This document shows positions 1 to 64,000 of a stretch of 64,000 bases of DNA, piece by piece; the first letter of the stretch is position 1; each line of letters opens with the position of its first letter. The notes under the pieces are model-generated. The model was not told the origin of the DNA, did no database searches, and worked only from the letters and a program-made list of their open reading frames with translations. This DNA comes from an uncultured Lachnospiraceae bacterium (lineage in GTDB: Bacteria; Bacillota; Clostridia; Lachnospirales; Lachnospiraceae). The stretch is from NCBI GenBank assembly GCA_902781895.1, contig CACZLA010000004.1, positions 24,644 through 88,643 on the forward strand, given 5' to 3'. The translations under genes and the position numbers were made by a program.

Positions 1-27
1 TCGATTCTGCTGATTCGGTGGTGTTCG

Positions 28-807
28 ATGAATGATGGATTAAAAGAGCGATTTCTGCAGAATCGTTTTATACTGTCAGAATTAATAAAAAAAGGAATAA
101 GACTGAAGTACAGAAGATCATATCTGGGAATCCTCTGGTCCCTTTTGGAACCGCTCCTTACAATGATCGTTCTTACTATAGTATTTGGAACACTTATGGG
201 AGTGCATGAAAGATCATTCCCAGTATATATTCTTTCGGGAAGACTCTTATATGGTTTCTTCTCTCTTTCAACAACAGCTGCACTTAAATCTATAAGAGCA
301 AACAGTTCTATCATAAAAAAGGTTTATGTGCCGAAGATGCTGTATCCGCTTTCTTCAATACTATTTAATTATATTATTTTTGCCATATCGCTGATCGTAC
401 TGGCGGTGGTTTCTCTTGTGCTGGGAGTATATCCTACATTTTATCTGATCCAGATAATCATACCGCTGGTGGTGCTTCTGCTTCTGAGTCTCGGATGCGG
501 ACTTATTCTTTCTACTATAGGTGTGTTTTTCAGGGATATGGAATATCTGTGGACGGTAGCCTTGATGCTTATCATGTATACCTGTGCCATTTTCTATAAG
601 ACAGATAAGCTTCTATATAGTAAGTGGGGCTTTGTCCTGAAGGGAAATCCCCTGTTCTGTGTGATAGATAATTTCAGAAGTGCCATATTCGGTCAACCAA
701 TGAATCTGAGATACCTGGCGTATGCCACAGGCTTCAGTATTGTTTCGATATTGATCGGATTTATAGCATTTAAGAAGAATGAAGATAAGTTTATTCTTGA
801 GATATAA
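28..807 (+). CDS. ABC-2 type polysaccharide export permease (Wzm/TagG-like)
   Basis: Membrane half of an ABC exporter that moves a lipid-linked surface polysaccharide or teichoic acid across the membrane. The 259-residue protein has the family's usual length, with an amphipathic N-terminus (residues 1-30, motif LKYRRSYLGILWS) followed by about six hydrophobic segments. The ATPase lies 50 bp downstream in the same orientation, as in Wzm-Wzt and TagG-TagH pairs. The ATG at 28 follows a weak purine stretch, and anything upstream is outside the window. Which polymer is exported cannot be read from these two genes; the neighbouring uppP fits an undecaprenyl-linked substrate. Confidence 0.85.
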   Translation: MNDGLKERFLQNRFILSELIKKGIRLKYRRSYLGILWSLLEPLLTMIVLTIVFGTLMGVHERSFPVYILSGRLLYGFFSLSTTAALKSIRANSSIIKKVYVPKMLYPLSSILFNYIIFAISLIVLAVVSLVLGVYPTFYLIQIIIPLVVLLLLSLGCGLILSTIGVFFRDMEYLWTVALMLIMYTCAIFYKTDKLLYSKWGFVLKGNPLFCVIDNFRSAIFGQPMNLRYLAYATGFSIVSILIGFIAFKKNEDKFILEI

Positions 808-857
808 GATCAGAGATTTCGTATGTATGGAAATCATAAATATAACGGTGAGGATAT

Positions 858-1598
858 ATGGCTGAAAAAGTGCTGAGGGTTGACAATGTAAGTATGAAGT
901 TCAACCTTAGTAAAGAAAAACATGATTCGTTAAAGGAATACGTTATTGCCATGCTTAAGAAACAGCTTCAGTATAATGAATTCTGGGCTCTTTCTGATGT
1001 CTCCTTCGAGCTTGAAAGGGGAGACAGGCTGGGAATACTCGGATTTAACGGTGCGGGAAAGTCTACACTACTGAAGGTTATAGCAGGAGTTTTTAAACCT
1101 ACCATCGGGTCGGTGGAGAGGCACGGTGTGCTGGCACCCCTTATCGAACTGGGGGCGGGATTTGATCCGCAGTATACCGGAATGGAAAATATATATCTTT
1201 ACGGAGCCTGTCTCGGGTACAGCCATAAGTTTATTGATGAGAAGCTTCAGGATATTATAGATTTTTCCGAGCTTAAGGACTTTATAGATGTTCCGCTCAA
1301 GAACTATTCGTCAGGTATGAAGGCAAGGCTGGGATTTGCGATAGCAACCATAGTTGAGCCCGATATGCTTATCCTTGACGAGGTGCTGTCAGTAGGAGAT
1401 GCAAAGTTTAAGAAGAAAAGCATGAATAAGCTTATGTCTCTTCTTGAAAAAAATGTAACAGTTCTTTTTGTTTCTCATAATATAGATCAGGTTCAGAAGC
1501 TTTGTAATAAGGCTATTATACTTGATAAAGGAAAAATGATAGCCAGCGGCGGCGTGGATGAAGTGACTTCAAAGTATGAAGCACTTGTTGGAAAGTAA
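858..1598 (+). CDS. ABC polysaccharide export ATPase (Wzt/TagH-like)
   Basis: Cytoplasmic ATPase partner of the preceding permease. Visible motifs are Walker A GFNGAGKST (about residues 65-73), signature YSSGM, Walker B MLILDEVLSVGD and an H-loop VSHN. At 246 residues it has only the nucleotide-binding domain and lacks the C-terminal carbohydrate-recognition domain of O9a-type Wzt, so substrate selection by a tail domain is not expected. A GGTGAGG ribosome site lies just upstream of the ATG at 858. Likely co-transcribed with the permease and followed closely by uppP. Confidence 0.88.
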   Translation: MAEKVLRVDNVSMKFNLSKEKHDSLKEYVIAMLKKQLQYNEFWALSDVSFELERGDRLGILGFNGAGKSTLLKVIAGVFKPTIGSVERHGVLAPLIELGAGFDPQYTGMENIYLYGACLGYSHKFIDEKLQDIIDFSELKDFIDVPLKNYSSGMKARLGFAIATIVEPDMLILDEVLSVGDAKFKKKSMNKLMSLLEKNVTVLFVSHNIDQVQKLCNKAIILDKGKMIASGGVDEVTSKYEALVGK

Positions 1599-1641
1599 AT
1601 TTGGTGCTATATTTATATACAACACATATTTGGGGGTAGAG

Positions 1642-2547
1642 ATGGCCTTTTTGGAATTATTAAAAGTCGTTTTTTTAGGAATAGTTGAAGGAATAACAGA
1701 GTGGCTTCCCATAAGCAGTACGGGACATATGCTTCTTGTGGATCAGGTTGTAAAGCTTGATGCCGGTAAGGATTTTAAGAATATGTTCTTTGTTGTCATC
1801 CAGCTGGGTGCTATACTGGCTGTTGTATATATGTACTGGGGCAAGCTGTGGCCTTTCAGAATGGTGAGAGACGAAAAGCCGAGACGTGACGGAAAAAGAA
1901 AAAAGATCGATCCGAGATGGAAGGATGAGATACGAATAAAGAATATAGGAATAAGCCGTGTTATTCTTCTTCTCTGGTTAAAGGTTATTGTTGCAACATT
2001 ACCTGCAGCAGTTATCGGAATTCTTCTTGATGACTGGATGGATAAATATGCTCATACTGCAGGGGTCATAGCAGTTGCACTTATCGTTTACGGAGTTCTG
2101 TTTATACTTGTTGAAAGCAGAAATGAAAAACGACAGCCAAAGATAACTAAGCTGAGTCAGATGACATATCTTGATGCACTGAAGCTGGGAGCTTTCCAGA
2201 CACTTGCCATAGTTCCCGGAACATCCAGATCCGGTGCAACTATAGTCGGCGGTCTTACCATGGGCTATTCGAGAAGACTTGTAACTGAGTTTTCATTTTT
2301 CATGAGTATACCTATCATGTTCGGCTGGAGTTTGATAAAGCTGATAAAGTTCGGCTTCCATTATTCGGTCCTTCAGTTCTTTGAGCTTATTATAGGAATG
2401 GTGGTTGCATTTATTGTTTCCGTTTTTGTTATCAAGTTCCTTATAGGTTATATCAAGAAAAACGATTTCAAGATATTCGGATATTACAGAATTGCACTTG
2501 GTCTTGTAGTAATAGTAATATTTGTATTAAAGGGTCTGCTTGCCTGA
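1642..2547 (+). CDS. uppP: undecaprenyl-diphosphatase UppP/BacA
   Basis: Integral membrane enzyme that dephosphorylates undecaprenyl pyrophosphate to recycle the lipid carrier for wall and surface polymers. The two family signatures are clear: GIVEGITEWLPISSTGH near the N-terminus and PGTSRSGATIVGG past the middle, between several hydrophobic helices. The frame is open upstream to 1576, inside the end of the previous gene, but the ATG at 1642 follows a GGGGGTAG ribosome site and gives the usual start MAFLELLK, so I place the start there (301 residues). It follows the polysaccharide exporter, consistent with shared use of the lipid carrier. Confidence 0.93.
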   Translation: MAFLELLKVVFLGIVEGITEWLPISSTGHMLLVDQVVKLDAGKDFKNMFFVVIQLGAILAVVYMYWGKLWPFRMVRDEKPRRDGKRKKIDPRWKDEIRIKNIGISRVILLLWLKVIVATLPAAVIGILLDDWMDKYAHTAGVIAVALIVYGVLFILVESRNEKRQPKITKLSQMTYLDALKLGAFQTLAIVPGTSRSGATIVGGLTMGYSRRLVTEFSFFMSIPIMFGWSLIKLIKFGFHYSVLQFFELIIGMVVAFIVSVFVIKFLIGYIKKNDFKIFGYYRIALGLVVIVIFVLKGLLA

Positions 2548-2584
2548 TAAGTGATATCATGGATCCGGGCAGGATGTGAAGCGA

Positions 2585-3316
2585 ATGATAAGAATAGATA
2601 AATATCTGGCCGATTCAGGCTACGGAACAAGGAGCGAGGTTCGCTCCTTGATTCGTTTAGGAAATGTATCAATAGGAGAAAAGATAATAAAGGATCCCGG
2701 TGCCAAAATAGATCCGGATAAGGATAAGGTTCTTGTGAAGGGAGCAGAGGTTTCGTACAGTGAGTACGAATACTATATGCTCAGCAAGCCTGCCGGAGTT
2801 GTGACTGCAACAACCGACAGGAAAGAAAAAACAGTACTCGATCTGATTAAAACAGGAAAAAGAAGAGACCTGTTTCCGGTGGGGAGACTTGATAAGGATA
2901 CGGAGGGATTACTTCTTATAACAAATGATGGCGAGCTGGCACATTTCCTTTTATCCCCGAAAAATAAGATTGAGAAAACATATGTAGCTGTGGTTTCGGG
3001 AGAACCTCCGGTTGACATAACTCAACTGTTCCGTGAGGGACTTGATATTGGAGACGATAAAAAGACCGAGGAAGCTTTACTAATACAGCTGGAAAAAAAT
3101 GAAGCAAATTCATTATATACATATGAAGTGACCATAACAGAAGGCAGATATCACGAAATAAAAAGAATGTTTGAAGCTGTAGGCTGTAAGGTTGAGTATC
3201 TGAAGAGATACAGCATGGGATGTCTTAAGCTTGATCCCGGGCTTGCCTCAGGTCAGTACAGAGAGCTGACAAGCGGGGAAGTGGAGCAGCTGAGAAGTTT
3301 AAATAAATGTAAATAA
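2585..3316 (+). CDS. 16S/23S rRNA pseudouridine synthase, RsuA/RluB family
   Basis: Converts a specific rRNA uridine to pseudouridine. An N-terminal S4 RNA-binding domain (from MIRIDKYLADSGYGTRSEV) is followed by the catalytic domain with GRLDKDTEGLLLITNDG, which carries the catalytic Asp. The frame also allows a GTG start at 2576, but the ATG at 2585 matches where S4 domains of this family begin. Size (243 residues) fits RsuA-type enzymes; RluB versus RsuA specificity cannot be decided by eye. Followed by the promoter of the rpmG-secE-nusG cluster. Confidence 0.88.
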   Translation: MIRIDKYLADSGYGTRSEVRSLIRLGNVSIGEKIIKDPGAKIDPDKDKVLVKGAEVSYSEYEYYMLSKPAGVVTATTDRKEKTVLDLIKTGKRRDLFPVGRLDKDTEGLLLITNDGELAHFLLSPKNKIEKTYVAVVSGEPPVDITQLFREGLDIGDDKKTEEALLIQLEKNEANSLYTYEVTITEGRYHEIKRMFEAVGCKVEYLKRYSMGCLKLDPGLASGQYRELTSGEVEQLRSLNKCK

Positions 3317-3345
3317 TATACATTGTATAAATGTAAATAAAACAC

Positions 3346-3375
3346 TTGACGAAGTGGCTTCGGTTATGATATTCT
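3346..3375 (+). promoter_or_regulatory. candidate promoter for rpmG-secE-nusG
   Basis: TTGACG (3346-3351) is followed after 18 bp by TATTCT (3370-3375). The transcript would carry a leader of about 130 nt with a potential GC-containing hairpin (TGTACGCAC...GTGTGCG, about 3390-3415) before the strong GGAGGTGG ribosome site of rpmG. Predicted from consensus only. Confidence 0.5.
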
Positions 3376-3510
3376 AACGATTGCGTTTCTGTACGCACTT
3401 CTTTTGGTGTGCGAAAAACAGTAATCCCAACTGACACTGAAAGTTTACCCTATTTACGTATGGAAACTATATCATTATTATATAGTAACAGTATATGGAG
3501 GTGGCGACTA

Positions 3511-3660
3511 ATGCGCGTGAAGATAACACTTGCATGTCAGGAATGTAAACAGCGTAACTATAACATGACAAAGGAAAAGAAATTACATCCGGACAGAATG
3601 GAAACAAAGAAGTATTGTAGATTCTGCAAGAAGCATACAATGCATAAGGAGACCAAATAA
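3511..3660 (+). CDS. rpmG: 50S ribosomal protein L33
   Basis: Small zinc-ribbon-type ribosomal protein of the large subunit, 49 residues. Two Cys pairs are present, CQEC near the N-terminus and CRFC near the C-terminus, typical of the zinc-binding (C+) L33 form. The ATG at 3511 is preceded by GGAGGTGG. Longer in-frame extensions upstream are not protein-like. It is followed by secE and nusG, the usual bacterial order. Confidence 0.95.
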
Positions 3661-3688
3661 CGGTTTTTGATGAATAGAGGAGAACGAT

Positions 3689-3892
3689 ATGTCAGATAAA
3701 AAAGAGACATCACCTGCTCTTAAGAGAAGCTGGTTTCAGGGATTGAAACTGGAGTTCGGAAAAATAACATGGCCCGGAAAGAAGCAGCTGGCTAAAGAGA
3801 CAACTGTTGTTCTTGTTGTAGCAATACTTATCGGTGGAATCATAACAGTTGTTGACTGGTTACTTGGATTGGGTCTCAATTATTTATGGTAG
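3689..3892 (+). CDS. secE: preprotein translocase subunit SecE
   Basis: Single-span subunit of the SecYEG translocon. The 67-residue protein has a charged amphipathic N-terminal half (LKLEFGKITWPGKKQLAKET, the family hallmark) and one C-terminal transmembrane helix (VVLVVAILIGGIITVVDWLL). The ribosome site is AGAGGAGAA. It ends in TAG, showing that TAG is a normal stop codon in the left block. Confidence 0.95.
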   Translation: MSDKKETSPALKRSWFQGLKLEFGKITWPGKKQLAKETTVVLVVAILIGGIITVVDWLLGLGLNYLW

Positions 3893-3904
3893 GTAGGTGA
3901 TATT

Positions 3905-4558
3905 ATGGCAGAAGAGAATAAGGAATTTGAAGAGGTTAATTCTGTTGAGGAAGTATCTGAGGATACTGCAGCAACAGTAGAAGAAGCTGTTGAAGCCGTA
4001 GCTGAGCCTGTTCAGAAGTCTGCTAATATCAAGCAGCAGGGAGATAATGAACCTCATTGGTATGTTGTCCACACCTATTCCGGATATGAGGAAAAGGTAA
4101 GGAAGGATATCCTTAAGACTATTGAAAACAGACGTCTTCAGGACCAGATGTTTGAAGTAATGGTTCCTGTTCAGGATGTTACTGAGGTCAGAAAGGGTGT
4201 TAAGAAGACTGTATCAAAGAAGATATTTCCCGGTTATGTGCTGGTTCATATGATAAAGAATGATGTAACATGGTACGTTGTACGTAATACACGTGGTGTT
4301 ACAGGATTTGTAGGTCCCGGATCTGAACCTGTGCCTCTTACTGATAAAGAGATGATCAGACTCGGTGTAAGAACCGCTGATATCGATATAGATGTTGAAG
4401 TGGGCGATACCATAAAGGTTATTGCAGGTGCTTGGGAAGGCACAACAGGAAAGATAAAGACCATCAACAAGGCAAAACAGTCTATCACTATGGATATAGA
4501 TATATTCGGACGTTCTACAGATGTTGAGATCAGTCTGGGTGAGATTCAGAAATTATAA
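3905..4558 (+). CDS. nusG: transcription termination/antitermination factor NusG, N-terminally extended
   Basis: RNA polymerase-associated elongation factor. The NGN domain starts around residue 50 (HWYVVHTYSGYEEKVRKDI) and the C-terminal KOW domain carries VGDTIKVIAGAWEGTTGKI. At 217 residues it exceeds the roughly 175-180 typical of the family. The excess is an acidic low-complexity N-terminus (EEVNSVEEVSEDTAATVEEA and onward). The start at 3905 has GGTAGGTGA upstream and sits 12 bp after secE, so the extension is probably real. Confidence 0.93.
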   Translation: MAEENKEFEEVNSVEEVSEDTAATVEEAVEAVAEPVQKSANIKQQGDNEPHWYVVHTYSGYEEKVRKDILKTIENRRLQDQMFEVMVPVQDVTEVRKGVKKTVSKKIFPGYVLVHMIKNDVTWYVVRNTRGVTGFVGPGSEPVPLTDKEMIRLGVRTADIDIDVEVGDTIKVIAGAWEGTTGKIKTINKAKQSITMDIDIFGRSTDVEISLGEIQKL

Positions 4559-4661
4559 TTTTTAATGCTATATTCATTCGGCTTAAACCTGGTCGGATGT
4601 TTATATAAGTGGAAGGGGAAATATCATACCCCGTGATCTACCACGAGAGGAGGAATAAAAA
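4559..4661 (+). promoter_or_regulatory. rplK-rplA leader (possible L1 autoregulatory site)
   Basis: A stretch of 103 bp between nusG and rplK with several short self-complementary segments (for example GGGG...CCCC around 4616-4633). In many bacteria L1 represses the L11-L1 messenger by binding its leader. I could not identify a convincing L1 site by eye, so this is a position-based suggestion. Confidence 0.25.
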
Positions 4662-5084
4662 ATGGCTAAGAAAGTCAAAGGTTACATCAAGTTACAGATA
4701 CCTGCAGGAAAGGCAACTCCGGCACCACCTGTCGGACCGGCACTTGGTCAGCACGGTGTTAACATCGTTGATTTCACAAAGCAGTTCAATGACAGAACAG
4801 CTAACATGGAAGATGTTATCCCTGTAGTTATCACAGTTTATGCAGACAGTAGTTTCAGCTTTATTACTAAGACACCTCCTGCAGCAGTTCTTATCAAGAA
4901 GGCAGCAGGTATTCCAAAGGCGTCAGGCGAACCTAACAAGAAGAAGGTTGCTAAGATCACAAAGGCACAGGTACAGGAGATCGCAGAGAAGAAGATGCCT
5001 GACCTGAATGCAGCATCACTTGAGGCAGCTATGAGCATGATAGCCGGTACAGCTCGTTCAATGGGCATAGAAGTAATCGACTAA
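4662..5084 (+). CDS. rplK: 50S ribosomal protein L11
   Basis: Ribosomal protein of the GTPase-associated centre. The N-terminal motif [20 protein letters not shown] and the C-terminal rRNA-binding domain (ending near [10 protein letters not shown]) are diagnostic, and 140 residues is the normal length. A strong GAGAGGAGG ribosome site precedes the ATG. It is followed after 20 bp by rplA. Confidence 0.97.
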
Positions 5085-5104
5085 TTGGTTTGGAGGTAAT
5101 GAAG

Positions 5105-5818
5105 ATGAAAAAAGGTAAGAGATATGCAGAGGCTATTAAGCTTGTTGATAAGACAAAGCTTTATGACCTTGAAGAGGCAGCAGAGTTAATAAAGAAGACA
5201 GCCAGTGCCAAGTTCGATGAAACTGTTGAGGCTCATCTGAAGCTCGGTGTTGACGGACGTCACGCAGATCAGCAGGTTCGTGGTGCGGTTGTACTGCCAC
5301 ACGGAACAGGTAAGGAAGTTAAGGTTCTCGTATTTGCAAAGGGCGATAAGGTTGATGAGGCTCTTGCAGCAGGTGCTGATTATGCAGGTGGTGAGGAACT
5401 CGTACCAAAGATTCAGAACGAAGGATGGCTTGATTTCGACGTTGTTATTGCTACACCTGATATGATGGGTGTTGTAGGACGTCTTGGTCGTGTACTTGGA
5501 CCTAAGGGACTTATGCCAAATCCTAAGGCAGGTACAGTTACACCTGATGTTGTAAAGGCTATTGCAGATGTTAAAGCTGGTAAGATCGAGTACAGACTTG
5601 ATAAGGCAAACATCATCCACGTTCCTGTAGGAAAGGCTTCTTTCACAACAGAGCAGATAGTTGATAACTATAAGGCTCTTATGGAAGCAGTAGTAAAGGC
5701 TAAGCCATCAAGCGCAAAGGGACAGTATTTAAAGAGCGTAACTATCGCTTCTACTATGGGTCCCGGAATCAAGCTTAACCCTAACAGATTTACAGGTCAG
5801 GGCGGACAGGCTGAGTAA
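5105..5818 (+). CDS. rplA: 50S ribosomal protein L1
   Basis: L1 stalk protein and classical translational repressor of its own operon. The sequence shows the L1 signature region ([22 protein letters not shown]) and the usual C-terminus. The frame is open from a TTG at 5090, but the GGAGGT site at 5092-5097 overlaps that codon and is properly spaced for the ATG at 5105 ([10 protein letters not shown]), giving 237 residues. It ends the cluster, followed by a strong terminator. Confidence 0.96.
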
Positions 5819-5843
5819 GTCATACCATATATTTATGATAAAT

Positions 5844-5880
5844 AAAAAATCATCGTTGCTTATGCGACGATGATTTTTTT
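5844..5880 (+). terminator. Rho-independent terminator after rplA (bidirectional)
   Basis: A stem of TCATCGTTGC with GCGACGATGA around a TTAT loop is flanked by an A-tract on the left and a T-tract on the right. It can therefore end both the rplK-rplA transcript and the convergent glycerate kinase transcript. Confidence 0.88.
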
Positions 5881-5911
5881 ATTCGGGAAAACTTCCAAAA
5901 TGTCAGTTTTA

Positions 5912-7099
5912 TTATTTAGTCGTGCTGGTATTAAAATAGGTTGATTTTATCAATCGGAAAACCTGTTCGCTTGTAGCACTTAAGTTTATTTTTGTCGTTA
6001 CGGGATCCATAGCATTGTTCTTTGAGGAAGGTCTTCTCTGTATAGGGAAATAGGCATCCACATCCGGAAGCTCATCTCCGTCAAAGGAAGCTGATACACC
6101 GCCCACTAGTGCTATTACTGTCTTGTTATATTTTTTGGCAATCTCTGCAATGCCGATGGGAGCTTTGCCCATCTTAGTCTGGTTATCAAGGAATCCTTCT
6201 CCTGTAACGACTATGTCTGCATCCTTGATATATTCTATAAGATTTGTTTCTTCGATGACTATCTTGTTTCCGGCTTCAAGGCTTCCTTTTACCAGATATT
6301 TGAAAGCGAAACCAAGACCGCCTGCAGCCCCCACTCCCGGAGTGAAGGGATCCACGGGTTCTTCAGATTTTTTCTCGACTAACTGGGCAAATCTCTGAAT
6401 CCATTTGTCCATCATGGTTATTTCAGAAGCGAAAAGTCCCTTCTGTGGTCCGAATATATGAGAGGACCCATTTTCTCCAATCAGAGGATTTTTTACATCG
6501 CATGCGACTCTGAAATTTGATTCAAAAACCAGCGGGTTCATATGCGATATATCAATATCGGAGATGAACTCCAGATCGCTTCCGGTAAGATGTCCGTTTT
6601 CTCCGGTGATGATATGTCCGTTTTCATCGATAAAGTCAACTCCCAGTGCCTGAAGCATTCCTATACCAACATCATTGGTGGCACTGCCTCCCAGTCCGAT
6701 GATGAAGCTTCGGCATCCTCTGTCAAGAGCGTCATTTATCAGGACTCCCACTCCATAGGTTGTGGTCTTAAGGGGGTCTCTTTCGTTTTCATGGACAAGA
6801 GTCAGTCCTGCGGCACTTGCTATTTCGATAATGGCGGTTTTTATATTTTCATCATTGTAAATGATTCCATATTGTGCATACATTTTTTCACCAAGGGGAT
6901 TTACGGTTTCCACCTCAACGAATTCACCATCGCATCCCATGGTAACGGCACTTACGGTACCTTCTCCGCCATCTGCCAGGGGGCGGACAGAATACTGGGC
7001 GTTGGGGATTGCACGGAGCAGTCCCTGTGCTGCCGCTTCACCACATTCCAGAGAGCTGAGACAGCCCTTCATAGAATCCATTGCAAATACTATTTTCAT
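5912..7099 (-). CDS. glycerate kinase (GlxK/GarK family)
   Basis: ATP-dependent phosphorylation of D-glycerate, feeding it into glycolysis or serine metabolism. The family start MKIVFAMDSMKGCLSSLECG, the ADGGEGT motif and GLGGSATNDVGIG are all present, and 395 residues is slightly longer than typical members. It is convergent with rplA and has its own upstream region with a TATAAT that overlaps a palindrome also found upstream of two other transcription units. Whether the product is 2- or 3-phosphoglycerate cannot be read from sequence alone. Confidence 0.9.
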   Translation of the reverse strand: MKIVFAMDSMKGCLSSLECGEAAAQGLLRAIPNAQYSVRPLADGGEGTVSAVTMGCDGEFVEVETVNPLGEKMYAQYGIIYNDENIKTAIIEIASAAGLTLVHENERDPLKTTTYGVGVLINDALDRGCRSFIIGLGGSATNDVGIGMLQALGVDFIDENGHIITGENGHLTGSDLEFISDIDISHMNPLVFESNFRVACDVKNPLIGENGSSHIFGPQKGLFASEITMMDKWIQRFAQLVEKKSEEPVDPFTPGVGAAGGLGFAFKYLVKGSLEAGNKIVIEETNLIEYIKDADIVVTGEGFLDNQTKMGKAPIGIAEIAKKYNKTVIALVGGVSASFDGDELPDVDAYFPIQRRPSSKNNAMDPVTTKINLSATSEQVFRLIKSTYFNTSTTK

Positions 7100-7131
7100 A
7101 CTTTTATCTCCACTGATTAATTAATCGTTTT

Positions 7132-7172
7132 ATGACACTTATGTAATTATATCATATTTGTAAGTATGTCAA
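7132..7172 (-). promoter_or_regulatory. promoter with overlapping palindromic motif, glycerate kinase
   Basis: On the minus strand TTGACA (7167-7172) precedes TATAAT (7146-7151) by a short 15 bp spacer. The last two bases of TATAAT begin ATTACATAAGTGTCAT (7132-7147), an imperfect palindrome. Near-identical -10/palindrome combinations occur at 29715-29734 and 47694-47713 with the same geometry, suggesting one shared regulator. This copy has the least symmetric arms. Confidence 0.5.
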
Positions 7173-7238
7173 GAGAATTTATTTCATAATTTAAGTGATG
7201 ATATAACCATATTGGTAAAAAATATCGGCTCTGGGGGT

Positions 7239-7267
7239 TTGAATTATTTTCCGGGATATAGTATTAT
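7239..7267 (+). promoter_or_regulatory. candidate promoter for the 7305 gene
   Basis: TTGAAT (7239-7244), a 17 bp spacer and TATTAT (7262-7267) give a good vegetative promoter match, about 40 bp before the start codon and its AAAGGAGA ribosome site. Confidence 0.55.
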
Positions 7268-7304
7268 AGACATTTAAAGGGAATGTTATGTAAAGGAGAT
7301 TATT

Positions 7305-9818
7305 ATGAAAAAAATAATAGCTTCGGCATTAGCCGGATTTTTATTATTAGGTTCGTTCACGGGCGTAGATGCTTATGCGAAGGGAGAAAATGAAGAGTCA
7401 TCAACTCAGGTGGCTTCTGTTTCTGATGCGGTGGAAGAGGAAGATGTAGAACCACTGATCGGTGCAACCCCCGAGGAAGAAGAGGAAATACTGATTCCCA
7501 TCGAGGAACATGAAAGCGAAGAATATGAGGTTAGAACAGAGGACAGGATCCATTACATAAAGCTGAATGGAAACGGAACTCAGAGCAGTGACGCTATTCT
7601 CATAGAGAGTAATGGCCATTTTGGACTTATTGATGCATCTAATAAGTATCCGGATACACAGTATGGAATTCCGATAGACAGAAGTGCTTCAGGTGCTGCT
7701 GTTCTCGATTATTTATGCTCTGTGGGTGTAACTCATCTTGATTTTATTCTGGCTACTCATGCTCATTCGGATCATATCGGTGGTATACCTGAGATAGCTA
7801 AGTATCTCCTTGAAACAGATATATCAGAGGTTCCTGAATATGAACCGATAGAGGTTGAAGTTGAAGTAGAGGGAGGCGATGGTGAGCTTTCTGAAGATCC
7901 TTCCGGAGATCCCGAACCAGAGTATTATCACGGTGAACTTCCTCTGGTAGATGAGAATACCACATATATTTATAAGAGTTTTACAAAAAATGCCACTGAG
8001 GAAGAGTGGGAAAATGAAAAGTATTTTGACGATGCTGAGAAGGCTATGGGAGAGGCCAGCAAGCTTATAGTTAACAATCCGTCTGCTGACGCTCTTAAGT
8101 TTATTTCTGCAACCAAAGAGGAAAACGGCGAAGGAGATAAGGATGATACAATAAGCTTTACCTTCGGAGATCTGAACATTTCTCTTTATAATCTTTATTC
8201 AAGATCAAATACTGATGAGAATGCAAACTCTATACTTACTTATATTGAAAAGAATAACATTAAAACTCTGCTGCTCGCCGATATAGATGTTTATGATAAT
8301 CTGGAACAGGATCTTGCAAAGGCTGTTGTAGCTCAGCATGGTAAAATAAATGTTATGAAGGTAGGACATCACGGATTTGAGCGTTCAACAAGCAAGGAGC
8401 TTGTAGATACACTTGGAGCGAATTATGCCATAGTGCAGACTACAAATGCTTTCCTTGGTACGTATAGTCCTTTTTATGCCTACATGAATTCAAAGGGCAG
8501 GAATGTATTCAGGACGTATGATCAGCCGGGAATTGCGATCATTCAGGATATGACGAAGTCGTTTGATATCTATAATGCTACGGCGATTGATATCGATCCG
8601 GTTGAGGCCTATAAGAAAATAAAGGAAACCACGTATCAGATAGAGGGAGATGACACCCGTTATCTGGTAGTTACTGAAACAACAGTGGTTCTCAGATCAA
8701 AGTCAGTTGTCGGAAGTGAGAAGGCTACAAAATGGGTTCAGAATGACGGACTTAATAACTGGTCAAAGTGGTACTATACCTGGGATGAATATGACTGGGT
8801 ATTCGTAAATGCTGATGGTACATTAAAGACCGGCTGGGCTGATATTAACAAGGCATCGTTCTTCTTTAACAGTGACGGTATCATGCAGACCGGCTGGGTT
8901 AAGAAAAACGGAAAAGACGTTTATCTGCTCCCTGAGGATTACGGAAACTTTAAAATGGGTTCCATGATAACCGGCTGGTATCAGATGGATAAGGTCTGGT
9001 GGTATTTCGCTCCCGATGGAAGCAAATTTACCGGATGGTTAAATAATAAAGGTACCTGGTACTATATTGAAGACGGAAAGATGTTCTTCGGCGGCTTTAA
9101 GAAGCTTGGTGAGGATTGGTTCTATTTTGATAAAGACGGAAAAATGCAGGAAGGCTGGACAAAGATAGACGGAAGTCTATACTGCTTCGGAGAAGACGGA
9201 AAGGCTCATAAGGGCTGGATGCTCAGTAACGATAAGTGGTACTTCTGCGACGAAAAGGGTAAATGTGCCACAGGCTCATATAGCTGTAACGGAAAAACAT
9301 ATATATTCGATGATAGTGGAGTTCTGTCAGCTTCAAAAGGCTGGGTAAAGTCCGGTAAGAACTGGTATTACTCTAATGAAGACGGAACAGCTTACAGTGG
9401 CTGGGTCAGCAGTGGAGATTACTGGTATTATATAAAGAGTAACGGTCAGTTGGTTACAGAGGACTGGGTCAATTCAAGCGGCTGGTATTATATGAATGCA
9501 GATGGTGTAATGATGACCGGCTGGGCTGAGGTCAGAGATGACTGGTATTATCTCGGTACCAACGGACTTATGCAGACCGGCTGGGTAAGCTCCACAAGCG
9601 GATGGTACTTTATGCTTCCTTCCGGAGCTATGGCTACCGGCTGGGTAAGTGATGGCGGAGACTGGTATTATATGGGCGAAGGCGGTACTATGCAGACCGG
9701 CTGGGTTAAATCAGGAAATATCTGGTATTACATGAACAGTTCCGGAGCTATGGTTACCGGAACCAGAAAGATAGATGGTAAGAGTTATACATTTGACGGT
9801 AACGGAGCGTTGTTGTAG
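7305..9818 (+). CDS. secreted metallo-beta-lactamase-fold protein with cell-wall-binding repeats
   Basis: 837 residues. There is a signal peptide (1-25, hydrophobic core ASALAGFLLLGSF), then an acidic spacer. A metallo-beta-lactamase (ComEC-C-terminal-like) domain from about 85 to 430 carries THAHSDHIGG near residue 150 and VGHHGFERST later. From about 480 to the end there are some sixteen CW_binding_1/choline-binding-type repeats (GWVKSGKNWYYSNEDG and variants). The repeats anchor the enzyme to the wall or a surface polymer; the substrate of the hydrolase domain (nucleotide, phosphodiester or other) is unknown. The MBL domain has an acidic insertion around residues 175-215 rich in E, V and P. 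It ends with TAG and is followed 3 bp later by a dehydrogenase gene. Confidence 0.85.
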   Translation: MKKIIASALAGFLLLGSFTGVDAYAKGENEESSTQVASVSDAVEEEDVEPLIGATPEEEEEILIPIEEHESEEYEVRTEDRIHYIKLNGNGTQSSDAILIESNGHFGLIDASNKYPDTQYGIPIDRSASGAAVLDYLCSVGVTHLDFILATHAHSDHIGGIPEIAKYLLETDISEVPEYEPIEVEVEVEGGDGELSEDPSGDPEPEYYHGELPLVDENTTYIYKSFTKNATEEEWENEKYFDDAEKAMGEASKLIVNNPSADALKFISATKEENGEGDKDDTISFTFGDLNISLYNLYSRSNTDENANSILTYIEKNNIKTLLLADIDVYDNLEQDLAKAVVAQHGKINVMKVGHHGFERSTSKELVDTLGANYAIVQTTNAFLGTYSPFYAYMNSKGRNVFRTYDQPGIAIIQDMTKSFDIYNATAIDIDPVEAYKKIKETTYQIEGDDTRYLVVTETTVVLRSKSVVGSEKATKWVQNDGLNNWSKWYYTWDEYDWVFVNADGTLKTGWADINKASFFFNSDGIMQTGWVKKNGKDVYLLPEDYGNFKMGSMITGWYQMDKVWWYFAPDGSKFTGWLNNKGTWYYIEDGKMFFGGFKKLGEDWFYFDKDGKMQEGWTKIDGSLYCFGEDGKAHKGWMLSNDKWYFCDEKGKCATGSYSCNGKTYIFDDSGVLSASKGWVKSGKNWYYSNEDGTAYSGWVSSGDYWYYIKSNGQLVTEDWVNSSGWYYMNADGVMMTGWAEVRDDWYYLGTNGLMQTGWVSSTSGWYFMLPSGAMATGWVSDGGDWYYMGEGGTMQTGWVKSGNIWYYMNSSGAMVTGTRKIDGKSYTFDGNGALL

Positions 9819-9821
9819 ATC

Positions 9822-10601
9822 ATGATGAAAAAACCATATGCAGTTGTAACCGGTGCAAGCAGCGGTATTGGCTTTGAGATAGCAAAGACGCTGTCAAAAA
9901 TGGGTTACAGGATAGTACTTGTGGCAAGACGTGAAAAAAAGCTGGAAAAGATACAGGAAATCCTGCCTACAGAGAGTCTGATAGTTTGCGCTGATCTGAG
10001 TCAGAGGACAGAGTGTGTCAGACTCATGGAAGAAATAAAGGATCTGGATGTTGAGATATTTATTAATAATGCCGGATTCGGTGATTTCGGAAAATTCAGG
10101 GATACTGATGTTAATAAAGATCTTGATATGATAGATGTAAATATTACTGCCGTACATCTGCTTACCAAATTCATGCTGAGAAGACTGAAAAAGAGAACCA
10201 GCGGTGGTTATATACTGAATGTAGCTTCTTCTGCAGGACTTTTCCCTGCAGGACCGTATATGTCTACCTATTATGCGACAAAAGCATATGTTACAAGCCT
10301 TACCGGGGCTATTGCAAGAGAGCTTAAGGAAGAAGGTAGTGAGATATATGTTGGGGCACTGTGCCCCGGTCCGGTAGATACCCATTTTAATGAGGTGGCA
10401 AATGTGAGCTTTGCGCTGAAGGGAATAAGCCCGAAGAAGTGTGCTCAGTATGCTGTGGATCAGATGTTCAGAAAAAAGACCATTATCATTCCTACTTTCA
10501 GGATGAAGATGGCAGTGTTCTTTGTTAGGCTTCTGCCAAGAGAACAGATGATAGCGATTACAGGAAGACAGCAGAAAAAGAAGGGGGACTATGAGGTATA
10601 A
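9822..10601 (+). CDS. short-chain dehydrogenase/reductase
   Basis: NAD(P)-dependent oxidoreductase of the classical SDR family, 259 residues. Rossmann motif TGASSGIG near residue 10, NNAG motif, catalytic Ser region NVASSAG and catalytic YYATK are intact. The C-terminus resembles DltE/YqjQ-type SDRs, whose substrates are mostly unknown. Only 3 bp separate it from the upstream cell-wall protein, and its end overlaps the next gene by 11 bp, so the three are probably one transcript. The start is ATG at 9822 (a second ATG follows immediately). Confidence 0.85.
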   Translation: MMKKPYAVVTGASSGIGFEIAKTLSKMGYRIVLVARREKKLEKIQEILPTESLIVCADLSQRTECVRLMEEIKDLDVEIFINNAGFGDFGKFRDTDVNKDLDMIDVNITAVHLLTKFMLRRLKKRTSGGYILNVASSAGLFPAGPYMSTYYATKAYVTSLTGAIARELKEEGSEIYVGALCPGPVDTHFNEVANVSFALKGISPKKCAQYAVDQMFRKKTIIIPTFRMKMAVFFVRLLPREQMIAITGRQQKKKGDYEV

Positions 10602-11469
10602 GGTTAGGATATTTCTGATGCTGACTATCATTTCGACAGCACTTTATATGTTGATGCTCCTGTTCTTTTCGGGGTCATACCATTTTCTCGGAAAGCTGGA
10701 TCTGTTTGCCGAACATAGATTTTTGTCATGTTTTGTGGGAGGAATCATTCTTGCGATCGTCACCACAGTATGTATAATGCTTTTTTCGAAGGATACAAAA
10801 GGTCAGAATGAAATACTTTCCGAATTTGAAGAAAACGGATATTCGGACAGATATATCAGTCTGCTTCAGTCAGAGGTCAGAAGACACTCGATTGAATACA
10901 GAAGCAATAATCATAAGAATAATATAAACTATATCGAGTGTCTTGAAAGACTTGCGGATGCATATCTGTTTAAGGAACAGGTGAATGAAGCAATGAGTAC
11001 TCTCAATCTGATAAATCCCGAGATGCGTTCATGGATGGCAGCTAATAATAATCTTTTTGTGAAAAAGCAGCTGTCGGGCTACTATGATGTTCAGATGTGT
11101 ATATGTGAAGAACTTCGTGATGTTCAGAGGGCAAACAATGTGATGAGAGAGGGCTCGTTATATGTAAGTAAAGCCGGAATCGATCATTCTGCCTTAGATC
11201 TCGTAAACTGTGAGGTATTATGCACATATAATATAGTTATCGGTAATTATAATACGGCAATGCAGTATGCTTCATTTTGTCTTCAGGCAAAAAATCCGGC
11301 ACATCAGTTTACCGGGAACCTCCTGATGTCAAAGGTTTATTATTATATCGGTGATTTTGAATCTGCGAAAAGGTATAGGGATGCGGCGGCTTCCATTGGT
11401 TTTAAGAGAGAAAAAGCAAAGCAGGACCTTATTGCATATTTTGATAAAAAATATCTCGGCTCAATGTAA
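10591..11469 (+). CDS. membrane-anchored helical-repeat protein, unknown function
   Basis: Not assigned to a named family. Two N-terminal hydrophobic segments (about residues 6-28 and 45-66) are followed by a cytoplasmic region rich in helices with TPR-like spacing (for example NYIECLERLADAYLFKEQ and TGNLLMSKVYYYIGDFESAK). This suggests a scaffold or protein-binding role. AAGGGGG lies before the ATG at 10591, inside the end of the dehydrogenase gene. The stop codon lies within the loop of the following terminator hairpin. Confidence 0.6.
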   Translation: MRYKVRIFLMLTIISTALYMLMLLFFSGSYHFLGKLDLFAEHRFLSCFVGGIILAIVTTVCIMLFSKDTKGQNEILSEFEENGYSDRYISLLQSEVRRHSIEYRSNNHKNNINYIECLERLADAYLFKEQVNEAMSTLNLINPEMRSWMAANNNLFVKKQLSGYYDVQMCICEELRDVQRANNVMREGSLYVSKAGIDHSALDLVNCEVLCTYNIVIGNYNTAMQYASFCLQAKNPAHQFTGNLLMSKVYYYIGDFESAKRYRDAAASIGFKREKAKQDLIAYFDKKYLGSM

Positions 11470-11490
11470 TGAGCCGAGATTTGTTTTTTT
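11454..11490 (+). terminator. Rho-independent terminator overlapping the stop codon of the 10591 gene
   Basis: CTCGGCTCA and TGAGCCGAG form a perfect stem with a six-base loop that contains the TAA stop, followed by TTTGTTTTTTTTT. Confidence 0.88.
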
Positions 11491-11522
11491 TTATTGGAAT
11501 ATATAAATGACATATGTTTTCT

Positions 11523-12284
11523 CTAGTATACTCCGGGATATGAACCTGTGGTTTCATACTGTGTATATGCCTGCTGTATCTTGAACGTCCATATTACGGA
11601 ATAAACACCTGCAAGGATTATCAGCCATCCCTGGAATTTACCGTAATATACGAGAGCCAGAAGGGTGTTAAGTGAAGCATAAATCAGAATAATGATGGCA
11701 CACGCCCTGCTTTTTGCCATATGTACACCAAGGCCGAGACCTGTAATTATAAGTGCACTTACTATACAACCTGCTCCTAAGCTTTTTGAAGCAATAAATA
11801 AGCTGTCCTTCGAGAGATAATAAATACCCAGTATGACATTTATTCCTGCGATTATGTAACAGAAAATACCACAGGCTGTTATATTTTTCTTCATAGTGAC
11901 AAGTGCAGGATGGTTAAAGAACTGACTTTTAGTAAGTCTGCGCCCGCCATTTGGTGAACCGTAAGGGTTCTGCCCGTATGGGTTTTGCTGCCCATATGCG
12001 TTCTGCTGCCCGTAAGGACTCTGCTGTCCATATGCGTTCTGCTGCCCGTAAGGACTTTGCTGTCCATATGCGTTCTGCTGACCGTAAGGACTCTGCTGTC
12101 CATATGCGTTCTGCTGCCCGTAGGGACTCTGCTGCCCATAGGCATTTTGCTGTCCGTAAGGACTCTGCTGTCCATAGGTGTTTTGCTGTGTATACGACGT
12201 CTGCTGGCCGTATGAGTTATCTCCGTTGTATGCATCCTGCTGTCCGTCAGGGGACTGCGGTGTGAAAGGAGTCTGTTCATCCAT
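11523..12284 (-). CDS. Q/G/Y-rich low-complexity membrane protein
   Basis: 253 residues. The N-terminal 110 residues are low complexity, built mostly from the unit [12 protein letters not shown] repeated in tandem. The C-terminal half has four hydrophobic segments (from about residue 130 to 245). The layout, a glutamine/proline-rich cytoplasmic arm ahead of a small multi-span domain, is common in Lachnospiraceae small membrane proteins of unknown role. The encoding DNA is a 36 bp minisatellite, so repeat number may vary between strains. The start at 12284 has GGAGG upstream. Confidence 0.7.
11985..12190. repeat. 36 bp in-frame minisatellite
   Basis: About five tandem copies of a 36 bp unit (with degenerate flanking half-units), each encoding [12 protein letters not shown] on the minus strand. 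Copies differ by silent changes such as CCCGTAAGG/CCGTAAGG/CCCGTAGGG. It has no spacers and is translated, so it is not a CRISPR array. Confidence 0.85.
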
Positions 12285-12358
12285 GATATTTTTCCTCCAA
12301 AACCTGAAAAATGATTATATTTCAATATTTACATTATGTAAAAGTACCACAAAACTCC

Positions 12359-12387
12359 TTTACTTTCAAGAGATGGACGTGTATAAT
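12359..12387 (+). promoter_or_regulatory. candidate promoter for the thrS leader
   Basis: TTTACT (12359-12364), a 17 bp spacer and TATAAT (12382-12387) lie just before the T-box leader. The predicted start point is near 12394. Confidence 0.5.
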
Positions 12388-12405
12388 TGCAATGTATGTA
12401 TAAAG

Positions 12406-12655
12406 AAAACCTGTGATGAGAAGAGTAGGGTGAAAGTTCTGACAACAGAGAGATGTGCATATGCTGAGAGCACGTCAGTCATGAATCATCTGAAAACTAA
12501 CTCTGAGGGATCCTCAGTAGGTGGATACACTGAAATGGATACGGTGATTCCGTTATAATCAAATGAGAGGTCGTACCGGATGGTACGTCAATCAGGGTGG
12601 AACCGCGTTAATTAACGTCCCTTGTACTGAATCAGTGCAGGGGACTGTTTTTTTC
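12406..12655 (+). ncRNA. T-box riboswitch leader of thrS
   Basis: The conserved T-box element AGGGTGGAACCGCG is at 12594-12607, directly followed by a terminator. Upstream, GATGAGAAGAGTAGGG and AGAGAGATGTGC match the usual Stem I features. T-boxes sense uncharged tRNA through a specifier codon and switch between antiterminator and terminator. The downstream gene predicts tRNA-Thr. ACN triplets occur in the 3' part of Stem I (12530-12545), but I could not place the specifier loop with certainty. Spans most of the 468 bp between the flanking genes. Confidence 0.9.
12617..12654 (+). terminator. T-box regulated terminator
   Basis: GTCCCTTGTACTGA pairs with TCAGTGCAGGGGAC, followed by GTTTTTTT. 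It competes with the antiterminator that contains the T-box sequence. Confidence 0.88.
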
Positions 12656-12752
12656 TTTATAGATGACAATTCCGGCCGGACCGTTTTTGTCATTTAATAG
12701 CAGATGAGAAAGTAAAGAAGAATCATCATATAATTTTCAGGAGGAAAGAAGA

Positions 12753-14564
12753 ATGAGTGAGAAAGATGAAAAGAGAGAATATTTCCTGAGCGTATACAGA
12801 CACTCTATGGCTCATGTCATGGCTAAGGCTGTTATGGAAATGTTCGGCAAGGAAAATGTACAGATTGCAATAGGACCGCAGATAGATGACGGCTTCTATT
12901 ATGATTTTATGCTTCCCAGAACTATAACAAATGAAGACCATAAGGTTCTCGAGGACAAGATGCGTGAGATACTTAAGCGTCGCGAGGACTGGGTATGTAA
13001 GGAAGTAACAAAGGAAGAGGCTCTTGAAATATTCAAGGGTCAGAAATACAAGGAAGAGCTTATAAAGGATCTCCCTGAGGGCGAGAAGATCACAACCTAC
13101 TATACAGGTGATGATTTTGTAGATCTCTGCCGTGGTCCTCATATCGCAAATTCACAGGAGCTTATGAATGTTGCATTCAAGGTTAAGTCCGTGTCAGGTT
13201 CATACTGGAGAGGCGATGAGAAAAACGATCAGCTTCAGAGAATCTATATGTACTGTTTCCCTTCAAAGCAGGAGCTCAAGGCTCATCTTGATTTTGTTAA
13301 GGAAGCTATGGAACGTGATCACAAGAAGATCGGACCTGAGCAGGAGCTTTTCATGTTTGATGAGTCTGCTCCGGGTATGCCGTACTGGCTTCCTCGTGGC
13401 TTCAAGATGTATAATGCAATCCTTGATTTCTGGAGAAAGCTTCATGAGGAGTACGGATATCAGGAGATACTTGCCCCTGTTATCAATCACAAGAATCTCT
13501 GGGAAACCTCAGGCCACTGGGGACATTACAAGGAGAATATGTTCCTTGTGACAAATGCTTCCGTAGATGAAGAGACAGACGAGGAATCCATCAATACAGA
13601 TATTCAGTATGCTATCAAGCCTATGAACTGTCCTAATGCGATAAATGTTTATAAGAACGGACTTCACAGTTATAAGGAGCTTCCGCTCAGATACAGCGAG
13701 ACACAGGTTATCCATCGTCGTGAGAAGAGCGGTGAGTTAAATGGACTCTTCCGTGTTCAGATGTTCCATCAGGATGATGACCACACATTCCTTACAGAGG
13801 ATATGATCGAGGATGAGATCGGAGATATCATGGATATTGCAAAGTATATCTATGAAACCTTCGGACTTACATATGAGGCTGAACTTTCAACCAGACCGGA
13901 TGACTTTATGGGTGCCCCTGAGCTATGGGATGCTGCAGAGGCTTCTCTTAAAAGAATACTGGATAAGAAGTACGGTGAAGGCGGATATGAGATAAACGAA
14001 GGCGACGGAGCGTTCTACGGACCTAAGATCGATCTTAAGATGAAGGATTGTATCGGAAGAGAGTGGCAGATGGGTACCATCCAGCTTGATTTCCAGCTTC
14101 CTTTGAATTTTGATCTGAGATATGTATCAGCTGACGGAAGCCAGAAGAGACCTGTTATGATCCACAGAGCTATATTCGGTTCATTTGAGAGATTTATCGG
14201 AATCCTTATTGAGAACTTCAAGGGCGTATTTCCGTTCTGGATGTCACCATATCAGGTAGGTATCGTACCTATCAGACCGGAGCATAATGAATATGCAAAA
14301 GAAGTTGAGAAGAAGCTCAGAAAAGCCGGAGTAAGAGTAGAAGCTGATTATTCAGATGAGAACATGAAGACAAAGATAAAGGGCTTCAAGAAATACAAAG
14401 AGCCTTATATCCTTGTGCTTGGAGATAAGGAAGCTGAGGAAGGAACAGTTTCCGTAAATGTCAGAGGAAATAAGCAGATGAACGGACTTCCTCTGGACAG
14501 CTTTATTGATCTTTGTAAAAAACAGATAGAGGAACATACTCTGGAACTCATAGACCAAATCTAA
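12753..14564 (+). CDS. thrS: threonine-tRNA ligase lacking the TGS domain
   Basis: Charges tRNA-Thr. The editing domain begins almost at the N-terminus (HSMAHVMAKAV), followed by the class II catalytic core (GMPYWLPRGF; RYSETQVIHRREKSGELNGL; FHQDDDHTF) and the anticodon-binding domain (about residues 490-600). The zinc ligands are visible as Cys in MNCPN and His residues of the core. At 603 residues it lacks the N-terminal TGS domain of about 60 residues found in the common 640-residue form. Such short versions are known in clostridia. Controlled by the T-box leader. Confidence 0.96.
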   Translation: MSEKDEKREYFLSVYRHSMAHVMAKAVMEMFGKENVQIAIGPQIDDGFYYDFMLPRTITNEDHKVLEDKMREILKRREDWVCKEVTKEEALEIFKGQKYKEELIKDLPEGEKITTYYTGDDFVDLCRGPHIANSQELMNVAFKVKSVSGSYWRGDEKNDQLQRIYMYCFPSKQELKAHLDFVKEAMERDHKKIGPEQELFMFDESAPGMPYWLPRGFKMYNAILDFWRKLHEEYGYQEILAPVINHKNLWETSGHWGHYKENMFLVTNASVDEETDEESINTDIQYAIKPMNCPNAINVYKNGLHSYKELPLRYSETQVIHRREKSGELNGLFRVQMFHQDDDHTFLTEDMIEDEIGDIMDIAKYIYETFGLTYEAELSTRPDDFMGAPELWDAAEASLKRILDKKYGEGGYEINEGDGAFYGPKIDLKMKDCIGREWQMGTIQLDFQLPLNFDLRYVSADGSQKRPVMIHRAIFGSFERFIGILIENFKGVFPFWMSPYQVGIVPIRPEHNEYAKEVEKKLRKAGVRVEADYSDENMKTKIKGFKKYKEPYILVLGDKEAEEGTVSVNVRGNKQMNGLPLDSFIDLCKKQIEEHTLELIDQI

Positions 14565-14634
14565 CATTGATTTTTATACGGTTTTGGCATATCATAGGTA
14601 TGTATGACTTTTTACGTGTTTTAGGGAGAATATC

Positions 14635-15126
14635 ATGCTTGACGAGGAAAAAATCCGACTGATGACGAAAGTCACCATATATGAAAAAAATGAAGAGTTG
14701 CGTGATCTGGCCCTCAGTCGTTTTTACAAAGAGGACTATGTTAAGTATGGCTGTCTCAAGACACTGGTTGTGACCACATTCTGCTACTGGATGTGTATCG
14801 GAGTTTATATACTTCTGAACTTCGAGCAGGTTTTGAATGAGCTGAATGAGATGGACTATTTCAAAGTCATAACAAAACTGATGCTGGGATATGTTGTGGT
14901 TCTTGCTATTTTCTATGTTTATGGATTTATTGTTTATAACCATAAGTTCAGAAAGGCCAGACCCAGACTTCTCAGATATAACAGATATCTTAAAAAGCTT
15001 ATAAAGCTTTATGAAAAGGATGAGGCCGAGGAACAGATACTCACCGGAAAGGTTAAGATTTATTCGCAGATAGGCGGATTTGATGATATGCCGGACTTTT
15101 TTGAAGACGGGGGAAAGAAGAAATGA
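14635..15126 (+). CDS. hypothetical two-span membrane protein
   Basis: I do not recognise the family. The 163-residue protein has a charged N-terminus, two hydrophobic segments (about residues 48-68 and 83-104) and a charged C-terminal tail rich in K, D and E. The ribosome site AGGGAGA lies before the ATG at 14635. Its last codons overlap the next membrane-protein gene by 4 bp (ATGA), so the two are translationally coupled. Both precede cdaA-cdaR in the same direction. Confidence 0.55.
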   Translation: MLDEEKIRLMTKVTIYEKNEELRDLALSRFYKEDYVKYGCLKTLVVTTFCYWMCIGVYILLNFEQVLNELNEMDYFKVITKLMLGYVVVLAIFYVYGFIVYNHKFRKARPRLLRYNRYLKKLIKLYEKDEAEEQILTGKVKIYSQIGGFDDMPDFFEDGGKKK

Positions 15127-16280
15127 CGCAACTGATAAATATCAGAAACAGAATAAGACAGTTCTGTCGTAAGCAGGACGAGATAGTTACGCCGATCCTC
15201 AGATTTATTTGGACTTTCCTTGTTTTTATTTCTTTAAGAAGTCTGTTCGGTTATTCGGCACTGGCCAATAAGATAGAGGTAATAATACTCCTTGCCATTA
15301 TTTCGGCACTTCTGCCGGATGGCTTTCTGTTTTTTGTTTCGGGTGTAATAATAATGCTGAATACATTTTCGGTTTCGCTGGAAGTCGGAGCTGTATTTGT
15401 TGTGATGTTCGCACTTATGTATTGCATTTATGTAAGATTTTTCCCGAACTATTCTTATGCAGTGCTTATAGTTCCGGTTTTCTATATGTTCCATATACCA
15501 TTTGCGGCACCTATCGTTATAGCACTTATCTGCGGTATCGGAGGTCTGGTGCCTGCAGTATTCGGTGTTGTAATATATCATTTTTCAGTAAGCACGGCAG
15601 AGATATCAAAACTGCTTAAAACCGCAGAGACGGAAAATGAGATAGAAGCGTTTAAACAGCTGTCAGAGGTTATTATTAAGAATAAAGAAATGTATACCAC
15701 TGCGCTGATCTTTGCCATGACTATACTCGTTACATATATACTTTTGAAGATGAGCTATGATTATGCGATGTATATAGCCATAGCAGCCGGAACCATAGTA
15801 AATATACTTGGTTCTATATTTGCCGGATATATTGTTAATCAGGATGTGGCTACTGATAAGGTTATTCTCGGAAGTGTTGTGGGTATCCTGCTTGCCTTGC
15901 TTGTCCGGTTCGGAAAGGGCATTTTGGATTACAAGCATACCGAGCGAGTCCAATTTGAGGATGATGATTATTACTACTATGTAAAGGCTGTGCCGAAGAT
16001 TGATTCGGAGAAGGCCAAAAATAAAAAGAACAGGCCGGCAGGAACAAAAACAGCTTCAAAACCCGCAGCAAAGCCTGCGGCAAACCCGGCAGTGAAGCCT
16101 GACATGGCTCCTGATGGAAAACCGGCTATGCCAAGACCTGCGCAGAACCCGGGCATTGCAGTGCCGCCACAGGTCGGTGCTATGCCGAGTCAGCCCGGTA
16201 ACATGTCCGGACATGGCGGTAACATGCCGCAGCAGGGACTTCAGAATCCCATGCCCCATGGCCCCGGAAGACAGGTGTAG
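15123..16280 (+). CDS. hypothetical polytopic membrane protein with Pro/Ala-rich tail
   Basis: The first 280 residues contain about eight hydrophobic helices in two blocks separated by a helical charged loop (ISKLLKTAETENEIEAFKQL). The last 90 residues are a disordered tail of K/A/P repeats, then P/G/M/Q-rich sequence. No catalytic motif is visible and no family is recognised. It overlaps the upstream gene by 4 bp and sits 41 bp before cdaA, suggesting a membrane operon. It ends in TAG. Confidence 0.55.
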   Translation: MTQLINIRNRIRQFCRKQDEIVTPILRFIWTFLVFISLRSLFGYSALANKIEVIILLAIISALLPDGFLFFVSGVIIMLNTFSVSLEVGAVFVVMFALMYCIYVRFFPNYSYAVLIVPVFYMFHIPFAAPIVIALICGIGGLVPAVFGVVIYHFSVSTAEISKLLKTAETENEIEAFKQLSEVIIKNKEMYTTALIFAMTILVTYILLKMSYDYAMYIAIAAGTIVNILGSIFAGYIVNQDVATDKVILGSVVGILLALLVRFGKGILDYKHTERVQFEDDDYYYYVKAVPKIDSEKAKNKKNRPAGTKTASKPAAKPAANPAVKPDMAPDGKPAMPRPAQNPGIAVPPQVGAMPSQPGNMSGHGGNMPQQGLQNPMPHGPGRQV

Positions 16281-16321
16281 TGTGACTGATATAACTTATT
16301 GAATTATATGGGTAAAGGTTA

Positions 16322-17197
16322 ATGGATGCTATATGGACAGCTATCAAGTCTGCTCTGTCATGGATATATTTTCCCGATCTGAAATGGACGGACATTCTTG
16401 ATATCCTTATAATTACATATATCGTATATAATATTCTTTTATGGATTAAAACGAGCCGCGCATGGACTCTTCTCAAGGGTATTCTTGTGGTGGCTTTTTT
16501 TCTGATTTTAGCTGCATTGGTAAAGCTGAATACAATACTCTGGATAGCGAAAAACCTGATTAATGTATTCCTGCTTGCCATTATTATTTTGTTCCAGCCT
16601 GAGCTGAGAAGGGCACTTGATGAGCTGGGAAGAAAAAACTATCTGTCAAGATTTTTTAATCCCGAGGGGTCTAAGAATCTTGAAAAGAACAGCCTGAACG
16701 ACAGATCCATATATGAACTTGTTAAGACCTGTACACAGCTTTCAAAGACCAAAACGGGAGCTCTTATAGTTATCGAGCACGACACTCCTCTGGGATAGTA
16801 TATCAATACGGGAATAAGCATAGATGCTGTTATAAGTCAGCAGCTGCTTATAAATATATTTGAAAAAAATACACCGCTTCATGACGGTGCAGTTATTATT
16901 CAGAAAAACAGAGTTGTTGCTGCAACCTGTTACCTTCCTCTCACGGAGAGTAAGGATATTGCCAAGACATTGGGAACAAGACACAGAGCAAGTCTCGGGA
17001 TCAGCGAGGTTACAGACAGTATGACAGTCATCGTTTCTGAGGAAACAGGCGGCGTTTCGGTTGCATACAAGGGTAAACTGTATCAGGATCTTGATGAGAC
17101 AGGGCTTCGTAAACAGCTCTCTTTGCTTCAGGTATTAAAAGAAGAGAAACCGTCCAAGGCAAGAAGACGCAGGAAGGGGGATCATAAGGATGAATGA
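16322..17197 (+). pseudogene. cdaA: diadenylate cyclase CdaA interrupted by an in-frame TAG
   Basis: CdaA makes c-di-AMP at the membrane. The frame codes for three N-terminal transmembrane helices and a DAC domain. Codon 159 (16796-16798) is TAG, in the context EHDTPLG*YINTG, where family members usually have Glu (GAG would need one base change). Reading continues in the same frame to 17197, and the conserved active-site motifs HDGA and RHR (GTRHRASLG) lie after the stop. No frameshift is involved. Without readthrough the product is a 158-residue truncated protein lacking catalysis. CdaA is often essential in Bacillota, so a sequencing or assembly error is a serious alternative. cdaR overlaps the 3' end by 8 bp. 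Confidence 0.85.
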
Positions 17198-18443
17198 GAA
17201 GAAAAAAGGCTCAATCTTTGATCACCTGGGACTGAAGCTTCTGGCTCTTGTGATCGCAACCATTATGTGGTTTTTGGTAATGAATGTAGAGGATGCAACT
17301 ATTATCAAAACCATTTCCGGAATACCGGTTACCATGTTGAATGGTGAAAGCATAACCGAGAACGGTAATCTGTATAATGTTACAGACGGTGAGGAAGTAA
17401 CCATTCTTGTACAGGGACCACGTTCCATAGTTGAGGGACTGGAGGCATCAAACTTTTCGGCAACAGCGGATCTGTCACATCTGTCGGTTACAAATTCAAC
17501 TACTATTTCCGTAAAGGCAAATGATACAGTCAGTATTAAGGATGCGAAGAAGCTTACTATTACTCAGGTTGATGAATATGTAACCCTCAGCATAGAGAAG
17601 GAGGTTGAAAAGAGTGTGCCCGTTAAGGTTATTACAACGGGAACTGTTGCTTCCGGATATGCTACGGGAACTGCCACGACTACACCGAATATGGTTACTG
17701 TTTCCGGACCGGGAACTGTTATCGCAAGCATAGTTGAGGCGAGAGCGGTTGTTGATGTTACTGGGGCTGACAAGGATATAACGGTAACTGAGAAGCTTGG
17801 CTGTATAGACGGTTACGGATCCGCCATCGAGAAAGATAATATAACCCTCTCTGTAGAAAATGTTAAGGTAAGTATACCTGTTTATGAGACTAAGGAGATA
17901 CCTATAAGTGTAAGTACTGCCGGAACACCACATGAGGGCTATGGTGTTAAGGCCATTAATTATGAGCCAAGCAGCATAGTGGTGGCAGGTGAGAAGGAAT
18001 ATCTCGATAAGATTGAACAGATTGAAATAAAGGATGTAGTAATAACCGATGCTACGGAAAATATAGAAAAGAATATAAGTCTTAATGAGTATCTTCCTGC
18101 AGATGTTTTTGTGGCAGCTGATTCGGATGATGAGATTGCTATAAGTGTTGAGATCATAAAATACTCTGAGAATGAAGTAAACATTCCGAAAACCGATATA
18201 AAAATGAATAATCAGAGTGAAGAACTTGTTTACTTTGTTAAAACTCCTGATTTTATAAAGGTCAAGCTGGAGGGCTTTGAAGAGGATATTGCTGATATTA
18301 AAACTGAAAATCTGACACCACAGATAGATGTGGGAAGCCTTGGCCCGGGTGACCATGAGGTGACGGTTACATTTGCCGAAAGTGACAAATGGACCATCAA
18401 GGAAAGCTACACGGTTATAGTGGAGGTGAAGAAGAAGGAATGA
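17190..18443 (+). CDS. cdaR: CdaR (YbbR-domain) regulator of CdaA
   Basis: Membrane-anchored extracytoplasmic protein that modulates the diadenylate cyclase. One N-terminal transmembrane helix (LALVIATIMWFLVMNV, residues about 14-31) is followed by several YbbR repeats of about 85 residues, recognisable as alternating VPVKV...G and VTVSGP...I...A blocks; 417 residues total. It overlaps cdaA upstream, the conserved cdaA-cdaR arrangement, and its TGA overlaps the ATG of the sirtuin gene. Confidence 0.9.
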   Translation: MNEKKKGSIFDHLGLKLLALVIATIMWFLVMNVEDATIIKTISGIPVTMLNGESITENGNLYNVTDGEEVTILVQGPRSIVEGLEASNFSATADLSHLSVTNSTTISVKANDTVSIKDAKKLTITQVDEYVTLSIEKEVEKSVPVKVITTGTVASGYATGTATTTPNMVTVSGPGTVIASIVEARAVVDVTGADKDITVTEKLGCIDGYGSAIEKDNITLSVENVKVSIPVYETKEIPISVSTAGTPHEGYGVKAINYEPSSIVVAGEKEYLDKIEQIEIKDVVITDATENIEKNISLNEYLPADVFVAADSDDEIAISVEIIKYSENEVNIPKTDIKMNNQSEELVYFVKTPDFIKVKLEGFEEDIADIKTENLTPQIDVGSLGPGDHEVTVTFAESDKWTIKESYTVIVEVKKKE

Positions 18444-19237
18444 CAGATATAACAAATATGAATGAGATTTCCGGACTTTCAAGTCTGCAGACAGCTATTA
18501 ACGAATCAAATTATATAGTTTTCTTTGGCGGCGCAGGTGTGTCGACTGAGAGCGGAATACCTGATTTCAGAAGCCAGGACGGTCTTTATAATCAGAAATA
18601 TAAATATCCGCCGGAGGAGATCGTGAGTCATACATTTCTCGTACATAAAACCGAGGAATTCTATGAGTTCTATAAGGACAAAATGCTTGCTCCCGATGCA
18701 AAGCCGAATGCTGCACATCTGAAGCTGGCAGAGATGGAGAAAGCCGGAAAGCTGAAGGCTGTCATCACCCAGAATATTGACGGCCTGCATCAGGCTGCCG
18801 GAAGTAAAGAGGTTCTCGAGCTTCACGGTTCGGTTCTCAGAAATTACTGTACAAAGTGCGGTAAGACCTTCAGCAGTACAGAGGATGATGTGAATGCAGG
18901 TATCAAGTATATACTAGCATCTGACGGAGTCCCCAAGTGTGATAATATGGTGGACGGTAAGGTCTGCGGCGGAGTGGTTCGCCCGGATGTGGTTCTCTAT
19001 GAGGAAGGGCTTGATTCAAATGTCATAAGCCGTACTATAATGCATATCTCAAAAGCAGATATGCTGATAATCGGAGGAACATCACTTGTGGTTTATCCTG
19101 CTGCAAGCTTTATAAACTATTTTAATGGAAAACATCTTGCCGTTATCAATATGGCATCTACCGGTAGAGACAGTCAGGCGGACATAGTCATACACGAAAA
19201 GATAGGCAAAGTCCTGTCACAGATAAAAGTAAGTTAA
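18440..19237 (+). CDS. NAD-dependent protein deacylase, sirtuin family
   Basis: Removes acyl groups from lysines using NAD+. Visible motifs: GAGVSTESGIPDFRS (NAD binding), TQNIDGLH, the catalytic His in LHGS, two zinc-binding Cys pairs (CTKC and a later C...C around DNMVDGKVCGG), and IGGTSLVVYPA. The start is ATG at 18440, overlapping the cdaR stop; an in-frame ATG at 18389 lies inside cdaR and is less likely. 265 residues, normal for the CobB/SrtN class. Confidence 0.93.
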   Translation: MTDITNMNEISGLSSLQTAINESNYIVFFGGAGVSTESGIPDFRSQDGLYNQKYKYPPEEIVSHTFLVHKTEEFYEFYKDKMLAPDAKPNAAHLKLAEMEKAGKLKAVITQNIDGLHQAAGSKEVLELHGSVLRNYCTKCGKTFSSTEDDVNAGIKYILASDGVPKCDNMVDGKVCGGVVRPDVVLYEEGLDSNVISRTIMHISKADMLIIGGTSLVVYPAASFINYFNGKHLAVINMASTGRDSQADIVIHEKIGKVLSQIKVS

Positions 19238-19238
19238 A

Positions 19239-19268
19239 TGTCATCCTGAGCGTCAGCGAAGGATCTTA
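19239..19268. repeat. REP-like intergenic sequence
   Basis: TGTCATCCTGAGCGTCAGCGAAGGATCT lies in the short gap between the sirtuin gene and glyA. It resembles the dispersed TCATCCTGAGCG-AGCGAAGGATCT class of imperfect palindromic repeats found in many genomes. Only one copy was noticed here. Confidence 0.45.
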
Positions 19269-19301
19269 AAATAACAAATAAATCTATGGAGGAAAAAATA
19301 A

Positions 19302-20537
19302 ATGTTTGATTTTGAAGAAATCGTAAAGATCGACCCTGAGGTGGCTTCGGCTATGACTGACGAGCTGAATCGTCAGAATGATAATCTGGAGCTTATCGCG
19401 TCAGAGAATATTGCATCAAAGGCTGTTATGGCTGCTATGGGAAGTCATCTCACCAACAAGTATGCTGAGGGATATCCGGGAAAGAGATATTATGGTGGAT
19501 GTCAGTATGTAGATGTTGTTGAGGATCTTGCACGTGAAAGAGCTAAGGAGCTTTTCGGTGCAGAGTATGCAAATGTTCAGCCTCACTCAGGTGCACAGGC
19601 TAACATGGCTGTATTCTTTGCAGTACTGAATCCGGGCGATACATTTATGGGAATGAATCTTGACCACGGCGGTCATCTTACCCACGGTTCACCTGTAAAT
19701 ATGTCAGGTAAGTATTTTAACTGCGTGCCTTACGGAGTTAATGATGAGGGACGTATTGACTATGATAATGTTCTTTCCATCGCAAAAGAAGCTCGTCCGA
19801 AGCTCATCGTTGCAGGTGCATCAGCATATGCAAGAGAGATTGATTTCAAGAAGATGCGTGAGATAGCTGATGAGGTTGGAGCTATCCTTATGGTAGATAT
19901 GGCACATATCGCTGGACTTGTTGCTGCAGGTTATCATATGAGCCCAATCCCTTATGCTGATATTACAACAACTACAACACATAAGACTCTTCGTGGACCT
20001 AGAGGTGGAATGATCCTCTGCAGTGAAGAGGTTAATAAGAAGTATAACTTTAACAAGGCTATATTCCCTGGTATCCAGGGTGGTCCTCTTATGCATGTTA
20101 TCGCAGGAAAGGCTGTCTGCTTCAAAGAGGCTCTTTCACAGGATTACAAGGATTACATGGGAAGAGTTGTTGAGAATGCGGCTACACTTGCGGCTGCACT
20201 TCAGGACAGAGGCTTTGATATCGTTTCAGGCGGAACAGACAATCATCTTATGCTTGTTGACCTTAAGAGACTCGGTCTTACAGGTAAAGAGGTTGAGAAG
20301 GCTCTTGATGAGGTTCGTATAACAGTTAATAAGAATACTGTTCCTAACGATCCTCAGTCACCATTCGTAACAAGTGGTATCAGAGTTGGTACTCCTGCAG
20401 TTACAACACGTGGTGCTGTAAAGGATGATATGTTTATCATAGCTGATGCATTTAAGGCTGCTATCCTTGACAAGGACAGTGCAAAGGCAGAGGCTCTCGT
20501 AAAGAGCATTACAGACAAGTATCCACTTTATCAGTAA
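19302..20537 (+). CDS. glyA: serine hydroxymethyltransferase
   Basis: PLP enzyme interconverting serine and glycine with tetrahydrofolate. The N-terminal [11 protein letters not shown], the substrate/PLP region [11 protein letters not shown] and the PLP-lysine motif [14 protein letters not shown] are all present; 411 residues is the normal length. ATG at 19302 follows GGAGG. It shows strong highly-expressed-type codon bias (GTT, GGT, AAG). Confidence 0.97.
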
Positions 20538-20554
20538 TGATTTTTAAGTAAAGA

Positions 20555-20592
20555 AGATACAGAAAACAGATACAGAAAACAGATACAGAAAG
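20555..20592. repeat. three tandem 13 bp repeats before ftsH
   Basis: AGATACAGAAAAC occurs at 20555-20567 and 20568-20580, with a truncated third copy (AGATACAGAAAG) up to 20592, just before the ftsH start at 20602. The unit is purine-rich and replaces an obvious Shine-Dalgarno sequence. Confidence 0.8.
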
Positions 20593-20601
20593 ATTTATTA
20601 A

Positions 20602-22851
20602 ATGGAAGAAAATAATAATCAGAATAATAACGACAAAAATAATGGTAAAAAACCGGGTGGATACAATTCTACTCTGGGCGTGATCATCATTACCGTTATC
20701 CTGTCAATCATATTTATCATGGCATATAACAATTATACCTCTTCCGGAGAAGAGGAAGTGTCCTATGATAAATTCATTCAGATGGTGGATGAGGGCAAGG
20801 TAAAGAATGTTGAGATATACGAACAGAAGATCAAGTTTGTTCCCGATGAGGAAGATAAAAAGACTGAAAATCTGACGTATTATGTTATCAGAACAGATGA
20901 TTACGAATTAGTTGACAGACTTGAAAAAGCAAAGGTAAAGTTTACGGCAGTCGATGAGGGTGGAAATGCCATACTCAGCCAGATTCTTTACTACGTAATA
21001 CTTATCGGAGTTATGTATTTCCTCACAATGATGATTATGAGACGTGTTGCAAGTGGCTCGGGCATCATGAATGTAGGGAAGTCAAATGCAAAGCTCTATG
21101 ATATGACTAAAAACACCGGAATCACATTTTCGGATGTGGCAGGTGAAGAGGAAGCCAAAGAGTCATTGACTGAAATGGTTGACTTCCTGAAACAGCCTCA
21201 GAAGTACCTGGAGATAGGTGCACGTCTTCCCAAGGGTGCACTTCTTGTAGGTCCTCCCGGAACAGGAAAAACACTTCTTGCAAAGGCTGTGGCAGGAGAG
21301 GCAGGAGTTCCTTTCTTCTCAATGTCAGGTTCTGAATTCGTTGAGATGTATGTCGGTGTCGGAGCATCCAGAGTCAGAGATTTATTTAAACAGGCAAATG
21401 CAAAAGCACCTTGTATTATATTTATCGATGAGATAGATGCCATCGGAAGAAGCCGTGATACCAGACATATGGGTGGAGATTCAGAGCGTGAGCAGACACT
21501 GAATCAGCTGCTTTCAGAGATGGACGGATTTGATTCATCAAAGGGTATCATCATACTTGCGGCAACAAACAGACCTGAGGTTCTGGATAAGGCTCTTCTC
21601 AGACCGGGAAGATTTGACAGACGAGTAGTAGTTGAAAGACCTGATCTTAAGGGTCGTGAAGATATACTTAAGGTTCATTCAAAGGATGTCAAGCTGGATG
21701 AGACAGTTGACCTTCATGAGCTTGCAAGTGTAACAAGCGGTTCGGTTGGTGCCGATCTTGAGAATATCATAAACGAAGCTGCACTGACTGCTGTAAGAAA
21801 GGGTAGGAGATTTGTATCTCAGGCTGATCTTATAGAATCTGTCGAGGTGGTATTTGCGGGTAAAGAAAAGAAGGATCGTATATTATCCGCAGAAGAGAAG
21901 AGTATAGTTGCTTATCATGAAGCAGGACATGCGCTTCTTACAATGCTTCAGAAGAATACGATGCCGGTTCAGAAGATTACCATCGTTCCGAGAACTATGG
22001 GTTCTTTGGGATATGTATGGCAGACACCTGAGGAAGAGAAGTATCTTGAAACAAAGGCGGAGATGGAAGCTCATATCGTAATTACCATGGGTGGACGTGC
22101 CGCTGAGGCTTTGAAATTCCCGTCAGTTACTTCAGGTGCTTCTAATGATATAGAGCAGGCTACAAAGGAAGCCAGAGCCATGGTTACCATGTATGGTATG
22201 TCTGAGAGATTCGGTATGGTTCAGCTTGAAGGAATAACCGGAGAATATCTTGACAGAAGAGCTATGCTTCAGTGTTCAGATGAGACGGCAACACTTATTG
22301 ATGAGGAAGTAAGAACTATCATCAATAATGCTTATGCAAGAGCATATAAGATTCTTTCGGAAAATATTAAGATACTGGATGCTATCGCAACCTATCTGAT
22401 AGATCACGAATCCATAACAGGTAAAGAGTTTATGGATATATTCAATCAGGTAACCGGCGGCGTGGCGCCTGTCATTGATAAATCAGTATCACTTACCTCC
22501 GGAGATATAACATCTGATTCCAAGTACGCAGTAGTACCCGGAAAGGTTAAGGTTAAGTCAGCGTCAAAGCCGAAGGATAAGATCGGAGAGAAGATCAAGA
22601 AGAAAAAGAAAAAGGATAAGGACAAAGATAAATATAAGGTATATGCAAGTCCTGAGTTCGAGGCCAGAAGAAATGCACTTCTCAGTGATGATGAAGAGCT
22701 TTCCGAGAAGGATACGCCTGCCGAGGCTGCAGAGAAGCCGGTTCAGAGTGCTGATGTTACAGTTACTGAGTCTGTTTCGGAAATGGATGATGGAAGCGTA
22801 GTGAATGTACCGGATGGTGATGCTTCTCAAAAAATGCCTTGGGATAATTAA
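20602..22851 (+). CDS. ftsH: ATP-dependent zinc metalloprotease FtsH
   Basis: Membrane AAA+ protease. Two N-terminal transmembrane helices (about residues 28-46 and 131-150) flank an extracytoplasmic domain. They are followed by the AAA domain with Walker A GPPGTGKT, Walker [12 protein letters not shown] and the SRH region, and the M41 protease domain with HEAGH. The 749-residue protein is longer than the usual 610-680. The extra length is a C-terminal tail of about 130 residues, first Lys-rich ([14 protein letters not shown]), then acidic. An Asn-rich N-terminus precedes the first helix. Confidence 0.95.
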
Positions 22852-22881
22852 GTAGTAGTTTTAACGTGTGAGGAGGACGGT

Positions 22882-23400
22882 ATGTCTTCACCGAAGATTT
22901 TAAAGAATAAGTTTTATCTATATCTGACAGAGTTTTTTGCAGGTATGTCAGTTATGGCTGTGGAGCTGGGAGCCAGTAGGCTGCTGGCTCCTTATTTTAG
23001 TTCATCGCAGATTGTCTGGACCATCATTATCGGAACCTTTGTTCCAACATTTATCAGTATACCTGCCGTGGGAACCGCCATTACATTTCTGATCTTTGCG
23101 GGAATACTTCTTCTGCTGGCAATACTATATTTTGTTTCCGCAAAGAAAAAATCCGTTAAAGCCCTGGTTGGTGTTTTGCTTTTTATCATAGCCTGCATAT
23201 TCGGGCATGACAGTTCATTTGCGTTCTGGCAGCACAGCCTAACATATGATGCCGGAGATAATATTCTGACGGATGATAAGGCGCCTGTTGAGCTTCTAAG
23301 CATGAACGCGATAGATACACTGATACGTAAAGAGGTTGATTATTATAAAAGTATATATAAGGAAAAAGGTCTTAGCGGATTGATAGATGAACTTTTCTGA
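22882..23400 (+). pseudogene. internally deleted MFS/spermidine-synthase-like protein
   Basis: The 172-residue frame matches three separated parts of the roughly 500-residue fused MFS/spermidine-synthase-like membrane proteins: the N-terminal helix (YLTEFFAGMSVMAVELGASR), a late helix pair (FVPTFISIPAVGTAITFLIF and onward), and the extreme C-terminus (ILTDDKAPVELLSMNAIDTL). The segments with the other helices and the whole SAM-like binding fold are missing. Both joins keep frame: after WTIIIGT and after LTYDAG. It therefore looks like a remnant created by two internal deletions, or an assembly collapse. The ribosome site GAGGAGG before ATG 22882 is intact. Confidence 0.7.
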
Positions 23401-23414
23401 TGAGATAATAAAAT

Positions 23415-23446
23415 GGACGGGCTGATCAATTCAGCTCGTCCAATGT
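23415..23446. terminator. bidirectional terminator between 22882 remnant and yfbR
   Basis: GGACGGGCTGA pairs with TCAGCTCGTCC (one G-U) around a 5 nt loop, followed by AATGTTTTT on the plus strand. The yfbR stop codon lies in the hairpin. Confidence 0.7.
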
Positions 23447-24019
23447 TTTTCCAAATGGTGGAAGGAATTCTTCTACGAAGTCTTTTACCTCTGGGGATTC
23501 TTTTGAGAGTTTATCCAGGATATTACCGATAGACTCTTTTGCTTTTGAAAACTCGGTATTACCAGACTTTTCTTCCTCGATACATTTGATGTAGGCAGAT
23601 ATTTTATCAGCCGCTTTGACCAGCTTTCTCATATATTTATCATCTGCAGAGTTATCTGTCTTAAATATCTCCTCGTATATAGGACGAAGATCCTTGGGCA
23701 GTTTTTCCAGAAGCTTATAGTTTGCTATCTTTTCAACCTGTTTATAGGCATCCTTTATTTCCGGATTATAATACTTGACCGGGGTCGGCATATCTCCGGT
23801 TATTATTTCAGAAGAATCGTGATAGAGACCGATGAGAGCGGCTCTGTCGGCATTTAGGTTTTTCTCATATCGAACATTGCCGATGGTGCATAGCGCATGG
23901 GCTATCATAGCCACCTCAAGGCTGTGCTCACTGAGATTCTCTGTTCTTGAGTTACGCATAAGAGCCCAGCGGTCTATATATTTCATTCTTGAAATTGTTG
24001 CAAAGAAATTATATTCCAT
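23426..24019 (-). CDS. yfbR: 5'-deoxynucleotidase YfbR-type HD protein
   Basis: Metal-dependent phosphohydrolase that dephosphorylates deoxynucleoside 5'-monophosphates. HD-superfamily ligands appear as SEHSLEVAMIAHAL (His), LYHDSSE (His-Asp) and a later Asp in VKAADKISAYIKC. The N-terminus NFFATISRMKYIDRWALMRN matches the family, and 197 residues is the expected size. It is convergent with the upstream remnant; tRNA-Thr lies on the opposite strand beyond its start. Confidence 0.88.
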   Translation of the reverse strand: MEYNFFATISRMKYIDRWALMRNSRTENLSEHSLEVAMIAHALCTIGNVRYEKNLNADRAALIGLYHDSSEIITGDMPTPVKYYNPEIKDAYKQVEKIANYKLLEKLPKDLRPIYEEIFKTDNSADDKYMRKLVKAADKISAYIKCIEEEKSGNTEFSKAKESIGNILDKLSKESPEVKDFVEEFLPPFGKTLDELN

Positions 24020-24077
24020 ATTTTTCCTCTTTCCTTGTTTTTTGGTTGCTTATATGATAGAATACGTATGTTATTTT

Positions 24078-24150
<73 letters not shown>

Positions 24151-24198
24151 TTTTTTTATTGTATTTTTTCTATTTTGTATATTAGCTTTTCGGAAATG

Positions 24199-26316
24199 TT
24201 ATGCTTCCTCAGTGGCAGAAGCTTCTGCGTGATACAGTTCGCGATAGTCTTCACTGTTTTCCAGAAGCTCTTCATGAGTACCGCTTGCCATAACGTGACC
24301 TTCTCCGATAAGGAAGATAACGTCAGCATCAACGACAGTTGACAGACGGTGGGCTATAAGCAGAACCGTGTGATCGTCGGCTATGTTTTTGATAGCATCT
24401 AAAACCTTTGACTGTGTATTATTATCCAGTGCAGAGGTTGCCTCATCCAATACAAAGATACTTGCGTTACAAAGAAGACCACGGGCGATGGCAAGACGCT
24501 GCTTCTGGCCGCCGGATATATCTACACCGCCTTCACCCAGCATAGTGTCGTATCCGTCCTCCATTTTCATGATATCATCATGAATGCAGGCTGCTTTACA
24601 AACCCTTATCATTTCCTCGTCTTCCAGATCGGGTTTTACATAGCGCAGGTTATCACGTATTGTGGAGTGGAATATATAAGGACTCTGGTTGATGATAGCC
24701 ATGGAATTACGAAGGGTATCCTTATCCAGATTATTTATATCTATATCGTCTATATATATCTTTCCCGAGTTAGGCAGATAAAGCTTATCCAGAAGTTTGA
24801 AAATAGTACTCTTTCCGCAGCCGCTTTCTCCTACAAAGGCAGCAGTCTGCTTGGCTTCTATCTTAAGATTCAGATTCTTCAGTATCTTTCTGCTGGTAAG
24901 AAATTCGTTCTGTCTTCTTCTGTAAGAGAAGTTGACATTTTTAAATTCAATCTTACCATGTATTTCATCCTTACTTATTGTTCCGAAGGTTTCCTTAGGG
25001 AACTGCTGACCAAAGATAAGGGAGTTTATTCTTTCACAGGACAAACGGAACTTGGTATAAAAGTCAGTGAATCGGTCGATGGTATTTATAACATTCGGTC
25101 CCAGCTTTGAATGATAGTTATAAATAACGATGGCGAAAGCGGAGGTCATGGTTCCTTTTGAAATATAGTAAACAAGAAGTACCATGATGATCAGGGTACC
25201 GATGTTGGAAATGAGAGATGAAAAGAAACGGTATCCCCATCTTTTTGCTCCGAGAATATACTGTTTTTCGCTGGAATCTACAACACGGTTTTTCAGTTCA
25301 TTCTGTATAGGTTCTTCACAGTGAAGAGTTCTGATATCAGTGAATCCTCTTACGATTTCCGTGATAAAACCGGAGTATTTCTCAGTTGCCTTTCTTGCGA
25401 TTCTGTCAGTGTCGATAAGCCTTTTTGCTCCGTAATGCTGAAGAATATAAAGCATCACAAGTATAACCAGTTCGAACAAAAATACTTTATAGCTGACAAG
25501 CAGGATGGCAATAAGAGTACCGATAAAGCTTCCTATCTGTATCAGCAGATCCATAACAGTATTAAGTCCTGCTGAGAATGTAGATGTATCGCTGGTCATA
25601 CGCTGTATAAACAGACCGCTTCCATAGGAGGTCATGATATTGGTTCTTACACCCAGAACACTTGAAACCATGTCTTCCTGAATACTTGCAAGAATGGTAT
25701 ATGAAACTCTGTTGTAGCACATGCTGGCAACGTACATGACTGCCTGCTCAAGAATGCTCAGAGCGAAAATGGCTCCTGCCGTAAGTATGGCCTGGGTTGC
25801 AAGATTTTTTGTGTAATGAACGATAAGCTTTGCAATCAGAAATGAAGCAACTATGTTGAACATGGTTGCTGCAAGCTGAGAAGCAACACCAAGGAAGAAG
25901 ACCTTCTTTTTTTGTTTTGTATATCTCCAGGCAAAGGCCAGATCTTTCTTCATTGTATTGAAAAGAGGCATTTCCAGAGTGACGATATTCTTACCGTTTT
26001 TATATTGCCACTGAGGAATATCAGGTGCCTGTTTCAATAAATTCTTATATACCAGAGCCTCCTCATCCGTATTCGGATCCATTTTATCTCCGAAAACAGT
26101 GAGAGTCAGTGTAAGTTTGCCCTTTTTGTTACTGGTCTCAAAATGAACCTGAGTGTCTTCACCAAGTGAAGAACGGTAAATGATCATAATCTCCTCAAAT
26201 AGCATAGATGAGCATGTATGACGGTTTGATTCTATACGCTCTTTCTGAAAAAGCTCATCAAGCTCATTGAGGATTTCCTGTATATTTTCATATGAAAGAT
26301 TATATGTTTTATTCAT
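24199..26316 (-). CDS. ABC exporter (permease-ATPase fusion) with extra N-terminal domain
   Basis: 705 residues. Residues 1-125 form a soluble domain with a weak resemblance to GHKL/RsbW-type ATPase folds (RHTCSSMLFEEIMIIYRSSLG); this assignment is tentative. Residues about 140-420 are a six-helix type I exporter domain. The ATPase follows: Walker A GESGCGKST, signature SGGQKQRLAIARGL, Walker B IFVLDEATSALD, H-loop IAHRLSTV. It is the last gene of a three-gene unit: its start overlaps the end of the peptidoglycan glycosyltransferase gene by 8 bp. Since neither upstream enzyme has a signal peptide, this exporter may act on them or on a wall fragment, but that is inference. Confidence 0.8.
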   Translation of the reverse strand: MNKTYNLSYENIQEILNELDELFQKERIESNRHTCSSMLFEEIMIIYRSSLGEDTQVHFETSNKKGKLTLTLTVFGDKMDPNTDEEALVYKNLLKQAPDIPQWQYKNGKNIVTLEMPLFNTMKKDLAFAWRYTKQKKKVFFLGVASQLAATMFNIVASFLIAKLIVHYTKNLATQAILTAGAIFALSILEQAVMYVASMCYNRVSYTILASIQEDMVSSVLGVRTNIMTSYGSGLFIQRMTSDTSTFSAGLNTVMDLLIQIGSFIGTLIAILLVSYKVFLFELVILVMLYILQHYGAKRLIDTDRIARKATEKYSGFITEIVRGFTDIRTLHCEEPIQNELKNRVVDSSEKQYILGAKRWGYRFFSSLISNIGTLIIMVLLVYYISKGTMTSAFAIVIYNYHSKLGPNVINTIDRFTDFYTKFRLSCERINSLIFGQQFPKETFGTISKDEIHGKIEFKNVNFSYRRRQNEFLTSRKILKNLNLKIEAKQTAAFVGESGCGKSTIFKLLDKLYLPNSGKIYIDDIDINNLDKDTLRNSMAIINQSPYIFHSTIRDNLRYVKPDLEDEEMIRVCKAACIHDDIMKMEDGYDTMLGEGGVDISGGQKQRLAIARGLLCNASIFVLDEATSALDNNTQSKVLDAIKNIADDHTVLLIAHRLSTVVDADVIFLIGEGHVMASGTHEELLENSEDYRELYHAEASATEEA

Positions 26317-27841
26317 ATTTGTATTTCCTTATGATTTTTTTGTTCAGATATTCAGATACTTCCTTCCACAGCTTTCGTGGATAGCTGTAGTATTCTTCCT
26401 TAAGAGGCAGTATACGGTTATCATCATATCCACCCCAGACGCCCAGTACATAGCTTCCTGCACGTCCTACCACCCAGATATCATTATTATAGCTAAACTC
26501 CATCATAGGTGGAAGAGGGGCGTTAAAAATGTATGATAAGGACTCATTTTCCGACCTATCCTTTGTATGTGGTTCCGAAGCCGGATCCAGTAATACCTTT
26601 CCCTTATAACTCAGAACTTTTTTGTAGAAGTATGCAGCATCGGTTTTTTCTCTGCTTTCGTAGTTTGAATATGCTATGCATAGTTCTATAATACTTATCC
26701 CGTTCGGGTTTTGCGGTATGTGATTCGTTATCTCGAAAAATCTTTCCAGTGATTTGTGATGATAGTCTCTTCTCGCATCTGTTGATCTGTTAAAAATGAG
26801 ACTTCTTTTCTTTGTTCCTCTGCCTCCGACGGATGCCAGTACATACCCTGTATCCGGATCCATGAGGATCATTGCCGTCTGGGGGCCTTTTCTTTTTCTT
26901 TGTTCGGGAATATAGTCACAGTCTCTGAATACTTTTTCACAGTATCTTTGTAAGAAACTGTCCTCTGATGAATATATACGCAGTCCGCCGCTGTATATTT
27001 TATTTATTGCCCGGTCGTATGTGATGTCCAGACCGTTTTTCAGATCTCCTGCTACCTGGGATAATAATGAGTCTTCAAAATATGAATAGCATTTTGGTGA
27101 TCTGATGGCCTTTCTTTTTTGCTTAATCAACGTAGAATAAAGATCAACATTTATTGCGTTGGAATATTCGTTTCTGGTTATCGCTCTGTCGATATAAGCT
27201 TTTCTGAGAATGAATCTCTGGCGCTGAACGGCAGAGCTTGTCCGGGTTATGGGATTGAACCTGCCGGGGGAAAGAGGCAGTCCCGCCAGCAGTGCACATT
27301 CGGCAAGAGACAGCTCCCACACATTTTTTCCCAGATATAATTTGGATGCAGTTTGTACACCGTAACATCCGTTTCCGAAATATATGACATTCAGATAATT
27401 TTCCAGTATCTTGTCTTTACTGATGATACGTTCCAGCTTTAAGGCAAGGACTATTTCCCTCACCTTTCTTTTAAGCTTGTCTTTAAATTTGTTTCGACTG
27501 TACCAGTCAGGAAATACTGTGTTTTTGATAAGCTGCTGTGTTATGGTACTTCCTCCCTGGGGTTTCTTCCCGAGAGTAGTAATTGTTTTCACTATTGAAC
27601 GCATCAGACCTTTGGTGTCAATACCGTGATGATTATAAAATCGTTTGTCTTCGGTGTTGATAATAAGTCTGATAAGATCATCCGGAATCCTTTTGAAGGG
27701 AACAAACTCTCTGTGAGCTTCACTTCCGGCAAGGATCCTTGTCAGCTTTCCTTCTGAATTAAATATATGCGTTTCGTACTTCTTTGGTTTTACATCATTT
27801 TTAGTGATGTTAAATCTCTTCATCTGATCTTGCCAATCCAT
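26309..27841 (-). CDS. peptidoglycan glycosyltransferase (GT51) with degenerate transpeptidase domain
   Basis: 510 residues. The GT51 lipid II polymerase domain is complete: catalytic Glu64 in EDKRFYNHHG, GGSTITQQ at 96-103, KLKRKVREIVLALKLER and ENYLNVIYFGNGCYG. The transpeptidase half starts normally (AMILMDPDTGYVLASVGG), but the SxxK and SxN motifs are absent: NRSTDARR runs directly into sequence normally found after SxN. The KTG region reads VVGRAGSYVLGVWGGY. No N-terminal membrane anchor is seen, unlike class A penicillin-binding proteins. The start overlaps the upstream gene by 32 bp. Glycosyltransferase activity is plausible; transpeptidase activity is not. Confidence 0.82.
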   Translation of the reverse strand: MDWQDQMKRFNITKNDVKPKKYETHIFNSEGKLTRILAGSEAHREFVPFKRIPDDLIRLIINTEDKRFYNHHGIDTKGLMRSIVKTITTLGKKPQGGSTITQQLIKNTVFPDWYSRNKFKDKLKRKVREIVLALKLERIISKDKILENYLNVIYFGNGCYGVQTASKLYLGKNVWELSLAECALLAGLPLSPGRFNPITRTSSAVQRQRFILRKAYIDRAITRNEYSNAINVDLYSTLIKQKRKAIRSPKCYSYFEDSLLSQVAGDLKNGLDITYDRAINKIYSGGLRIYSSEDSFLQRYCEKVFRDCDYIPEQRKRKGPQTAMILMDPDTGYVLASVGGRGTKKRSLIFNRSTDARRDYHHKSLERFFEITNHIPQNPNGISIIELCIAYSNYESREKTDAAYFYKKVLSYKGKVLLDPASEPHTKDRSENESLSYIFNAPLPPMMEFSYNNDIWVVGRAGSYVLGVWGGYDDNRILPLKEEYYSYPRKLWKEVSEYLNKKIIRKYKYE

Positions 27842-29681
27842 ATTCTAATAAACATTCGGTTTCGTTGTAACGTTCATCGGATTCCTGAGCGTTTAACACC
27901 ACGGATATCATTCGATGATTTTTTCTTTTGGCTGTACTGACGTAGCAGTTTCCGGCTAACGGTGTTGTTCCCGTTTTAAAACCGTCCAGACCTTTAACTG
28001 TATTATTTCTTAGCAGGGCACTTGTATTTTGATAATCTCTGCCCTGAAATGATACCTGTTTCATGGATGTGTAGTATAGTATCTGAGGATAATCCCTTAT
28101 GATGTTTGAACATATTATCGCCAGATCCCGGGCACTTGCCGATGTTCCGGGATTTATTCCTATAACATCCTTAAAATCACATGTCAGATTCATATTTTTT
28201 GCTTCTTCATTCATTATCTCAACAAAGCTTTCCTGAGACTTAAAGAAATGCTTCACAAGAGCAACAGTAGCAGCACATGAAGAAGAAACAAGTGACAGAC
28301 TGAGCAACACTTCGGCAGGGCAGCTGTCTCCCTTTTTCATATATTCTCCGCCGGAATACTGAGGACTGCCTGAGATAAGAGCAGTTTCCTCGTCGATGGT
28401 TACGGATTCCTTTAAATGCTTATTGTTTGAAAAGATATATTTCATAAGCACGTAGGCCGTCATCATCTTTGTGATACTGCCTATGGAACGCGGTTTATCG
28501 GCGTTACGCTCATACAGTATATTTCCCGTATCATGATCCATCAGGAGAAATGAAATATCCTCCCGCCATAGGCTGAGGGTATTCAGATCATTGATAAACT
28601 GTTCTTTATCTATCTGCTTGAAATAAATAAGCTTGCCGAACTCAACTCTTTTTCTTTTTGTGGCTTCGGAGCTGTCCAGTGGGCGTTCAAACTCGGTAAG
28701 TACAGGGTCTGACGCAGATCTCAGATCCGTTGCTGTTTTCAGAATTTCAAGAACTTTTGGATAATCATTATTTAATTCCATCCAAAGATATTCAAGCTGC
28801 ATGGTAAGATCGCCTATGGATCTGCCGGTGCTTTTTGCATAATCAAGAAGGCCTTTCTTTCTTACCCCCATCGTCCACTGGGCAAGACCGTAGCCTGCTA
28901 CATCCTTTGCAAAATTTTCATAGGTGCCGTTATCTACGGCTTCTGTATACTCCGGGCTTGAGAATCCGAGAATTGGCTGATAGTAGTATTCAAGTACATT
29001 GGACTGTAACCCTGATTCTGCGTAAAGGTTGCCCATGAGTCCGGCTGTTCCATAGGGATTATCCAGCTTTTCCATAAAGAAATCCCAAATGTCCTTTTCT
29101 CGTTTATCATCAAAATGTACCAGCTTTTTCTTTTTTGCGGGAATTCCGTATTTTTCCTCAAAATATTCTTCGAGACACAGTCTATGTGATTTAATATATT
29201 TTGCAACCCGTTTTCCCACATAGCGAAAGTGCCAGGGTTCGTATCTTACGCCGGTATAGGATTCCTTGTCCTCCGGATATCGCAGGATAAATCCAAATTC
29301 ATCACAATGCTCGGCTATCCAGTCGAGAGGAAGCATATTGGTTTCATCCGGTACTGCACCTGAATAATCCAGATCAACAGCAAGTCCGGTTTCGTGCTCG
29401 CTGTATCCGGCTTTATTCGAATAACCCTCCCTTGCGGCGTGGTAGATCCTGTCCTGCTCGTCTTTACTTCGATAAGCACTGTTGATCTTAAATTTTTCAT
29501 ATCCGGTCTGCTTGGCGGCTTTGATCATGGAAACCAGAGCATTTGCTGCGGTTTTGTTCATAAGAAAGCTTTCGTTTGCAAGCTCAAAGCATCTGCCGGA
29601 AATATCTTTTAACGGTATTAATGGTTCCGGATCAAAGTCCTCCGGAATCGGAGTATAATAATTTACCAGTATTATATTCAT
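27810..29681 (-). CDS. triple-domain wall hydrolase: VanY + phage-type lysozyme + serine DD-carboxypeptidase
   Basis: 623 residues with three peptidoglycan-cleaving modules. Residues 1-180: M15B metallo D,D-carboxypeptidase (His96 and Asp103 in SEHETGLAVD; His151 in EPWHFRYVG). Residues 190-350: phage tail lysozyme-like muramidase/transglycosylase (Glu222 in NLYAESGL; AGYGLAQWT). Residues 360-623: S11/DacA-like serine peptidase with SITK (Ser402) and KTGT (Lys569), but the SxN motif reads SSSC (466-469), lacking the usual Asn. There is no signal peptide or membrane helix; the VanY module starts at the very N-terminus. First gene of the minus-strand operon, behind a -10/palindrome motif. Confidence 0.82.
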   Translation of the reverse strand: MNIILVNYYTPIPEDFDPEPLIPLKDISGRCFELANESFLMNKTAANALVSMIKAAKQTGYEKFKINSAYRSKDEQDRIYHAAREGYSNKAGYSEHETGLAVDLDYSGAVPDETNMLPLDWIAEHCDEFGFILRYPEDKESYTGVRYEPWHFRYVGKRVAKYIKSHRLCLEEYFEEKYGIPAKKKKLVHFDDKREKDIWDFFMEKLDNPYGTAGLMGNLYAESGLQSNVLEYYYQPILGFSSPEYTEAVDNGTYENFAKDVAGYGLAQWTMGVRKKGLLDYAKSTGRSIGDLTMQLEYLWMELNNDYPKVLEILKTATDLRSASDPVLTEFERPLDSSEATKRKRVEFGKLIYFKQIDKEQFINDLNTLSLWREDISFLLMDHDTGNILYERNADKPRSIGSITKMMTAYVLMKYIFSNNKHLKESVTIDEETALISGSPQYSGGEYMKKGDSCPAEVLLSLSLVSSSCAATVALVKHFFKSQESFVEIMNEEAKNMNLTCDFKDVIGINPGTSASARDLAIICSNIIRDYPQILYYTSMKQVSFQGRDYQNTSALLRNNTVKGLDGFKTGTTPLAGNCYVSTAKRKNHRMISVVLNAQESDERYNETECLLEYGLARSDEEI

Positions 29682-29714
29682 AATTGTTTTGTCTTTCTTT
29701 TTTTGTACAAATTT

Positions 29715-29734
29715 ATGACATTTATGTCATTATA
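29715..29734 (-). promoter_or_regulatory. -10 box overlapping a perfect palindrome, wall-enzyme operon
   Basis: On the minus strand TATAAT (29729-29734) runs into ATGACATAAATGTCAT (29715-29730), a perfect inverted repeat with 7 bp arms. The -35 position holds a weak TTTAAA. The same arrangement occurs before glycerate kinase (7132-7151) and purE (47694-47713). A repressor bound here would cover the transcription start. Confidence 0.55.
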
Positions 29735-29870
29735 CTATAATTTATCTCTTTTTTAAACGACTTTTAAGTTGGCATTTATGCTTGCGAAAACATACGTAAA
29801 TCCCTATAATATTAAGTGTGTAATTTGTTGTAAATGACACGGAAATTATTATAGTTTGGGAGGTATAAAT

Positions 29871-30245
29871 ATGAAGGTATTTAAGTGTACAAAATGTGGG
29901 AATATGATTTCTTATCTTAATAAGGATGCATGTGATGTAAAGTGCTGTGGTGAGGCTATGGTTGAGGTGGTTCCGAATACTACTGACGCAGCCGGCGAGA
30001 AGCATGTTCCTGTTATTGAGATAGATGGAAATACCGTAACCGTAAAGGTTGGTTCAGTTGAACATCCGATGATGGAAGAGCATTCAATACAGTGGATAGT
30101 ACTTGAGACTGAGCAGGGTAGACAGCGTAAGATTCTTAAGCCGGGTGAAAAGCCTGTGGCTGTTTTTGCACTGGCAGAGGGGGATAAGGCAGTTGAAGCA
30201 TATGAGTATTGTAATCTTCATGGACTTTGGAAGGCTGAAGCATGA
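29871..30245 (+). CDS. desulfoferrodoxin-type superoxide reductase
   Basis: Non-haem iron enzyme that reduces superoxide to peroxide without making oxygen, typical of strict anaerobes. The N-terminal desulforedoxin-like domain carries CTKCG and a later CC pair (center I ligands). The catalytic center II ligands are visible as EKHVPVIEI, VEHPMMEEHSIQW and CNLHGLW. 124 residues. The start is ATG at 29871 with GGAGG upstream. Its TGA overlaps the ATG of the next gene. Divergent from the wall-enzyme operon. Confidence 0.93.
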   Translation: MKVFKCTKCGNMISYLNKDACDVKCCGEAMVEVVPNTTDAAGEKHVPVIEIDGNTVTVKVGSVEHPMMEEHSIQWIVLETEQGRQRKILKPGEKPVAVFALAEGDKAVEAYEYCNLHGLWKAEA

Positions 30246-31096
30246 GGATAAAAAGCAGTTTGAAAAACAAGGCTAATGGAATAAAAGAAAAAAACTGGTA
30301 TAAGCATCTTGCCACTATCAATGAGCATAAAATAGAAGTAGGAAAGAACTGCTTCAGGTGCGGACTTTATAAGCAGGGCATACTGCATGATCTGTCCAAG
30401 TATTCATGGACAGAGTTTTCGGTTGGAGCAAAGTATTACCAGGGAAACAGAAGTCCGAATGAGGCGGAGAGAGAGGATATAGGTTATACCTCCTCCTGGC
30501 TTCATCATAAGGGCAGAAACAAACACCATCTGGAATACTGGCTTGATTATGATCTTGATAAAAGAGACGGCAGTGTTACAGGAATGAAGATGCCGGATAA
30601 TTATATTGTTGAAATGTTCTGTGACAGGGTTGCTGCAAGCAAGATATATCGCAGGGAAAATTATACTGACAGCTCCGCTCTTGAATATTATACAAATGGA
30701 AAAAGCAAGAATATACTTCATCCATACACAAGGCAGAAGATAGAGAGACTTCTGAATCTGCTTGCTGAGCGCGGTGAGGACGAGGCTTTTGATTATGCGA
30801 AAAGATATGTAGAAGGCTACAAAAAATATCAGAAGAGACAGAAGTATAAGGATAAGCTTAAGAAAAAGTATAATAAAAAGCTTGATGACAAGATGGAAAA
30901 GAAACGGGAGAAGTTTGAGGAAAAGTATCTTCCGGATGAAAAAGACAGGCTGGCTCTGGAAAGATATGAGCGTAAGCAGAAAAAGAAGTACAAAAAGAAG
31001 GCTGACAAAAAATACTCAAAAAGAGAAAAGAAGGATGTCAGAAATCTGAAGAAAGAGAAATATAAAGAACAGCAGAAAAAAGACTCGGAAGCATAA
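30242..31096 (+). CDS. DUF5662-like protein with Lys-rich coiled tail
   Basis: 284 residues. The N-terminal 180 residues match the DUF5662 pattern (NWYKHLATINEHKIEV; LYKQGILHDLSKYSWTEF; NKHHLEYW), with several His and Asp residues that could bind metal. The last 90 residues are extremely rich in K, E and R and predicted helical. No biochemical function is known to me. It is translationally coupled to the superoxide reductase by an ATGA overlap. Confidence 0.65.
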   Translation: MRIKSSLKNKANGIKEKNWYKHLATINEHKIEVGKNCFRCGLYKQGILHDLSKYSWTEFSVGAKYYQGNRSPNEAEREDIGYTSSWLHHKGRNKHHLEYWLDYDLDKRDGSVTGMKMPDNYIVEMFCDRVAASKIYRRENYTDSSALEYYTNGKSKNILHPYTRQKIERLLNLLAERGEDEAFDYAKRYVEGYKKYQKRQKYKDKLKKKYNKKLDDKMEKKREKFEEKYLPDEKDRLALERYERKQKKKYKKKADKKYSKREKKDVRNLKKEKYKEQQKKDSEA

Positions 31097-31126
31097 GATG
31101 CTTCGAAAGAAAGGAAGCAGCAGGAA

Positions 31127-34100
31127 GTGGCATTCACACATTTACATGTGCATACTGTATACAGTCTTCTTGACGGTTTTGCAAAGATACCGGATCTGGT
31201 ATCAAGAGCAAAGGAGCTGGGCTTTGACAGCCTTGCCATAACCGATCACGGAGTTATGTACGGTGTTATCGAATTTTATAAGGAATGTAAAAAGCAGGGG
31301 ATAAAGCCTATCCTCGGATGTGAAGTATATGTGGCTCCCGGAAGCAGATTCGACAGGGAGACCGGAACTAACGATGAGAGATATTATCACCTGATCCTTC
31401 TTGCTGAAAATGAAACCGGATATAAGAATCTTACAAAGATCGTATCACAGGGATTTACGGAAGGATTCTATTATAAGCCAAGAGTAGACAGAGAGCTCCT
31501 TGAGAAATATCATGAGGGGCTTATCTGTCTTTCTGCATGTTTACAGGGAGAGGTTGCATTTTACCTCAGAAGAAGACTTTATGATGAAGCAAAGAAAGCC
31601 GCTCTCTGGCATCTTGAAACCTTTGGGCAGGGAAACTATTTCCTGGAGCTGCAGGATCACGGCCTTTCGGATGATGTTACGGTAAATAACGATCTTCTTC
31701 GTATGTCCCAGGAAACGGGAATAGAGCTTGTCTGTACAAATGACTCACATTATGTCAGAGCTGAGGACTGGGAAGCTCATGACATACTCCTCTGTATGCA
31801 GACCGGAACAACCGTGGATGATGAGAACCGTATGCGTTATGAGGGCGGGCAGTATTATCTGAAGTCAGAGGAGGAGATGGCACAGCTTTTCCCTTATGCA
31901 AAGCAGGCTCTTGAGAATACACATAAGATTGCCGAAAGGTGTAATGTTGAGATAGTATTCGGAGAGCAGAAGCTTCCGAAGTATGATGTTCCCGAGGAGT
32001 ATGAGGATGCGTATTCTTATCTGAAGGATCTTTGTGAGAAGGGACTGGCAGAGCGTTATGAAAATGTAACTCCCGAGCTTAAAGAACGTCTTGAATACGA
32101 GCTGGGGGTCATCAGGGATATGGGTTTTGTGGACTATTTCCTGATTGTCTGGGATTATGTAAACTACGCAAAGAATAATGGAATCAGTGTTGGACCGGGC
32201 AGAGGTTCGGCTGCGGGAAGTATAGTTTCATATGCACTGAAGATAACAAATATCGATCCTATAAGATACAGCCTTATCTTTGAGAGATTTTTGAATCCCG
32301 AAAGAGTAAGCATGCCCGATATAGATATTGATTTTGCCCCGGAAGGCCGTCAGGATATGATACGTTATGTATCACAGAAGTACGGTCCCGAGAAGGTGGT
32401 ACAGATCATTTCCTTCGGAACCCTTGCGGCAAGGAATGCCATCAGAAATGTGGGCCGTGTTCTGAATGTAAACAGAGGTCTTGTGGATGTGGTGGCTAAG
32501 TCCGTTCCCGGAGGTGCAAAGCCCATGACTCTCACAGAAGCCCTGAAGGAGAGTCCGGACTTTATAAAACTTTATAATGAAAATGCAGAAGTAAAATATA
32601 TGGTGGATATGGCGAAGGCACTTGAAGGTGTTCCCAGTCATCCATCACAGCATGCGGCGGGAGTCGTTATCGGCCGGGATCCCATCGTTGAGTATGTTCC
32701 CCTTTGCAAGAACAGCTCGGAGTCTTCTGTTTCAACTCAGTTTGAAAAGGATACTCTGGAACAGCTTGGACTTCTGAAAATGGATTTCCTGGGACTAAGA
32801 AATCTTACTGTCATAGCCGATGCCCTTGAGAGCATAAAAAACAGAACAGGTATAGAGATAGATATTGATAATATTCCTCTGGATGATCCGAAGGTATTCG
32901 AACTCATTTCCTCAGGTGAATGTGCCGGTGTTTTCCAGTTGGAGAGCGGCGGAATGCAGAACTTCATGAAGAGGCTGAAACCTGCCACCATAGAGGATAT
33001 AGTTGCCGGTATATCTCTTTACAGACCGGGTCCGATGGATTTTATTCCCCAGTACATAAAGGGAAAGAATAATTCTGATTCCATAGTATATGATACACCT
33101 GAGCTGAGACCTATCCTGGAAAATACATACGGCTGTATTGTTTATCAGGAACAGGTTATGCAGATAGTTATGTCTCTTGCAGGCTACAGCATGGGTAAGT
33201 CCGATGAGGTTCGTCGTGCCATGGCAAAAAAGAAGGCCAGTGTCATGGAAAAGGAACGTGAGAACTTCGTTTACGGAAACGAGGAGCTGGGCGTTCCGGG
33301 CTGTATAAAGAATGGCATAAGTGAAGAGGTGGCAAATAAGATTTATGATGAGATGACGGATTTTGCCAGCTATGCATTTAATAAGTCTCATGCGGCGGCT
33401 TATTGTATAGTCACATATCAGACTGCCTATCTGAAGACATATTATCCTCTTGATTTTATGGCTGCCCTTCTTACCTCCGTCAGAGATAAGTCCACAAAGC
33501 TTGCAAGCTATATAGAGGCTGTAAAGCGTATGGGAATAAAGGTTCTTCCTCCTGATATTAATGAGGGCTACGGAAAATTTACCGTTGCAGGTGATGCCAT
33601 AAGATATGGTATGTCGGCCATCAAGTCCATTGGAGACAGTGTGGTTGATGTTGTTCTTGAGGAAAGAGAGAAGAACGGGAAGTTCAAGGATCTGAAGGAT
33701 TATATAACCCGAATGTCGGGAAAAGAAGCTAACAAGCGTACCATAGAAAGCTTTATCATGGCGGGTGCATTTGACTGCTTCGGAAAAAACAGACGACAGA
33801 TGATGATGGCATTTCCGGAGATATCAGGAAGTGTTGCAAACGAAAAAAAGAAAAATGCTACCGGACAGATGTCCCTTATGGATTTTATGGGGGAGGAAAA
33901 TAAGGAGGCATTTGATGTGGAATATGCAGATGTGCCGGAATTCGCAGAGGATATAATTCTCGGCGGAGAAAAGCAGATGCTGGGTCTCTACATTAGCGGA
34001 CATCCTCTTGACGGAGTCAGAGAGTTTCTTGAAAAGACAACGGATATTACATCCCTTGATTTTGAAATAGAAGAAGAGACCGGAACTGCAAATGTAATAG

Positions 34101-34609
34101 ACGGAAGAACATATACATTCGGAGGCCTGATAGAAAGTATCACCAAAAGGATAACCAGAAAGAATGAAAACATGGCTATCATAAAGGTTGAGGATTTCTA
34201 CGGAACAGTTGAGGTTCTGGTGTTTCCGAATGCATATGAGAGGTTCAGAACACTGCTGGAGGAAAATGCTCCCATCATAATAAAGGGCAGGGCACAGGTA
34301 TCGGAAACCGAGAGTAAGCTTATTGCATCGGAAATCATTTCCATGACGGAAATGGTTGAGAAAAATAAAGCTGAGAAGATGCAGGTCTGGATACTCTTTG
34401 AGGACTCGGAGGCATTTGAAAAGGGTAAACAGGATCTGAGCAGTCTCCTGAAAGAGAGGAAGGGCCATACACCTGTTTATGTACAACTTAAAAAAGAGAA
34501 AAAGGCTGTAAGGGTTCTGCCATCAGTGGATCTCGGTGCCGGGGTTCAGGCTGCACTGGAACTGTCCTACGGTAAGGACAGAGTTATAGTCAGAGAAACT
34601 AAGGGATGA
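31127..34609 (+). CDS. dnaE: DNA polymerase III subunit alpha
   Basis: Replicative polymerase of 1160 residues. The N-terminal PHP domain (HLHVHTVYSLLDG), the palm catalytic aspartates in MPDIDIDFAPEGR, the fingers region with QEQVMQIVMSLAGYSMG, the helix-hairpin-helix region and a C-terminal OB fold (YTFGGLIESITKRITRKNE) are present. The start is GTG at 31127 (VAFTHLHVHT) after an AGGAAG site. No exonuclease insertion, so it is DnaE, not PolC. Confidence 0.96.
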   Translation: MAFTHLHVHTVYSLLDGFAKIPDLVSRAKELGFDSLAITDHGVMYGVIEFYKECKKQGIKPILGCEVYVAPGSRFDRETGTNDERYYHLILLAENETGYKNLTKIVSQGFTEGFYYKPRVDRELLEKYHEGLICLSACLQGEVAFYLRRRLYDEAKKAALWHLETFGQGNYFLELQDHGLSDDVTVNNDLLRMSQETGIELVCTNDSHYVRAEDWEAHDILLCMQTGTTVDDENRMRYEGGQYYLKSEEEMAQLFPYAKQALENTHKIAERCNVEIVFGEQKLPKYDVPEEYEDAYSYLKDLCEKGLAERYENVTPELKERLEYELGVIRDMGFVDYFLIVWDYVNYAKNNGISVGPGRGSAAGSIVSYALKITNIDPIRYSLIFERFLNPERVSMPDIDIDFAPEGRQDMIRYVSQKYGPEKVVQIISFGTLAARNAIRNVGRVLNVNRGLVDVVAKSVPGGAKPMTLTEALKESPDFIKLYNENAEVKYMVDMAKALEGVPSHPSQHAAGVVIGRDPIVEYVPLCKNSSESSVSTQFEKDTLEQLGLLKMDFLGLRNLTVIADALESIKNRTGIEIDIDNIPLDDPKVFELISSGECAGVFQLESGGMQNFMKRLKPATIEDIVAGISLYRPGPMDFIPQYIKGKNNSDSIVYDTPELRPILENTYGCIVYQEQVMQIVMSLAGYSMGKSDEVRRAMAKKKASVMEKERENFVYGNEELGVPGCIKNGISEEVANKIYDEMTDFASYAFNKSHAAAYCIVTYQTAYLKTYYPLDFMAALLTSVRDKSTKLASYIEAVKRMGIKVLPPDINEGYGKFTVAGDAIRYGMSAIKSIGDSVVDVVLEEREKNGKFKDLKDYITRMSGKEANKRTIESFIMAGAFDCFGKNRRQMMMAFPEISGSVANEKKKNATGQMSLMDFMGEENKEAFDVEYADVPEFAEDIILGGEKQMLGLYISGHPLDGVREFLEKTTDITSLDFEIEEETGTANVIDGRTYTFGGLIESITKRITRKNENMAIIKVEDFYGTVEVLVFPNAYERFRTLLEENAPIIIKGRAQVSETESKLIASEIISMTEMVEKNKAEKMQVWILFEDSEAFEKGKQDLSSLLKERKGHTPVYVQLKKEKKAVRVLPSVDLGAGVQAALELSYGKDRVIVRETKG

Positions 34610-34640
34610 AAGTAATATAAGAAATCGTGAGGATCTGAGC

Positions 34641-35459
34641 ATGGAGAATATAATATCACTTAGTAACGGAAAAGTTAAAACTGTTGTTAGACTTCAGAGT
34701 GGTCCGAAGGAGAGAAAGTATCTTGGCAGATATGTTGTTGAGGGGCCGAGAATGGTTTCGGAAATACCAGGCCAGGATATGGACAGTCTTTTTATGACCC
34801 AGCAGTTTTTACATGATAATTATAAAGTGGATCAGAGGATAAGCAATCTCATAGAGAGGGCTGAATTAAGAGGTAGATGTTATACGGTATCCGATCAGAT
34901 ACTCCGTAAGATGTGTACCACAAAGAATCCTCAGGGGGTTCTGGCGACGGTTACAACAAAGGAATATACGGTGGATGATATTCTAAACAGTCCGAAAAAG
35001 ACTCCGTTTATACTTGTGGTTGAAAGACTTCAGGATCCCGGAAATATGGGTACCATCATCAGGACAGCCGAGGCTGCGGGAGTGACGGGAATCCTTGTGA
35101 GCTATGATTCTGCCGACATCTACAGCCCGAAGGTTGTAAGAGCTACTATGGGGTCCTTATTCAGGATGAAGATAGCGACTACATTTGATCTGATAGGTGA
35201 TATTGCAAAGATAAAAGGTGCAGGAATTAAAACCTTTGGCATGCACCTGGAGGGAGATTCAATCTACAGGACAGACTTTACGGGACCTGTAGCCTTCCTT
35301 ATCGGAAATGAGGGGGCGGGTCTTTCGGATGCAGTAAGCCGACAAGTTGACGGTCTGCTGGCTATACCTATGCATGGTGAGGTTGAGAGTCTGAATGCGG
35401 CAACCTCGGCTACGGTTATAGCCTATGAGACCATGAGACAGAGAGGAATGTATATTTAA
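34641..35459 (+). CDS. SpoU/TrmH-family RNA 2'-O-methyltransferase
   Basis: SAM-dependent ribose methyltransferase of rRNA or tRNA. The N-terminal substrate-binding domain (residues 1-90) is followed by the SPOUT knot with ERLQDPGNMGTIIRTAEAAG, FLIGNEGAGLS and IPMHGEVESLNAATSATV. 272 residues, usual for RlmB/TsnR-like members. Target nucleotide not determined. Confidence 0.9.
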   Translation: MENIISLSNGKVKTVVRLQSGPKERKYLGRYVVEGPRMVSEIPGQDMDSLFMTQQFLHDNYKVDQRISNLIERAELRGRCYTVSDQILRKMCTTKNPQGVLATVTTKEYTVDDILNSPKKTPFILVVERLQDPGNMGTIIRTAEAAGVTGILVSYDSADIYSPKVVRATMGSLFRMKIATTFDLIGDIAKIKGAGIKTFGMHLEGDSIYRTDFTGPVAFLIGNEGAGLSDAVSRQVDGLLAIPMHGEVESLNAATSATVIAYETMRQRGMYI

Positions 35460-35487
35460 GTAATATATAGCGTTTATGGATGCATAA

Positions 35488-35521
35488 CAGTCAGGATATA
35501 TGTATAGCAGTCAGGATATAT
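35488..35521. repeat. two 14 bp direct repeats upstream of the lysine riboswitch
   Basis: CAGTCAGGATATAT occurs at 35488-35501 and 35508-35521, a 20 bp period, ending just before the predicted -35 element. Two helical turns apart, so an operator for a direct-repeat-binding protein is possible. Confidence 0.6.
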
Positions 35522-35527
35522 TGCTGT

Positions 35528-35557
35528 TTGACATATACACCCTATGAGTGTTATAGT
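35528..35557 (+). promoter_or_regulatory. promoter of the dapA leader
   Basis: TTGACA (35528-35533), 18 bp spacer, TATAGT (35552-35557). Transcription would start at the 5' edge of the lysine riboswitch. Confidence 0.65.
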
Positions 35558-35564
35558 AGTTAAG

Positions 35565-35740
35565 AATGTAGAGGACGCGATGATTATCAGTACCATTTCG
35601 GATGAGGCTGGCTCAGAGGAAGATATGGGAAAGGATGATTCGCCGAAGCGGTGATGAAGGGTCAGGAGGCCTGAGACAGATATATCACCTGCTGGGACCT
35701 GGATTAACAGTTCAGGGACTGTCATCTTGTATTCAGGATG
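35565..35740 (+). ncRNA. lysine riboswitch (L box)
   Basis: Conserved L-box landmarks appear in order: GTAGAGGACGCGATG, ATCAGTA, GATTCGCCGAAGCGG, GATGAAGGG, GCTGGGACC and the closing GGGACTGTCA. Followed by a terminator and then dapA, so lysine binding is expected to attenuate transcription of dapA-dapB. Edges are approximate. With the repeats, promoter and terminator it accounts for the roughly 390 bp gap before dapA. Confidence 0.93.
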
Positions 35741-35767
35741 GAGTGCTACGGTATAGAGATAATTCTA

Positions 35768-35801
35768 TGGACCGAAACCTCCGTTTTGGTCCATTTTCTT
35801 T
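35768..35801 (+). terminator. riboswitch-controlled terminator before dapA
   Basis: TGGACCGAAAC pairs with GTTTTGGTCCA around a CTCC loop, followed by TTTTCTTT. It is the expression platform of the L box. Confidence 0.85.
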
Positions 35802-35853
35802 ATTACTGAAGGACCGGAGATTTTATTTAATTATTTGAAGGAGGATACTATTT

Positions 35854-36741
35854 ATGTCAATTTTTAAGGGATCGGGTGTTGCACTTGTAACACCATTCAC
35901 AAAGGATTATGCAGTTGATTATGAAGGGCTGAGAAAGCTGGTTGATTATCATGTAGAACATAAGACAGATGCGATCATCGTATGCGGAACCTCAGGTGAG
36001 TCTGCAACAATGACTGTTGAAGAACATCTTGAGTGTATCGATGTTGTTGCTGAGCAGGCAAACGGACGTATACCTGTTATTGCAGGAACAGGTTCAAATG
36101 ATACCATGACAGCTATCGAGCTTTCAAAGGAAGCAGATAAGTGTGGTGTAGACGGACTTCTCATGGTTACACCTTACTATAATAAGTGTACACAGGGCGG
36201 ACTTTTCAAGCATTATGAGAAGGTGGCTGAGGCTGTTGATACACCTATCATCGTATACAATGTTCCAAGCCGTACAGGATGTAACATACTTCCTGCAACA
36301 GCAGTTAAGATGGCTAAGGAGATAGAAAATGTAGTTGCCATTAAGGAAGCTTCGGGAAATATATCACAGGTTGCAGAGCTTGCACATCTGGCTGATGGCT
36401 GTATAGACATCTATTCCGGAAATGATGATCAGATACTTCCCCTTCTTTCACTGGGAGGAATCGGTGTTATCTCAGTTACGGCAAATATCATTCCTGATGA
36501 TACACATGATCTGTGCCAGAAGTTCTTTGACGGAGATATTCAGGGAGCTCTTGAGCTTCAGCTGAAGGCTATAGATCTCTGCAAGGCACTTTTCTGTGAG
36601 GTTAATCCTATACCTGTTAAGAAGGCTACAGAGCTTATGGGTATGACAAATGGAGTTGTAAGACTTCCTCTTACTGAGATGGAGCCGCAGAATGCGGATA
36701 AGCTTGTTAAGGCTATGAAGGAATACGGGATTGAGTTTTAG
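35854..36741 (+). CDS. dapA: 4-hydroxy-tetrahydrodipicolinate synthase
   Basis: First committed enzyme of lysine/diaminopimelate synthesis, condensing aspartate semialdehyde with pyruvate. CGTSGESATM, the catalytic Tyr region TPYYNK and IVYNVPSRTG, and the Schiff-base Lys in VAIKEASG are present; 295 residues. Strong GAAGGAGG ribosome site. Followed 26 bp later by dapB. Confidence 0.97.
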   Translation: MSIFKGSGVALVTPFTKDYAVDYEGLRKLVDYHVEHKTDAIIVCGTSGESATMTVEEHLECIDVVAEQANGRIPVIAGTGSNDTMTAIELSKEADKCGVDGLLMVTPYYNKCTQGGLFKHYEKVAEAVDTPIIVYNVPSRTGCNILPATAVKMAKEIENVVAIKEASGNISQVAELAHLADGCIDIYSGNDDQILPLLSLGGIGVISVTANIIPDDTHDLCQKFFDGDIQGALELQLKAIDLCKALFCEVNPIPVKKATELMGMTNGVVRLPLTEMEPQNADKLVKAMKEYGIEF

Positions 36742-36767
36742 GCGTCGTTTAAATAAGGAGAAGATGT

Positions 36768-37535
36768 ATGACAAGAATAATAATGAGTGGATGCAGCGGC
36801 CGTATGGGTCGTGTGATCACTGAACTTGTAAAGGGTATGGATGATGCCGAGATAGTTGGCGGAATCGATATCATAGATGATGGGACACTGGGATATCCCG
36901 TATTTAAGAGTGTGGCTGAGATCGATGTCAGTGCTGATGCCATCATCGACTTTTCATCTCCGAAGGTTGTGGATGCGCTTCTTGACTATTCGGTGGAAAA
37001 GAACCTTCCTCTGGTACTCTGCACAACCGGTCTTTCGGAAGAACAGATCGGAAAGGTTGAAGAGGCATCCAAAAAGGTTGCAGTTCTTCGGTCTGCAAAT
37101 ATGAGTCTCGGTATCAATACTATTATCGAGATTCTGAAAACAGCCACATCTGTTTTCTGCCCCGCAGGCTTTGATGTTGAGATAGTCGAGCAGCATCATC
37201 ATACAAAGCTGGATGCTCCTTCCGGAACGGCTATAGCACTTGCCGATGCCATCAATGAAGCGGCAGGCGGTGAGTTTGAATATGTTTATGACAGAAGTGA
37301 CCGTCGTCAGGTAAGGGATAAGAAGGAGCTGGGAATATCTGCTGTCAGAGCGGGTACTATACCGGGTACACATGATGTTATCTTTGCAGGACAGGATGAG
37401 GTTATCGAATTCAGACATATAGCTTATTCAAGAAATATATTCGGAAACGGAGCCATAAGTGCGGCTAAGTTCCTTGCAGGAAAGCCTGCAGGTATGTATA
37501 CTATGGCCGACGTTATAAGTGACGCCATAAAGTAA
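36768..37535 (+). CDS. dapB: 4-hydroxy-tetrahydrodipicolinate reductase
   Basis: Second step of the pathway, reducing the DapA product with NAD(P)H. Rossmann motif SGCSGRMGRVI at the N-terminus, and the DapB signature VEQHHHTKLDAPSGTA with catalytic His and Lys. 255 residues. Co-transcribed with dapA under the L box. Confidence 0.97.
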   Translation: MTRIIMSGCSGRMGRVITELVKGMDDAEIVGGIDIIDDGTLGYPVFKSVAEIDVSADAIIDFSSPKVVDALLDYSVEKNLPLVLCTTGLSEEQIGKVEEASKKVAVLRSANMSLGINTIIEILKTATSVFCPAGFDVEIVEQHHHTKLDAPSGTAIALADAINEAAGGEFEYVYDRSDRRQVRDKKELGISAVRAGTIPGTHDVIFAGQDEVIEFRHIAYSRNIFGNGAISAAKFLAGKPAGMYTMADVISDAIK

Positions 37536-37559
37536 TATGGAAAAACATTTGGAGGACAT

Positions 37560-37889
37560 ATGACAGAGGAACAGATTCTTTGCAGTGCATCTAAATATAC
37601 GGAAAAATTTTATCTGAATCCGCGCTTTTCAAATCTTCCGAAAAAGATACAGGATGAACTGAAGATAGCATGTGTGCTGTTTACAAATGAGATAGGCGGC
37701 GTCATATATCTATACTATGATGATGAAGGCAGTCTTTGTATAGCAACAGATTATAATGAAAATGATTTTCTTTATGATGAGATCGGAAGCGGACTGAAGG
37801 TCAATCAGATGAGGAATGAAAAGCGGGAACTTTTTGAACAGTTGGAAGAGTACTACGAGCTGCTGATACTTATGAAACCGGAGGGTTAA
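37560..37889 (+). CDS. small conserved protein, unknown function (DUF6145-like)
   Basis: 109 residues, acidic, with alternating helices and strands and no transmembrane segment (CVLFTNEIGGVIYLYYDDEG; LRK-poor, Glu/Tyr-rich C-terminus). I associate it with an uncharacterised clostridial family often placed next to coaX; that association is from memory and uncertain. TGGAGGAC precedes the ATG, and only 3 bp separate it from coaX. Confidence 0.6.
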   Translation: MTEEQILCSASKYTEKFYLNPRFSNLPKKIQDELKIACVLFTNEIGGVIYLYYDDEGSLCIATDYNENDFLYDEIGSGLKVNQMRNEKRELFEQLEEYYELLILMKPEG

Positions 37890-37892
37890 GGA

Positions 37893-38657
37893 ATGCTGTT
37901 TGCAATTGACGTAGGAAATACAAATATTACAGTGGGATTGTTTGACGAAAAAAAACTGGTTAAGCAGTTCCGTATGATAACTCAGACATCACGTACCTCG
38001 GATGAGTATGGTGTATTCATGAGACAATGGCTGGATATAAATGCAGAGGGTGCAAGTATAGACAGCGTGGTTGTTTCATCAGTTGTTCCGAATATCATGC
38101 ATTCCCTGACAAGCTCCATCATCAAGTATTTTGATGTGAAACCGCTTATAGTAGCTCCCGGAATAAAGACGGGAATCAGGATAGCTATTCCGAACCCGAA
38201 GGAACTGGGAGCAGACAGACTTGTAGATGCGGTAGCTGCTTATGAAATGTATGGCGGACCGGTTATTGTTGTGGATTTCGGAACAGCAACGACACATGAT
38301 CTGGTGCTGGCTGACGGTACATTTTCGGCAGGTGTTACTTCACCGGGAATAAGGCTTGCGGCAAACGCTCTCTGGAGAGGAACTGCAAAGCTTCCTGAGG
38401 TTGAGATAAAGAAGGTTGATACGGTGCTGGGAACTGATACGGTATCCAGTATGCAGGCCGGTATTTATTATGGCTATGTTGGCCAGACAGAATATATAGT
38501 AAATAGAATGAAAGAGGAATCGGGACTTGAGGGAGTCAAGGTTGTAGCTACAGGCGGACTCGGAAAGCTTATTTCCGAGGCTACGGATGCCATAGATATT
38601 TACGACCCTGAGCTGACACTTCATGGCCTCAGGATCATTCATGATAAGCAGAAATGA
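37893..38657 (+). CDS. coaX: type III pantothenate kinase
   Basis: First step of coenzyme A synthesis. N-terminal ASKHA motif [14 protein letters not shown], then [28 protein letters not shown] and the late ATGGLG motif. 254 residues, normal. It is read directly after the 109-residue gene and overlaps or abuts the dihydrouridine synthase gene. Confidence 0.95.
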
Positions 38658-38661
38658 TTAT

Positions 38662-39621
38662 ATGAATAATGAGATGTTTATAAACAAAATAGTACTTGGA
38701 CCTATGGCAGGAGTTACAGACCTGCCATTTCGTCTTTTGTGTAAGGAGCAGGGAGCGGATGTCATGATCACGGAAATGGTATCTGCAAAAGGCCTTTACT
38801 ATGGAAGCCGTAAAACGGATATACTGCTTAAAACCCTTCCGGAGGAAAAGCCTGTGGGAGTGCAGCTGTTTGGAAGTGATCCGGAAATAATTGCAGGTGA
38901 AGCAGCAAAACTTCAGGACAGGGGATTCGATTTCATAGATATAAATATGGGTTGTCCGGTTCCGAAGATAGTCGGAAATGGAGACGGTTCGGCACTTATG
39001 AAGAATCCTGCTCTGGTTGAAAGGATAGTATCAGCTGTCGTAAACGCGGTAAATCTGCCGGTAACCGTAAAGATAAGATCCGGTTTTTCCGAGGCAGAGA
39101 AGAATGCGGTGGAGGTGGCACTTGCAGCTGAAGCCGGAGGTGCTTCGGCAGTTGCGGTTCATGCCAGAACCAGAGAACAGTTCTACAGCGGAGAGGCTGA
39201 CTGGTCTGTTATAAAAGATGTAAAGGCTGCACTCAAGGTTCCGGTTATAGGAAACGGCGATCTGAAATCTGCTGAGGATGTTCTGAAAATGAAAGAAGAG
39301 ACCGGCTGTGACAGCTTTATGATAGCCAGGGCTGCAAAGGGAAATCCGTGGATATTCAGGGAGATAAAAGCAGGACTGGAAGGAAAAACAGTGGAAAGAC
39401 CCGGTCTTGAAGAGTTGAAGGCTATGATGCATAAGCATATTGAGCTTATGATAAAGGAAAAAGGCGAATATATAGGAGTGAGAGAACTTCGGAAACATGT
39501 TGCATGGTACACCGAAGGCATATATAATAGTTCTAAGATTAGAAGAAAGGTTTGCGAAGTAGAAACAGCTGATGAACTTGGCTTTTTGGTTGATCAGTTG
39601 GGGGAAATGTGTGGGACTTGA
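38662..39621 (+). CDS. tRNA-dihydrouridine synthase (DusB-like)
   Basis: FMN enzyme reducing uridines in tRNA. LGPMAGVTDLPFR at the N-terminus, INMGCPVPKI (catalytic Cys) and the FMN phosphate-binding GNGDLKS...MIARAAKGNPW are diagnostic. The ATG at 38662 (MNNEMFINKIVL) matches the usual start; in-frame ATG at 38641 would overlap the coaX end. 319 residues. Followed 3 bp later by the GGDEF gene. Confidence 0.93.
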   Translation: MNNEMFINKIVLGPMAGVTDLPFRLLCKEQGADVMITEMVSAKGLYYGSRKTDILLKTLPEEKPVGVQLFGSDPEIIAGEAAKLQDRGFDFIDINMGCPVPKIVGNGDGSALMKNPALVERIVSAVVNAVNLPVTVKIRSGFSEAEKNAVEVALAAEAGGASAVAVHARTREQFYSGEADWSVIKDVKAALKVPVIGNGDLKSAEDVLKMKEETGCDSFMIARAAKGNPWIFREIKAGLEGKTVERPGLEELKAMMHKHIELMIKEKGEYIGVRELRKHVAWYTEGIYNSSKIRRKVCEVETADELGFLVDQLGEMCGT

Positions 39622-39624
39622 AAT

Positions 39625-41178
39625 ATGGGCGAGAAAAAGAATCACAGCATTAAAATCATAATAGGCACCATTCTTTTAGTTATAAGTATGGGATTTCAGT
39701 TACTGGCCTGGTATATAAATGATCAGGGCAGCTATTATGTTGCTCAGACAATCAGACTGGTATCTGTTTTTGTTTTTGTCATTGCTGTTGTGATCCTTCT
39801 TCTTATTTATGCTCAGATGAGTAAGGAAAGGGCAGCGCAGAGAAAAGAGAATATAACTATTTACGGTATTGCAAAGTCTCTTTCCTTTGATTATGACAGT
39901 GTTTATTATCTGAATACCGATGACGACAGTTATCTTGAGTATGGCAGAAAAGAGGGAGATAAAACCGGAGAGGCACTGACTATTCTTTCAGCCGGAGACG
40001 ATTTCTTTGCTGACACGGTAGTTAATGCTGAGAAGATGGTTTATGAACCGGACAGGAAAAAATTTCTTGCTCTCTTTGAAAAGGAGAATCTTTATACTTT
40101 ATTTAATGAAAAAAGAGCTGTTGAACTGGATTACAGACTCGTTCTTGACGATGGAATATATTATTATCACCTGAAGGTTACACAGGGAAGCGGACCTGAA
40201 GATAAATATATAGTTATCGGTGTCAGAAATAATGATAAGCAGAAGCGTGAAGAGGACAAGGTAAAGGCGGCTGTAGAAGAGGGTGTGACCTATGGAAAGA
40301 TAGCACAGGCTCTTGCTTCCAGATATGAGGTTCTTTACTATGTAAATACCAATACAAATGAGTATGAAGAGTATAGCTCAAGTAAAGAATACAGCAGGCT
40401 TGACAAAGGAAACCATGGACAGGATTTCTTTGAGGACTGTCAGAAGAATATGGTTCGTGATATCTATTCCGAAGATTACAAAACGCTGGCTGCGGCTATG
40501 GAAAAGAACACATTGCTGGCATCAGTAGAGGAAAAGAGAACATTTTCCATAGTATATCGTTTGATTATTGATGGAAAACCCGAATACGTGAATCTCAGAG
40601 CGGTAAGGCCGAGAGATGATAATGAGCATATCATTATCGGAGTTATCAATATCAATGAGAGCATGCAGAAGGAAGAAGAATATAAGGAACGTATTGATAT
40701 GGTCATGAATATGGCCAATCGTGATGTTCTTACAGGTGTTAAGAATAAGAATGCTTATTCGATCATGGAAAAAGAAATCAACGAGCAGATAAAGAATGAA
40801 GAGAATTTGAAGTTTGCCGTTGCCATGTGTGATGTGAACAATCTTAAGATCATAAACGATACTAAGGGACATACGGCAGGTGATGAATATATACGTGAAG
40901 CCTGTATGATGATTTGCCGCGTATTTAAACACAGTCCTGTTTACAGGATCGGTGGTGATGAGTTTGTTGTTATCCTGAAGGGAGAGGACTTTGACCATAG
41001 AAGGATACTTCTTGAACAGCTTAAGATTGAGGTGGAAATGAATATCGAAGACGGAAAGGTAATAGTAGCCTGTGGTATGGCAGACTTTATGTCCGGAGAA
41101 GATAAATCTTTAAGTGACGTCTTTGAAAAAGCCGATAATGAGATGTATAATAACAAGAAGTTATTAAAATATAAGTAA
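39625..41178 (+). CDS. membrane-bound diguanylate cyclase with two PAS-like domains
   Basis: 517 residues. Two N-terminal transmembrane helices (about 9-30 and 40-63) are followed by two related PAS-like domains (each starting with a YGIAKSLSFDYDSVYYLNT / YGKIAQALASRYEVLYYVNT pattern) and a C-terminal GGDEF domain. The active motif is intact (YRIGGDEFVVIL) with DVLTGVKNKNAY and the metal-binding DVNNLK. Probably makes c-di-GMP in response to a signal bound by the duplicated sensor. No RxxD inhibitory site was evident by eye. Confidence 0.88.
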   Translation: MGEKKNHSIKIIIGTILLVISMGFQLLAWYINDQGSYYVAQTIRLVSVFVFVIAVVILLLIYAQMSKERAAQRKENITIYGIAKSLSFDYDSVYYLNTDDDSYLEYGRKEGDKTGEALTILSAGDDFFADTVVNAEKMVYEPDRKKFLALFEKENLYTLFNEKRAVELDYRLVLDDGIYYYHLKVTQGSGPEDKYIVIGVRNNDKQKREEDKVKAAVEEGVTYGKIAQALASRYEVLYYVNTNTNEYEEYSSSKEYSRLDKGNHGQDFFEDCQKNMVRDIYSEDYKTLAAAMEKNTLLASVEEKRTFSIVYRLIIDGKPEYVNLRAVRPRDDNEHIIIGVININESMQKEEEYKERIDMVMNMANRDVLTGVKNKNAYSIMEKEINEQIKNEENLKFAVAMCDVNNLKIINDTKGHTAGDEYIREACMMICRVFKHSPVYRIGGDEFVVILKGEDFDHRRILLEQLKIEVEMNIEDGKVIVACGMADFMSGEDKSLSDVFEKADNEMYNNKKLLKYK

Positions 41179-41197
41179 TACATGAAAGAGGTTTATT

Positions 41198-42082
41198 ATG
41201 AGTGAATATGTACTTAGCTGTTGTGCGGCATGTGATCTGAATCCGGAGTGGATGGAGAGAAGGAGTATAGAGTATATTCCTTTCAAGCTGACGCTGGATG
41301 GTGAGGAGTATCCTGATGATATGGGAAAAACATTTTCTCCGAGAGAGCTTCTCAAGAAAATGGAGGAGGGTGCTGATGCAAAAACCTCACAGATCAGTAC
41401 GGGTGATTACATGGATTATTTCAGAGAATTTCTGAAACAGGGAAAGGATATAGTTCATGTATCTCTTTCTACGGGGATATCCGGAACCTTTCAGAGTGCC
41501 TGTCTTGCAGCTGAGGAGTTAAAGAAGGAATTTCCTGACAGAAAGATATATGTTGTGGATTCGCTGGCAGCGTCTTCAGGCTATGGGCTTTTGATGGATT
41601 ATGCTGCTGATATGAGAGACAGTGGTCTGTCGGCTGAAGAGCTTGTTAAGTGGATAGAAGAAAACAAGCTTAATATGGTTCACTGGTTTTTCTCAACGGA
41701 TCTTACATATTATATAAAGGGAGGCCGTGTTTCAAAGACAGCCGGTACTATCGGACAGGTGCTTAATATTTGCCCTCTTCTGAATGTGGATAATGAGGGA
41801 AGACTTATTCCCCGTGAGAAGATCAGAACCAAGAAGAAGGTTGTAAAGAGAATAGTTGAAAAAATGATAGAGAATGCCGACAGTGGTATAAACTACACCG
41901 GAAAGGTATTCCTTTCGGATACAGATCAGGAGCTGGGAGATCAGGTTGAGAGCCTTATCAGTGAGATATTCCCACAGCTGAAGGGACGTATATCAAGGTT
42001 TGATATAGGCTGTACTATCGCAAGCCATACAGGTCCAGGAACAGTAGCCCTGTTCTTCAAGGGTAAGAAGAGAGTTGACTGA
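41198..42082 (+). CDS. DegV family fatty-acid-binding protein
   Basis: 294 residues. DegV proteins bind fatty acids, and some serve as FakB subunits delivering them to fatty acid kinase. The family motifs are visible: KTSQISTGDYMDYF, STGISGTFQSACLA, VDSLAASSGYGLLM and a C-terminal HTGPGTVALFF. No fakA gene is seen nearby, so the FakB role is only a family inference. Confidence 0.88.
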   Translation: MSEYVLSCCAACDLNPEWMERRSIEYIPFKLTLDGEEYPDDMGKTFSPRELLKKMEEGADAKTSQISTGDYMDYFREFLKQGKDIVHVSLSTGISGTFQSACLAAEELKKEFPDRKIYVVDSLAASSGYGLLMDYAADMRDSGLSAEELVKWIEENKLNMVHWFFSTDLTYYIKGGRVSKTAGTIGQVLNICPLLNVDNEGRLIPREKIRTKKKVVKRIVEKMIENADSGINYTGKVFLSDTDQELGDQVESLISEIFPQLKGRISRFDIGCTIASHTGPGTVALFFKGKKRVD

Positions 42083-42180
42083 TGATTTACCTAAGTGACA
42101 ATGGAAAAAAGCTATTTTTGATATTCACATCATAGTATAAATAATCGTTAAAAATAAAAAAAGAAAATACAGAAAGATAA

Positions 42181-43284
<1,104 letters not shown>

Positions 43285-43325
43285 GCCGTTATTTATATCC
43301 GGCAGGCTTGAAAAGGGGGATATGC

Positions 43326-43787
43326 GTGGTTTATACAGATATGACCATACTGGCCATGAAGGTTGCTTACGCGGCACATGAGGGACAGGTGGACAGGATA
43401 GGAGTGCCGTATATATATCATCCGATTCATCTGGCTGAACAGATGGATACTGAGGATGAGTGTGTGGCTGCACTGCTTCATGATGTAGTAGAAGATACGG
43501 ATATTACTCTTGAAGAACTTAGGAGTAAGGGGTTTACGGATACGCAGCTGGAAGCGGTAGAGCTTCTTACCCATATACCTTCCCCGGAGAAACAGGCGGA
43601 AGAGGAAAAGCTGGAGGAATATCTGGATTATGTCAGAAGGCTTAAATCAAATGCCATAGCCCGTAAGGTTAAAATGGCAGATCTCAGGCACAACTCCGAT
43701 CCCGAAAGAAAAACGGGAGATGAAGAGGCAGACCTGATACGCCATGAGAAATATAAAAAGGCACTGGATATACTTATTCAGGAATAA
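43326..43787 (+). CDS. small HD-domain phosphohydrolase (RelA/SpoT hydrolase-like)
   Basis: Stand-alone HD domain of about 153 residues resembling the (p)ppGpp hydrolase half of SpoT and the small Mesh1-type enzymes: YHPIHLAEQ (His), LLHDVVEDT (His-Asp) and MADLRHN (Asp). The frame opens at a TTG (43308), but the AGGGGG at 43313-43318 is correctly spaced for the GTG at 43326. Actual substrate unproven. Confidence 0.78.
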   Translation: MVYTDMTILAMKVAYAAHEGQVDRIGVPYIYHPIHLAEQMDTEDECVAALLHDVVEDTDITLEELRSKGFTDTQLEAVELLTHIPSPEKQAEEEKLEEYLDYVRRLKSNAIARKVKMADLRHNSDPERKTGDEEADLIRHEKYKKALDILIQE

Positions 43788-43851
43788 TAAAAAAATCAGA
43801 ATTAATAAATATGATCTGAAATAATGAATATATGAATTATGCGTTGGCATT

Positions 43852-43890
43852 AAAAAAAGACGGATGGGGTGTTCCGTCTTTTTTTGCCTT
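43852..43890. terminator. bidirectional terminator between the HD gene and the 3D-domain gene
   Basis: AAAAAAAGACGGA pairs with TCCGTCTTTTTTT around an 8 nt loop, serving both convergent transcripts. Confidence 0.9.
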
Positions 43891-43922
43891 TCGGCAAGAA
43901 GGGGGTATGTCAAATATAAGTA

Positions 43923-44471
43923 TTAGTCTTCTTCAATAATATATACATTTGCACTTCGACGACCGAAGCTTATTGCTTCACCGTATGAACCGACAAATAC
44001 GTCGATAACTCCGCCGCCCATTCCACCGGTATCTTCAACTACATATTCTCCGTAGCCTTCGATATATATTCTTGTTCCAAGTGGAAGTGAATTACATGCA
44101 ACTGTATGATTAACTGTAGGATATACACCTGAAGCACAAGGACTTCCTGTTGCAATATAAGCTGTCAGCTGATATGAACCCACAAGTGTCATCTTAGGAC
44201 CGGCGTTCTTTTCAGCAAGCTCATCAAGACTTTTCTTTGCAAGGAACTTGTTTGCTTCCTCTTCTTTATCATGAGCCTCACGAAGTGCTTCCTCAGCTTC
44301 TATCTTTTCTAATTCTAATCTTTCTTTGTTTGATTCCAGCATCTCGCTTGTTTCGGGGTAGAGCATATGACCTTCATACGCTGCTGTATCGAGATCCGGA
44401 CTGAATGTTGAATAAGCAAATAAAAATGATAACGATGTAACAAATGTTACAAGCTTTACGTGTTTTTTCAT
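43923..44471 (-). CDS. secreted 3D-domain protein (double-psi beta-barrel)
   Basis: 182 residues. An N-terminal signal sequence (LVTFVTSLSFLFAYSTF), a helical Glu-rich region (residues 35-90) and a C-terminal 3D domain named for its three aspartates (YQLTAYIATGSPCASG; LPLGTRIYIEGYGEYVVEDTGGM; GGVIDVFV). The fold is shared with MltA/Stp-type lytic transglycosylases and resuscitation-promoting YabE/YuiC proteins, so peptidoglycan cleavage is likely. AAAGGAG precedes the ATG. Confidence 0.87.
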   Translation of the reverse strand: MKKHVKLVTFVTSLSFLFAYSTFSPDLDTAAYEGHMLYPETSEMLESNKERLELEKIEAEEALREAHDKEEEANKFLAKKSLDELAEKNAGPKMTLVGSYQLTAYIATGSPCASGVYPTVNHTVACNSLPLGTRIYIEGYGEYVVEDTGGMGGGVIDVFVGSYGEAISFGRRSANVYIIEED

Positions 44472-44760
44472 AATTACTCCTTTCGCATATAATGTTTTAC
44501 AATATTATTAAGAAAAATGCAACACTTTTGTAACAAAATCTAAAAAGTTTGTAGAAAATGTTAATAAAATATAAACTAAAATCCATCATTTGTATATTTT
44601 CACCATAAAAGTACAAAATCTTGGGTTTTTATATCATTTATATCTTTTAAAATGTTACATTTAAAGTAACATTTGTTTCGGATCCAGGCCGAAATGAAGC
44701 AAAAAAAGGTATTTTGCGGTTGAAAATCGTAAAAATCATAAAATAGTTACAACAAATCAG
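44472..44760. other. AT-rich divergent intergenic region
   Basis: No gene is seen. It holds an inverted repeat ATGTTAC (44652-44658) and GTAACAT (44666-44672), a candidate operator or weak terminator, and scattered TGTAAC/GTTAC half-sites (for example 44528-44535). Promoters for both flanking genes must lie in the gap from here to 44830. Confidence 0.5.
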
Positions 44761-44816
44761 TTGACATTTGGAGCAGAAGATATTATATTGAACATATGAA
44801 CAAGTGAACATATGAA
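44761..44816 (+). promoter_or_regulatory. promoter and putative ArsR operator of the metal operon
   Basis: TTGACA (44761-44766), 17 bp spacer, TATATT (44784-44789). Two direct copies of GAACATATGAA (44790-44800 and 44806-44816; 16 bp period) follow immediately over the transcription start. ArsR/SmtB repressors usually bind AT-rich repeats like these, so autoregulation by the downstream arsR is likely. Confidence 0.7.
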
Positions 44817-44830
44817 ACAAAGGAGGTAAT

Positions 44831-45166
44831 ATGGCAGACAATATGATTAATAGTGATCCTGCGGCAAATGTTGCAAAGAATATGCCTGCTGATGAATATT
44901 TATATGATCTTGCAGATCTGTTTAAGATATTCGGGGATACTACGAGGATAAGAATACTTTATTCATTATTTGATAATGAGCTTTGTGTAGGAGATATTTC
45001 GGAGATATTGGGGCTCACTCAGTCTTCGGTAAGCCATCAGCTCAGGATACTTAAGGATTCAAAGCTGGTTAAGTTCAGAAGGGACGGAAAGAGTATCTTC
45101 TATTCATTAGATGATGACCATGTACGTTCCATCCTGAATCTGGGTATGGAGCATCTGGAAGAATAA
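44831..45166 (+). CDS. ArsR/SmtB-family metal-responsive repressor
   Basis: 111-residue winged-helix repressor that leaves DNA when metal binds. ELCVGDISEIL (with the ELCV-type cysteine of the alpha-3 site) and the recognition helix TQSSVSHQLRILKDSKLV are clear. The C-terminal helix DDDHVRSILNLGMEHLEE carries the D-x-H...H-x-x-E pattern of an alpha-5 Zn/Co site. First gene of an operon with an HMA protein and a P-type ATPase. Confidence 0.92.
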   Translation: MADNMINSDPAANVAKNMPADEYLYDLADLFKIFGDTTRIRILYSLFDNELCVGDISEILGLTQSSVSHQLRILKDSKLVKFRRDGKSIFYSLDDDHVRSILNLGMEHLEE

Positions 45167-45291
45167 GATAGACAGGAATGATAATAAGAAAGATTATTAA
45201 GATTAAGAAAGAAAAAAAGATAAGATAAATAATAGAAAAATAATAATAGGAAAGATAACAATAAGGATAATAATAAGGAGAATAAGAAAAA
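45167..45291. other. C-depleted purine-rich spacer between arsR and the HMA gene
   Basis: About 125 bp made almost entirely of A, G and T, with only two C residues on the plus strand and many GATAA/AATAA/AAGATTA units. No coding potential is seen. The strand asymmetry suggests an unstructured mRNA spacer or decayed repeats. Confidence 0.6.
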
Positions 45292-45510
45292 ATGAAGAAG
45301 ACATATAAGATCGATGTTGATTGCGCAGCCTGTGCAGAGAAAATGCAGGAGGCCATAAAGAATACAGAGGGCGTGGAAAGTGCTACTGTCAGCTTCATGA
45401 CACTTAAGTGTAAGGTGGAGTTTAAGGATGGCGTGGATTCTGACGCGGTTATAAAGGCTGCACGTGAGAACTGCAAGAAGGTTGAATCTGATTGTGAGAT
45501 ATTCATTTAA
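45292..45510 (+). CDS. heavy-metal-associated (HMA) domain protein
   Basis: 72-residue ferredoxin-like metal chaperone. The metal site is DCAAC near the N-terminus, a variant associated with Zn/Cd/Pb rather than the Cu-type GMTCxxC. A second Cys pair occurs near the C-terminus (NCKK...SDCEIF). It probably supplies the ATPase encoded next, which lacks its own HMA domain. Confidence 0.9.
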   Translation: MKKTYKIDVDCAACAEKMQEAIKNTEGVESATVSFMTLKCKVEFKDGVDSDAVIKAARENCKKVESDCEIFI

Positions 45511-45580
45511 TCCTAAATAAGATAAAACAGATCCAAAGATTTTTTGATTGATTATTTATTGAGTTTATTGAGGAAAAATA

Positions 45581-47605
45581 ATGACAAAAAAACAGAAGAA
45601 CAACTTGATCCGGATTATTATAGCTTTAGTTCTTGTTGTGGCATTTTCGGTTGTATTCCATTTTACAGAGCTGCCATGGTTTGTGGAGCTGGCATGTTTT
45701 CTCATACCTTACTTTATTGTGGGATATGATGTTCTGCTGAAGGCGTGTAAAAATATCCGGAATGGTCAGGTATTTGATGAATGCTTTCTCATGTCCATAG
45801 CAACCATAGGCGCCATAGCGACGGGAGAGTACCTGGAAGGCGTAGCGGTTATGCTTTTCTATCAGATAGGGGAGCTTTTCCAGAGTATTGCAGTGGGAAA
45901 AAGCCGTCAGAATATTGCGGATCTTATGGATATCTGCCCTGAAGTTGCAAATGTACTCCATGAGGATGGTTCCATCACAGAGGAAGATCCCGACGACGTA
46001 GAGATAGGTTCTGTTATAATAGTAAATCCCGGCGAGAGAGTTCCTATAGACGGAATAATCATAGAGGGAGAAACAAGTCTGGATACAAGTGCACTTACAG
46101 GTGAGTCTGTTCCGAGAGCGGCTCATGTGGATGATGAGATAATCAGCGGATGCATATCCCTTACCGGAATGATTCGTATAAAGACCACAAAGGAGTTTGA
46201 AGATTCAACTGTATCCAAGATACTTGAGCTGGTTGAAAACTCCAGCATGAGAAAGGCCAAGGCTGAAAACTTTATTTCAAAATTTGCAAAGCATTATACC
46301 CCGATAGTGTGCTATGCGGCCCTTGCGCTTTTTGTACTGCCACCTGTTTTCAGAATCATTTTAGGCATGCCGCCTATGTGGCTGGACTGGCTTATGAGGG
46401 CTCTAACATTTCTCGTAATATCATGTCCATGTGCGGTGGTTATTTCCGTACCACTCAGCTTCTTCGGAGGTATAGGCTGTGCTTCATCAAAGGGAATTCT
46501 TGTAAAGGGTTCCAACTATCTGGAGGCACTGGCTGATACCGGAACAATAGTATTTGATAAGACCGGAACGCTTACTAAGGGCGTTTTCGAGGTTCAGGAT
46601 ATTTATACAAACGGAGATGTTTCAAGAGACTATCTGCTGCAAAGAGCAGCGAATGCCGAGAGCACGTCGAATCATCCCATAGCAGAGTCGGTTCTCAGAG
46701 CGTACAAAAAAGAATTTAAAAATGAAATCAATTACAGTCTGATTTATGATGCGGAGGAGATAGCCGGTCACGGCGTTTCTATCAAATATAGAGAGACACC
46801 GGACGGTGTAGTTGAATCAGTTGATAAAAGAAGCGTTTCGGGCGAGGAGACCCACTTCAAAATATATGCCGGAAATATGAGACTCATGAAGATGGTCGGA
46901 GTAGAAGTTCCGGAGCAACATGATGAAGGAACTGTAGTTTATGTTGCAGAGAGCTGTCTGGGAAATTCAGAGACAGACGAAAATGAGAATTTATCTGATA
47001 AGGAAATAAAATATCTCGGATGTATCGTTATCGCTGATGAATTAAAGGAAACAAGTGCGGCAGCTATGGAGAGACTTCGTAAGCAGGGTATAAAGACTAT
47101 AATGCTTACGGGAGATTCCGAGAAGGCAGCAAAGCTTATTGCTGAAAAGGTTGGTGTTTCGGAGTATAAGTCAGAGCTTCTGCCGGGAGATAAAGTAAAT
47201 GAGGTTGAACGACTGCTTGGTGAAGAAGAGTCAGATGACGCCTCAGGGAAAACTGAAATCAAGAGTCGGCTGGCATTTGTCGGTGACGGAATAAATGATG
47301 CTCCCGTACTTGCCAGAGCGGATATAGGAATTGCAATGGGTGCCATGGGCTCGGATGCTGCGATAGAAGCGGCTGACATAGTTCTCATGGATGATGATCC
47401 TGCCAAGATATCTCTGGCCATGAAGATTGCAAGAAAAACCCTTAAAATAGTAAGGCAGAATATTACATTTGCCATAGCAGTAAAGGTGCTCTGTCTGATA
47501 CTTGGTGCACTCGGAATAGCAAATATGTGGCTTGCCATTTTCGCGGATGTGGGTGTAATGGTGATCGCGGTGCTGAATGCTACCAGAGCACTTAGAATAA
47601 AATAA
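45581..47605 (+). CDS. P1B-type Zn/Cd/Pb-exporting ATPase
   Basis: 674 residues. Membrane metal motif CPCAVVISVP, phosphorylation site DKTGTLTKG, TGES loop (LTGESVPR), HP locus (NHPIAES) and hinge GDGINDAPVLARADIGIAMG are present. The CPC motif and the DCAAC chaperone favour divalent Zn/Cd export (ZntA/CadA type). The N-terminal HMA domain is missing and supplied by the separate upstream gene. The nucleotide-binding domain has a longer acidic insertion around residues 455-475. GAGG lies upstream of the ATG. Confidence 0.92.
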   Translation: MTKKQKNNLIRIIIALVLVVAFSVVFHFTELPWFVELACFLIPYFIVGYDVLLKACKNIRNGQVFDECFLMSIATIGAIATGEYLEGVAVMLFYQIGELFQSIAVGKSRQNIADLMDICPEVANVLHEDGSITEEDPDDVEIGSVIIVNPGERVPIDGIIIEGETSLDTSALTGESVPRAAHVDDEIISGCISLTGMIRIKTTKEFEDSTVSKILELVENSSMRKAKAENFISKFAKHYTPIVCYAALALFVLPPVFRIILGMPPMWLDWLMRALTFLVISCPCAVVISVPLSFFGGIGCASSKGILVKGSNYLEALADTGTIVFDKTGTLTKGVFEVQDIYTNGDVSRDYLLQRAANAESTSNHPIAESVLRAYKKEFKNEINYSLIYDAEEIAGHGVSIKYRETPDGVVESVDKRSVSGEETHFKIYAGNMRLMKMVGVEVPEQHDEGTVVYVAESCLGNSETDENENLSDKEIKYLGCIVIADELKETSAAAMERLRKQGIKTIMLTGDSEKAAKLIAEKVGVSEYKSELLPGDKVNEVERLLGEEESDDASGKTEIKSRLAFVGDGINDAPVLARADIGIAMGAMGSDAAIEAADIVLMDDDPAKISLAMKIARKTLKIVRQNITFAIAVKVLCLILGALGIANMWLAIFADVGVMVIAVLNATRALRIK

Positions 47606-47643
47606 ATGTTTTGAAGTACTGTGAACAGTAACATGTTTTGAAA

Positions 47644-47676
47644 GGAGCGGTGACTGAGATGCACCGCTCCTTGATG
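47644..47676 (+). terminator. terminator of the metal operon
   Basis: GGAGCGGTG pairs with CACCGCTCC around a 9 nt loop, followed by a T-rich TTGATGATTTTTATTT. The downstream end doubles as the -35 element of the purE promoter. Confidence 0.75.
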
Positions 47677-47713
47677 ATTTTTATTTATAGTGATATAATG
47701 ACATAAGTGTCAT
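47671..47713 (+). promoter_or_regulatory. purE promoter with -10/palindrome motif
   Basis: TTGATG (47671-47676), 17 bp spacer, TATAAT (47694-47699), with ATGACATAAGTGTCAT (47698-47713; 6 bp perfect arms) starting on the last two bases of the -10. Same geometry as at 7132-7151 and 29715-29734. Confidence 0.6.
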
Positions 47714-47721
47714 AGATCAAT

Positions 47722-47755
47722 ATGCTTTTCTGCTTGCAGAAAAAGCATTTTGACT
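47722..47755 (+). terminator. possible attenuator hairpin in the purE leader
   Basis: ATGCTTTTCTGC pairs with GCAGAAAAAGCAT (one bulge) and is followed by TTTTGACTTT. The T-run is interrupted, so termination strength is uncertain. Confidence 0.4.
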
Positions 47756-47870
47756 TTATGACACGCTGAAACATGAGGAAGTAGCTGTTTTTGAAAAAAA
47801 CAAGCGGATTCCGAATGTTTCAAGGATTGTGAGAGTTTCGTAAGAAACGAAGCAATCCGTATGTCATAAA
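47755..47870 (+). ncRNA. structured three-way-junction element before purE
   Basis: A 9 bp perfect closing stem (TTTATGACA 47755-47763 with TGTCATAAA 47862-47870) encloses two arms. Arm one: TGAAACAT (47767-47774) with ATGTTTCA (47815-47822), containing an inner hairpin TGTTTTT/AAAAACA. Arm two: GGATTG (47824-47829) with CAATCC (47853-47858), containing TTCGT/ACGAA. It could be a cis-regulatory RNA for purE or a miniature element with terminal inverted repeats. It does not match the purine riboswitch consensus as I know it. Together with the promoter, hairpins and operator it fills the 300 bp gap before purE. Confidence 0.5.
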
Positions 47871-47908
47871 ATGTACATTATTATAGATGTTAAAGAAAGG
47901 GAATGTAT

Positions 47909-48412
47909 ATGAAAGCAGCAGTTATTATGGGGTCAACCAGTGATCTTCCGAAGGTTGAACCGGCAATAAATCTTTTAAAAGATTCCGGGGTTAGTGTAAA
48001 AGTAAGATGTCTTTCAGCTCACAGAGCTTCAAGACAGTTGACAAAGTTTATCGAAGAATTAAATGGTGACGGAACAGAGGTTATCATTGCAGCAGCAGGA
48101 ATGGCAGCTGCCCTTCCGGGAGTTGTTGCAGCACAGACTGTACTTCCTGTTATTGGAGTTCCTCTTTCAGGATCAGTTCTTGACGGACAGGATGCACTTT
48201 ATTCAATAGTACAGATGCCACCCGGAATTCCGGTTGCAACAGTTGCTATTAACGGTGCAAAGAATGCAGCATGGCTTGCACTTGAAATCATGGCTGTAAG
48301 ACATGATGAGCTTCGTGCAGCACTTCTCTTTGAGAGAAAGAAGATGGCGGATGTTGCGGTAGCAGCGAATGAAGAGGTTATCTCAAAATACGAAGCAGAG
48401 GATGATGAGTAG
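47909..48412 (+). CDS. purE: N5-carboxyaminoimidazole ribonucleotide mutase
   Basis: Class I PurE of de novo purine synthesis. IMGSTSDLP at the N-terminus, catalytic His in LSAHRAS and the GMAAALPGVVA and GSVLDGQDALYSIVQMP motifs are intact; 167 residues from the ATG at 47909. The ATG at 47903 is too close to the AAAGGG site. Convergent with purC, sharing a terminator. Confidence 0.96.
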   Translation: MKAAVIMGSTSDLPKVEPAINLLKDSGVSVKVRCLSAHRASRQLTKFIEELNGDGTEVIIAAAGMAAALPGVVAAQTVLPVIGVPLSGSVLDGQDALYSIVQMPPGIPVATVAINGAKNAAWLALEIMAVRHDELRAALLFERKKMADVAVAANEEVISKYEAEDDE

Positions 48413-48439
48413 GGATTCATCTGTAAACAGATGCTTTTA

Positions 48440-48498
48440 TACAAGAAAAAAGGATGTGGTTTTGATTTACGAGCAATCACCACATCCTTTTTCTTGTA
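48440..48498. terminator. bidirectional terminator between purE and purC
   Basis: A 20 bp near-perfect stem (ACAAGAAAAAAGGATGTGGT with its complement ending TTTTTCTTGT) around an 18 nt loop, A-rich on one side and T-rich on the other. Confidence 0.88.
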
Positions 48499-48507
48499 TA
48501 GTTCTGT

Positions 48508-49380
48508 TTATAATCTTTCTCCTGTCAACATCTCATATGCAGAGAGGTACTTATCTATTGTCTTATCTACGATATCCTGTGGAAGCTCCCAGTCTTCAGG
48601 CTTTGCTGTGTTGGCATCAGACTTGAGCCAGTCACGTGCGAACTGCTTATCGAAGGATGGCTGACCGTGTCCCGGTTCATATCCGTCTGCAGGCCAGAAA
48701 CGTGATGAATCAGGTGTGAGCATTTCGTCACCGACAACGATGTTTCCGTCTTCGTCGAGTCCGAACTCGAACTTGGTATCTGCAATTATGATTCCCTTTG
48801 TAAGAGCGTAGTCAGCACATTTGTTGTAAAGTGCGAGAGTGTAGTCGCGAAGCTTTTCTGCATATTCCTGTCCTTTGCCCGGGAAGTCCTTCTCGAGAAT
48901 CTCTATTGTCTTTTCAAAGGAGATGTTTTCGTCGTGATCTCCGATCTCAGCCTTGGTGGAAGGAGTATAGATTGGTTCAGGAAGTTTAGAAGATTCGACT
49001 AAGCCTTCCGGAAGGATGATACCACAGACTTTACCAGTCTTCTGATAACTTGCCCAGCCAGAACCGGTGATGTAACCTCTGACGATACATTCGATTGGAA
49101 TCATGGTCAACTTCTTACACATGATGGTTCTGCCTTCAAATTCCTTGGTCTGGAAGAATGCTGGCATATCTTTGACATCGGTGGATAAAAGATGATTCTC
49201 ACAGATATCTTTCGTGTAGTCGAACCAGAACTTACTCATCTGCGTCAAGACTTTACCTTTGTTGGTAACAATGTTGTGGAGAATGACATCGAAACAACTG
49301 ATACGATCGGTGGCAACCATGATGAGGCTATCGCCGTTGTCGTAGATCTCTCTGACCTTACCTTCTTTAATTGGTTTCAT
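48508..49380 (-). CDS. purC: SAICAR synthetase with mosaic codon usage
   Basis: Phosphoribosylaminoimidazole-succinocarboxamide synthase. Motifs include KEGKVREIY, TDRISCFDV, the SAICAR signature near IECIVRGYITGSGW, and DTKFEFGLDEDGNI. The start is ATG at 49380 with AAAGGA upstream; the frame also opens from a TTG at 49410. The protein is intact (290 residues), but codon use changes abruptly at about 48,940-48,960. In the N-terminal half Gly is 10 of 10 GGT/GGC and Thr is never ACA. In the C-terminal half Gly is 8 of 11 GGA and Thr is 6 of 8 ACA. The gene therefore joins two sources. Confidence 0.95.
   Translation of the reverse strand: MKPIKEGKVREIYDNGDSLIMVATDRISCFDVILHNIVTNKGKVLTQMSKFWFDYTKDICENHLLSTDVKDMPAFFQTKEFEGRTIMCKKLTMIPIECIVRGYITGSGWASYQKTGKVCGIILPEGLVESSKLPEPIYTPSTKAEIGDHDENISFEKTIEILEKDFPGKGQEYAEKLRDYTLALYNKCADYALTKGIIIADTKFEFGLDEDGNIVVGDEMLTPDSSRFWPADGYEPGHGQPSFDKQFARDWLKSDANTAKPEDWELPQDIVDKTIDKYLSAYEMLTGERL
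48940..48960. other. compositional junction inside purC
   Basis: The last right-type codons (TCC ACC, 48955-48960) and the first left-type codon (GGA, 48940-48942) bracket the change. Everything left of this resembles the Lachnospiraceae-type block, everything right the GGT/ACC-rich block. The intervening coding sequence is a conserved purC stretch. Natural recombination or a chimeric contig are both possible. Confidence 0.75.
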
Positions 49381-49550
49381 TGCTTTGTTTCCTTTATTCT
49401 TGTTTGACAACAGATTATATTTTAATCATCGGATAGTTAATAGCCAATAGAAAAATAAAATTGCTTTTAAGAAACCGGTATCTATGGGAAAAACAAAGAA
49501 AAGTTAGATTTAAGTATATTTTGGATAATTAAACATTTATAATAATTACA

Positions 49551-49603
49551 TTAAGTATTGAAAAGGAACGTTTTTTAAAGTTTAACGTTAAGTATCGAAA
49601 GGA
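49551..49603 (+). repeat. two near-identical direct repeats before the 49610 gene
   Basis: TTAAGTATTGAAAAGGA (49551-49567) and TTAAGTATCGAAAGGA (49588-49603) are separated by an AACGTT-flanked AT-rich segment (49568-49587). The second copy supplies the AAAGGAG ribosome site. The rest of the 230 bp upstream gap is AT-rich with no other feature seen. Confidence 0.65.
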
Positions 49604-49609
49604 GTTCAT

Positions 49610-52159
49610 ATGCCTACAGAGAACGACAATTTAAGCTGTGGTGATGGTAATTTAGAATTCTCTGCTAAGAAAAAAAGACACTTCAGTATCAAGGATTATC
49701 TAAGAGCGGGGGTTAGACTTTTGAAGTCTAGTCCATGGCTTTTTGCTTTGACGATTGTCTTATCTTCTTTATCCTTATCTTTTATAGGCTCTTCGTTAGC
49801 GATGACGTCGGTTCGTGAGATAGATGCCTTAACGCAAGCTATCCAGGATAGAGGATCTGGTGGGGTGACTTTTTACTTCAGCTCTTATTCGGATGACGGA
49901 TGGAATGAGAATGATTTTTCTAAGAAGGTAAAAGATGAAGTCTTAAATTATGGTGCTCATCTTTATACACCAGAAAGATTTGATTTGAATTTTGATACTT
50001 CTTGTTCTCTTTATGGACATCATCCAGATATCAATTATGATGGTAATGGATATTATGTGAGTCCTTCTGAGGAAGCTTTAAGCATCAATCAGAAATTCTT
50101 GGATGATAACCATCTAGAAATGGCTTATGGTGTCTTACCACAAGAGAAAACAGAAATTGCGTTATCCTTGCATGCGTTTTATAGCCTACAGGATTTTGGC
50201 TTTGTTGATGCGGTCGATAAGAGTTATAACTTAAAACCGCAGGATGATATCAAACCAGAAGATGTGCTCAATCACTATATCTCTGGGGTGGATTATATCT
50301 CTGGTGATCTTGTCTATTACAAGCTGGTCGGTTTAATCGATACGCAGTTTGATGAAGATACTTATGGTAAATATCGTAAGATATCCTATTCTAATGACTT
50401 CTCTGATCAAGAAGAATATCGAAAAATGGGTCGATTATTAAGTAATTCCCTCCACGAGATGGTCTTTATTTATGATAGTGGTGAAGCTCCTGAAGAAATG
50501 TATCATTCCTTCTTTTGCAGTGATGAAAGTAAAAGTAGTGAAGCCTATCGCTATTCTGTCGGTTATTATCCATCTCATGAACATACTTTATTCTTTGATG
50601 ATAGCAAGACTTCCTTACAAGGTGATGAGATTCTTGTTTCTTCGGAAAGATATTTCCATTTCTTGACCTATGGAATTCATTCTGAAATGCAGACATATCA
50701 ACCAGAAGACGCTTATTTTGATTTGGCTAAGACAAGACCGATTTCTTTTGAGTTCTATAACCGTGAAAACCTCTATAGGAGTTTTATTCCTGAGACTGCT
50801 ACTTATCAGTTGGCGGCTGAGAAATATCTTGATTTTAAAGATTCTTCGCTCTTTAAGATTTTCTATGAAAATCAGCAAACAAAGAAATATGGTGGCTATT
50901 ATGATAATTCCTATTATAAAGATGCTACTAATAAAACCAAGTTCGTCTATCCTTGGGAAAATGACACTTCTTATGTGTTGACTTCTAAGGATAAAGAAGT
51001 TATCTATCACTGCTTTAGAACCTATTTATATAATATTTGGAATTTGAAAGTTACTGATGCTTCTTATTATTCTGATTTGACGGCTCTTATTGCTAGTCTT
51101 ACTACCGATTATGACAACCACCATCCATATACTCCTGATGAATTAGATAATTATTATCAGGAAATGGAAAGAACTACGCGTGAAGAATATCTTTTAAATC
51201 ATGCGGAAAGCATCTATGCCCAGTATAAAGATCATCCGATTTATCAAGGCTTATACAAGAATCAGAAAAAGGCTGATACTGCTAAAAAGGATACCTTAGA
51301 TTATTTGATTGATCTAAAAGTGATCCCTGAAATCAGAGACGATTATCTAAAATATTTGATTGCTGCTTATAAAGATTGCTTAAAGGGCAAAACAGCCTTA
51401 GTGGAAATGGAGAGGAGTTTTGATCTTTATAATGAAGATAAAACTTTCAAGATTGTCGGTATTGATTTTGATTTGATAAATCGTTTCAAAAGAGCCTTAT
51501 CCTTGTCCACATCCGCTTTTGATGAATATACGAAATATTGGAATATCAAGAGTCCTTATTTAGATAATGAATTCCTCATGCTGATTCCCCAAGAGGAAGA
51601 GAGTATTCGTAATGTCGTCAATTTTGTCGAAAAATTTAATGAAACATATGACTATGATAGTTACTTAGTAAAAAATGGTGTTCCTCATGCAAGTATCTGG
51701 TGGAGAACGGAATCTTTATCTGATATTCATTATGAAGTTTATGACCTTCAAAGCACCTCTCTTTCTTATTTGATTGGCGGTATTCTTCTAGCAGTAACCG
51801 CTTTGGCTATTTTTATCCTCTATCTTATGAAGATAAAGAAGAAACAATGGAATTTCCGCTTGGTAGAAAATCAGGTAGAGGATGAAAAAGGCGTTGTTAA
51901 GATTGTCTCTGTTCAGTGTCTTTTTGTCGCTTTGATCAGTTACGTGATTTCTGTTTTGGTGATGAATTTGATTGTTTTGATCATCAATCTTGGTATCAAA
52001 GCCAGTTCATCCGTAGATATTTTCTTGATTTATACTCCAATCGGATCTTATTTCCTGATGCTTGGCGTTTCTTTATTGATGGCTGTTTTGGCTTTTATCT
52101 TCGTCTGGATATTCTATCTCAGAGAGAAGAAGTTAGATCAAGCAAGAACCCAAGAATAG
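49610..52159 (+). CDS. FtsX/MacB-like membrane protein with giant ectodomain, no ATPase
   Basis: 849 residues: cytoplasmic N-terminus, one transmembrane helix (about 43-63), an ectodomain of about 640 residues rich in Y, D, S and E, then three C-terminal helices (about 715-737, 770-795, 805-832). This is the four-helix layout of type VII (FtsX/MacB) permeases. Its ectodomain is paralogous to that of the next gene: compare LPQEKTEIALSLHAFYSLQDFGF and YYKLVGLIDTQFDEDTYGKYRK here with LPKESEEIALTTHVLQTYEDFGF and YYKITGFVDTQFPEETYKQYRK there. No nucleotide-binding domain is present. It probably pairs with the ATPase-containing partner. Substrate unknown. Ends in TAG. Confidence 0.75.
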   Translation: MPTENDNLSCGDGNLEFSAKKKRHFSIKDYLRAGVRLLKSSPWLFALTIVLSSLSLSFIGSSLAMTSVREIDALTQAIQDRGSGGVTFYFSSYSDDGWNENDFSKKVKDEVLNYGAHLYTPERFDLNFDTSCSLYGHHPDINYDGNGYYVSPSEEALSINQKFLDDNHLEMAYGVLPQEKTEIALSLHAFYSLQDFGFVDAVDKSYNLKPQDDIKPEDVLNHYISGVDYISGDLVYYKLVGLIDTQFDEDTYGKYRKISYSNDFSDQEEYRKMGRLLSNSLHEMVFIYDSGEAPEEMYHSFFCSDESKSSEAYRYSVGYYPSHEHTLFFDDSKTSLQGDEILVSSERYFHFLTYGIHSEMQTYQPEDAYFDLAKTRPISFEFYNRENLYRSFIPETATYQLAAEKYLDFKDSSLFKIFYENQQTKKYGGYYDNSYYKDATNKTKFVYPWENDTSYVLTSKDKEVIYHCFRTYLYNIWNLKVTDASYYSDLTALIASLTTDYDNHHPYTPDELDNYYQEMERTTREEYLLNHAESIYAQYKDHPIYQGLYKNQKKADTAKKDTLDYLIDLKVIPEIRDDYLKYLIAAYKDCLKGKTALVEMERSFDLYNEDKTFKIVGIDFDLINRFKRALSLSTSAFDEYTKYWNIKSPYLDNEFLMLIPQEEESIRNVVNFVEKFNETYDYDSYLVKNGVPHASIWWRTESLSDIHYEVYDLQSTSLSYLIGGILLAVTALAIFILYLMKIKKKQWNFRLVENQVEDEKGVVKIVSVQCLFVALISYVISVLVMNLIVLIINLGIKASSSVDIFLIYTPIGSYFLMLGVSLLMAVLAFIFVWIFYLREKKLDQARTQE

Positions 52160-52299
52160 CTAAGTGTTAGTAAAAATATCAGTATAAGTTACAATTGTTA
52201 CATGGTACAGAATTGATATCTTTGTGACCGATAATTCTATAGACCAGGATATCAGTTTGATATATTAAAAATACATAAAGTAAGGAGTGAACATTTCTT

Positions 52300-55200
52300 A
52301 TGTTAGAAGTAAAACACCTGAAGCGTGTCTACAAGGTTAAAAATGGCCAACCCGTATACGCGCTAGATGACGTATCCGTGAAGTTTCCAGAGACTGGTTT
52401 GGTCTTTATTTTAGGTAAATCCGGTTCTGGTAAATCCACCCTTTTAAATGTCATGGGCGGGTTGGATAAAGTCGATGATGGTGAAATCATCATCAACGGC
52501 AAGTCCAGCAAAGAGTTCTCTGGCAGTGAGATGGATTCCTATCGTAATACCTATTTAGGTTTTATCTTCCAGGAATACAACATCTTAAATGACTTTACAG
52601 TCAAAGAGAACATCGGTTTGGCTTTGCAGTTACAGCATAAGAAAGCCACCGATGAAGAAATCGATAAGATCTTAGCGGAAGTTGATTTGACCGGCTATGG
52701 CAAACGTAAACCTAATGAACTTTCCGGTGGTCAGAAACAAAGAGTCGCTATCGCCAGAGCCTTGGTCAAAGAGCCAAAGATCATCTTTGGTGATGAACCA
52801 ACTGGTGCTCTTGATAGCAATACGGGTAGACAGGTCTTTGAGACTTTAAAGAAGTTATCCAAGGATAAACTGGTTGTCATCGTCTCTCATGATAGAGACT
52901 TTGCGGAGCATTTTGGTGACCGAGTCATCGAACTCAAGGATGGTAAAGTCATCTCTGATATCTCCAAGATGAGCGTGGAAGCCAAACAGGAAAAACCGGG
53001 CGTCTCCATTCTTGGTAATAATGTCATCCGCATTGAAAAAGGTCATGCTTTAACTGTCGAAGATTTGGAAATCATCAATAAAACTTTGGCCAACCAACAA
53101 ACAGATACTTTCATCACTGCTGATGAACATGTTAATGATGCTATTTGCGAAGCCGCTAGAATTGATAAGAGCGGTAATCGTCAAGAATTCTTTGCTACCA
53201 AAAATGAAGACATCAAGTTGAACCAGGAGGATTTCAAACTCATCAAGTCTAATTTCTCCCTCCACAACGCGTTCAGGATGGGTAGCCGTTCTTTGAAAGT
53301 AAAACCATTCCGTTTGGTGATGACCATCCTTCTTTCTGCGATGTCCTTTACTCTCTTTGGTACCGCCTTTACCCTAGGTTTATTTAATTCTCCACAAGCG
53401 ATGACAGATACTGCTATTTCCCAAAAAATCAAATTCAGTCGCTTTGGCGCAAACTATAGATATACCTCATATAACACAACAAATTATCTTCCTGACGATG
53501 AAAAGGCAAAATTGGAAGACTTTGGTGCAAAAGTATTCAGCGTCGAAAATAATTACGCTGTTTTGAGTAATAATATTCCTGATGACGATTCCATCAACTA
53601 TGTAGACTTTCGAAACAATAATTATTATGCTAATTCTTTAAATTATGTTTTGGAAGTTACTGACACTTTCCTCTCGGATATCGGTTTTAGTGTTACTGCC
53701 GGCCAATTACCAAAGGAAAGTGAGGAGATTGCATTAACGACACACGTTTTGCAAACCTATGAAGATTTCGGCTTTAAAGATGCTATTGATTCAAATTACA
53801 TTGTGAAAACTGCTGACCATGTCACAGCTGAAAAGATCATTGGGCACTATATTGCAAGCAAAGATCCAGCTTCTGATGAAATGAAATATTATAAGATTAC
53901 GGGCTTTGTTGATACTCAATTCCCAGAAGAAACCTATAAACAATACCGTAAAGCTGAGACCGCACCAACCTGGAGTGATGAAGGTTATTCCAACTTGTAT
54001 TCCCTTGCTTATTCTTCTCTTCACTGTTGTGCATTTGTTGCTCCTGTTGAAGAAAATGTAGAGGAAGATAAGGTTTCAAAAACTGTTCTTTTCAGCCAAC
54101 TAGAGAACGATCACGTAGAATTCTCCTATGGTAACTATAAGTCTCATAATGCAAAATACTTCTTCCAGGATGGTAAAACTGTTTTGGCCAATGATGAGGC
54201 GTTAATCAATCCGCAGGGTTATTTCCGTTTGTTGAACGCTAAATATAGTGAACAGCGTCCAGATTATCAGAGAAACTATACTCCTAGTAATGTCTACAGT
54301 GATTATGATCAAACTATGACCATGAGTCGTGATTTCTATTCCAGAGAAGAAATCACTAATAACTTCCTTCCTGAAGTTGCCATCAATCGTGTAGCAAGGG
54401 AGAAATATCTGGATTTCAAGGATAATGAAATCTTTGAGGTTTACTATTCCAATACGAATGCAGAGTTGTATGGTTATTGTGACGACTCCACCTATCGTGA
54501 TCCAAATGATTCTAGCGTTGTCAATCTCCCCTGGAAAAGCGATCCATCTTATACTTTGTCAAATGATGATCACCATATCATCTATAACATCTTTAAATCT
54601 TATTTGTTTGCTATTTGGGGCAATAGGGTGTTAACCGCTCCATTCTATAGTTCTATCACTGAATATATTCAATTCTACGAACAGGAATTTGATACCCTCT
54701 TCCCAATGAGAAATTATGAGAAAGAAGAATTCTATAACTCAAAGGCAGACAACATCTTTGTTGAGTATTGCATTGCTCATGCAGAAGAAGTATATGAAGC
54801 CTACAAAAATCATCCAAACTATATAGCTCTTGCGAATATGTTCAATGGTGGCAGCACGATTGATAAAAAATCTATTCTTCGCATGATCATTGAACGACAA
54901 CTGTCAAGCTTCTCAGATGTTCTAACAAAATACAATAATTATTTTGCGACAGCAATATCCGACACAATTAAAAAACTCAATCCATCAGAAGAATCTCTCT
55001 CTCTGAGATATTATAATGGCGATGGTGAAGAGGGTTGCCAAATCACTGTTGTTGGCTTTGATTTCGAACTTCCAACAACCAACTATCCAATTCCTCTCCA
55101 TATGAATTTAGAAACAACGGAGAGACTTATGAATGATAGTAAAGAATCATTTACTTCTGAATCTGAGAATTATATGGTTCTTCTTCCTAAAGAACGTGCG

Positions 55201-55755
55201 CAGATGGAAAAATTCTTCAAGTATGTTGAAGATAGAAGAAAAGAAATCGAAAGTTATGAATGGGAGGATGTCCCGATTGGTAGTGTGTCATTTTATTTTG
55301 ATGAGACCCAACTCAGCAGCGTTCAGTCCTTGTCCTATACGCTTTCTATCTTAACTAATGTCTTCATTTATGTCGGCTTGGGTTTGGCGGTGTTTTCCAT
55401 GTTCCTCTTCTATAACTTCATCTCGATCTCCATTAATAACAAGAAGAGAGAAATCGGTATTCTCAGAGCCGTCGGTGCCAAACGTGGCGATGTCTTCAAG
55501 ATCTTCTACTCGGAATCTTTCATTATTGCTTCCATCAACTTCTTGTTGTCTGGTGCTAGTACTTTAGCTTTATGTCTTGCGCTTAATAATATCTTTATAC
55601 AACAAGCTGAGGTAACATTTAACATCATGACTCCAAATGTGATGGTCTTTGGTATTCTTATGGCTTTATCCTTGATAACTTCTATTATTTCTGCCTTGAT
55701 TCCTGTTACAAGAATAGCAAACAAGAAACCGATCGACGCCATTCAAAATAGATAA
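52300..55755 (+). CDS. ABC ATPase-permease fusion (MacB/FtsX type) with giant ectodomain
   Basis: 1151 residues. Residues 1-225 form a LolD/MacB-type ATPase: Walker A GKSGSGKST, signature ELSGGQKQRVAIARAL, Walker B IIFGDEPTGALD, H-loop VSHD. A linker of about 110 residues leads to TM1 (about 340-362), an ectodomain of about 650 residues, and three C-terminal helices with the FtsX-typical KKREIGILRAVGAKRGDVFKIF between TM2 and TM3. It belongs to the mechanotransmission class that drives periplasmic or surface processes rather than classical transport. The ectodomain is far larger than MacB's. 140 bp after its ATPase-less paralogue, same direction. Confidence 0.82.
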   Translation: MLEVKHLKRVYKVKNGQPVYALDDVSVKFPETGLVFILGKSGSGKSTLLNVMGGLDKVDDGEIIINGKSSKEFSGSEMDSYRNTYLGFIFQEYNILNDFTVKENIGLALQLQHKKATDEEIDKILAEVDLTGYGKRKPNELSGGQKQRVAIARALVKEPKIIFGDEPTGALDSNTGRQVFETLKKLSKDKLVVIVSHDRDFAEHFGDRVIELKDGKVISDISKMSVEAKQEKPGVSILGNNVIRIEKGHALTVEDLEIINKTLANQQTDTFITADEHVNDAICEAARIDKSGNRQEFFATKNEDIKLNQEDFKLIKSNFSLHNAFRMGSRSLKVKPFRLVMTILLSAMSFTLFGTAFTLGLFNSPQAMTDTAISQKIKFSRFGANYRYTSYNTTNYLPDDEKAKLEDFGAKVFSVENNYAVLSNNIPDDDSINYVDFRNNNYYANSLNYVLEVTDTFLSDIGFSVTAGQLPKESEEIALTTHVLQTYEDFGFKDAIDSNYIVKTADHVTAEKIIGHYIASKDPASDEMKYYKITGFVDTQFPEETYKQYRKAETAPTWSDEGYSNLYSLAYSSLHCCAFVAPVEENVEEDKVSKTVLFSQLENDHVEFSYGNYKSHNAKYFFQDGKTVLANDEALINPQGYFRLLNAKYSEQRPDYQRNYTPSNVYSDYDQTMTMSRDFYSREEITNNFLPEVAINRVAREKYLDFKDNEIFEVYYSNTNAELYGYCDDSTYRDPNDSSVVNLPWKSDPSYTLSNDDHHIIYNIFKSYLFAIWGNRVLTAPFYSSITEYIQFYEQEFDTLFPMRNYEKEEFYNSKADNIFVEYCIAHAEEVYEAYKNHPNYIALANMFNGGSTIDKKSILRMIIERQLSSFSDVLTKYNNYFATAISDTIKKLNPSEESLSLRYYNGDGEEGCQITVVGFDFELPTTNYPIPLHMNLETTERLMNDSKESFTSESENYMVLLPKERAQMEKFFKYVEDRRKEIESYEWEDVPIGSVSFYFDETQLSSVQSLSYTLSILTNVFIYVGLGLAVFSMFLFYNFISISINNKKREIGILRAVGAKRGDVFKIFYSESFIIASINFLLSGASTLALCLALNNIFIQQAEVTFNIMTPNVMVFGILMALSLITSIISALIPVTRIANKKPIDAIQNR

Positions 55756-55764
55756 AGTAAAAAA

Positions 55765-55800
55765 ACAACCTGACTTTTAAAGGTCAGGTTGTTATTTTTG
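55765..55800. terminator. bidirectional terminator between the ABC gene and the EAL gene
   Basis: ACAACCTGAC (55765-55774) pairs with GTCAGGTTGT (55783-55792), with A-rich left and T-rich right flanks. Confidence 0.85.
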
Positions 55801-55810
55801 CTAGGAAGAT

Positions 55811-58800
55811 TTACTTCTTGGTGATCTCGTTGAAACGGTCCATGAAGAGCTTGTTGAAGCCCTCTGGAGAGTTCTTCGCTTCTTCAGAGTTGACAGCGAT
55901 GGTATCAACAAAGAGGGTGACAGGAACACCATTGACATTCTTGATGGATTCGATGATGGAGACGATGCGATCGGTGAAGATTTCCGAGTTGCTCTCATTT
56001 AAGAAGGAGCGGATGATGGCAAAGCTGCCAAAGCCGATATGAGAGATGGAACTGTCGACACCGAAGTTTGTCTTTAAGGAAGTGGCGATTTCACGTTCGA
56101 CATCATGGGCGATATCCTTACCCTGTAAGTTTTCGATTTCCTTGATGTTACGAACATGAATGGTGATGGCACTGAAGGGGACGTTTAACTTTCTCGATTC
56201 ATTGATGTATCTCAATAAGCCATCTAAGAAACCACGGGAGTTAAGAACATCGGTTTCATTATCAATCATGCCATCTTCATAGGCTTTCTGCTGGGTTTTG
56301 TCATCGTGATCGACAAAGTAGCCAAACAAACCGATGATCTTACCTTCACGATAGATCGGCCAGACGGTAGTTGCGATATTGTGAGGAACACCTTTGATGA
56401 TACGGATACCAGGCATGGAATGAATCATCTTACCTTTGTTGAGAACTTCGCATTCATCGCACTGATGTTCGTCCATGTTGACGTTCCAGTGGATTTCCTT
56501 TTCGGTTTTACCGATGATTTCGTTTCTGTTCTTGAAGCCAAACGCGTCAAGGAAGGATTGAGAACAGCCCAAGAATTTGCCTTCTTTATCCTTCCAGAAG
56601 AACTTGACATCGGAATAGTTGACGGCATTTTCACAGAGATCTTTGTAGTTGATCGGTAACTTTAAGATGTCATTTAAGCCTTTTAAGGACATGATGCCCG
56701 CGACTTCTTCACGAAGGAGTTTTCTGGTGATGAGCAATAATTCGCCTTTTTCTGGTGAAGAGACAAGCAGGATGAACAACATCTTCCAGATGATTTCACC
56801 GTTTTTATCATAGAAACGCATCGGTCTGACGATATAACCGGTAGAACCAGCAGTGATGCGGTCCATCAAAGTCTTTTTATCGTAGAAGTCGATGAATAAC
56901 TGTTTATCTTCAATGTAGACCTGGTTTTGTAAGACGTAGTCGAGAGCGACACTGAAGGATCCGGAACTGATTCTCAATCTGTTCTTGTGGGTTGAGAAGT
57001 TGGAAATCGGGTCAATCTTATCTTCGTTGAGATTGACGGAATAGACTTCATCATAGATGGAATAGATGCTGGAGATGGTCTTTTCTAACTTGCCCTGGGT
57101 GAGTCTCTGTTCTTCGGTGGTGAGGTTGTTGATATAGACGACATACATGAAGTGTTCATCCAAAGCGGCGATGTTACGGGCCTGGATACGGATGTAGTTG
57201 CCTTTGTAGGTGTAGAAGAAGGTCTTTTCAACACCGACTTCTTCTGGTAAGTAAGAAGAGGTTTTGACCTTCTTAGCAAACATGGAAGTGTCAGAGTTCA
57301 AAAGTGTCTCTAATTCCGTGTTATTGCTGATGTTGATATAAGAGAGAATTCCTTTTAAGGCGTTGTTGATGAAGAGGGTTTCAAACTTGGAGGAATTCTT
57401 ATGATAGTTGACAATACACATCGGCATATTCTCATTGAAGTCGATACGAGAAATCTCATTGTAGAAATGAGAATAACGAGTGGCTTCCATGCTGACGCCT
57501 CTTAATTCCAACAATTCCAGCATGTCTTCAAATGGAAGTGGTTTGGAGAAGAGATAACCCTGGGCTTTTTCACAGCCGACAGACTTTAAGAATTCAAAGT
57601 TCTCTTCGGTTTCAACACCCTCAGCAAGGGTCTGAATACCTAAGGATTTGGCTAAGGAAACGGTGTGCTTGACGATTTCTTGGCTCTTGACGGAGAAGTT
57701 TCTCATGAAGGCCATATCTAGCTTGATTTCATCAAAGGTGAAGTCTTTCAACGTACCTAAGGAGGAATAACCAGAACCGAAGTCATCCATCCAGATTTCA
57801 AAGCCTTCTTTTCTAAGCTTATTGGCGATTTCAATGATGCCTTCTGGATCTTCGACGAACAGGGATTCAGTGATTTCAATCTTTAAGGCAGAATGAGGAA
57901 TCTCATACATCTTACAAGTGTCGATGATGACGTTATAGACGTCCATCAACATGAAATCCAATCTGGATAAGTTGAAGGAGATAGGAACAACACCAAGACC
58001 TTTGTTGATACGGTCTCTGATGAGTTTACAGATCTCGTTGAGCATATGCTGGTCGATTTTGTGAATCTGACGAGCGTCTTCTAAGGCGGGGATGATGTTA
58101 GCAGGACTGATGATACCATATTGTGGGTCAACCCAACGGACTAAGGCTTCCGCGGAACATAATGTGCCGCTTAAGGTACGGACAACTGGCTGATAATAGG
58201 CCTGAATCTAACCTTTTTGGATGGCTTCATCCAAATGGTCGATGACGTAGTTATAGATACGCTGAGATCTCTTCATCTCATCGTCGTAGATCTTATACTG
58301 AATATCGTCAGAATAATCAAGTTCATGACAAGCGCGTCTAGCGTTATCTAAAGCGCCGTCAAGATTGGTCATATCTTCTTGTCCGATGACATAGACACCA
58401 GCCTTGAGGGTTACATTTTCATACATGTAGTCTTGGCGTAAGGTTTTGTTCAAGTCTTTGATCTTATCTTCGATATGAGAAGATTCGGCAAAGATACCAA
58501 AAACGGTATCACCCATTCTGGCAATCATGTTGCCAGCAAAATGTTTCTTTAAGATGGAAGCGACATCTTTGACAAGATCTTCACCAGCTTTGATGCCGTA
58601 ACGGATGATGAATCTCTTGAAGTGAAGGATGTTTAAATAGACGTAGGCATAAGAAGAAGAATCCATCGACTTGCTCATGATGCGAATCATCTTGTGAGAA
58701 TAGTCTCTGAGTCTTCTTGGTCCTGGAAGGCCGGTCACTTTATCGACGTCATAAGTTAAAAGCTTCTGGTCAGAGTCAACAAGATAGACATAGTAAAGAG

Positions 58801-59152
58801 GACCCTCTTCCTTGTCGACGACATAATGACCGAAGTCTTCAATATACTTGATATCACCAGACTTGGTGTTGATGTGATAGTAGATGTGATCAAAAGAATC
58901 GAAGCCACTTTGAATCTGGACATCGATTTCCTTTTCGATCACGTCGAGATCTTCTGGGCTTACAATGCCTTTAAAAGATCCATGGACATGTTCTAAGAAT
59001 TCTTCGTAGGTGTCACAATCAAACATGCGGATGAGCGTCTTGTTGGCATACAAGATTTCTTCATCCTGGTTGTCAGCACGGTAGATCAGAAAGCCGCCAG
59101 GCACGTGTTCTAGGGCGCTGTCGAGAAAGAATTTCTTTGGTTTGTCACTCAT
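55811..59152 (-). pseudogene. PAS-GGDEF-EAL-PAS-GGDEF protein interrupted by an in-frame TAG
   Basis: One frame of 1,114 codons broken once by TAG at codon 315 (58208-58210). Domain order: PAS (about 1-125), degenerate GGDEF (RMGDTVFGIF, about 140-300), TAG in KG*IQAYYQPVV, EAL phosphodiesterase (about 318-560: SAEALVRW, ITESLF, DDFGSGYSSL, IKLDMAFM, AEGVET), PAS-like domains (570-930), degenerate C-terminal GGDEF (GFGSFAII). EAL catalytic residues are conserved, so c-di-GMP hydrolysis is the likely ancestral role. If translation restarted at the ATG at 58045 the Glu of the EAL motif would be lost. Either a nonsense mutation or a base-call error. Confidence 0.85.
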
Positions 59153-59171
59153 AATAATACTCCGTTAAAAT

Positions 59172-59203
59172 AGAAAAAAGCACCTTGAAACTATGGTGCT
59201 TTT
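59172..59203 (-). terminator. leader hairpin/terminator ahead of the PAS-GGDEF-EAL gene
   Basis: On the minus strand AAAAGCACC and GGTGCTTTT form a 9 bp stem with a 10 nt loop, followed by six T residues and only about 20 nt before the start codon (ribosome site CGGAGT). It would act as an attenuator or block upstream transcription. Confidence 0.6.
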
Positions 59204-59504
59204 GCTCTCTATATTGTGGACGGGAATAATTATATCGGACACATGTTTACTTAGCAACAAAAAAGCATTGAAAAATTAACTATTTTCTTATATTTTTAGA
59301 AAAACTACAAATAAACTGCAAATTTTGGTTATTAATAAAATGAGAAAATGTCTAAAAAATGTGTGATTTATATAGTGAAATAAGCACTTTTATTTATCTT
59401 TATAAATATGTCGAAAAGAGCATTTTTCCTGATAAATTTTCAATATTTTTGTCTTGCTGGCTTTGGCTCATTTTGAAGGTGGTTACAAATGAAAGGGATT
59501 TGTA
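59204..59504. other. AT-rich intergenic region
   Basis: About 300 bp with no gene, no RNA and no clear repeat seen. It should contain the minus-strand promoter for the PAS-GGDEF-EAL gene. Short A/T runs dominate. Confidence 0.5.
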
Positions 59505-59981
59505 CTATCGTTCTGTCACTCTCTTACCGGTCATGTGTTCAATTTCGATGTAGTACATGGCTGTCTGTGGAAGATCTTGCTTGATTTCATGCTCGATATA
59601 AGTGTCATCAAGAGTGAACTTATGACTGAGTTTTCTAGCGATAGCGGCAATCTCACTTTTATCTTCGACAAAGTGAATCTTACCAAAGACGATGACACTC
59701 TCAAAGAGTCTTGCCCAACCATTTTCATGAACACCGACATCCTTCATGACACAATAGGAGCACTTGTTATCTCTTTTGATGCAGTCCATCTTGTAACCGA
59801 ATTTACCACCGTGGAAATAAAGGCGGTTTTCTTCTTGGACATAGAAGTGATTCAATGGCATACCATAAGGGTAGTCATCATCTCCGTTTAAAGATAAGAC
59901 GCCTCTTAATTGCTCTTCTAATATCTTGATACACTCTTCTTTTGATAATACCTGTTTGATTCTTTTGATCTCGTGAAACAT
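59505..59981 (-). CDS. pyridoxamine 5'-phosphate oxidase-like flavin split-barrel protein
   Basis: 158 residues from the ATG at 59981, which has GAGGA properly spaced upstream (the frame extends to 60065 without protein-like sequence). The pattern RGVLSLNGDDDYPYGMPLNHFY, LYFHGGKFGYKMDCIKRDNKCSYCV and SVIVFGKIHFVED matches the NimA/PNPOx-like flavin-binding family, seen in many anaerobes. Substrate unknown; a nitroreductase-like role is only a family possibility. Ends in TAG. Confidence 0.8.
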   Translation of the reverse strand: MFHEIKRIKQVLSKEECIKILEEQLRGVLSLNGDDDYPYGMPLNHFYVQEENRLYFHGGKFGYKMDCIKRDNKCSYCVMKDVGVHENGWARLFESVIVFGKIHFVEDKSEIAAIARKLSHKFTLDDTYIEHEIKQDLPQTAMYYIEIEHMTGKRVTER

Positions 59982-60089
59982 ATTGCTATCCTCGATTTGC
60001 TTCATCTTACCATATATATAATAGGTAATAGAAAGAGATATAAAAAATTGTCTATCCTTGGACAAGAATAGACAATCATAAGTTCTCTA

Positions 60090-60165
60090 TGGTGGAGCTG
60101 AAGGGGCTCGAACCCTCTACCTCCTGCTTGCAAAGCAGGCGCTCTCCCAGGTGAGCTACAGCCCC
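60090..60165 (-). tRNA. tRNA-Ala (TGC anticodon)
   Basis: Minus strand: acceptor GGGGCTG/CAGCTCC, D-arm AGCTCACCTGGGAGAGC, anticodon stem CCTGC/GCAGG with loop TTTGCAA, T-arm GAGGGTTCGAGCCCCTT, encoded CCA. All stems are formed. Confidence 0.96.
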
Positions 60166-60253
60166 ATAAGAAACAAGCCTTATCATTATAAGATTGTTTC
60201 TTAAATAAATCAATAAACTTTTGTTTTTCCACAATCAAAGATGATATCGAAGA

Positions 60254-60313
60254 AAAACTATAATTTTAGCTTGATAAACTGACAAAACTATAATTTTAGC
60301 TTGATAAACTGAC
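60254..60313. repeat. 30 bp perfect tandem duplication at the mtaB 3' end
   Basis: Positions 60254-60283 and 60284-60313 are identical. The right copy contains the last codons (FIKLKL) and TAG stop of mtaB; the left copy repeats them just after the stop. Confidence 0.9.
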
Positions 60314-61541
60314 CGGTGATATCCGTTTCACTCTTAAAAGAGAAACGAAGATAATTTTCGGAATAACCCTCATATTCACCAGTCTTTTTGTTTAAGCCTT
60401 CGACCAAAACAGTAACTTCTTTCCCTTTCAATTGTTCACGATATTTCTGATCGTTTTCTTCACTCAGTTCAATCAGTCTTTTCGTGCGGTCCATACGGAT
60501 TCTCATCGGGATAGGGTCTCTTAATTTAGCTGCCATGGTGAAGGGTCTTTCACTATATGGGAAGGCGTGAATTCTCATAAAACCGATCTCTTTACAAAAG
60601 TCGTAGGTCTCTTGGAATTCCTCTTCACTCTCGGCTGGAAAACCGGTGATGACATCGCTAGAAAAGGCGACATCTGGAATCTGTTCTTTGATACGTTTAC
60701 ACATACGGCGGAAGTCTTCTAGATGATACTTGCGGTTCATTCTCTGTAAGACATGTTCACTACCCGATTGCAGTGGTAAATGGAAGTGTGGACAAAGCTT
60801 ATCAGGATGAGAGGCAAATAAGGAGATGTATTCATCAGATACCTGACTGGCTTCAATAGAAGAGACACGGATACGATAGGGTTCACTAGATAAATCTAGA
60901 AGGTCATGTAAGAGATTGACGAAGTGATAGTTATCATCTTCAGGATCGATATAACAACCGGTATCAATACCACCGATGATCAATTCCTTGATACCGTGGT
61001 TCAATAAGGATTTACATTCTTCAATGATGGATTGATGATTGCGGCAACGGGATTTACCTCTGGTAAAAGGAACGACACAATAAGAGCAGAAATTATCACA
61101 ACCATCCTGCACCTTGATATAACCGCGGACGTTCTTTTCGCCTTCATGGGTAGGTGTATCCTGATAAGTGAAATGACGAGAGTCCATGTTGACATGGTCA
61201 ATCGTCTCATCCTGATTATCAAAGAAGGTTTCGATGATGTTCTTTTCTGAAGAACCAACAACACCTTTTACACCAGGAATGGCAAGATAATATTCTTTAT
61301 GAATCTGAGAAGAACAACCCATGATATAAATCGGTTTACCAGGAAAAGAACGAGAGATTCTTCTGACTCTCTGTAAGTCTTTTCTCTCGGCTTCGTTGGT
61401 GACCGCACAGGTGTTGACGAAATAGATATCGGCTTCTTCACCTTTGGCGGGAGTGTGACCTTCCTTTTCTAATCTTTCTTTCAGGGCTTGGGATTCATAG
61501 GCGTTGACTTTGCAACCGAAAGTGTAGATTTTATAAGTCAT
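60288..61541 (-). CDS. mtaB: tRNA (t6A37) methylthiotransferase MtaB
   Basis: Radical SAM enzyme converting t6A to ms2t6A at position 37 of tRNAs reading ANN codons. N-terminal UPF0004 domain with three cluster Cys (TFGCKVNAYES, VNTCAVTNEAE, IMGCSSQ), radical SAM motif CDNFCSYCVVPFTRG, and a C-terminal TRAM domain; 417 residues, normal. Its start overlaps the upstream gene by 11 bp. The 3' end is duplicated (60254-60313). Confidence 0.93.
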   Translation of the reverse strand: MTYKIYTFGCKVNAYESQALKERLEKEGHTPAKGEEADIYFVNTCAVTNEAERKDLQRVRRISRSFPGKPIYIMGCSSQIHKEYYLAIPGVKGVVGSSEKNIIETFFDNQDETIDHVNMDSRHFTYQDTPTHEGEKNVRGYIKVQDGCDNFCSYCVVPFTRGKSRCRNHQSIIEECKSLLNHGIKELIIGGIDTGCYIDPEDDNYHFVNLLHDLLDLSSEPYRIRVSSIEASQVSDEYISLFASHPDKLCPHFHLPLQSGSEHVLQRMNRKYHLEDFRRMCKRIKEQIPDVAFSSDVITGFPAESEEEFQETYDFCKEIGFMRIHAFPYSERPFTMAAKLRDPIPMRIRMDRTKRLIELSEENDQKYREQLKGKEVTVLVEGLNKKTGEYEGYSENYLRFSFKSETDITGQFIKLKL

Positions 61542-62310
61542 GGTTTCTCCTTTTCATCTTCTTCTGGTATTTGAGTTCTTCTTCCATACATTCATCATAA
61601 TAATATTTGGAGAGAAGCTTTGTTTTTAATAAATCATCAAAGAGCTTGACTCTGTCTCCGGCAAAATAATCATTAGCAATCAGATTGAGGTTTTCAAAGA
61701 GATGCAAGTTATCTTTACCTTTACATTTCTCATCTAAGATTGGTAAATCTTCGACAAGATTACATTCTTCATCGACAAAGAATAAGGTTTCAAAATCAAT
61801 GTGATAAAAAACATGGATGTTATCCTTATTTGCTTCTAAACGAATCAGACGAGAGAAGGGAGAATCCAGCAAAGCTAAACCATACGTCTTAAAAGGATTG
61901 ACGATGGCATAGTTTTCATCTTTTATGCACTGACAATAGGGTTCTTCTTTTAATAACTCGGCATGCTTGTAGTAGATATCGTTGATCTCGATAGAATAGG
62001 TCGGAATATAGATTCTATGATTCTGATAAGTGACAAAAGGAGTCTGTTCTAATAAAGCAGTCTGAATGACTTCTCTGGCTAACTGTTCTTTAGGGAACTG
62101 TTTGAAGTCTTCGTTGAGTTTGTTACGATTGAATAAGCCTTTTAAGATGATGTCGGATTTGATGACATCAAAGATGGAACGATTCTCGTTATAGATGCTT
62201 GTCTTCACATTAAATAAGGAAGCGTTAGCATCATAGAAGGTCTGTTCAAAGGAATTTGCGATAGATTTTGGATTTGCCCATTTTAAGGCAGCGATTGCAG
62301 TTTTAGCCAT
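61531..62310 (-). CDS. hypothetical protein upstream of mtaB
   Basis: 259 residues, not recognised. Mostly soluble, with alternating hydrophobic and charged segments (FDVIKSDIILKGLFNRNKL; IYIPTYSIEINDIYYKHAELL; LLKTKLLSKYYYDECMEEEL) and a basic C-terminus. No signal peptide, transmembrane helix or catalytic motif is obvious. Overlapping by 11 bp with mtaB, so probably co-expressed; a link to tRNA modification is only guilt by association. Codon use fits the right block. Confidence 0.6.
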   Translation of the reverse strand: MAKTAIAALKWANPKSIANSFEQTFYDANASLFNVKTSIYNENRSIFDVIKSDIILKGLFNRNKLNEDFKQFPKEQLAREVIQTALLEQTPFVTYQNHRIYIPTYSIEINDIYYKHAELLKEEPYCQCIKDENYAIVNPFKTYGLALLDSPFSRLIRLEANKDNIHVFYHIDFETLFFVDEECNLVEDLPILDEKCKGKDNLHLFENLNLIANDYFAGDRVKLFDDLLKTKLLSKYYYDECMEEELKYQKKMKRRNHDL

Positions 62311-62340
62311 ACTTGATTATTATACTAGATTTTCAGAAAG

Positions 62341-62365
62341 AAAAAACTCCTGATTTCTCAGGAGT
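62341..62365 (-). terminator. terminator after the tRNA-Asp/tRNA-Gly unit
   Basis: ACTCCTGA (62346-62353) pairs with TCAGGAGT (62358-62365), a 4 nt loop. On the minus strand the stem is followed by TTTTTTCTTTC. Confidence 0.75.
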
Positions 62366-62377
62366 ATATTTTCTAGA

Positions 62378-62451
62378 TGGAGCAAGCGACGGGAATCGGA
62401 CCCGCATATTAACCTTGGCAAGGTTACGTTCTACCACTGAACTACGCCTGC
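62378..62451 (-). tRNA. tRNA-Gly (GCC anticodon)
   Basis: Minus strand: acceptor GCAGGCG/CGCTTGC (one G-U), D-arm AGTTCAGTGGTAGAACG, anticodon loop TTGCCAA (anticodon GCC), T-arm GGGTCCGATTCCCGT, CCA encoded. Confidence 0.95.
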
Positions 62452-62465
62452 AGCTATAAGAGAGA

Positions 62466-62542
62466 TGGCGGATCCTACGGGATTCGAACCCGTGGTCTTC
62501 TCCGTGACAGGGAGACGTGATAGGCCTCTACACTAAGGATCC
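62466..62542 (-). tRNA. tRNA-Asp (GTC anticodon)
   Basis: Minus strand: acceptor GGATCCT/AGGATCC, D-arm AGTGTAGAGGCCTATC, anticodon loop CTGTCAC (anticodon GTC), T-arm CACGGGTTCGAATCCCGT, CCA encoded. Just upstream of tRNA-Gly in one transcript. Confidence 0.95.
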
Positions 62543-62747
62543 AAGTAAGTTTAGGATTTTGCTTTCTCTCTCGAGCGCTTATCTATTATCTCAATAACGC
62601 TCGATAAAATCAAGAACTTTTTAAAAATTTTTTTGTAAATTTTTTTAGCGTTATTTTCACCTATTCTATACTCAATATTTTTCTTTATTTATTATTAACT
62701 TTCATATTAAATGCGAAAATAGATAGGTAAACAATGTAGTGGGATAT
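62543..62747. other. AT-rich region with a CGAGCG/CGCTCG inverted repeat
   Basis: No gene seen. An inverted repeat (CGAGCG about 62572, CGCTCG about 62602) and long A/T runs lie upstream of the tRNA-Asp gene and probably hold its promoter. The left boundary of the IS30-type element must be near the right end of this region. Confidence 0.45.
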
Positions 62748-62819
62748 CTTCCTGTCTCATGAGACAGGAAGACGGGCATTTGTGCCCCTCATGAGACAGG
62801 AAGACGGGCATTTGTGCCC
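62748..62819. repeat. 24 bp perfect palindrome and two 32 bp tandem repeats
   Basis: 62748-62771 is a self-complementary 24-mer centred on CTCATGAG. The unit at 62756-62787 is repeated exactly at 62788-62819, each ending in the small hairpin GGGCATTTGTGCCC. These lie just before the transposase gene and may be part of its left end or regulatory region. Confidence 0.8.
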
Positions 62820-62880
62820 GACCACCTTTTTTTGGTATCCTTTTCTCAGCGGTCTTCCCTTCTTGAAAGGAGGACAGAGA

Positions 62881-63976
62881 ATGAAGGAAGAAAAGAAGGA
62901 AAGACAACCATTCCACCAAATAGGTCACAACCAGCGGACAAGCATTTTGGCAATGCTTGAAATGGGATGCTCCATACAGAAAATCGCCAAGAGACTTCAT
63001 AGGCACCCATCCACCATCTACCGAGAGATAAGGCGCTACCCGGTCTCAAAGGAAGGCGATGGCTACAAATACGGAAAAGGATGCAAGGATCTAGGTGGCA
63101 AATACCTCGTCTGCAACCAGTGTCCCAGGCATTTCACCGGATGCTTGAAAGACAGGACCTACTATGACCCCACCCACTCTCATGAGGAGGCACACAGGAA
63201 ACGTCACGAGAAGAACCAGGCACACCTGTGAGGAGATAAGAAAGGTTTCCGTCATCACCATCAGGAGATGGATTTCCTGCGACTACATGAAAGCCAAACC
63301 AATCCATCTGAGAAGAAAGAAGAGATACAAAAAAGCCTATGATTACGGGCTAAAAAAGGCGGATCTAGGCGCCAACGCCCAGATGAAGCTGGGAAGGACG
63401 ATGGATGACTATACCGCCTATGTCGAGGAACATCCTGACCACATCCTCATCCAGACAGATTCCGTGGAAGGAAAGATAAGCGACAGACTTCGGCTTCTGA
63501 CCGTGATGTTCGTGGAGACAGGATTCCAGCTCGCTCTGATTTATGAAACAGCCGCAGCATCGGAGGAGGTCATCTCAAGGCTCCTTCCCGTCATGAGGGA
63601 TGTCAGGAGCCGGACCAGCAGGCCAATTGTCCTGCTAACGGACAACGGAACTGAATTCAGTTCCGTAACACAGACAGAGGAAGTAGATGATCTTCACGTC
63701 TTCTTCGCAGACCCCTATAAATCCACTGATAAAGCTAACTGTGAAAGAAACCATGAGATGATACGCTTTGTCATCCCGAAGGGGTACACCCTGGATGGAC
63801 TTACCCAGAGTAAGGTGGATGAAATCATGTCGAACGTGAATTCTTATGCAAGAGATTCGCTGAATTGGAAAAAGCCCGTCTCGCTATTTAGACAGGCTTT
63901 CGGCGATGAATTGCTCCAGAAGTGGCAAATTCAAGACATTCCCTCTTCTGAAGTGTATCTCAGAACCATCTTCTAA
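62881..63976 (+). pseudogene. IS30-family transposase with frameshifting internal deletion
   Basis: The start ATG at 62881 follows GAAAGGAGG. The first frame (to a TGA at 63229-63231) encodes the helix-turn-helix (ILAMLEMGCSIQKIAKRLHRHPSTIYREI) and a Cys-containing segment. The second frame resumes around 63200 with VSVITIRRWI and continues with the DDE core: Asp in IQTDSVEG, Asp in LLTDNGTEF, Glu in CERNHEMIRF, ending at 63976. Compared with intact long IS30 transposases, the stretch between AHRKR and the second HTH-like segment is missing about 40 residues and the frame is shifted. Inactive as it stands. Confidence 0.8.
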
Positions 63977-64000
63977 GAAAAATGATTGGGAAGACCGCTA

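Follow-up and report, generated by a model that had tools for sequence, protein, structure and literature searches.

Natural mosaic genes, such as the penicillin-binding protein genes and the tet mosaics, switch in frame between two parent alleles. They are found in isolates, both ends of the exchanged tract are known, and their parents are more similar than the two described here. We report on a purC gene that shares this in-frame switch, unlike them in that one end of the tract is missing, 15 kb take part and parental identity in the N-terminal half is about 70 %. The gene lies in the window, by which we mean the whole stretch of 64,000 nucleotides that was analysed, at the end of contig C4 (bases 24,644-88,643 of 88,643) of a binned, presumably metagenome-assembled genome (G000).

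The window also resembles the chimeric contigs described for GUNC (PMC8201837), in which fragments of distant lineages stand on one contig. The stated contamination of the genome is low (0.87), which agrees with the argument made there that such cases can escape marker counts. The authors expect most chimerism to be mis-binning of whole contigs, and treat chimeric contigs generated by misassembly as known but relatively rare beside mis-binning (PMC8201837). Unlike the cases described there, the join in the window falls inside a coding gene and keeps the frame, and its second source is named by exact sequence: it is G103, which belongs to the same order as a Bacilli MAG from horse faeces. Two lineages have contributed stretches to this one contig (Table 1), and we regard the window as an inter-genome chimeric contig with a probability of about 0.93.

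Table 1. Features of the window on both sides of the join, in window coordinates, with the evidence for each
Feature	Coordinates	Strand	Evidence
Host part of contig	1..48943	.	42 host-like genes; ends with an arsR-like gene, a heavy-metal P-type ATPase, purE and the purC C-part
purE, convergent with purC as in same-genus genomes	47903..48412	+	TIGR01162 above cut-off; 76-96 % aa to same-genus loci
purC C-part, host type	48508..48943	-	96.5, 94.4 and 93.7 % aa to L083, L085 and L084; 75.2 % to G103
Join region	48912..48960	-	codons of the conserved stretch STKAEIGDHDENIS; alignment with G103:C121
purC N-part, donor type	48944..49380	-	437/437 nt identical to G103:C121; nt tree SH-aLRT 99
Donor part of contig	48944..64000	.	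nine stringent pieces at 96.6-100 %; 6/6 scored genes donor-like
849 aa protein, donor type	49610..52159	+	without NCBIfam or Pfam match
ABC transporter, ATPase + FtsX-like permease, donor type	52300..55755	+	PF00005, PF02687
EAL-PAS protein, donor type	55811..58045	-	weak GGDEF match below cut-off; 98 % aa to G103 C79
PAS-GGDEF protein, donor type	58208..59152	-	99 % aa to G103 C79
tRNA-Ala	60,090-60,165		ARAGORN
mtaB, donor type	60288..61541	-	TIGR01579 above cut-off; 417/417 aa in G103:C169
tRNA-Gly + tRNA-Asp	62378..62542	-	ARAGORN
IS30-type element at contig end	62782..64000	+	IS30 model 69 bits, below cut-off 80; HTH_38

The purC gene extends from 48,508 to 49,380 on the minus strand and encodes 290 amino acids plus the stop. 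Recounting its codons, we found 6 GGT, 4 GGC and no GGA for glycine in the first half and no ACA among its 12 threonine codons, while the second half has GGA for 8 of 11 glycines and ACA for 6 of 8 threonines. The swing in codon score between the halves was reached by none of 2000 synonymous shuffles within the gene, and the best free change point inside purC was equalled in 2 of 500 shuffles. The swing is 68.4 in the window, compared to a maximum of 29.0 among the 99 homologous purC genes scored (101 loci tried, two of them without a usable purC).

The same break is seen at the scale of the contig. A change-point scan of codon usage over the window, with the ORF at 59,505-60,065 and the two IS30-type ORFs excluded, peaks at 48,910 with a log-likelihood gain of 767, compared to 47 or less in 30 shuffles. 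On codon tables derived from genes to either side of purC in the window itself, which were chosen from the ORF list, 42 of 42 scored genes left of purC have the habit of the window's own genome and 6 of 6 on the right are donor-like, with purC alone intermediate. Independent tests were provided by other contigs of the same genome, by G103 and by relatives. In eleven other stretches of the host genome 97 of 102 ORFs are host-like and 5 donor-like; all 30 ORFs in two same-genus stretches are host-like, none of the 10 ORFs on three G103 contigs is, and the two halves of purC in G103 both score as donor-like on codons (-43 and -51). The original prediction, made from the letters of the window, had given the same glycine and threonine counts and had claimed a shift in codon habit across the whole window, an abrupt change at 48,940-48,960 and an intact, in-frame gene. 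All of this stands: purC marks the break, the join at or near 48,944 lies within the interval given, and the frame is open, the product scoring 418.9 bits as PurC with a cut-off of 251.

To which genome does the right segment belong? The N-part of purC is closest to L021, L026 and L066, loci titled Erysipelotrichaceae and Bacilli, and is 77-79 % identical to the same-genus loci L083, L085 and L084. The donor was found by searching 196 genomes from the order of L066's genome, L021's genome included, with the mtaB of the right segment: G103 matches at 100 % over 417 aa, followed by G117 (87 %), G085 (69 %) and G111 (64 %), and the stepwise fall within the order of G103 goes on to 57 and 56 %. 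Contig C121 of G103 agrees with the first 437 nt of purC with 0 mismatches, the identity extending to 49,412. Of the 15.1 kb to the right of the join, about 10.7 kb align stringently to G103, at 96.6-100 % identity. Eight of the stringent pieces are collinear on contigs C121, C79 and C169, with 59 bases on C11, and the gaps fall mainly in the middle of the ABC transporter, at the break between C79 and C169 and at the end of the window. Two parts of the 849 aa protein are found on C121 and C79 at 97 % and 100 % aa identity, and the IS30-type element is present in G103 as pieces at 92 % and 84 %, with no match for the sequence in between. Other parts of the right segment have matches in G117 and G085. 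In the flanks of the 80 named loci, the right segment found only two matches, each of 65 bases. Contig C4 ends at window base 64,000 (C4 base 88,643), inside donor-type sequence.

G103 carries the gene whole on C121, with its own C-half and then a DUF1846 gene on the other side; that C-half is 83-85 % identical in amino acids to L021, L026 and L066 and 74-77 % to the host-genus loci. Its genus was represented by 15 genomes, and this purC type occurs in G103 alone, so an older, patchy transfer probably brought the Clostridia-type purC into its lineage. Relatives of this Clostridia-type gene are present in L021, L026 and L066. Beside the copy on C121 (L171 1980-2834), G103 has a second, short purC-like gene with 31 % identity on C61 (G103:C61:9481-10071).

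Trees of the two purC halves were built by a quick method with SH-aLRT support only, from 50 rows that included 19 of the 20 same-genus loci (L094 omitted), 28 of the 80 named loci (25 'other' and three from the Bacilli side), L099 and L171. In the nucleotide tree of the N-part the window groups with the four rows of the Bacilli side (SH-aLRT 99), its distance to G103 being zero. In that of the C-part it pairs with one same-genus row, its nearest being G016 (SH-aLRT 99), and the pair belongs to a group (SH-aLRT 98) made up of seven same-genus rows and four others. The protein trees place the halves in the same way by distance, the window belonging to no well supported set. The claim that purC is a mosaic of two genomes is thus confirmed by both routes: the second genome has been found, with a whole purC of its own, and separate phylogenies put the halves in different clades.

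The left side of the contig is that of the host. The P-type ATPase and purE were identified by NCBIfam, and the order of trpS, two small ORFs, the arsR-like gene, the P-type ATPase and the convergent purE and purC is wholly or partly kept in same-genus and Lachnospiraceae-type loci. The same-genus relatives of the purC C-part are Lachnospiraceae-type genomes, and those named loci that share this type of C-part carry the titles of Lachnospiraceae or Eubacterium MAGs, uncultured Lachnospiraceae RUG12023 (L003) among them. The genome that contains L003 and the same-genus genome G266 have their mtaB-like match at identical contig coordinates and are probably one and the same.

What would be expected beyond the 5' end of a host purC can be read from relatives. 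Of 12 loci examined, 10 have next to the 5' end of purC a member of a family represented by P0001, a protein with no Pfam match. The family adjoins purC in G016, G005, G008, G021, G004 (in part), G012 and G015, the seven genomes with the best same-genus purC matches, and is not beside purC in the remaining 12 (a purC match was obtained in 19 genomes of the genus). All 60 other genomes of the genus have a match to the family (60 of 61 in total), four of these being weak (E 1e-5 to 9e-4) and five at the level of a paralogue; the window's own genome is the only exception, and a search of its bin for the family gave no match. This genome is 91.7 % complete, so the missing family counts, by itself, as modest evidence. 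The P0001 family gene of the nearest same-genus genomes lies 5' of purC on the opposite strand (for example L174 2871-3872), and many same-genus genomes carry a longer paralogue with an open frame of about 1000-1200 aa.

The bin holds no second purC, whole or half, beside the copy on C4. A gene on contig C22 of the same bin is 34 % identical to the mtaB of the right segment; 46 of the 60 other same-genus genomes match that mtaB at E 1e-60 or better, the matches listed having 32-39 % identity, and this pattern suggests that the C22 gene is the host's own mtaB. As a separate observation, G012, a genome of the same genus, carries purC twice, on separate contigs (L088 and L111; 84 % and 76 % identical to the window protein), and L111 forms the longest branch in the C-half trees; G012 is perhaps another contaminated bin.

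At the join itself, the last window base identical to G103 is 48,944. The first departures past it are at 48,943, 48,940, 48,931, 48,928 and 48,912. Over gene nucleotides 451-765, blocks of 45 nt have 64-84 % identity between G103 and the window and 69-96 % between the window and the seven same-genus loci compared; in the last 45-nt blocks of purC, G103 is down to 42-61 %. The host's own purC N-half is absent from the bin, and the comparison of shared words used relatives instead. Within the first 460 nt, the average over 20 same-genus loci puts the block most shared with the donor at nt 141-160 and the runner-up, the join region, at nt 411-455. Exact words that cross the last shared base are 14-17 nt long and occur in 4 of the 20 same-genus loci (ungapped placement failed for L094); just beyond that base, words shared with same-genus loci reach 22 nt. 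Assemblers usually use a k of 21 or more, longer than the 14-17 nt words across the join. A shared k-mer is no more than a plausible hinge, and contig merging or a library chimera would be equally adequate. A junction like that of the window is absent from all other purC genes examined.

Two regions of the donor part have features of their own. The ABC transporter (52,300-55,755) and its G103 copy (L172 802-4221) are near-identical at the ends and divergent in the middle: identity is 98-100 % over residues 51-250 and 97-100 % in the adjacent genes, while blocks of 50 residues between about 350 and 1000 have only some 20-46 %. This suggests that the outer part of the permease is a module that changes fast or has been swapped inside one species. 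At 62,782-63,976, two overlapping ORFs in different frames have an HTH and a weak IS30/rve-type match, and are probably one IS30-type transposase in two frames.

The two sources have homologous purC genes: one is a Lachnospiraceae-type bacterium, whose genome was binned, the other a Bacilli-type organism very closely related to G103. We propose that their contigs were joined in the conserved STKAEIGDHDENIS stretch, either by a graph assembler, or when contigs were merged, or through a chimera in the library. The earlier transfer of this purC type to the donor lineage would have provided the homologous stretch that allowed the misjoin. The reading frame stays open because the two purC genes are homologous, and no cell need hold the hybrid gene. 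That the join arose outside the cell, at one of these steps and with a shared word as hinge, is what we infer from the comparisons above. The original prediction had left two possibilities, the import of a large segment by recombination within the gene or a chimeric contig with a conserved k-mer as the point of joining; the two-genome origin common to both holds, and the artefact is the better supported of the two.

Could a cell have made the join? The host would then have taken up at least 15 kb from a G103-like Bacilli cell in a recent event between Lachnospiraceae-type and Bacilli-type gut bacteria, replacing half of purC and leaving a hybrid in-frame SAICAR synthetase. We consider this very unlikely, although the intact frame and the PurC score would fit it and purC has seemingly moved between such lineages before, as its presence in one of 15 genomes of G103's genus indicates. 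Over their first 450 nt, the donor purC and those of 19 same-genus loci agree at only about 67-74 % of positions, which is poor for homologous exchange, and the 15 kb keep donor codon habit and gene order. A tract with both ends within recipient DNA was not found: the donor-type part reaches the end of the contig, which stops in the IS30-type element, and the far end of an import may lie beyond it. The right-segment mtaB has no match above 39 % among the same-genus matches listed, and the exchange would also require loss of the 5' neighbour of purC that is present in the nearest relatives.

It is still less probable that the contamination runs the other way, the right segment being native to the host and the G103 contigs misplaced. 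In favour of this, G103 is a draft and the only one of 15 congeneric genomes with a purC of this type. Against it, the mtaB identities fall stepwise (87-56 %) in the order of G103 compared to 32-39 % among the matches listed for the host genus, other parts of the right segment find matches in G117 and G085, and the sampled host stretches have the other codon habit. We rejected a single native genome whose codon usage drifts by local selection, expression or a genomic island as almost inconceivable. Some gene-to-gene variation does exist, as the donor-like 5 of 102 ORFs elsewhere in the genome indicate, but none of the 99 other purC genes scored has such a swing, and the simple form of this idea is refuted by the exact identity over 437 nt and the collinearity with a genome of another order, and by the conflict between the half trees.

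A join that proved real, against the odds, would amount to a gene conversion across classes affecting half of a housekeeping gene, and the tRNAs, mtaB, the c-di-GMP genes and the ABC transporter would have been imported with at least 15 kb. Under the chimeric contig that we favour, the join inside purC probably says nothing about living cells, and the finding matters mainly as a warning. The stated contamination of 0.87 does not reveal the foreign 15 kb. Codon habit, when read inside a single gene, can locate a misjoin with a precision of tens of bases. The 15 kb at the end of the contig should not be credited to the host genome: mtaB, three tRNA genes, the EAL and GGDEF proteins, the ABC transporter and the IS30-type element belong to another lineage.
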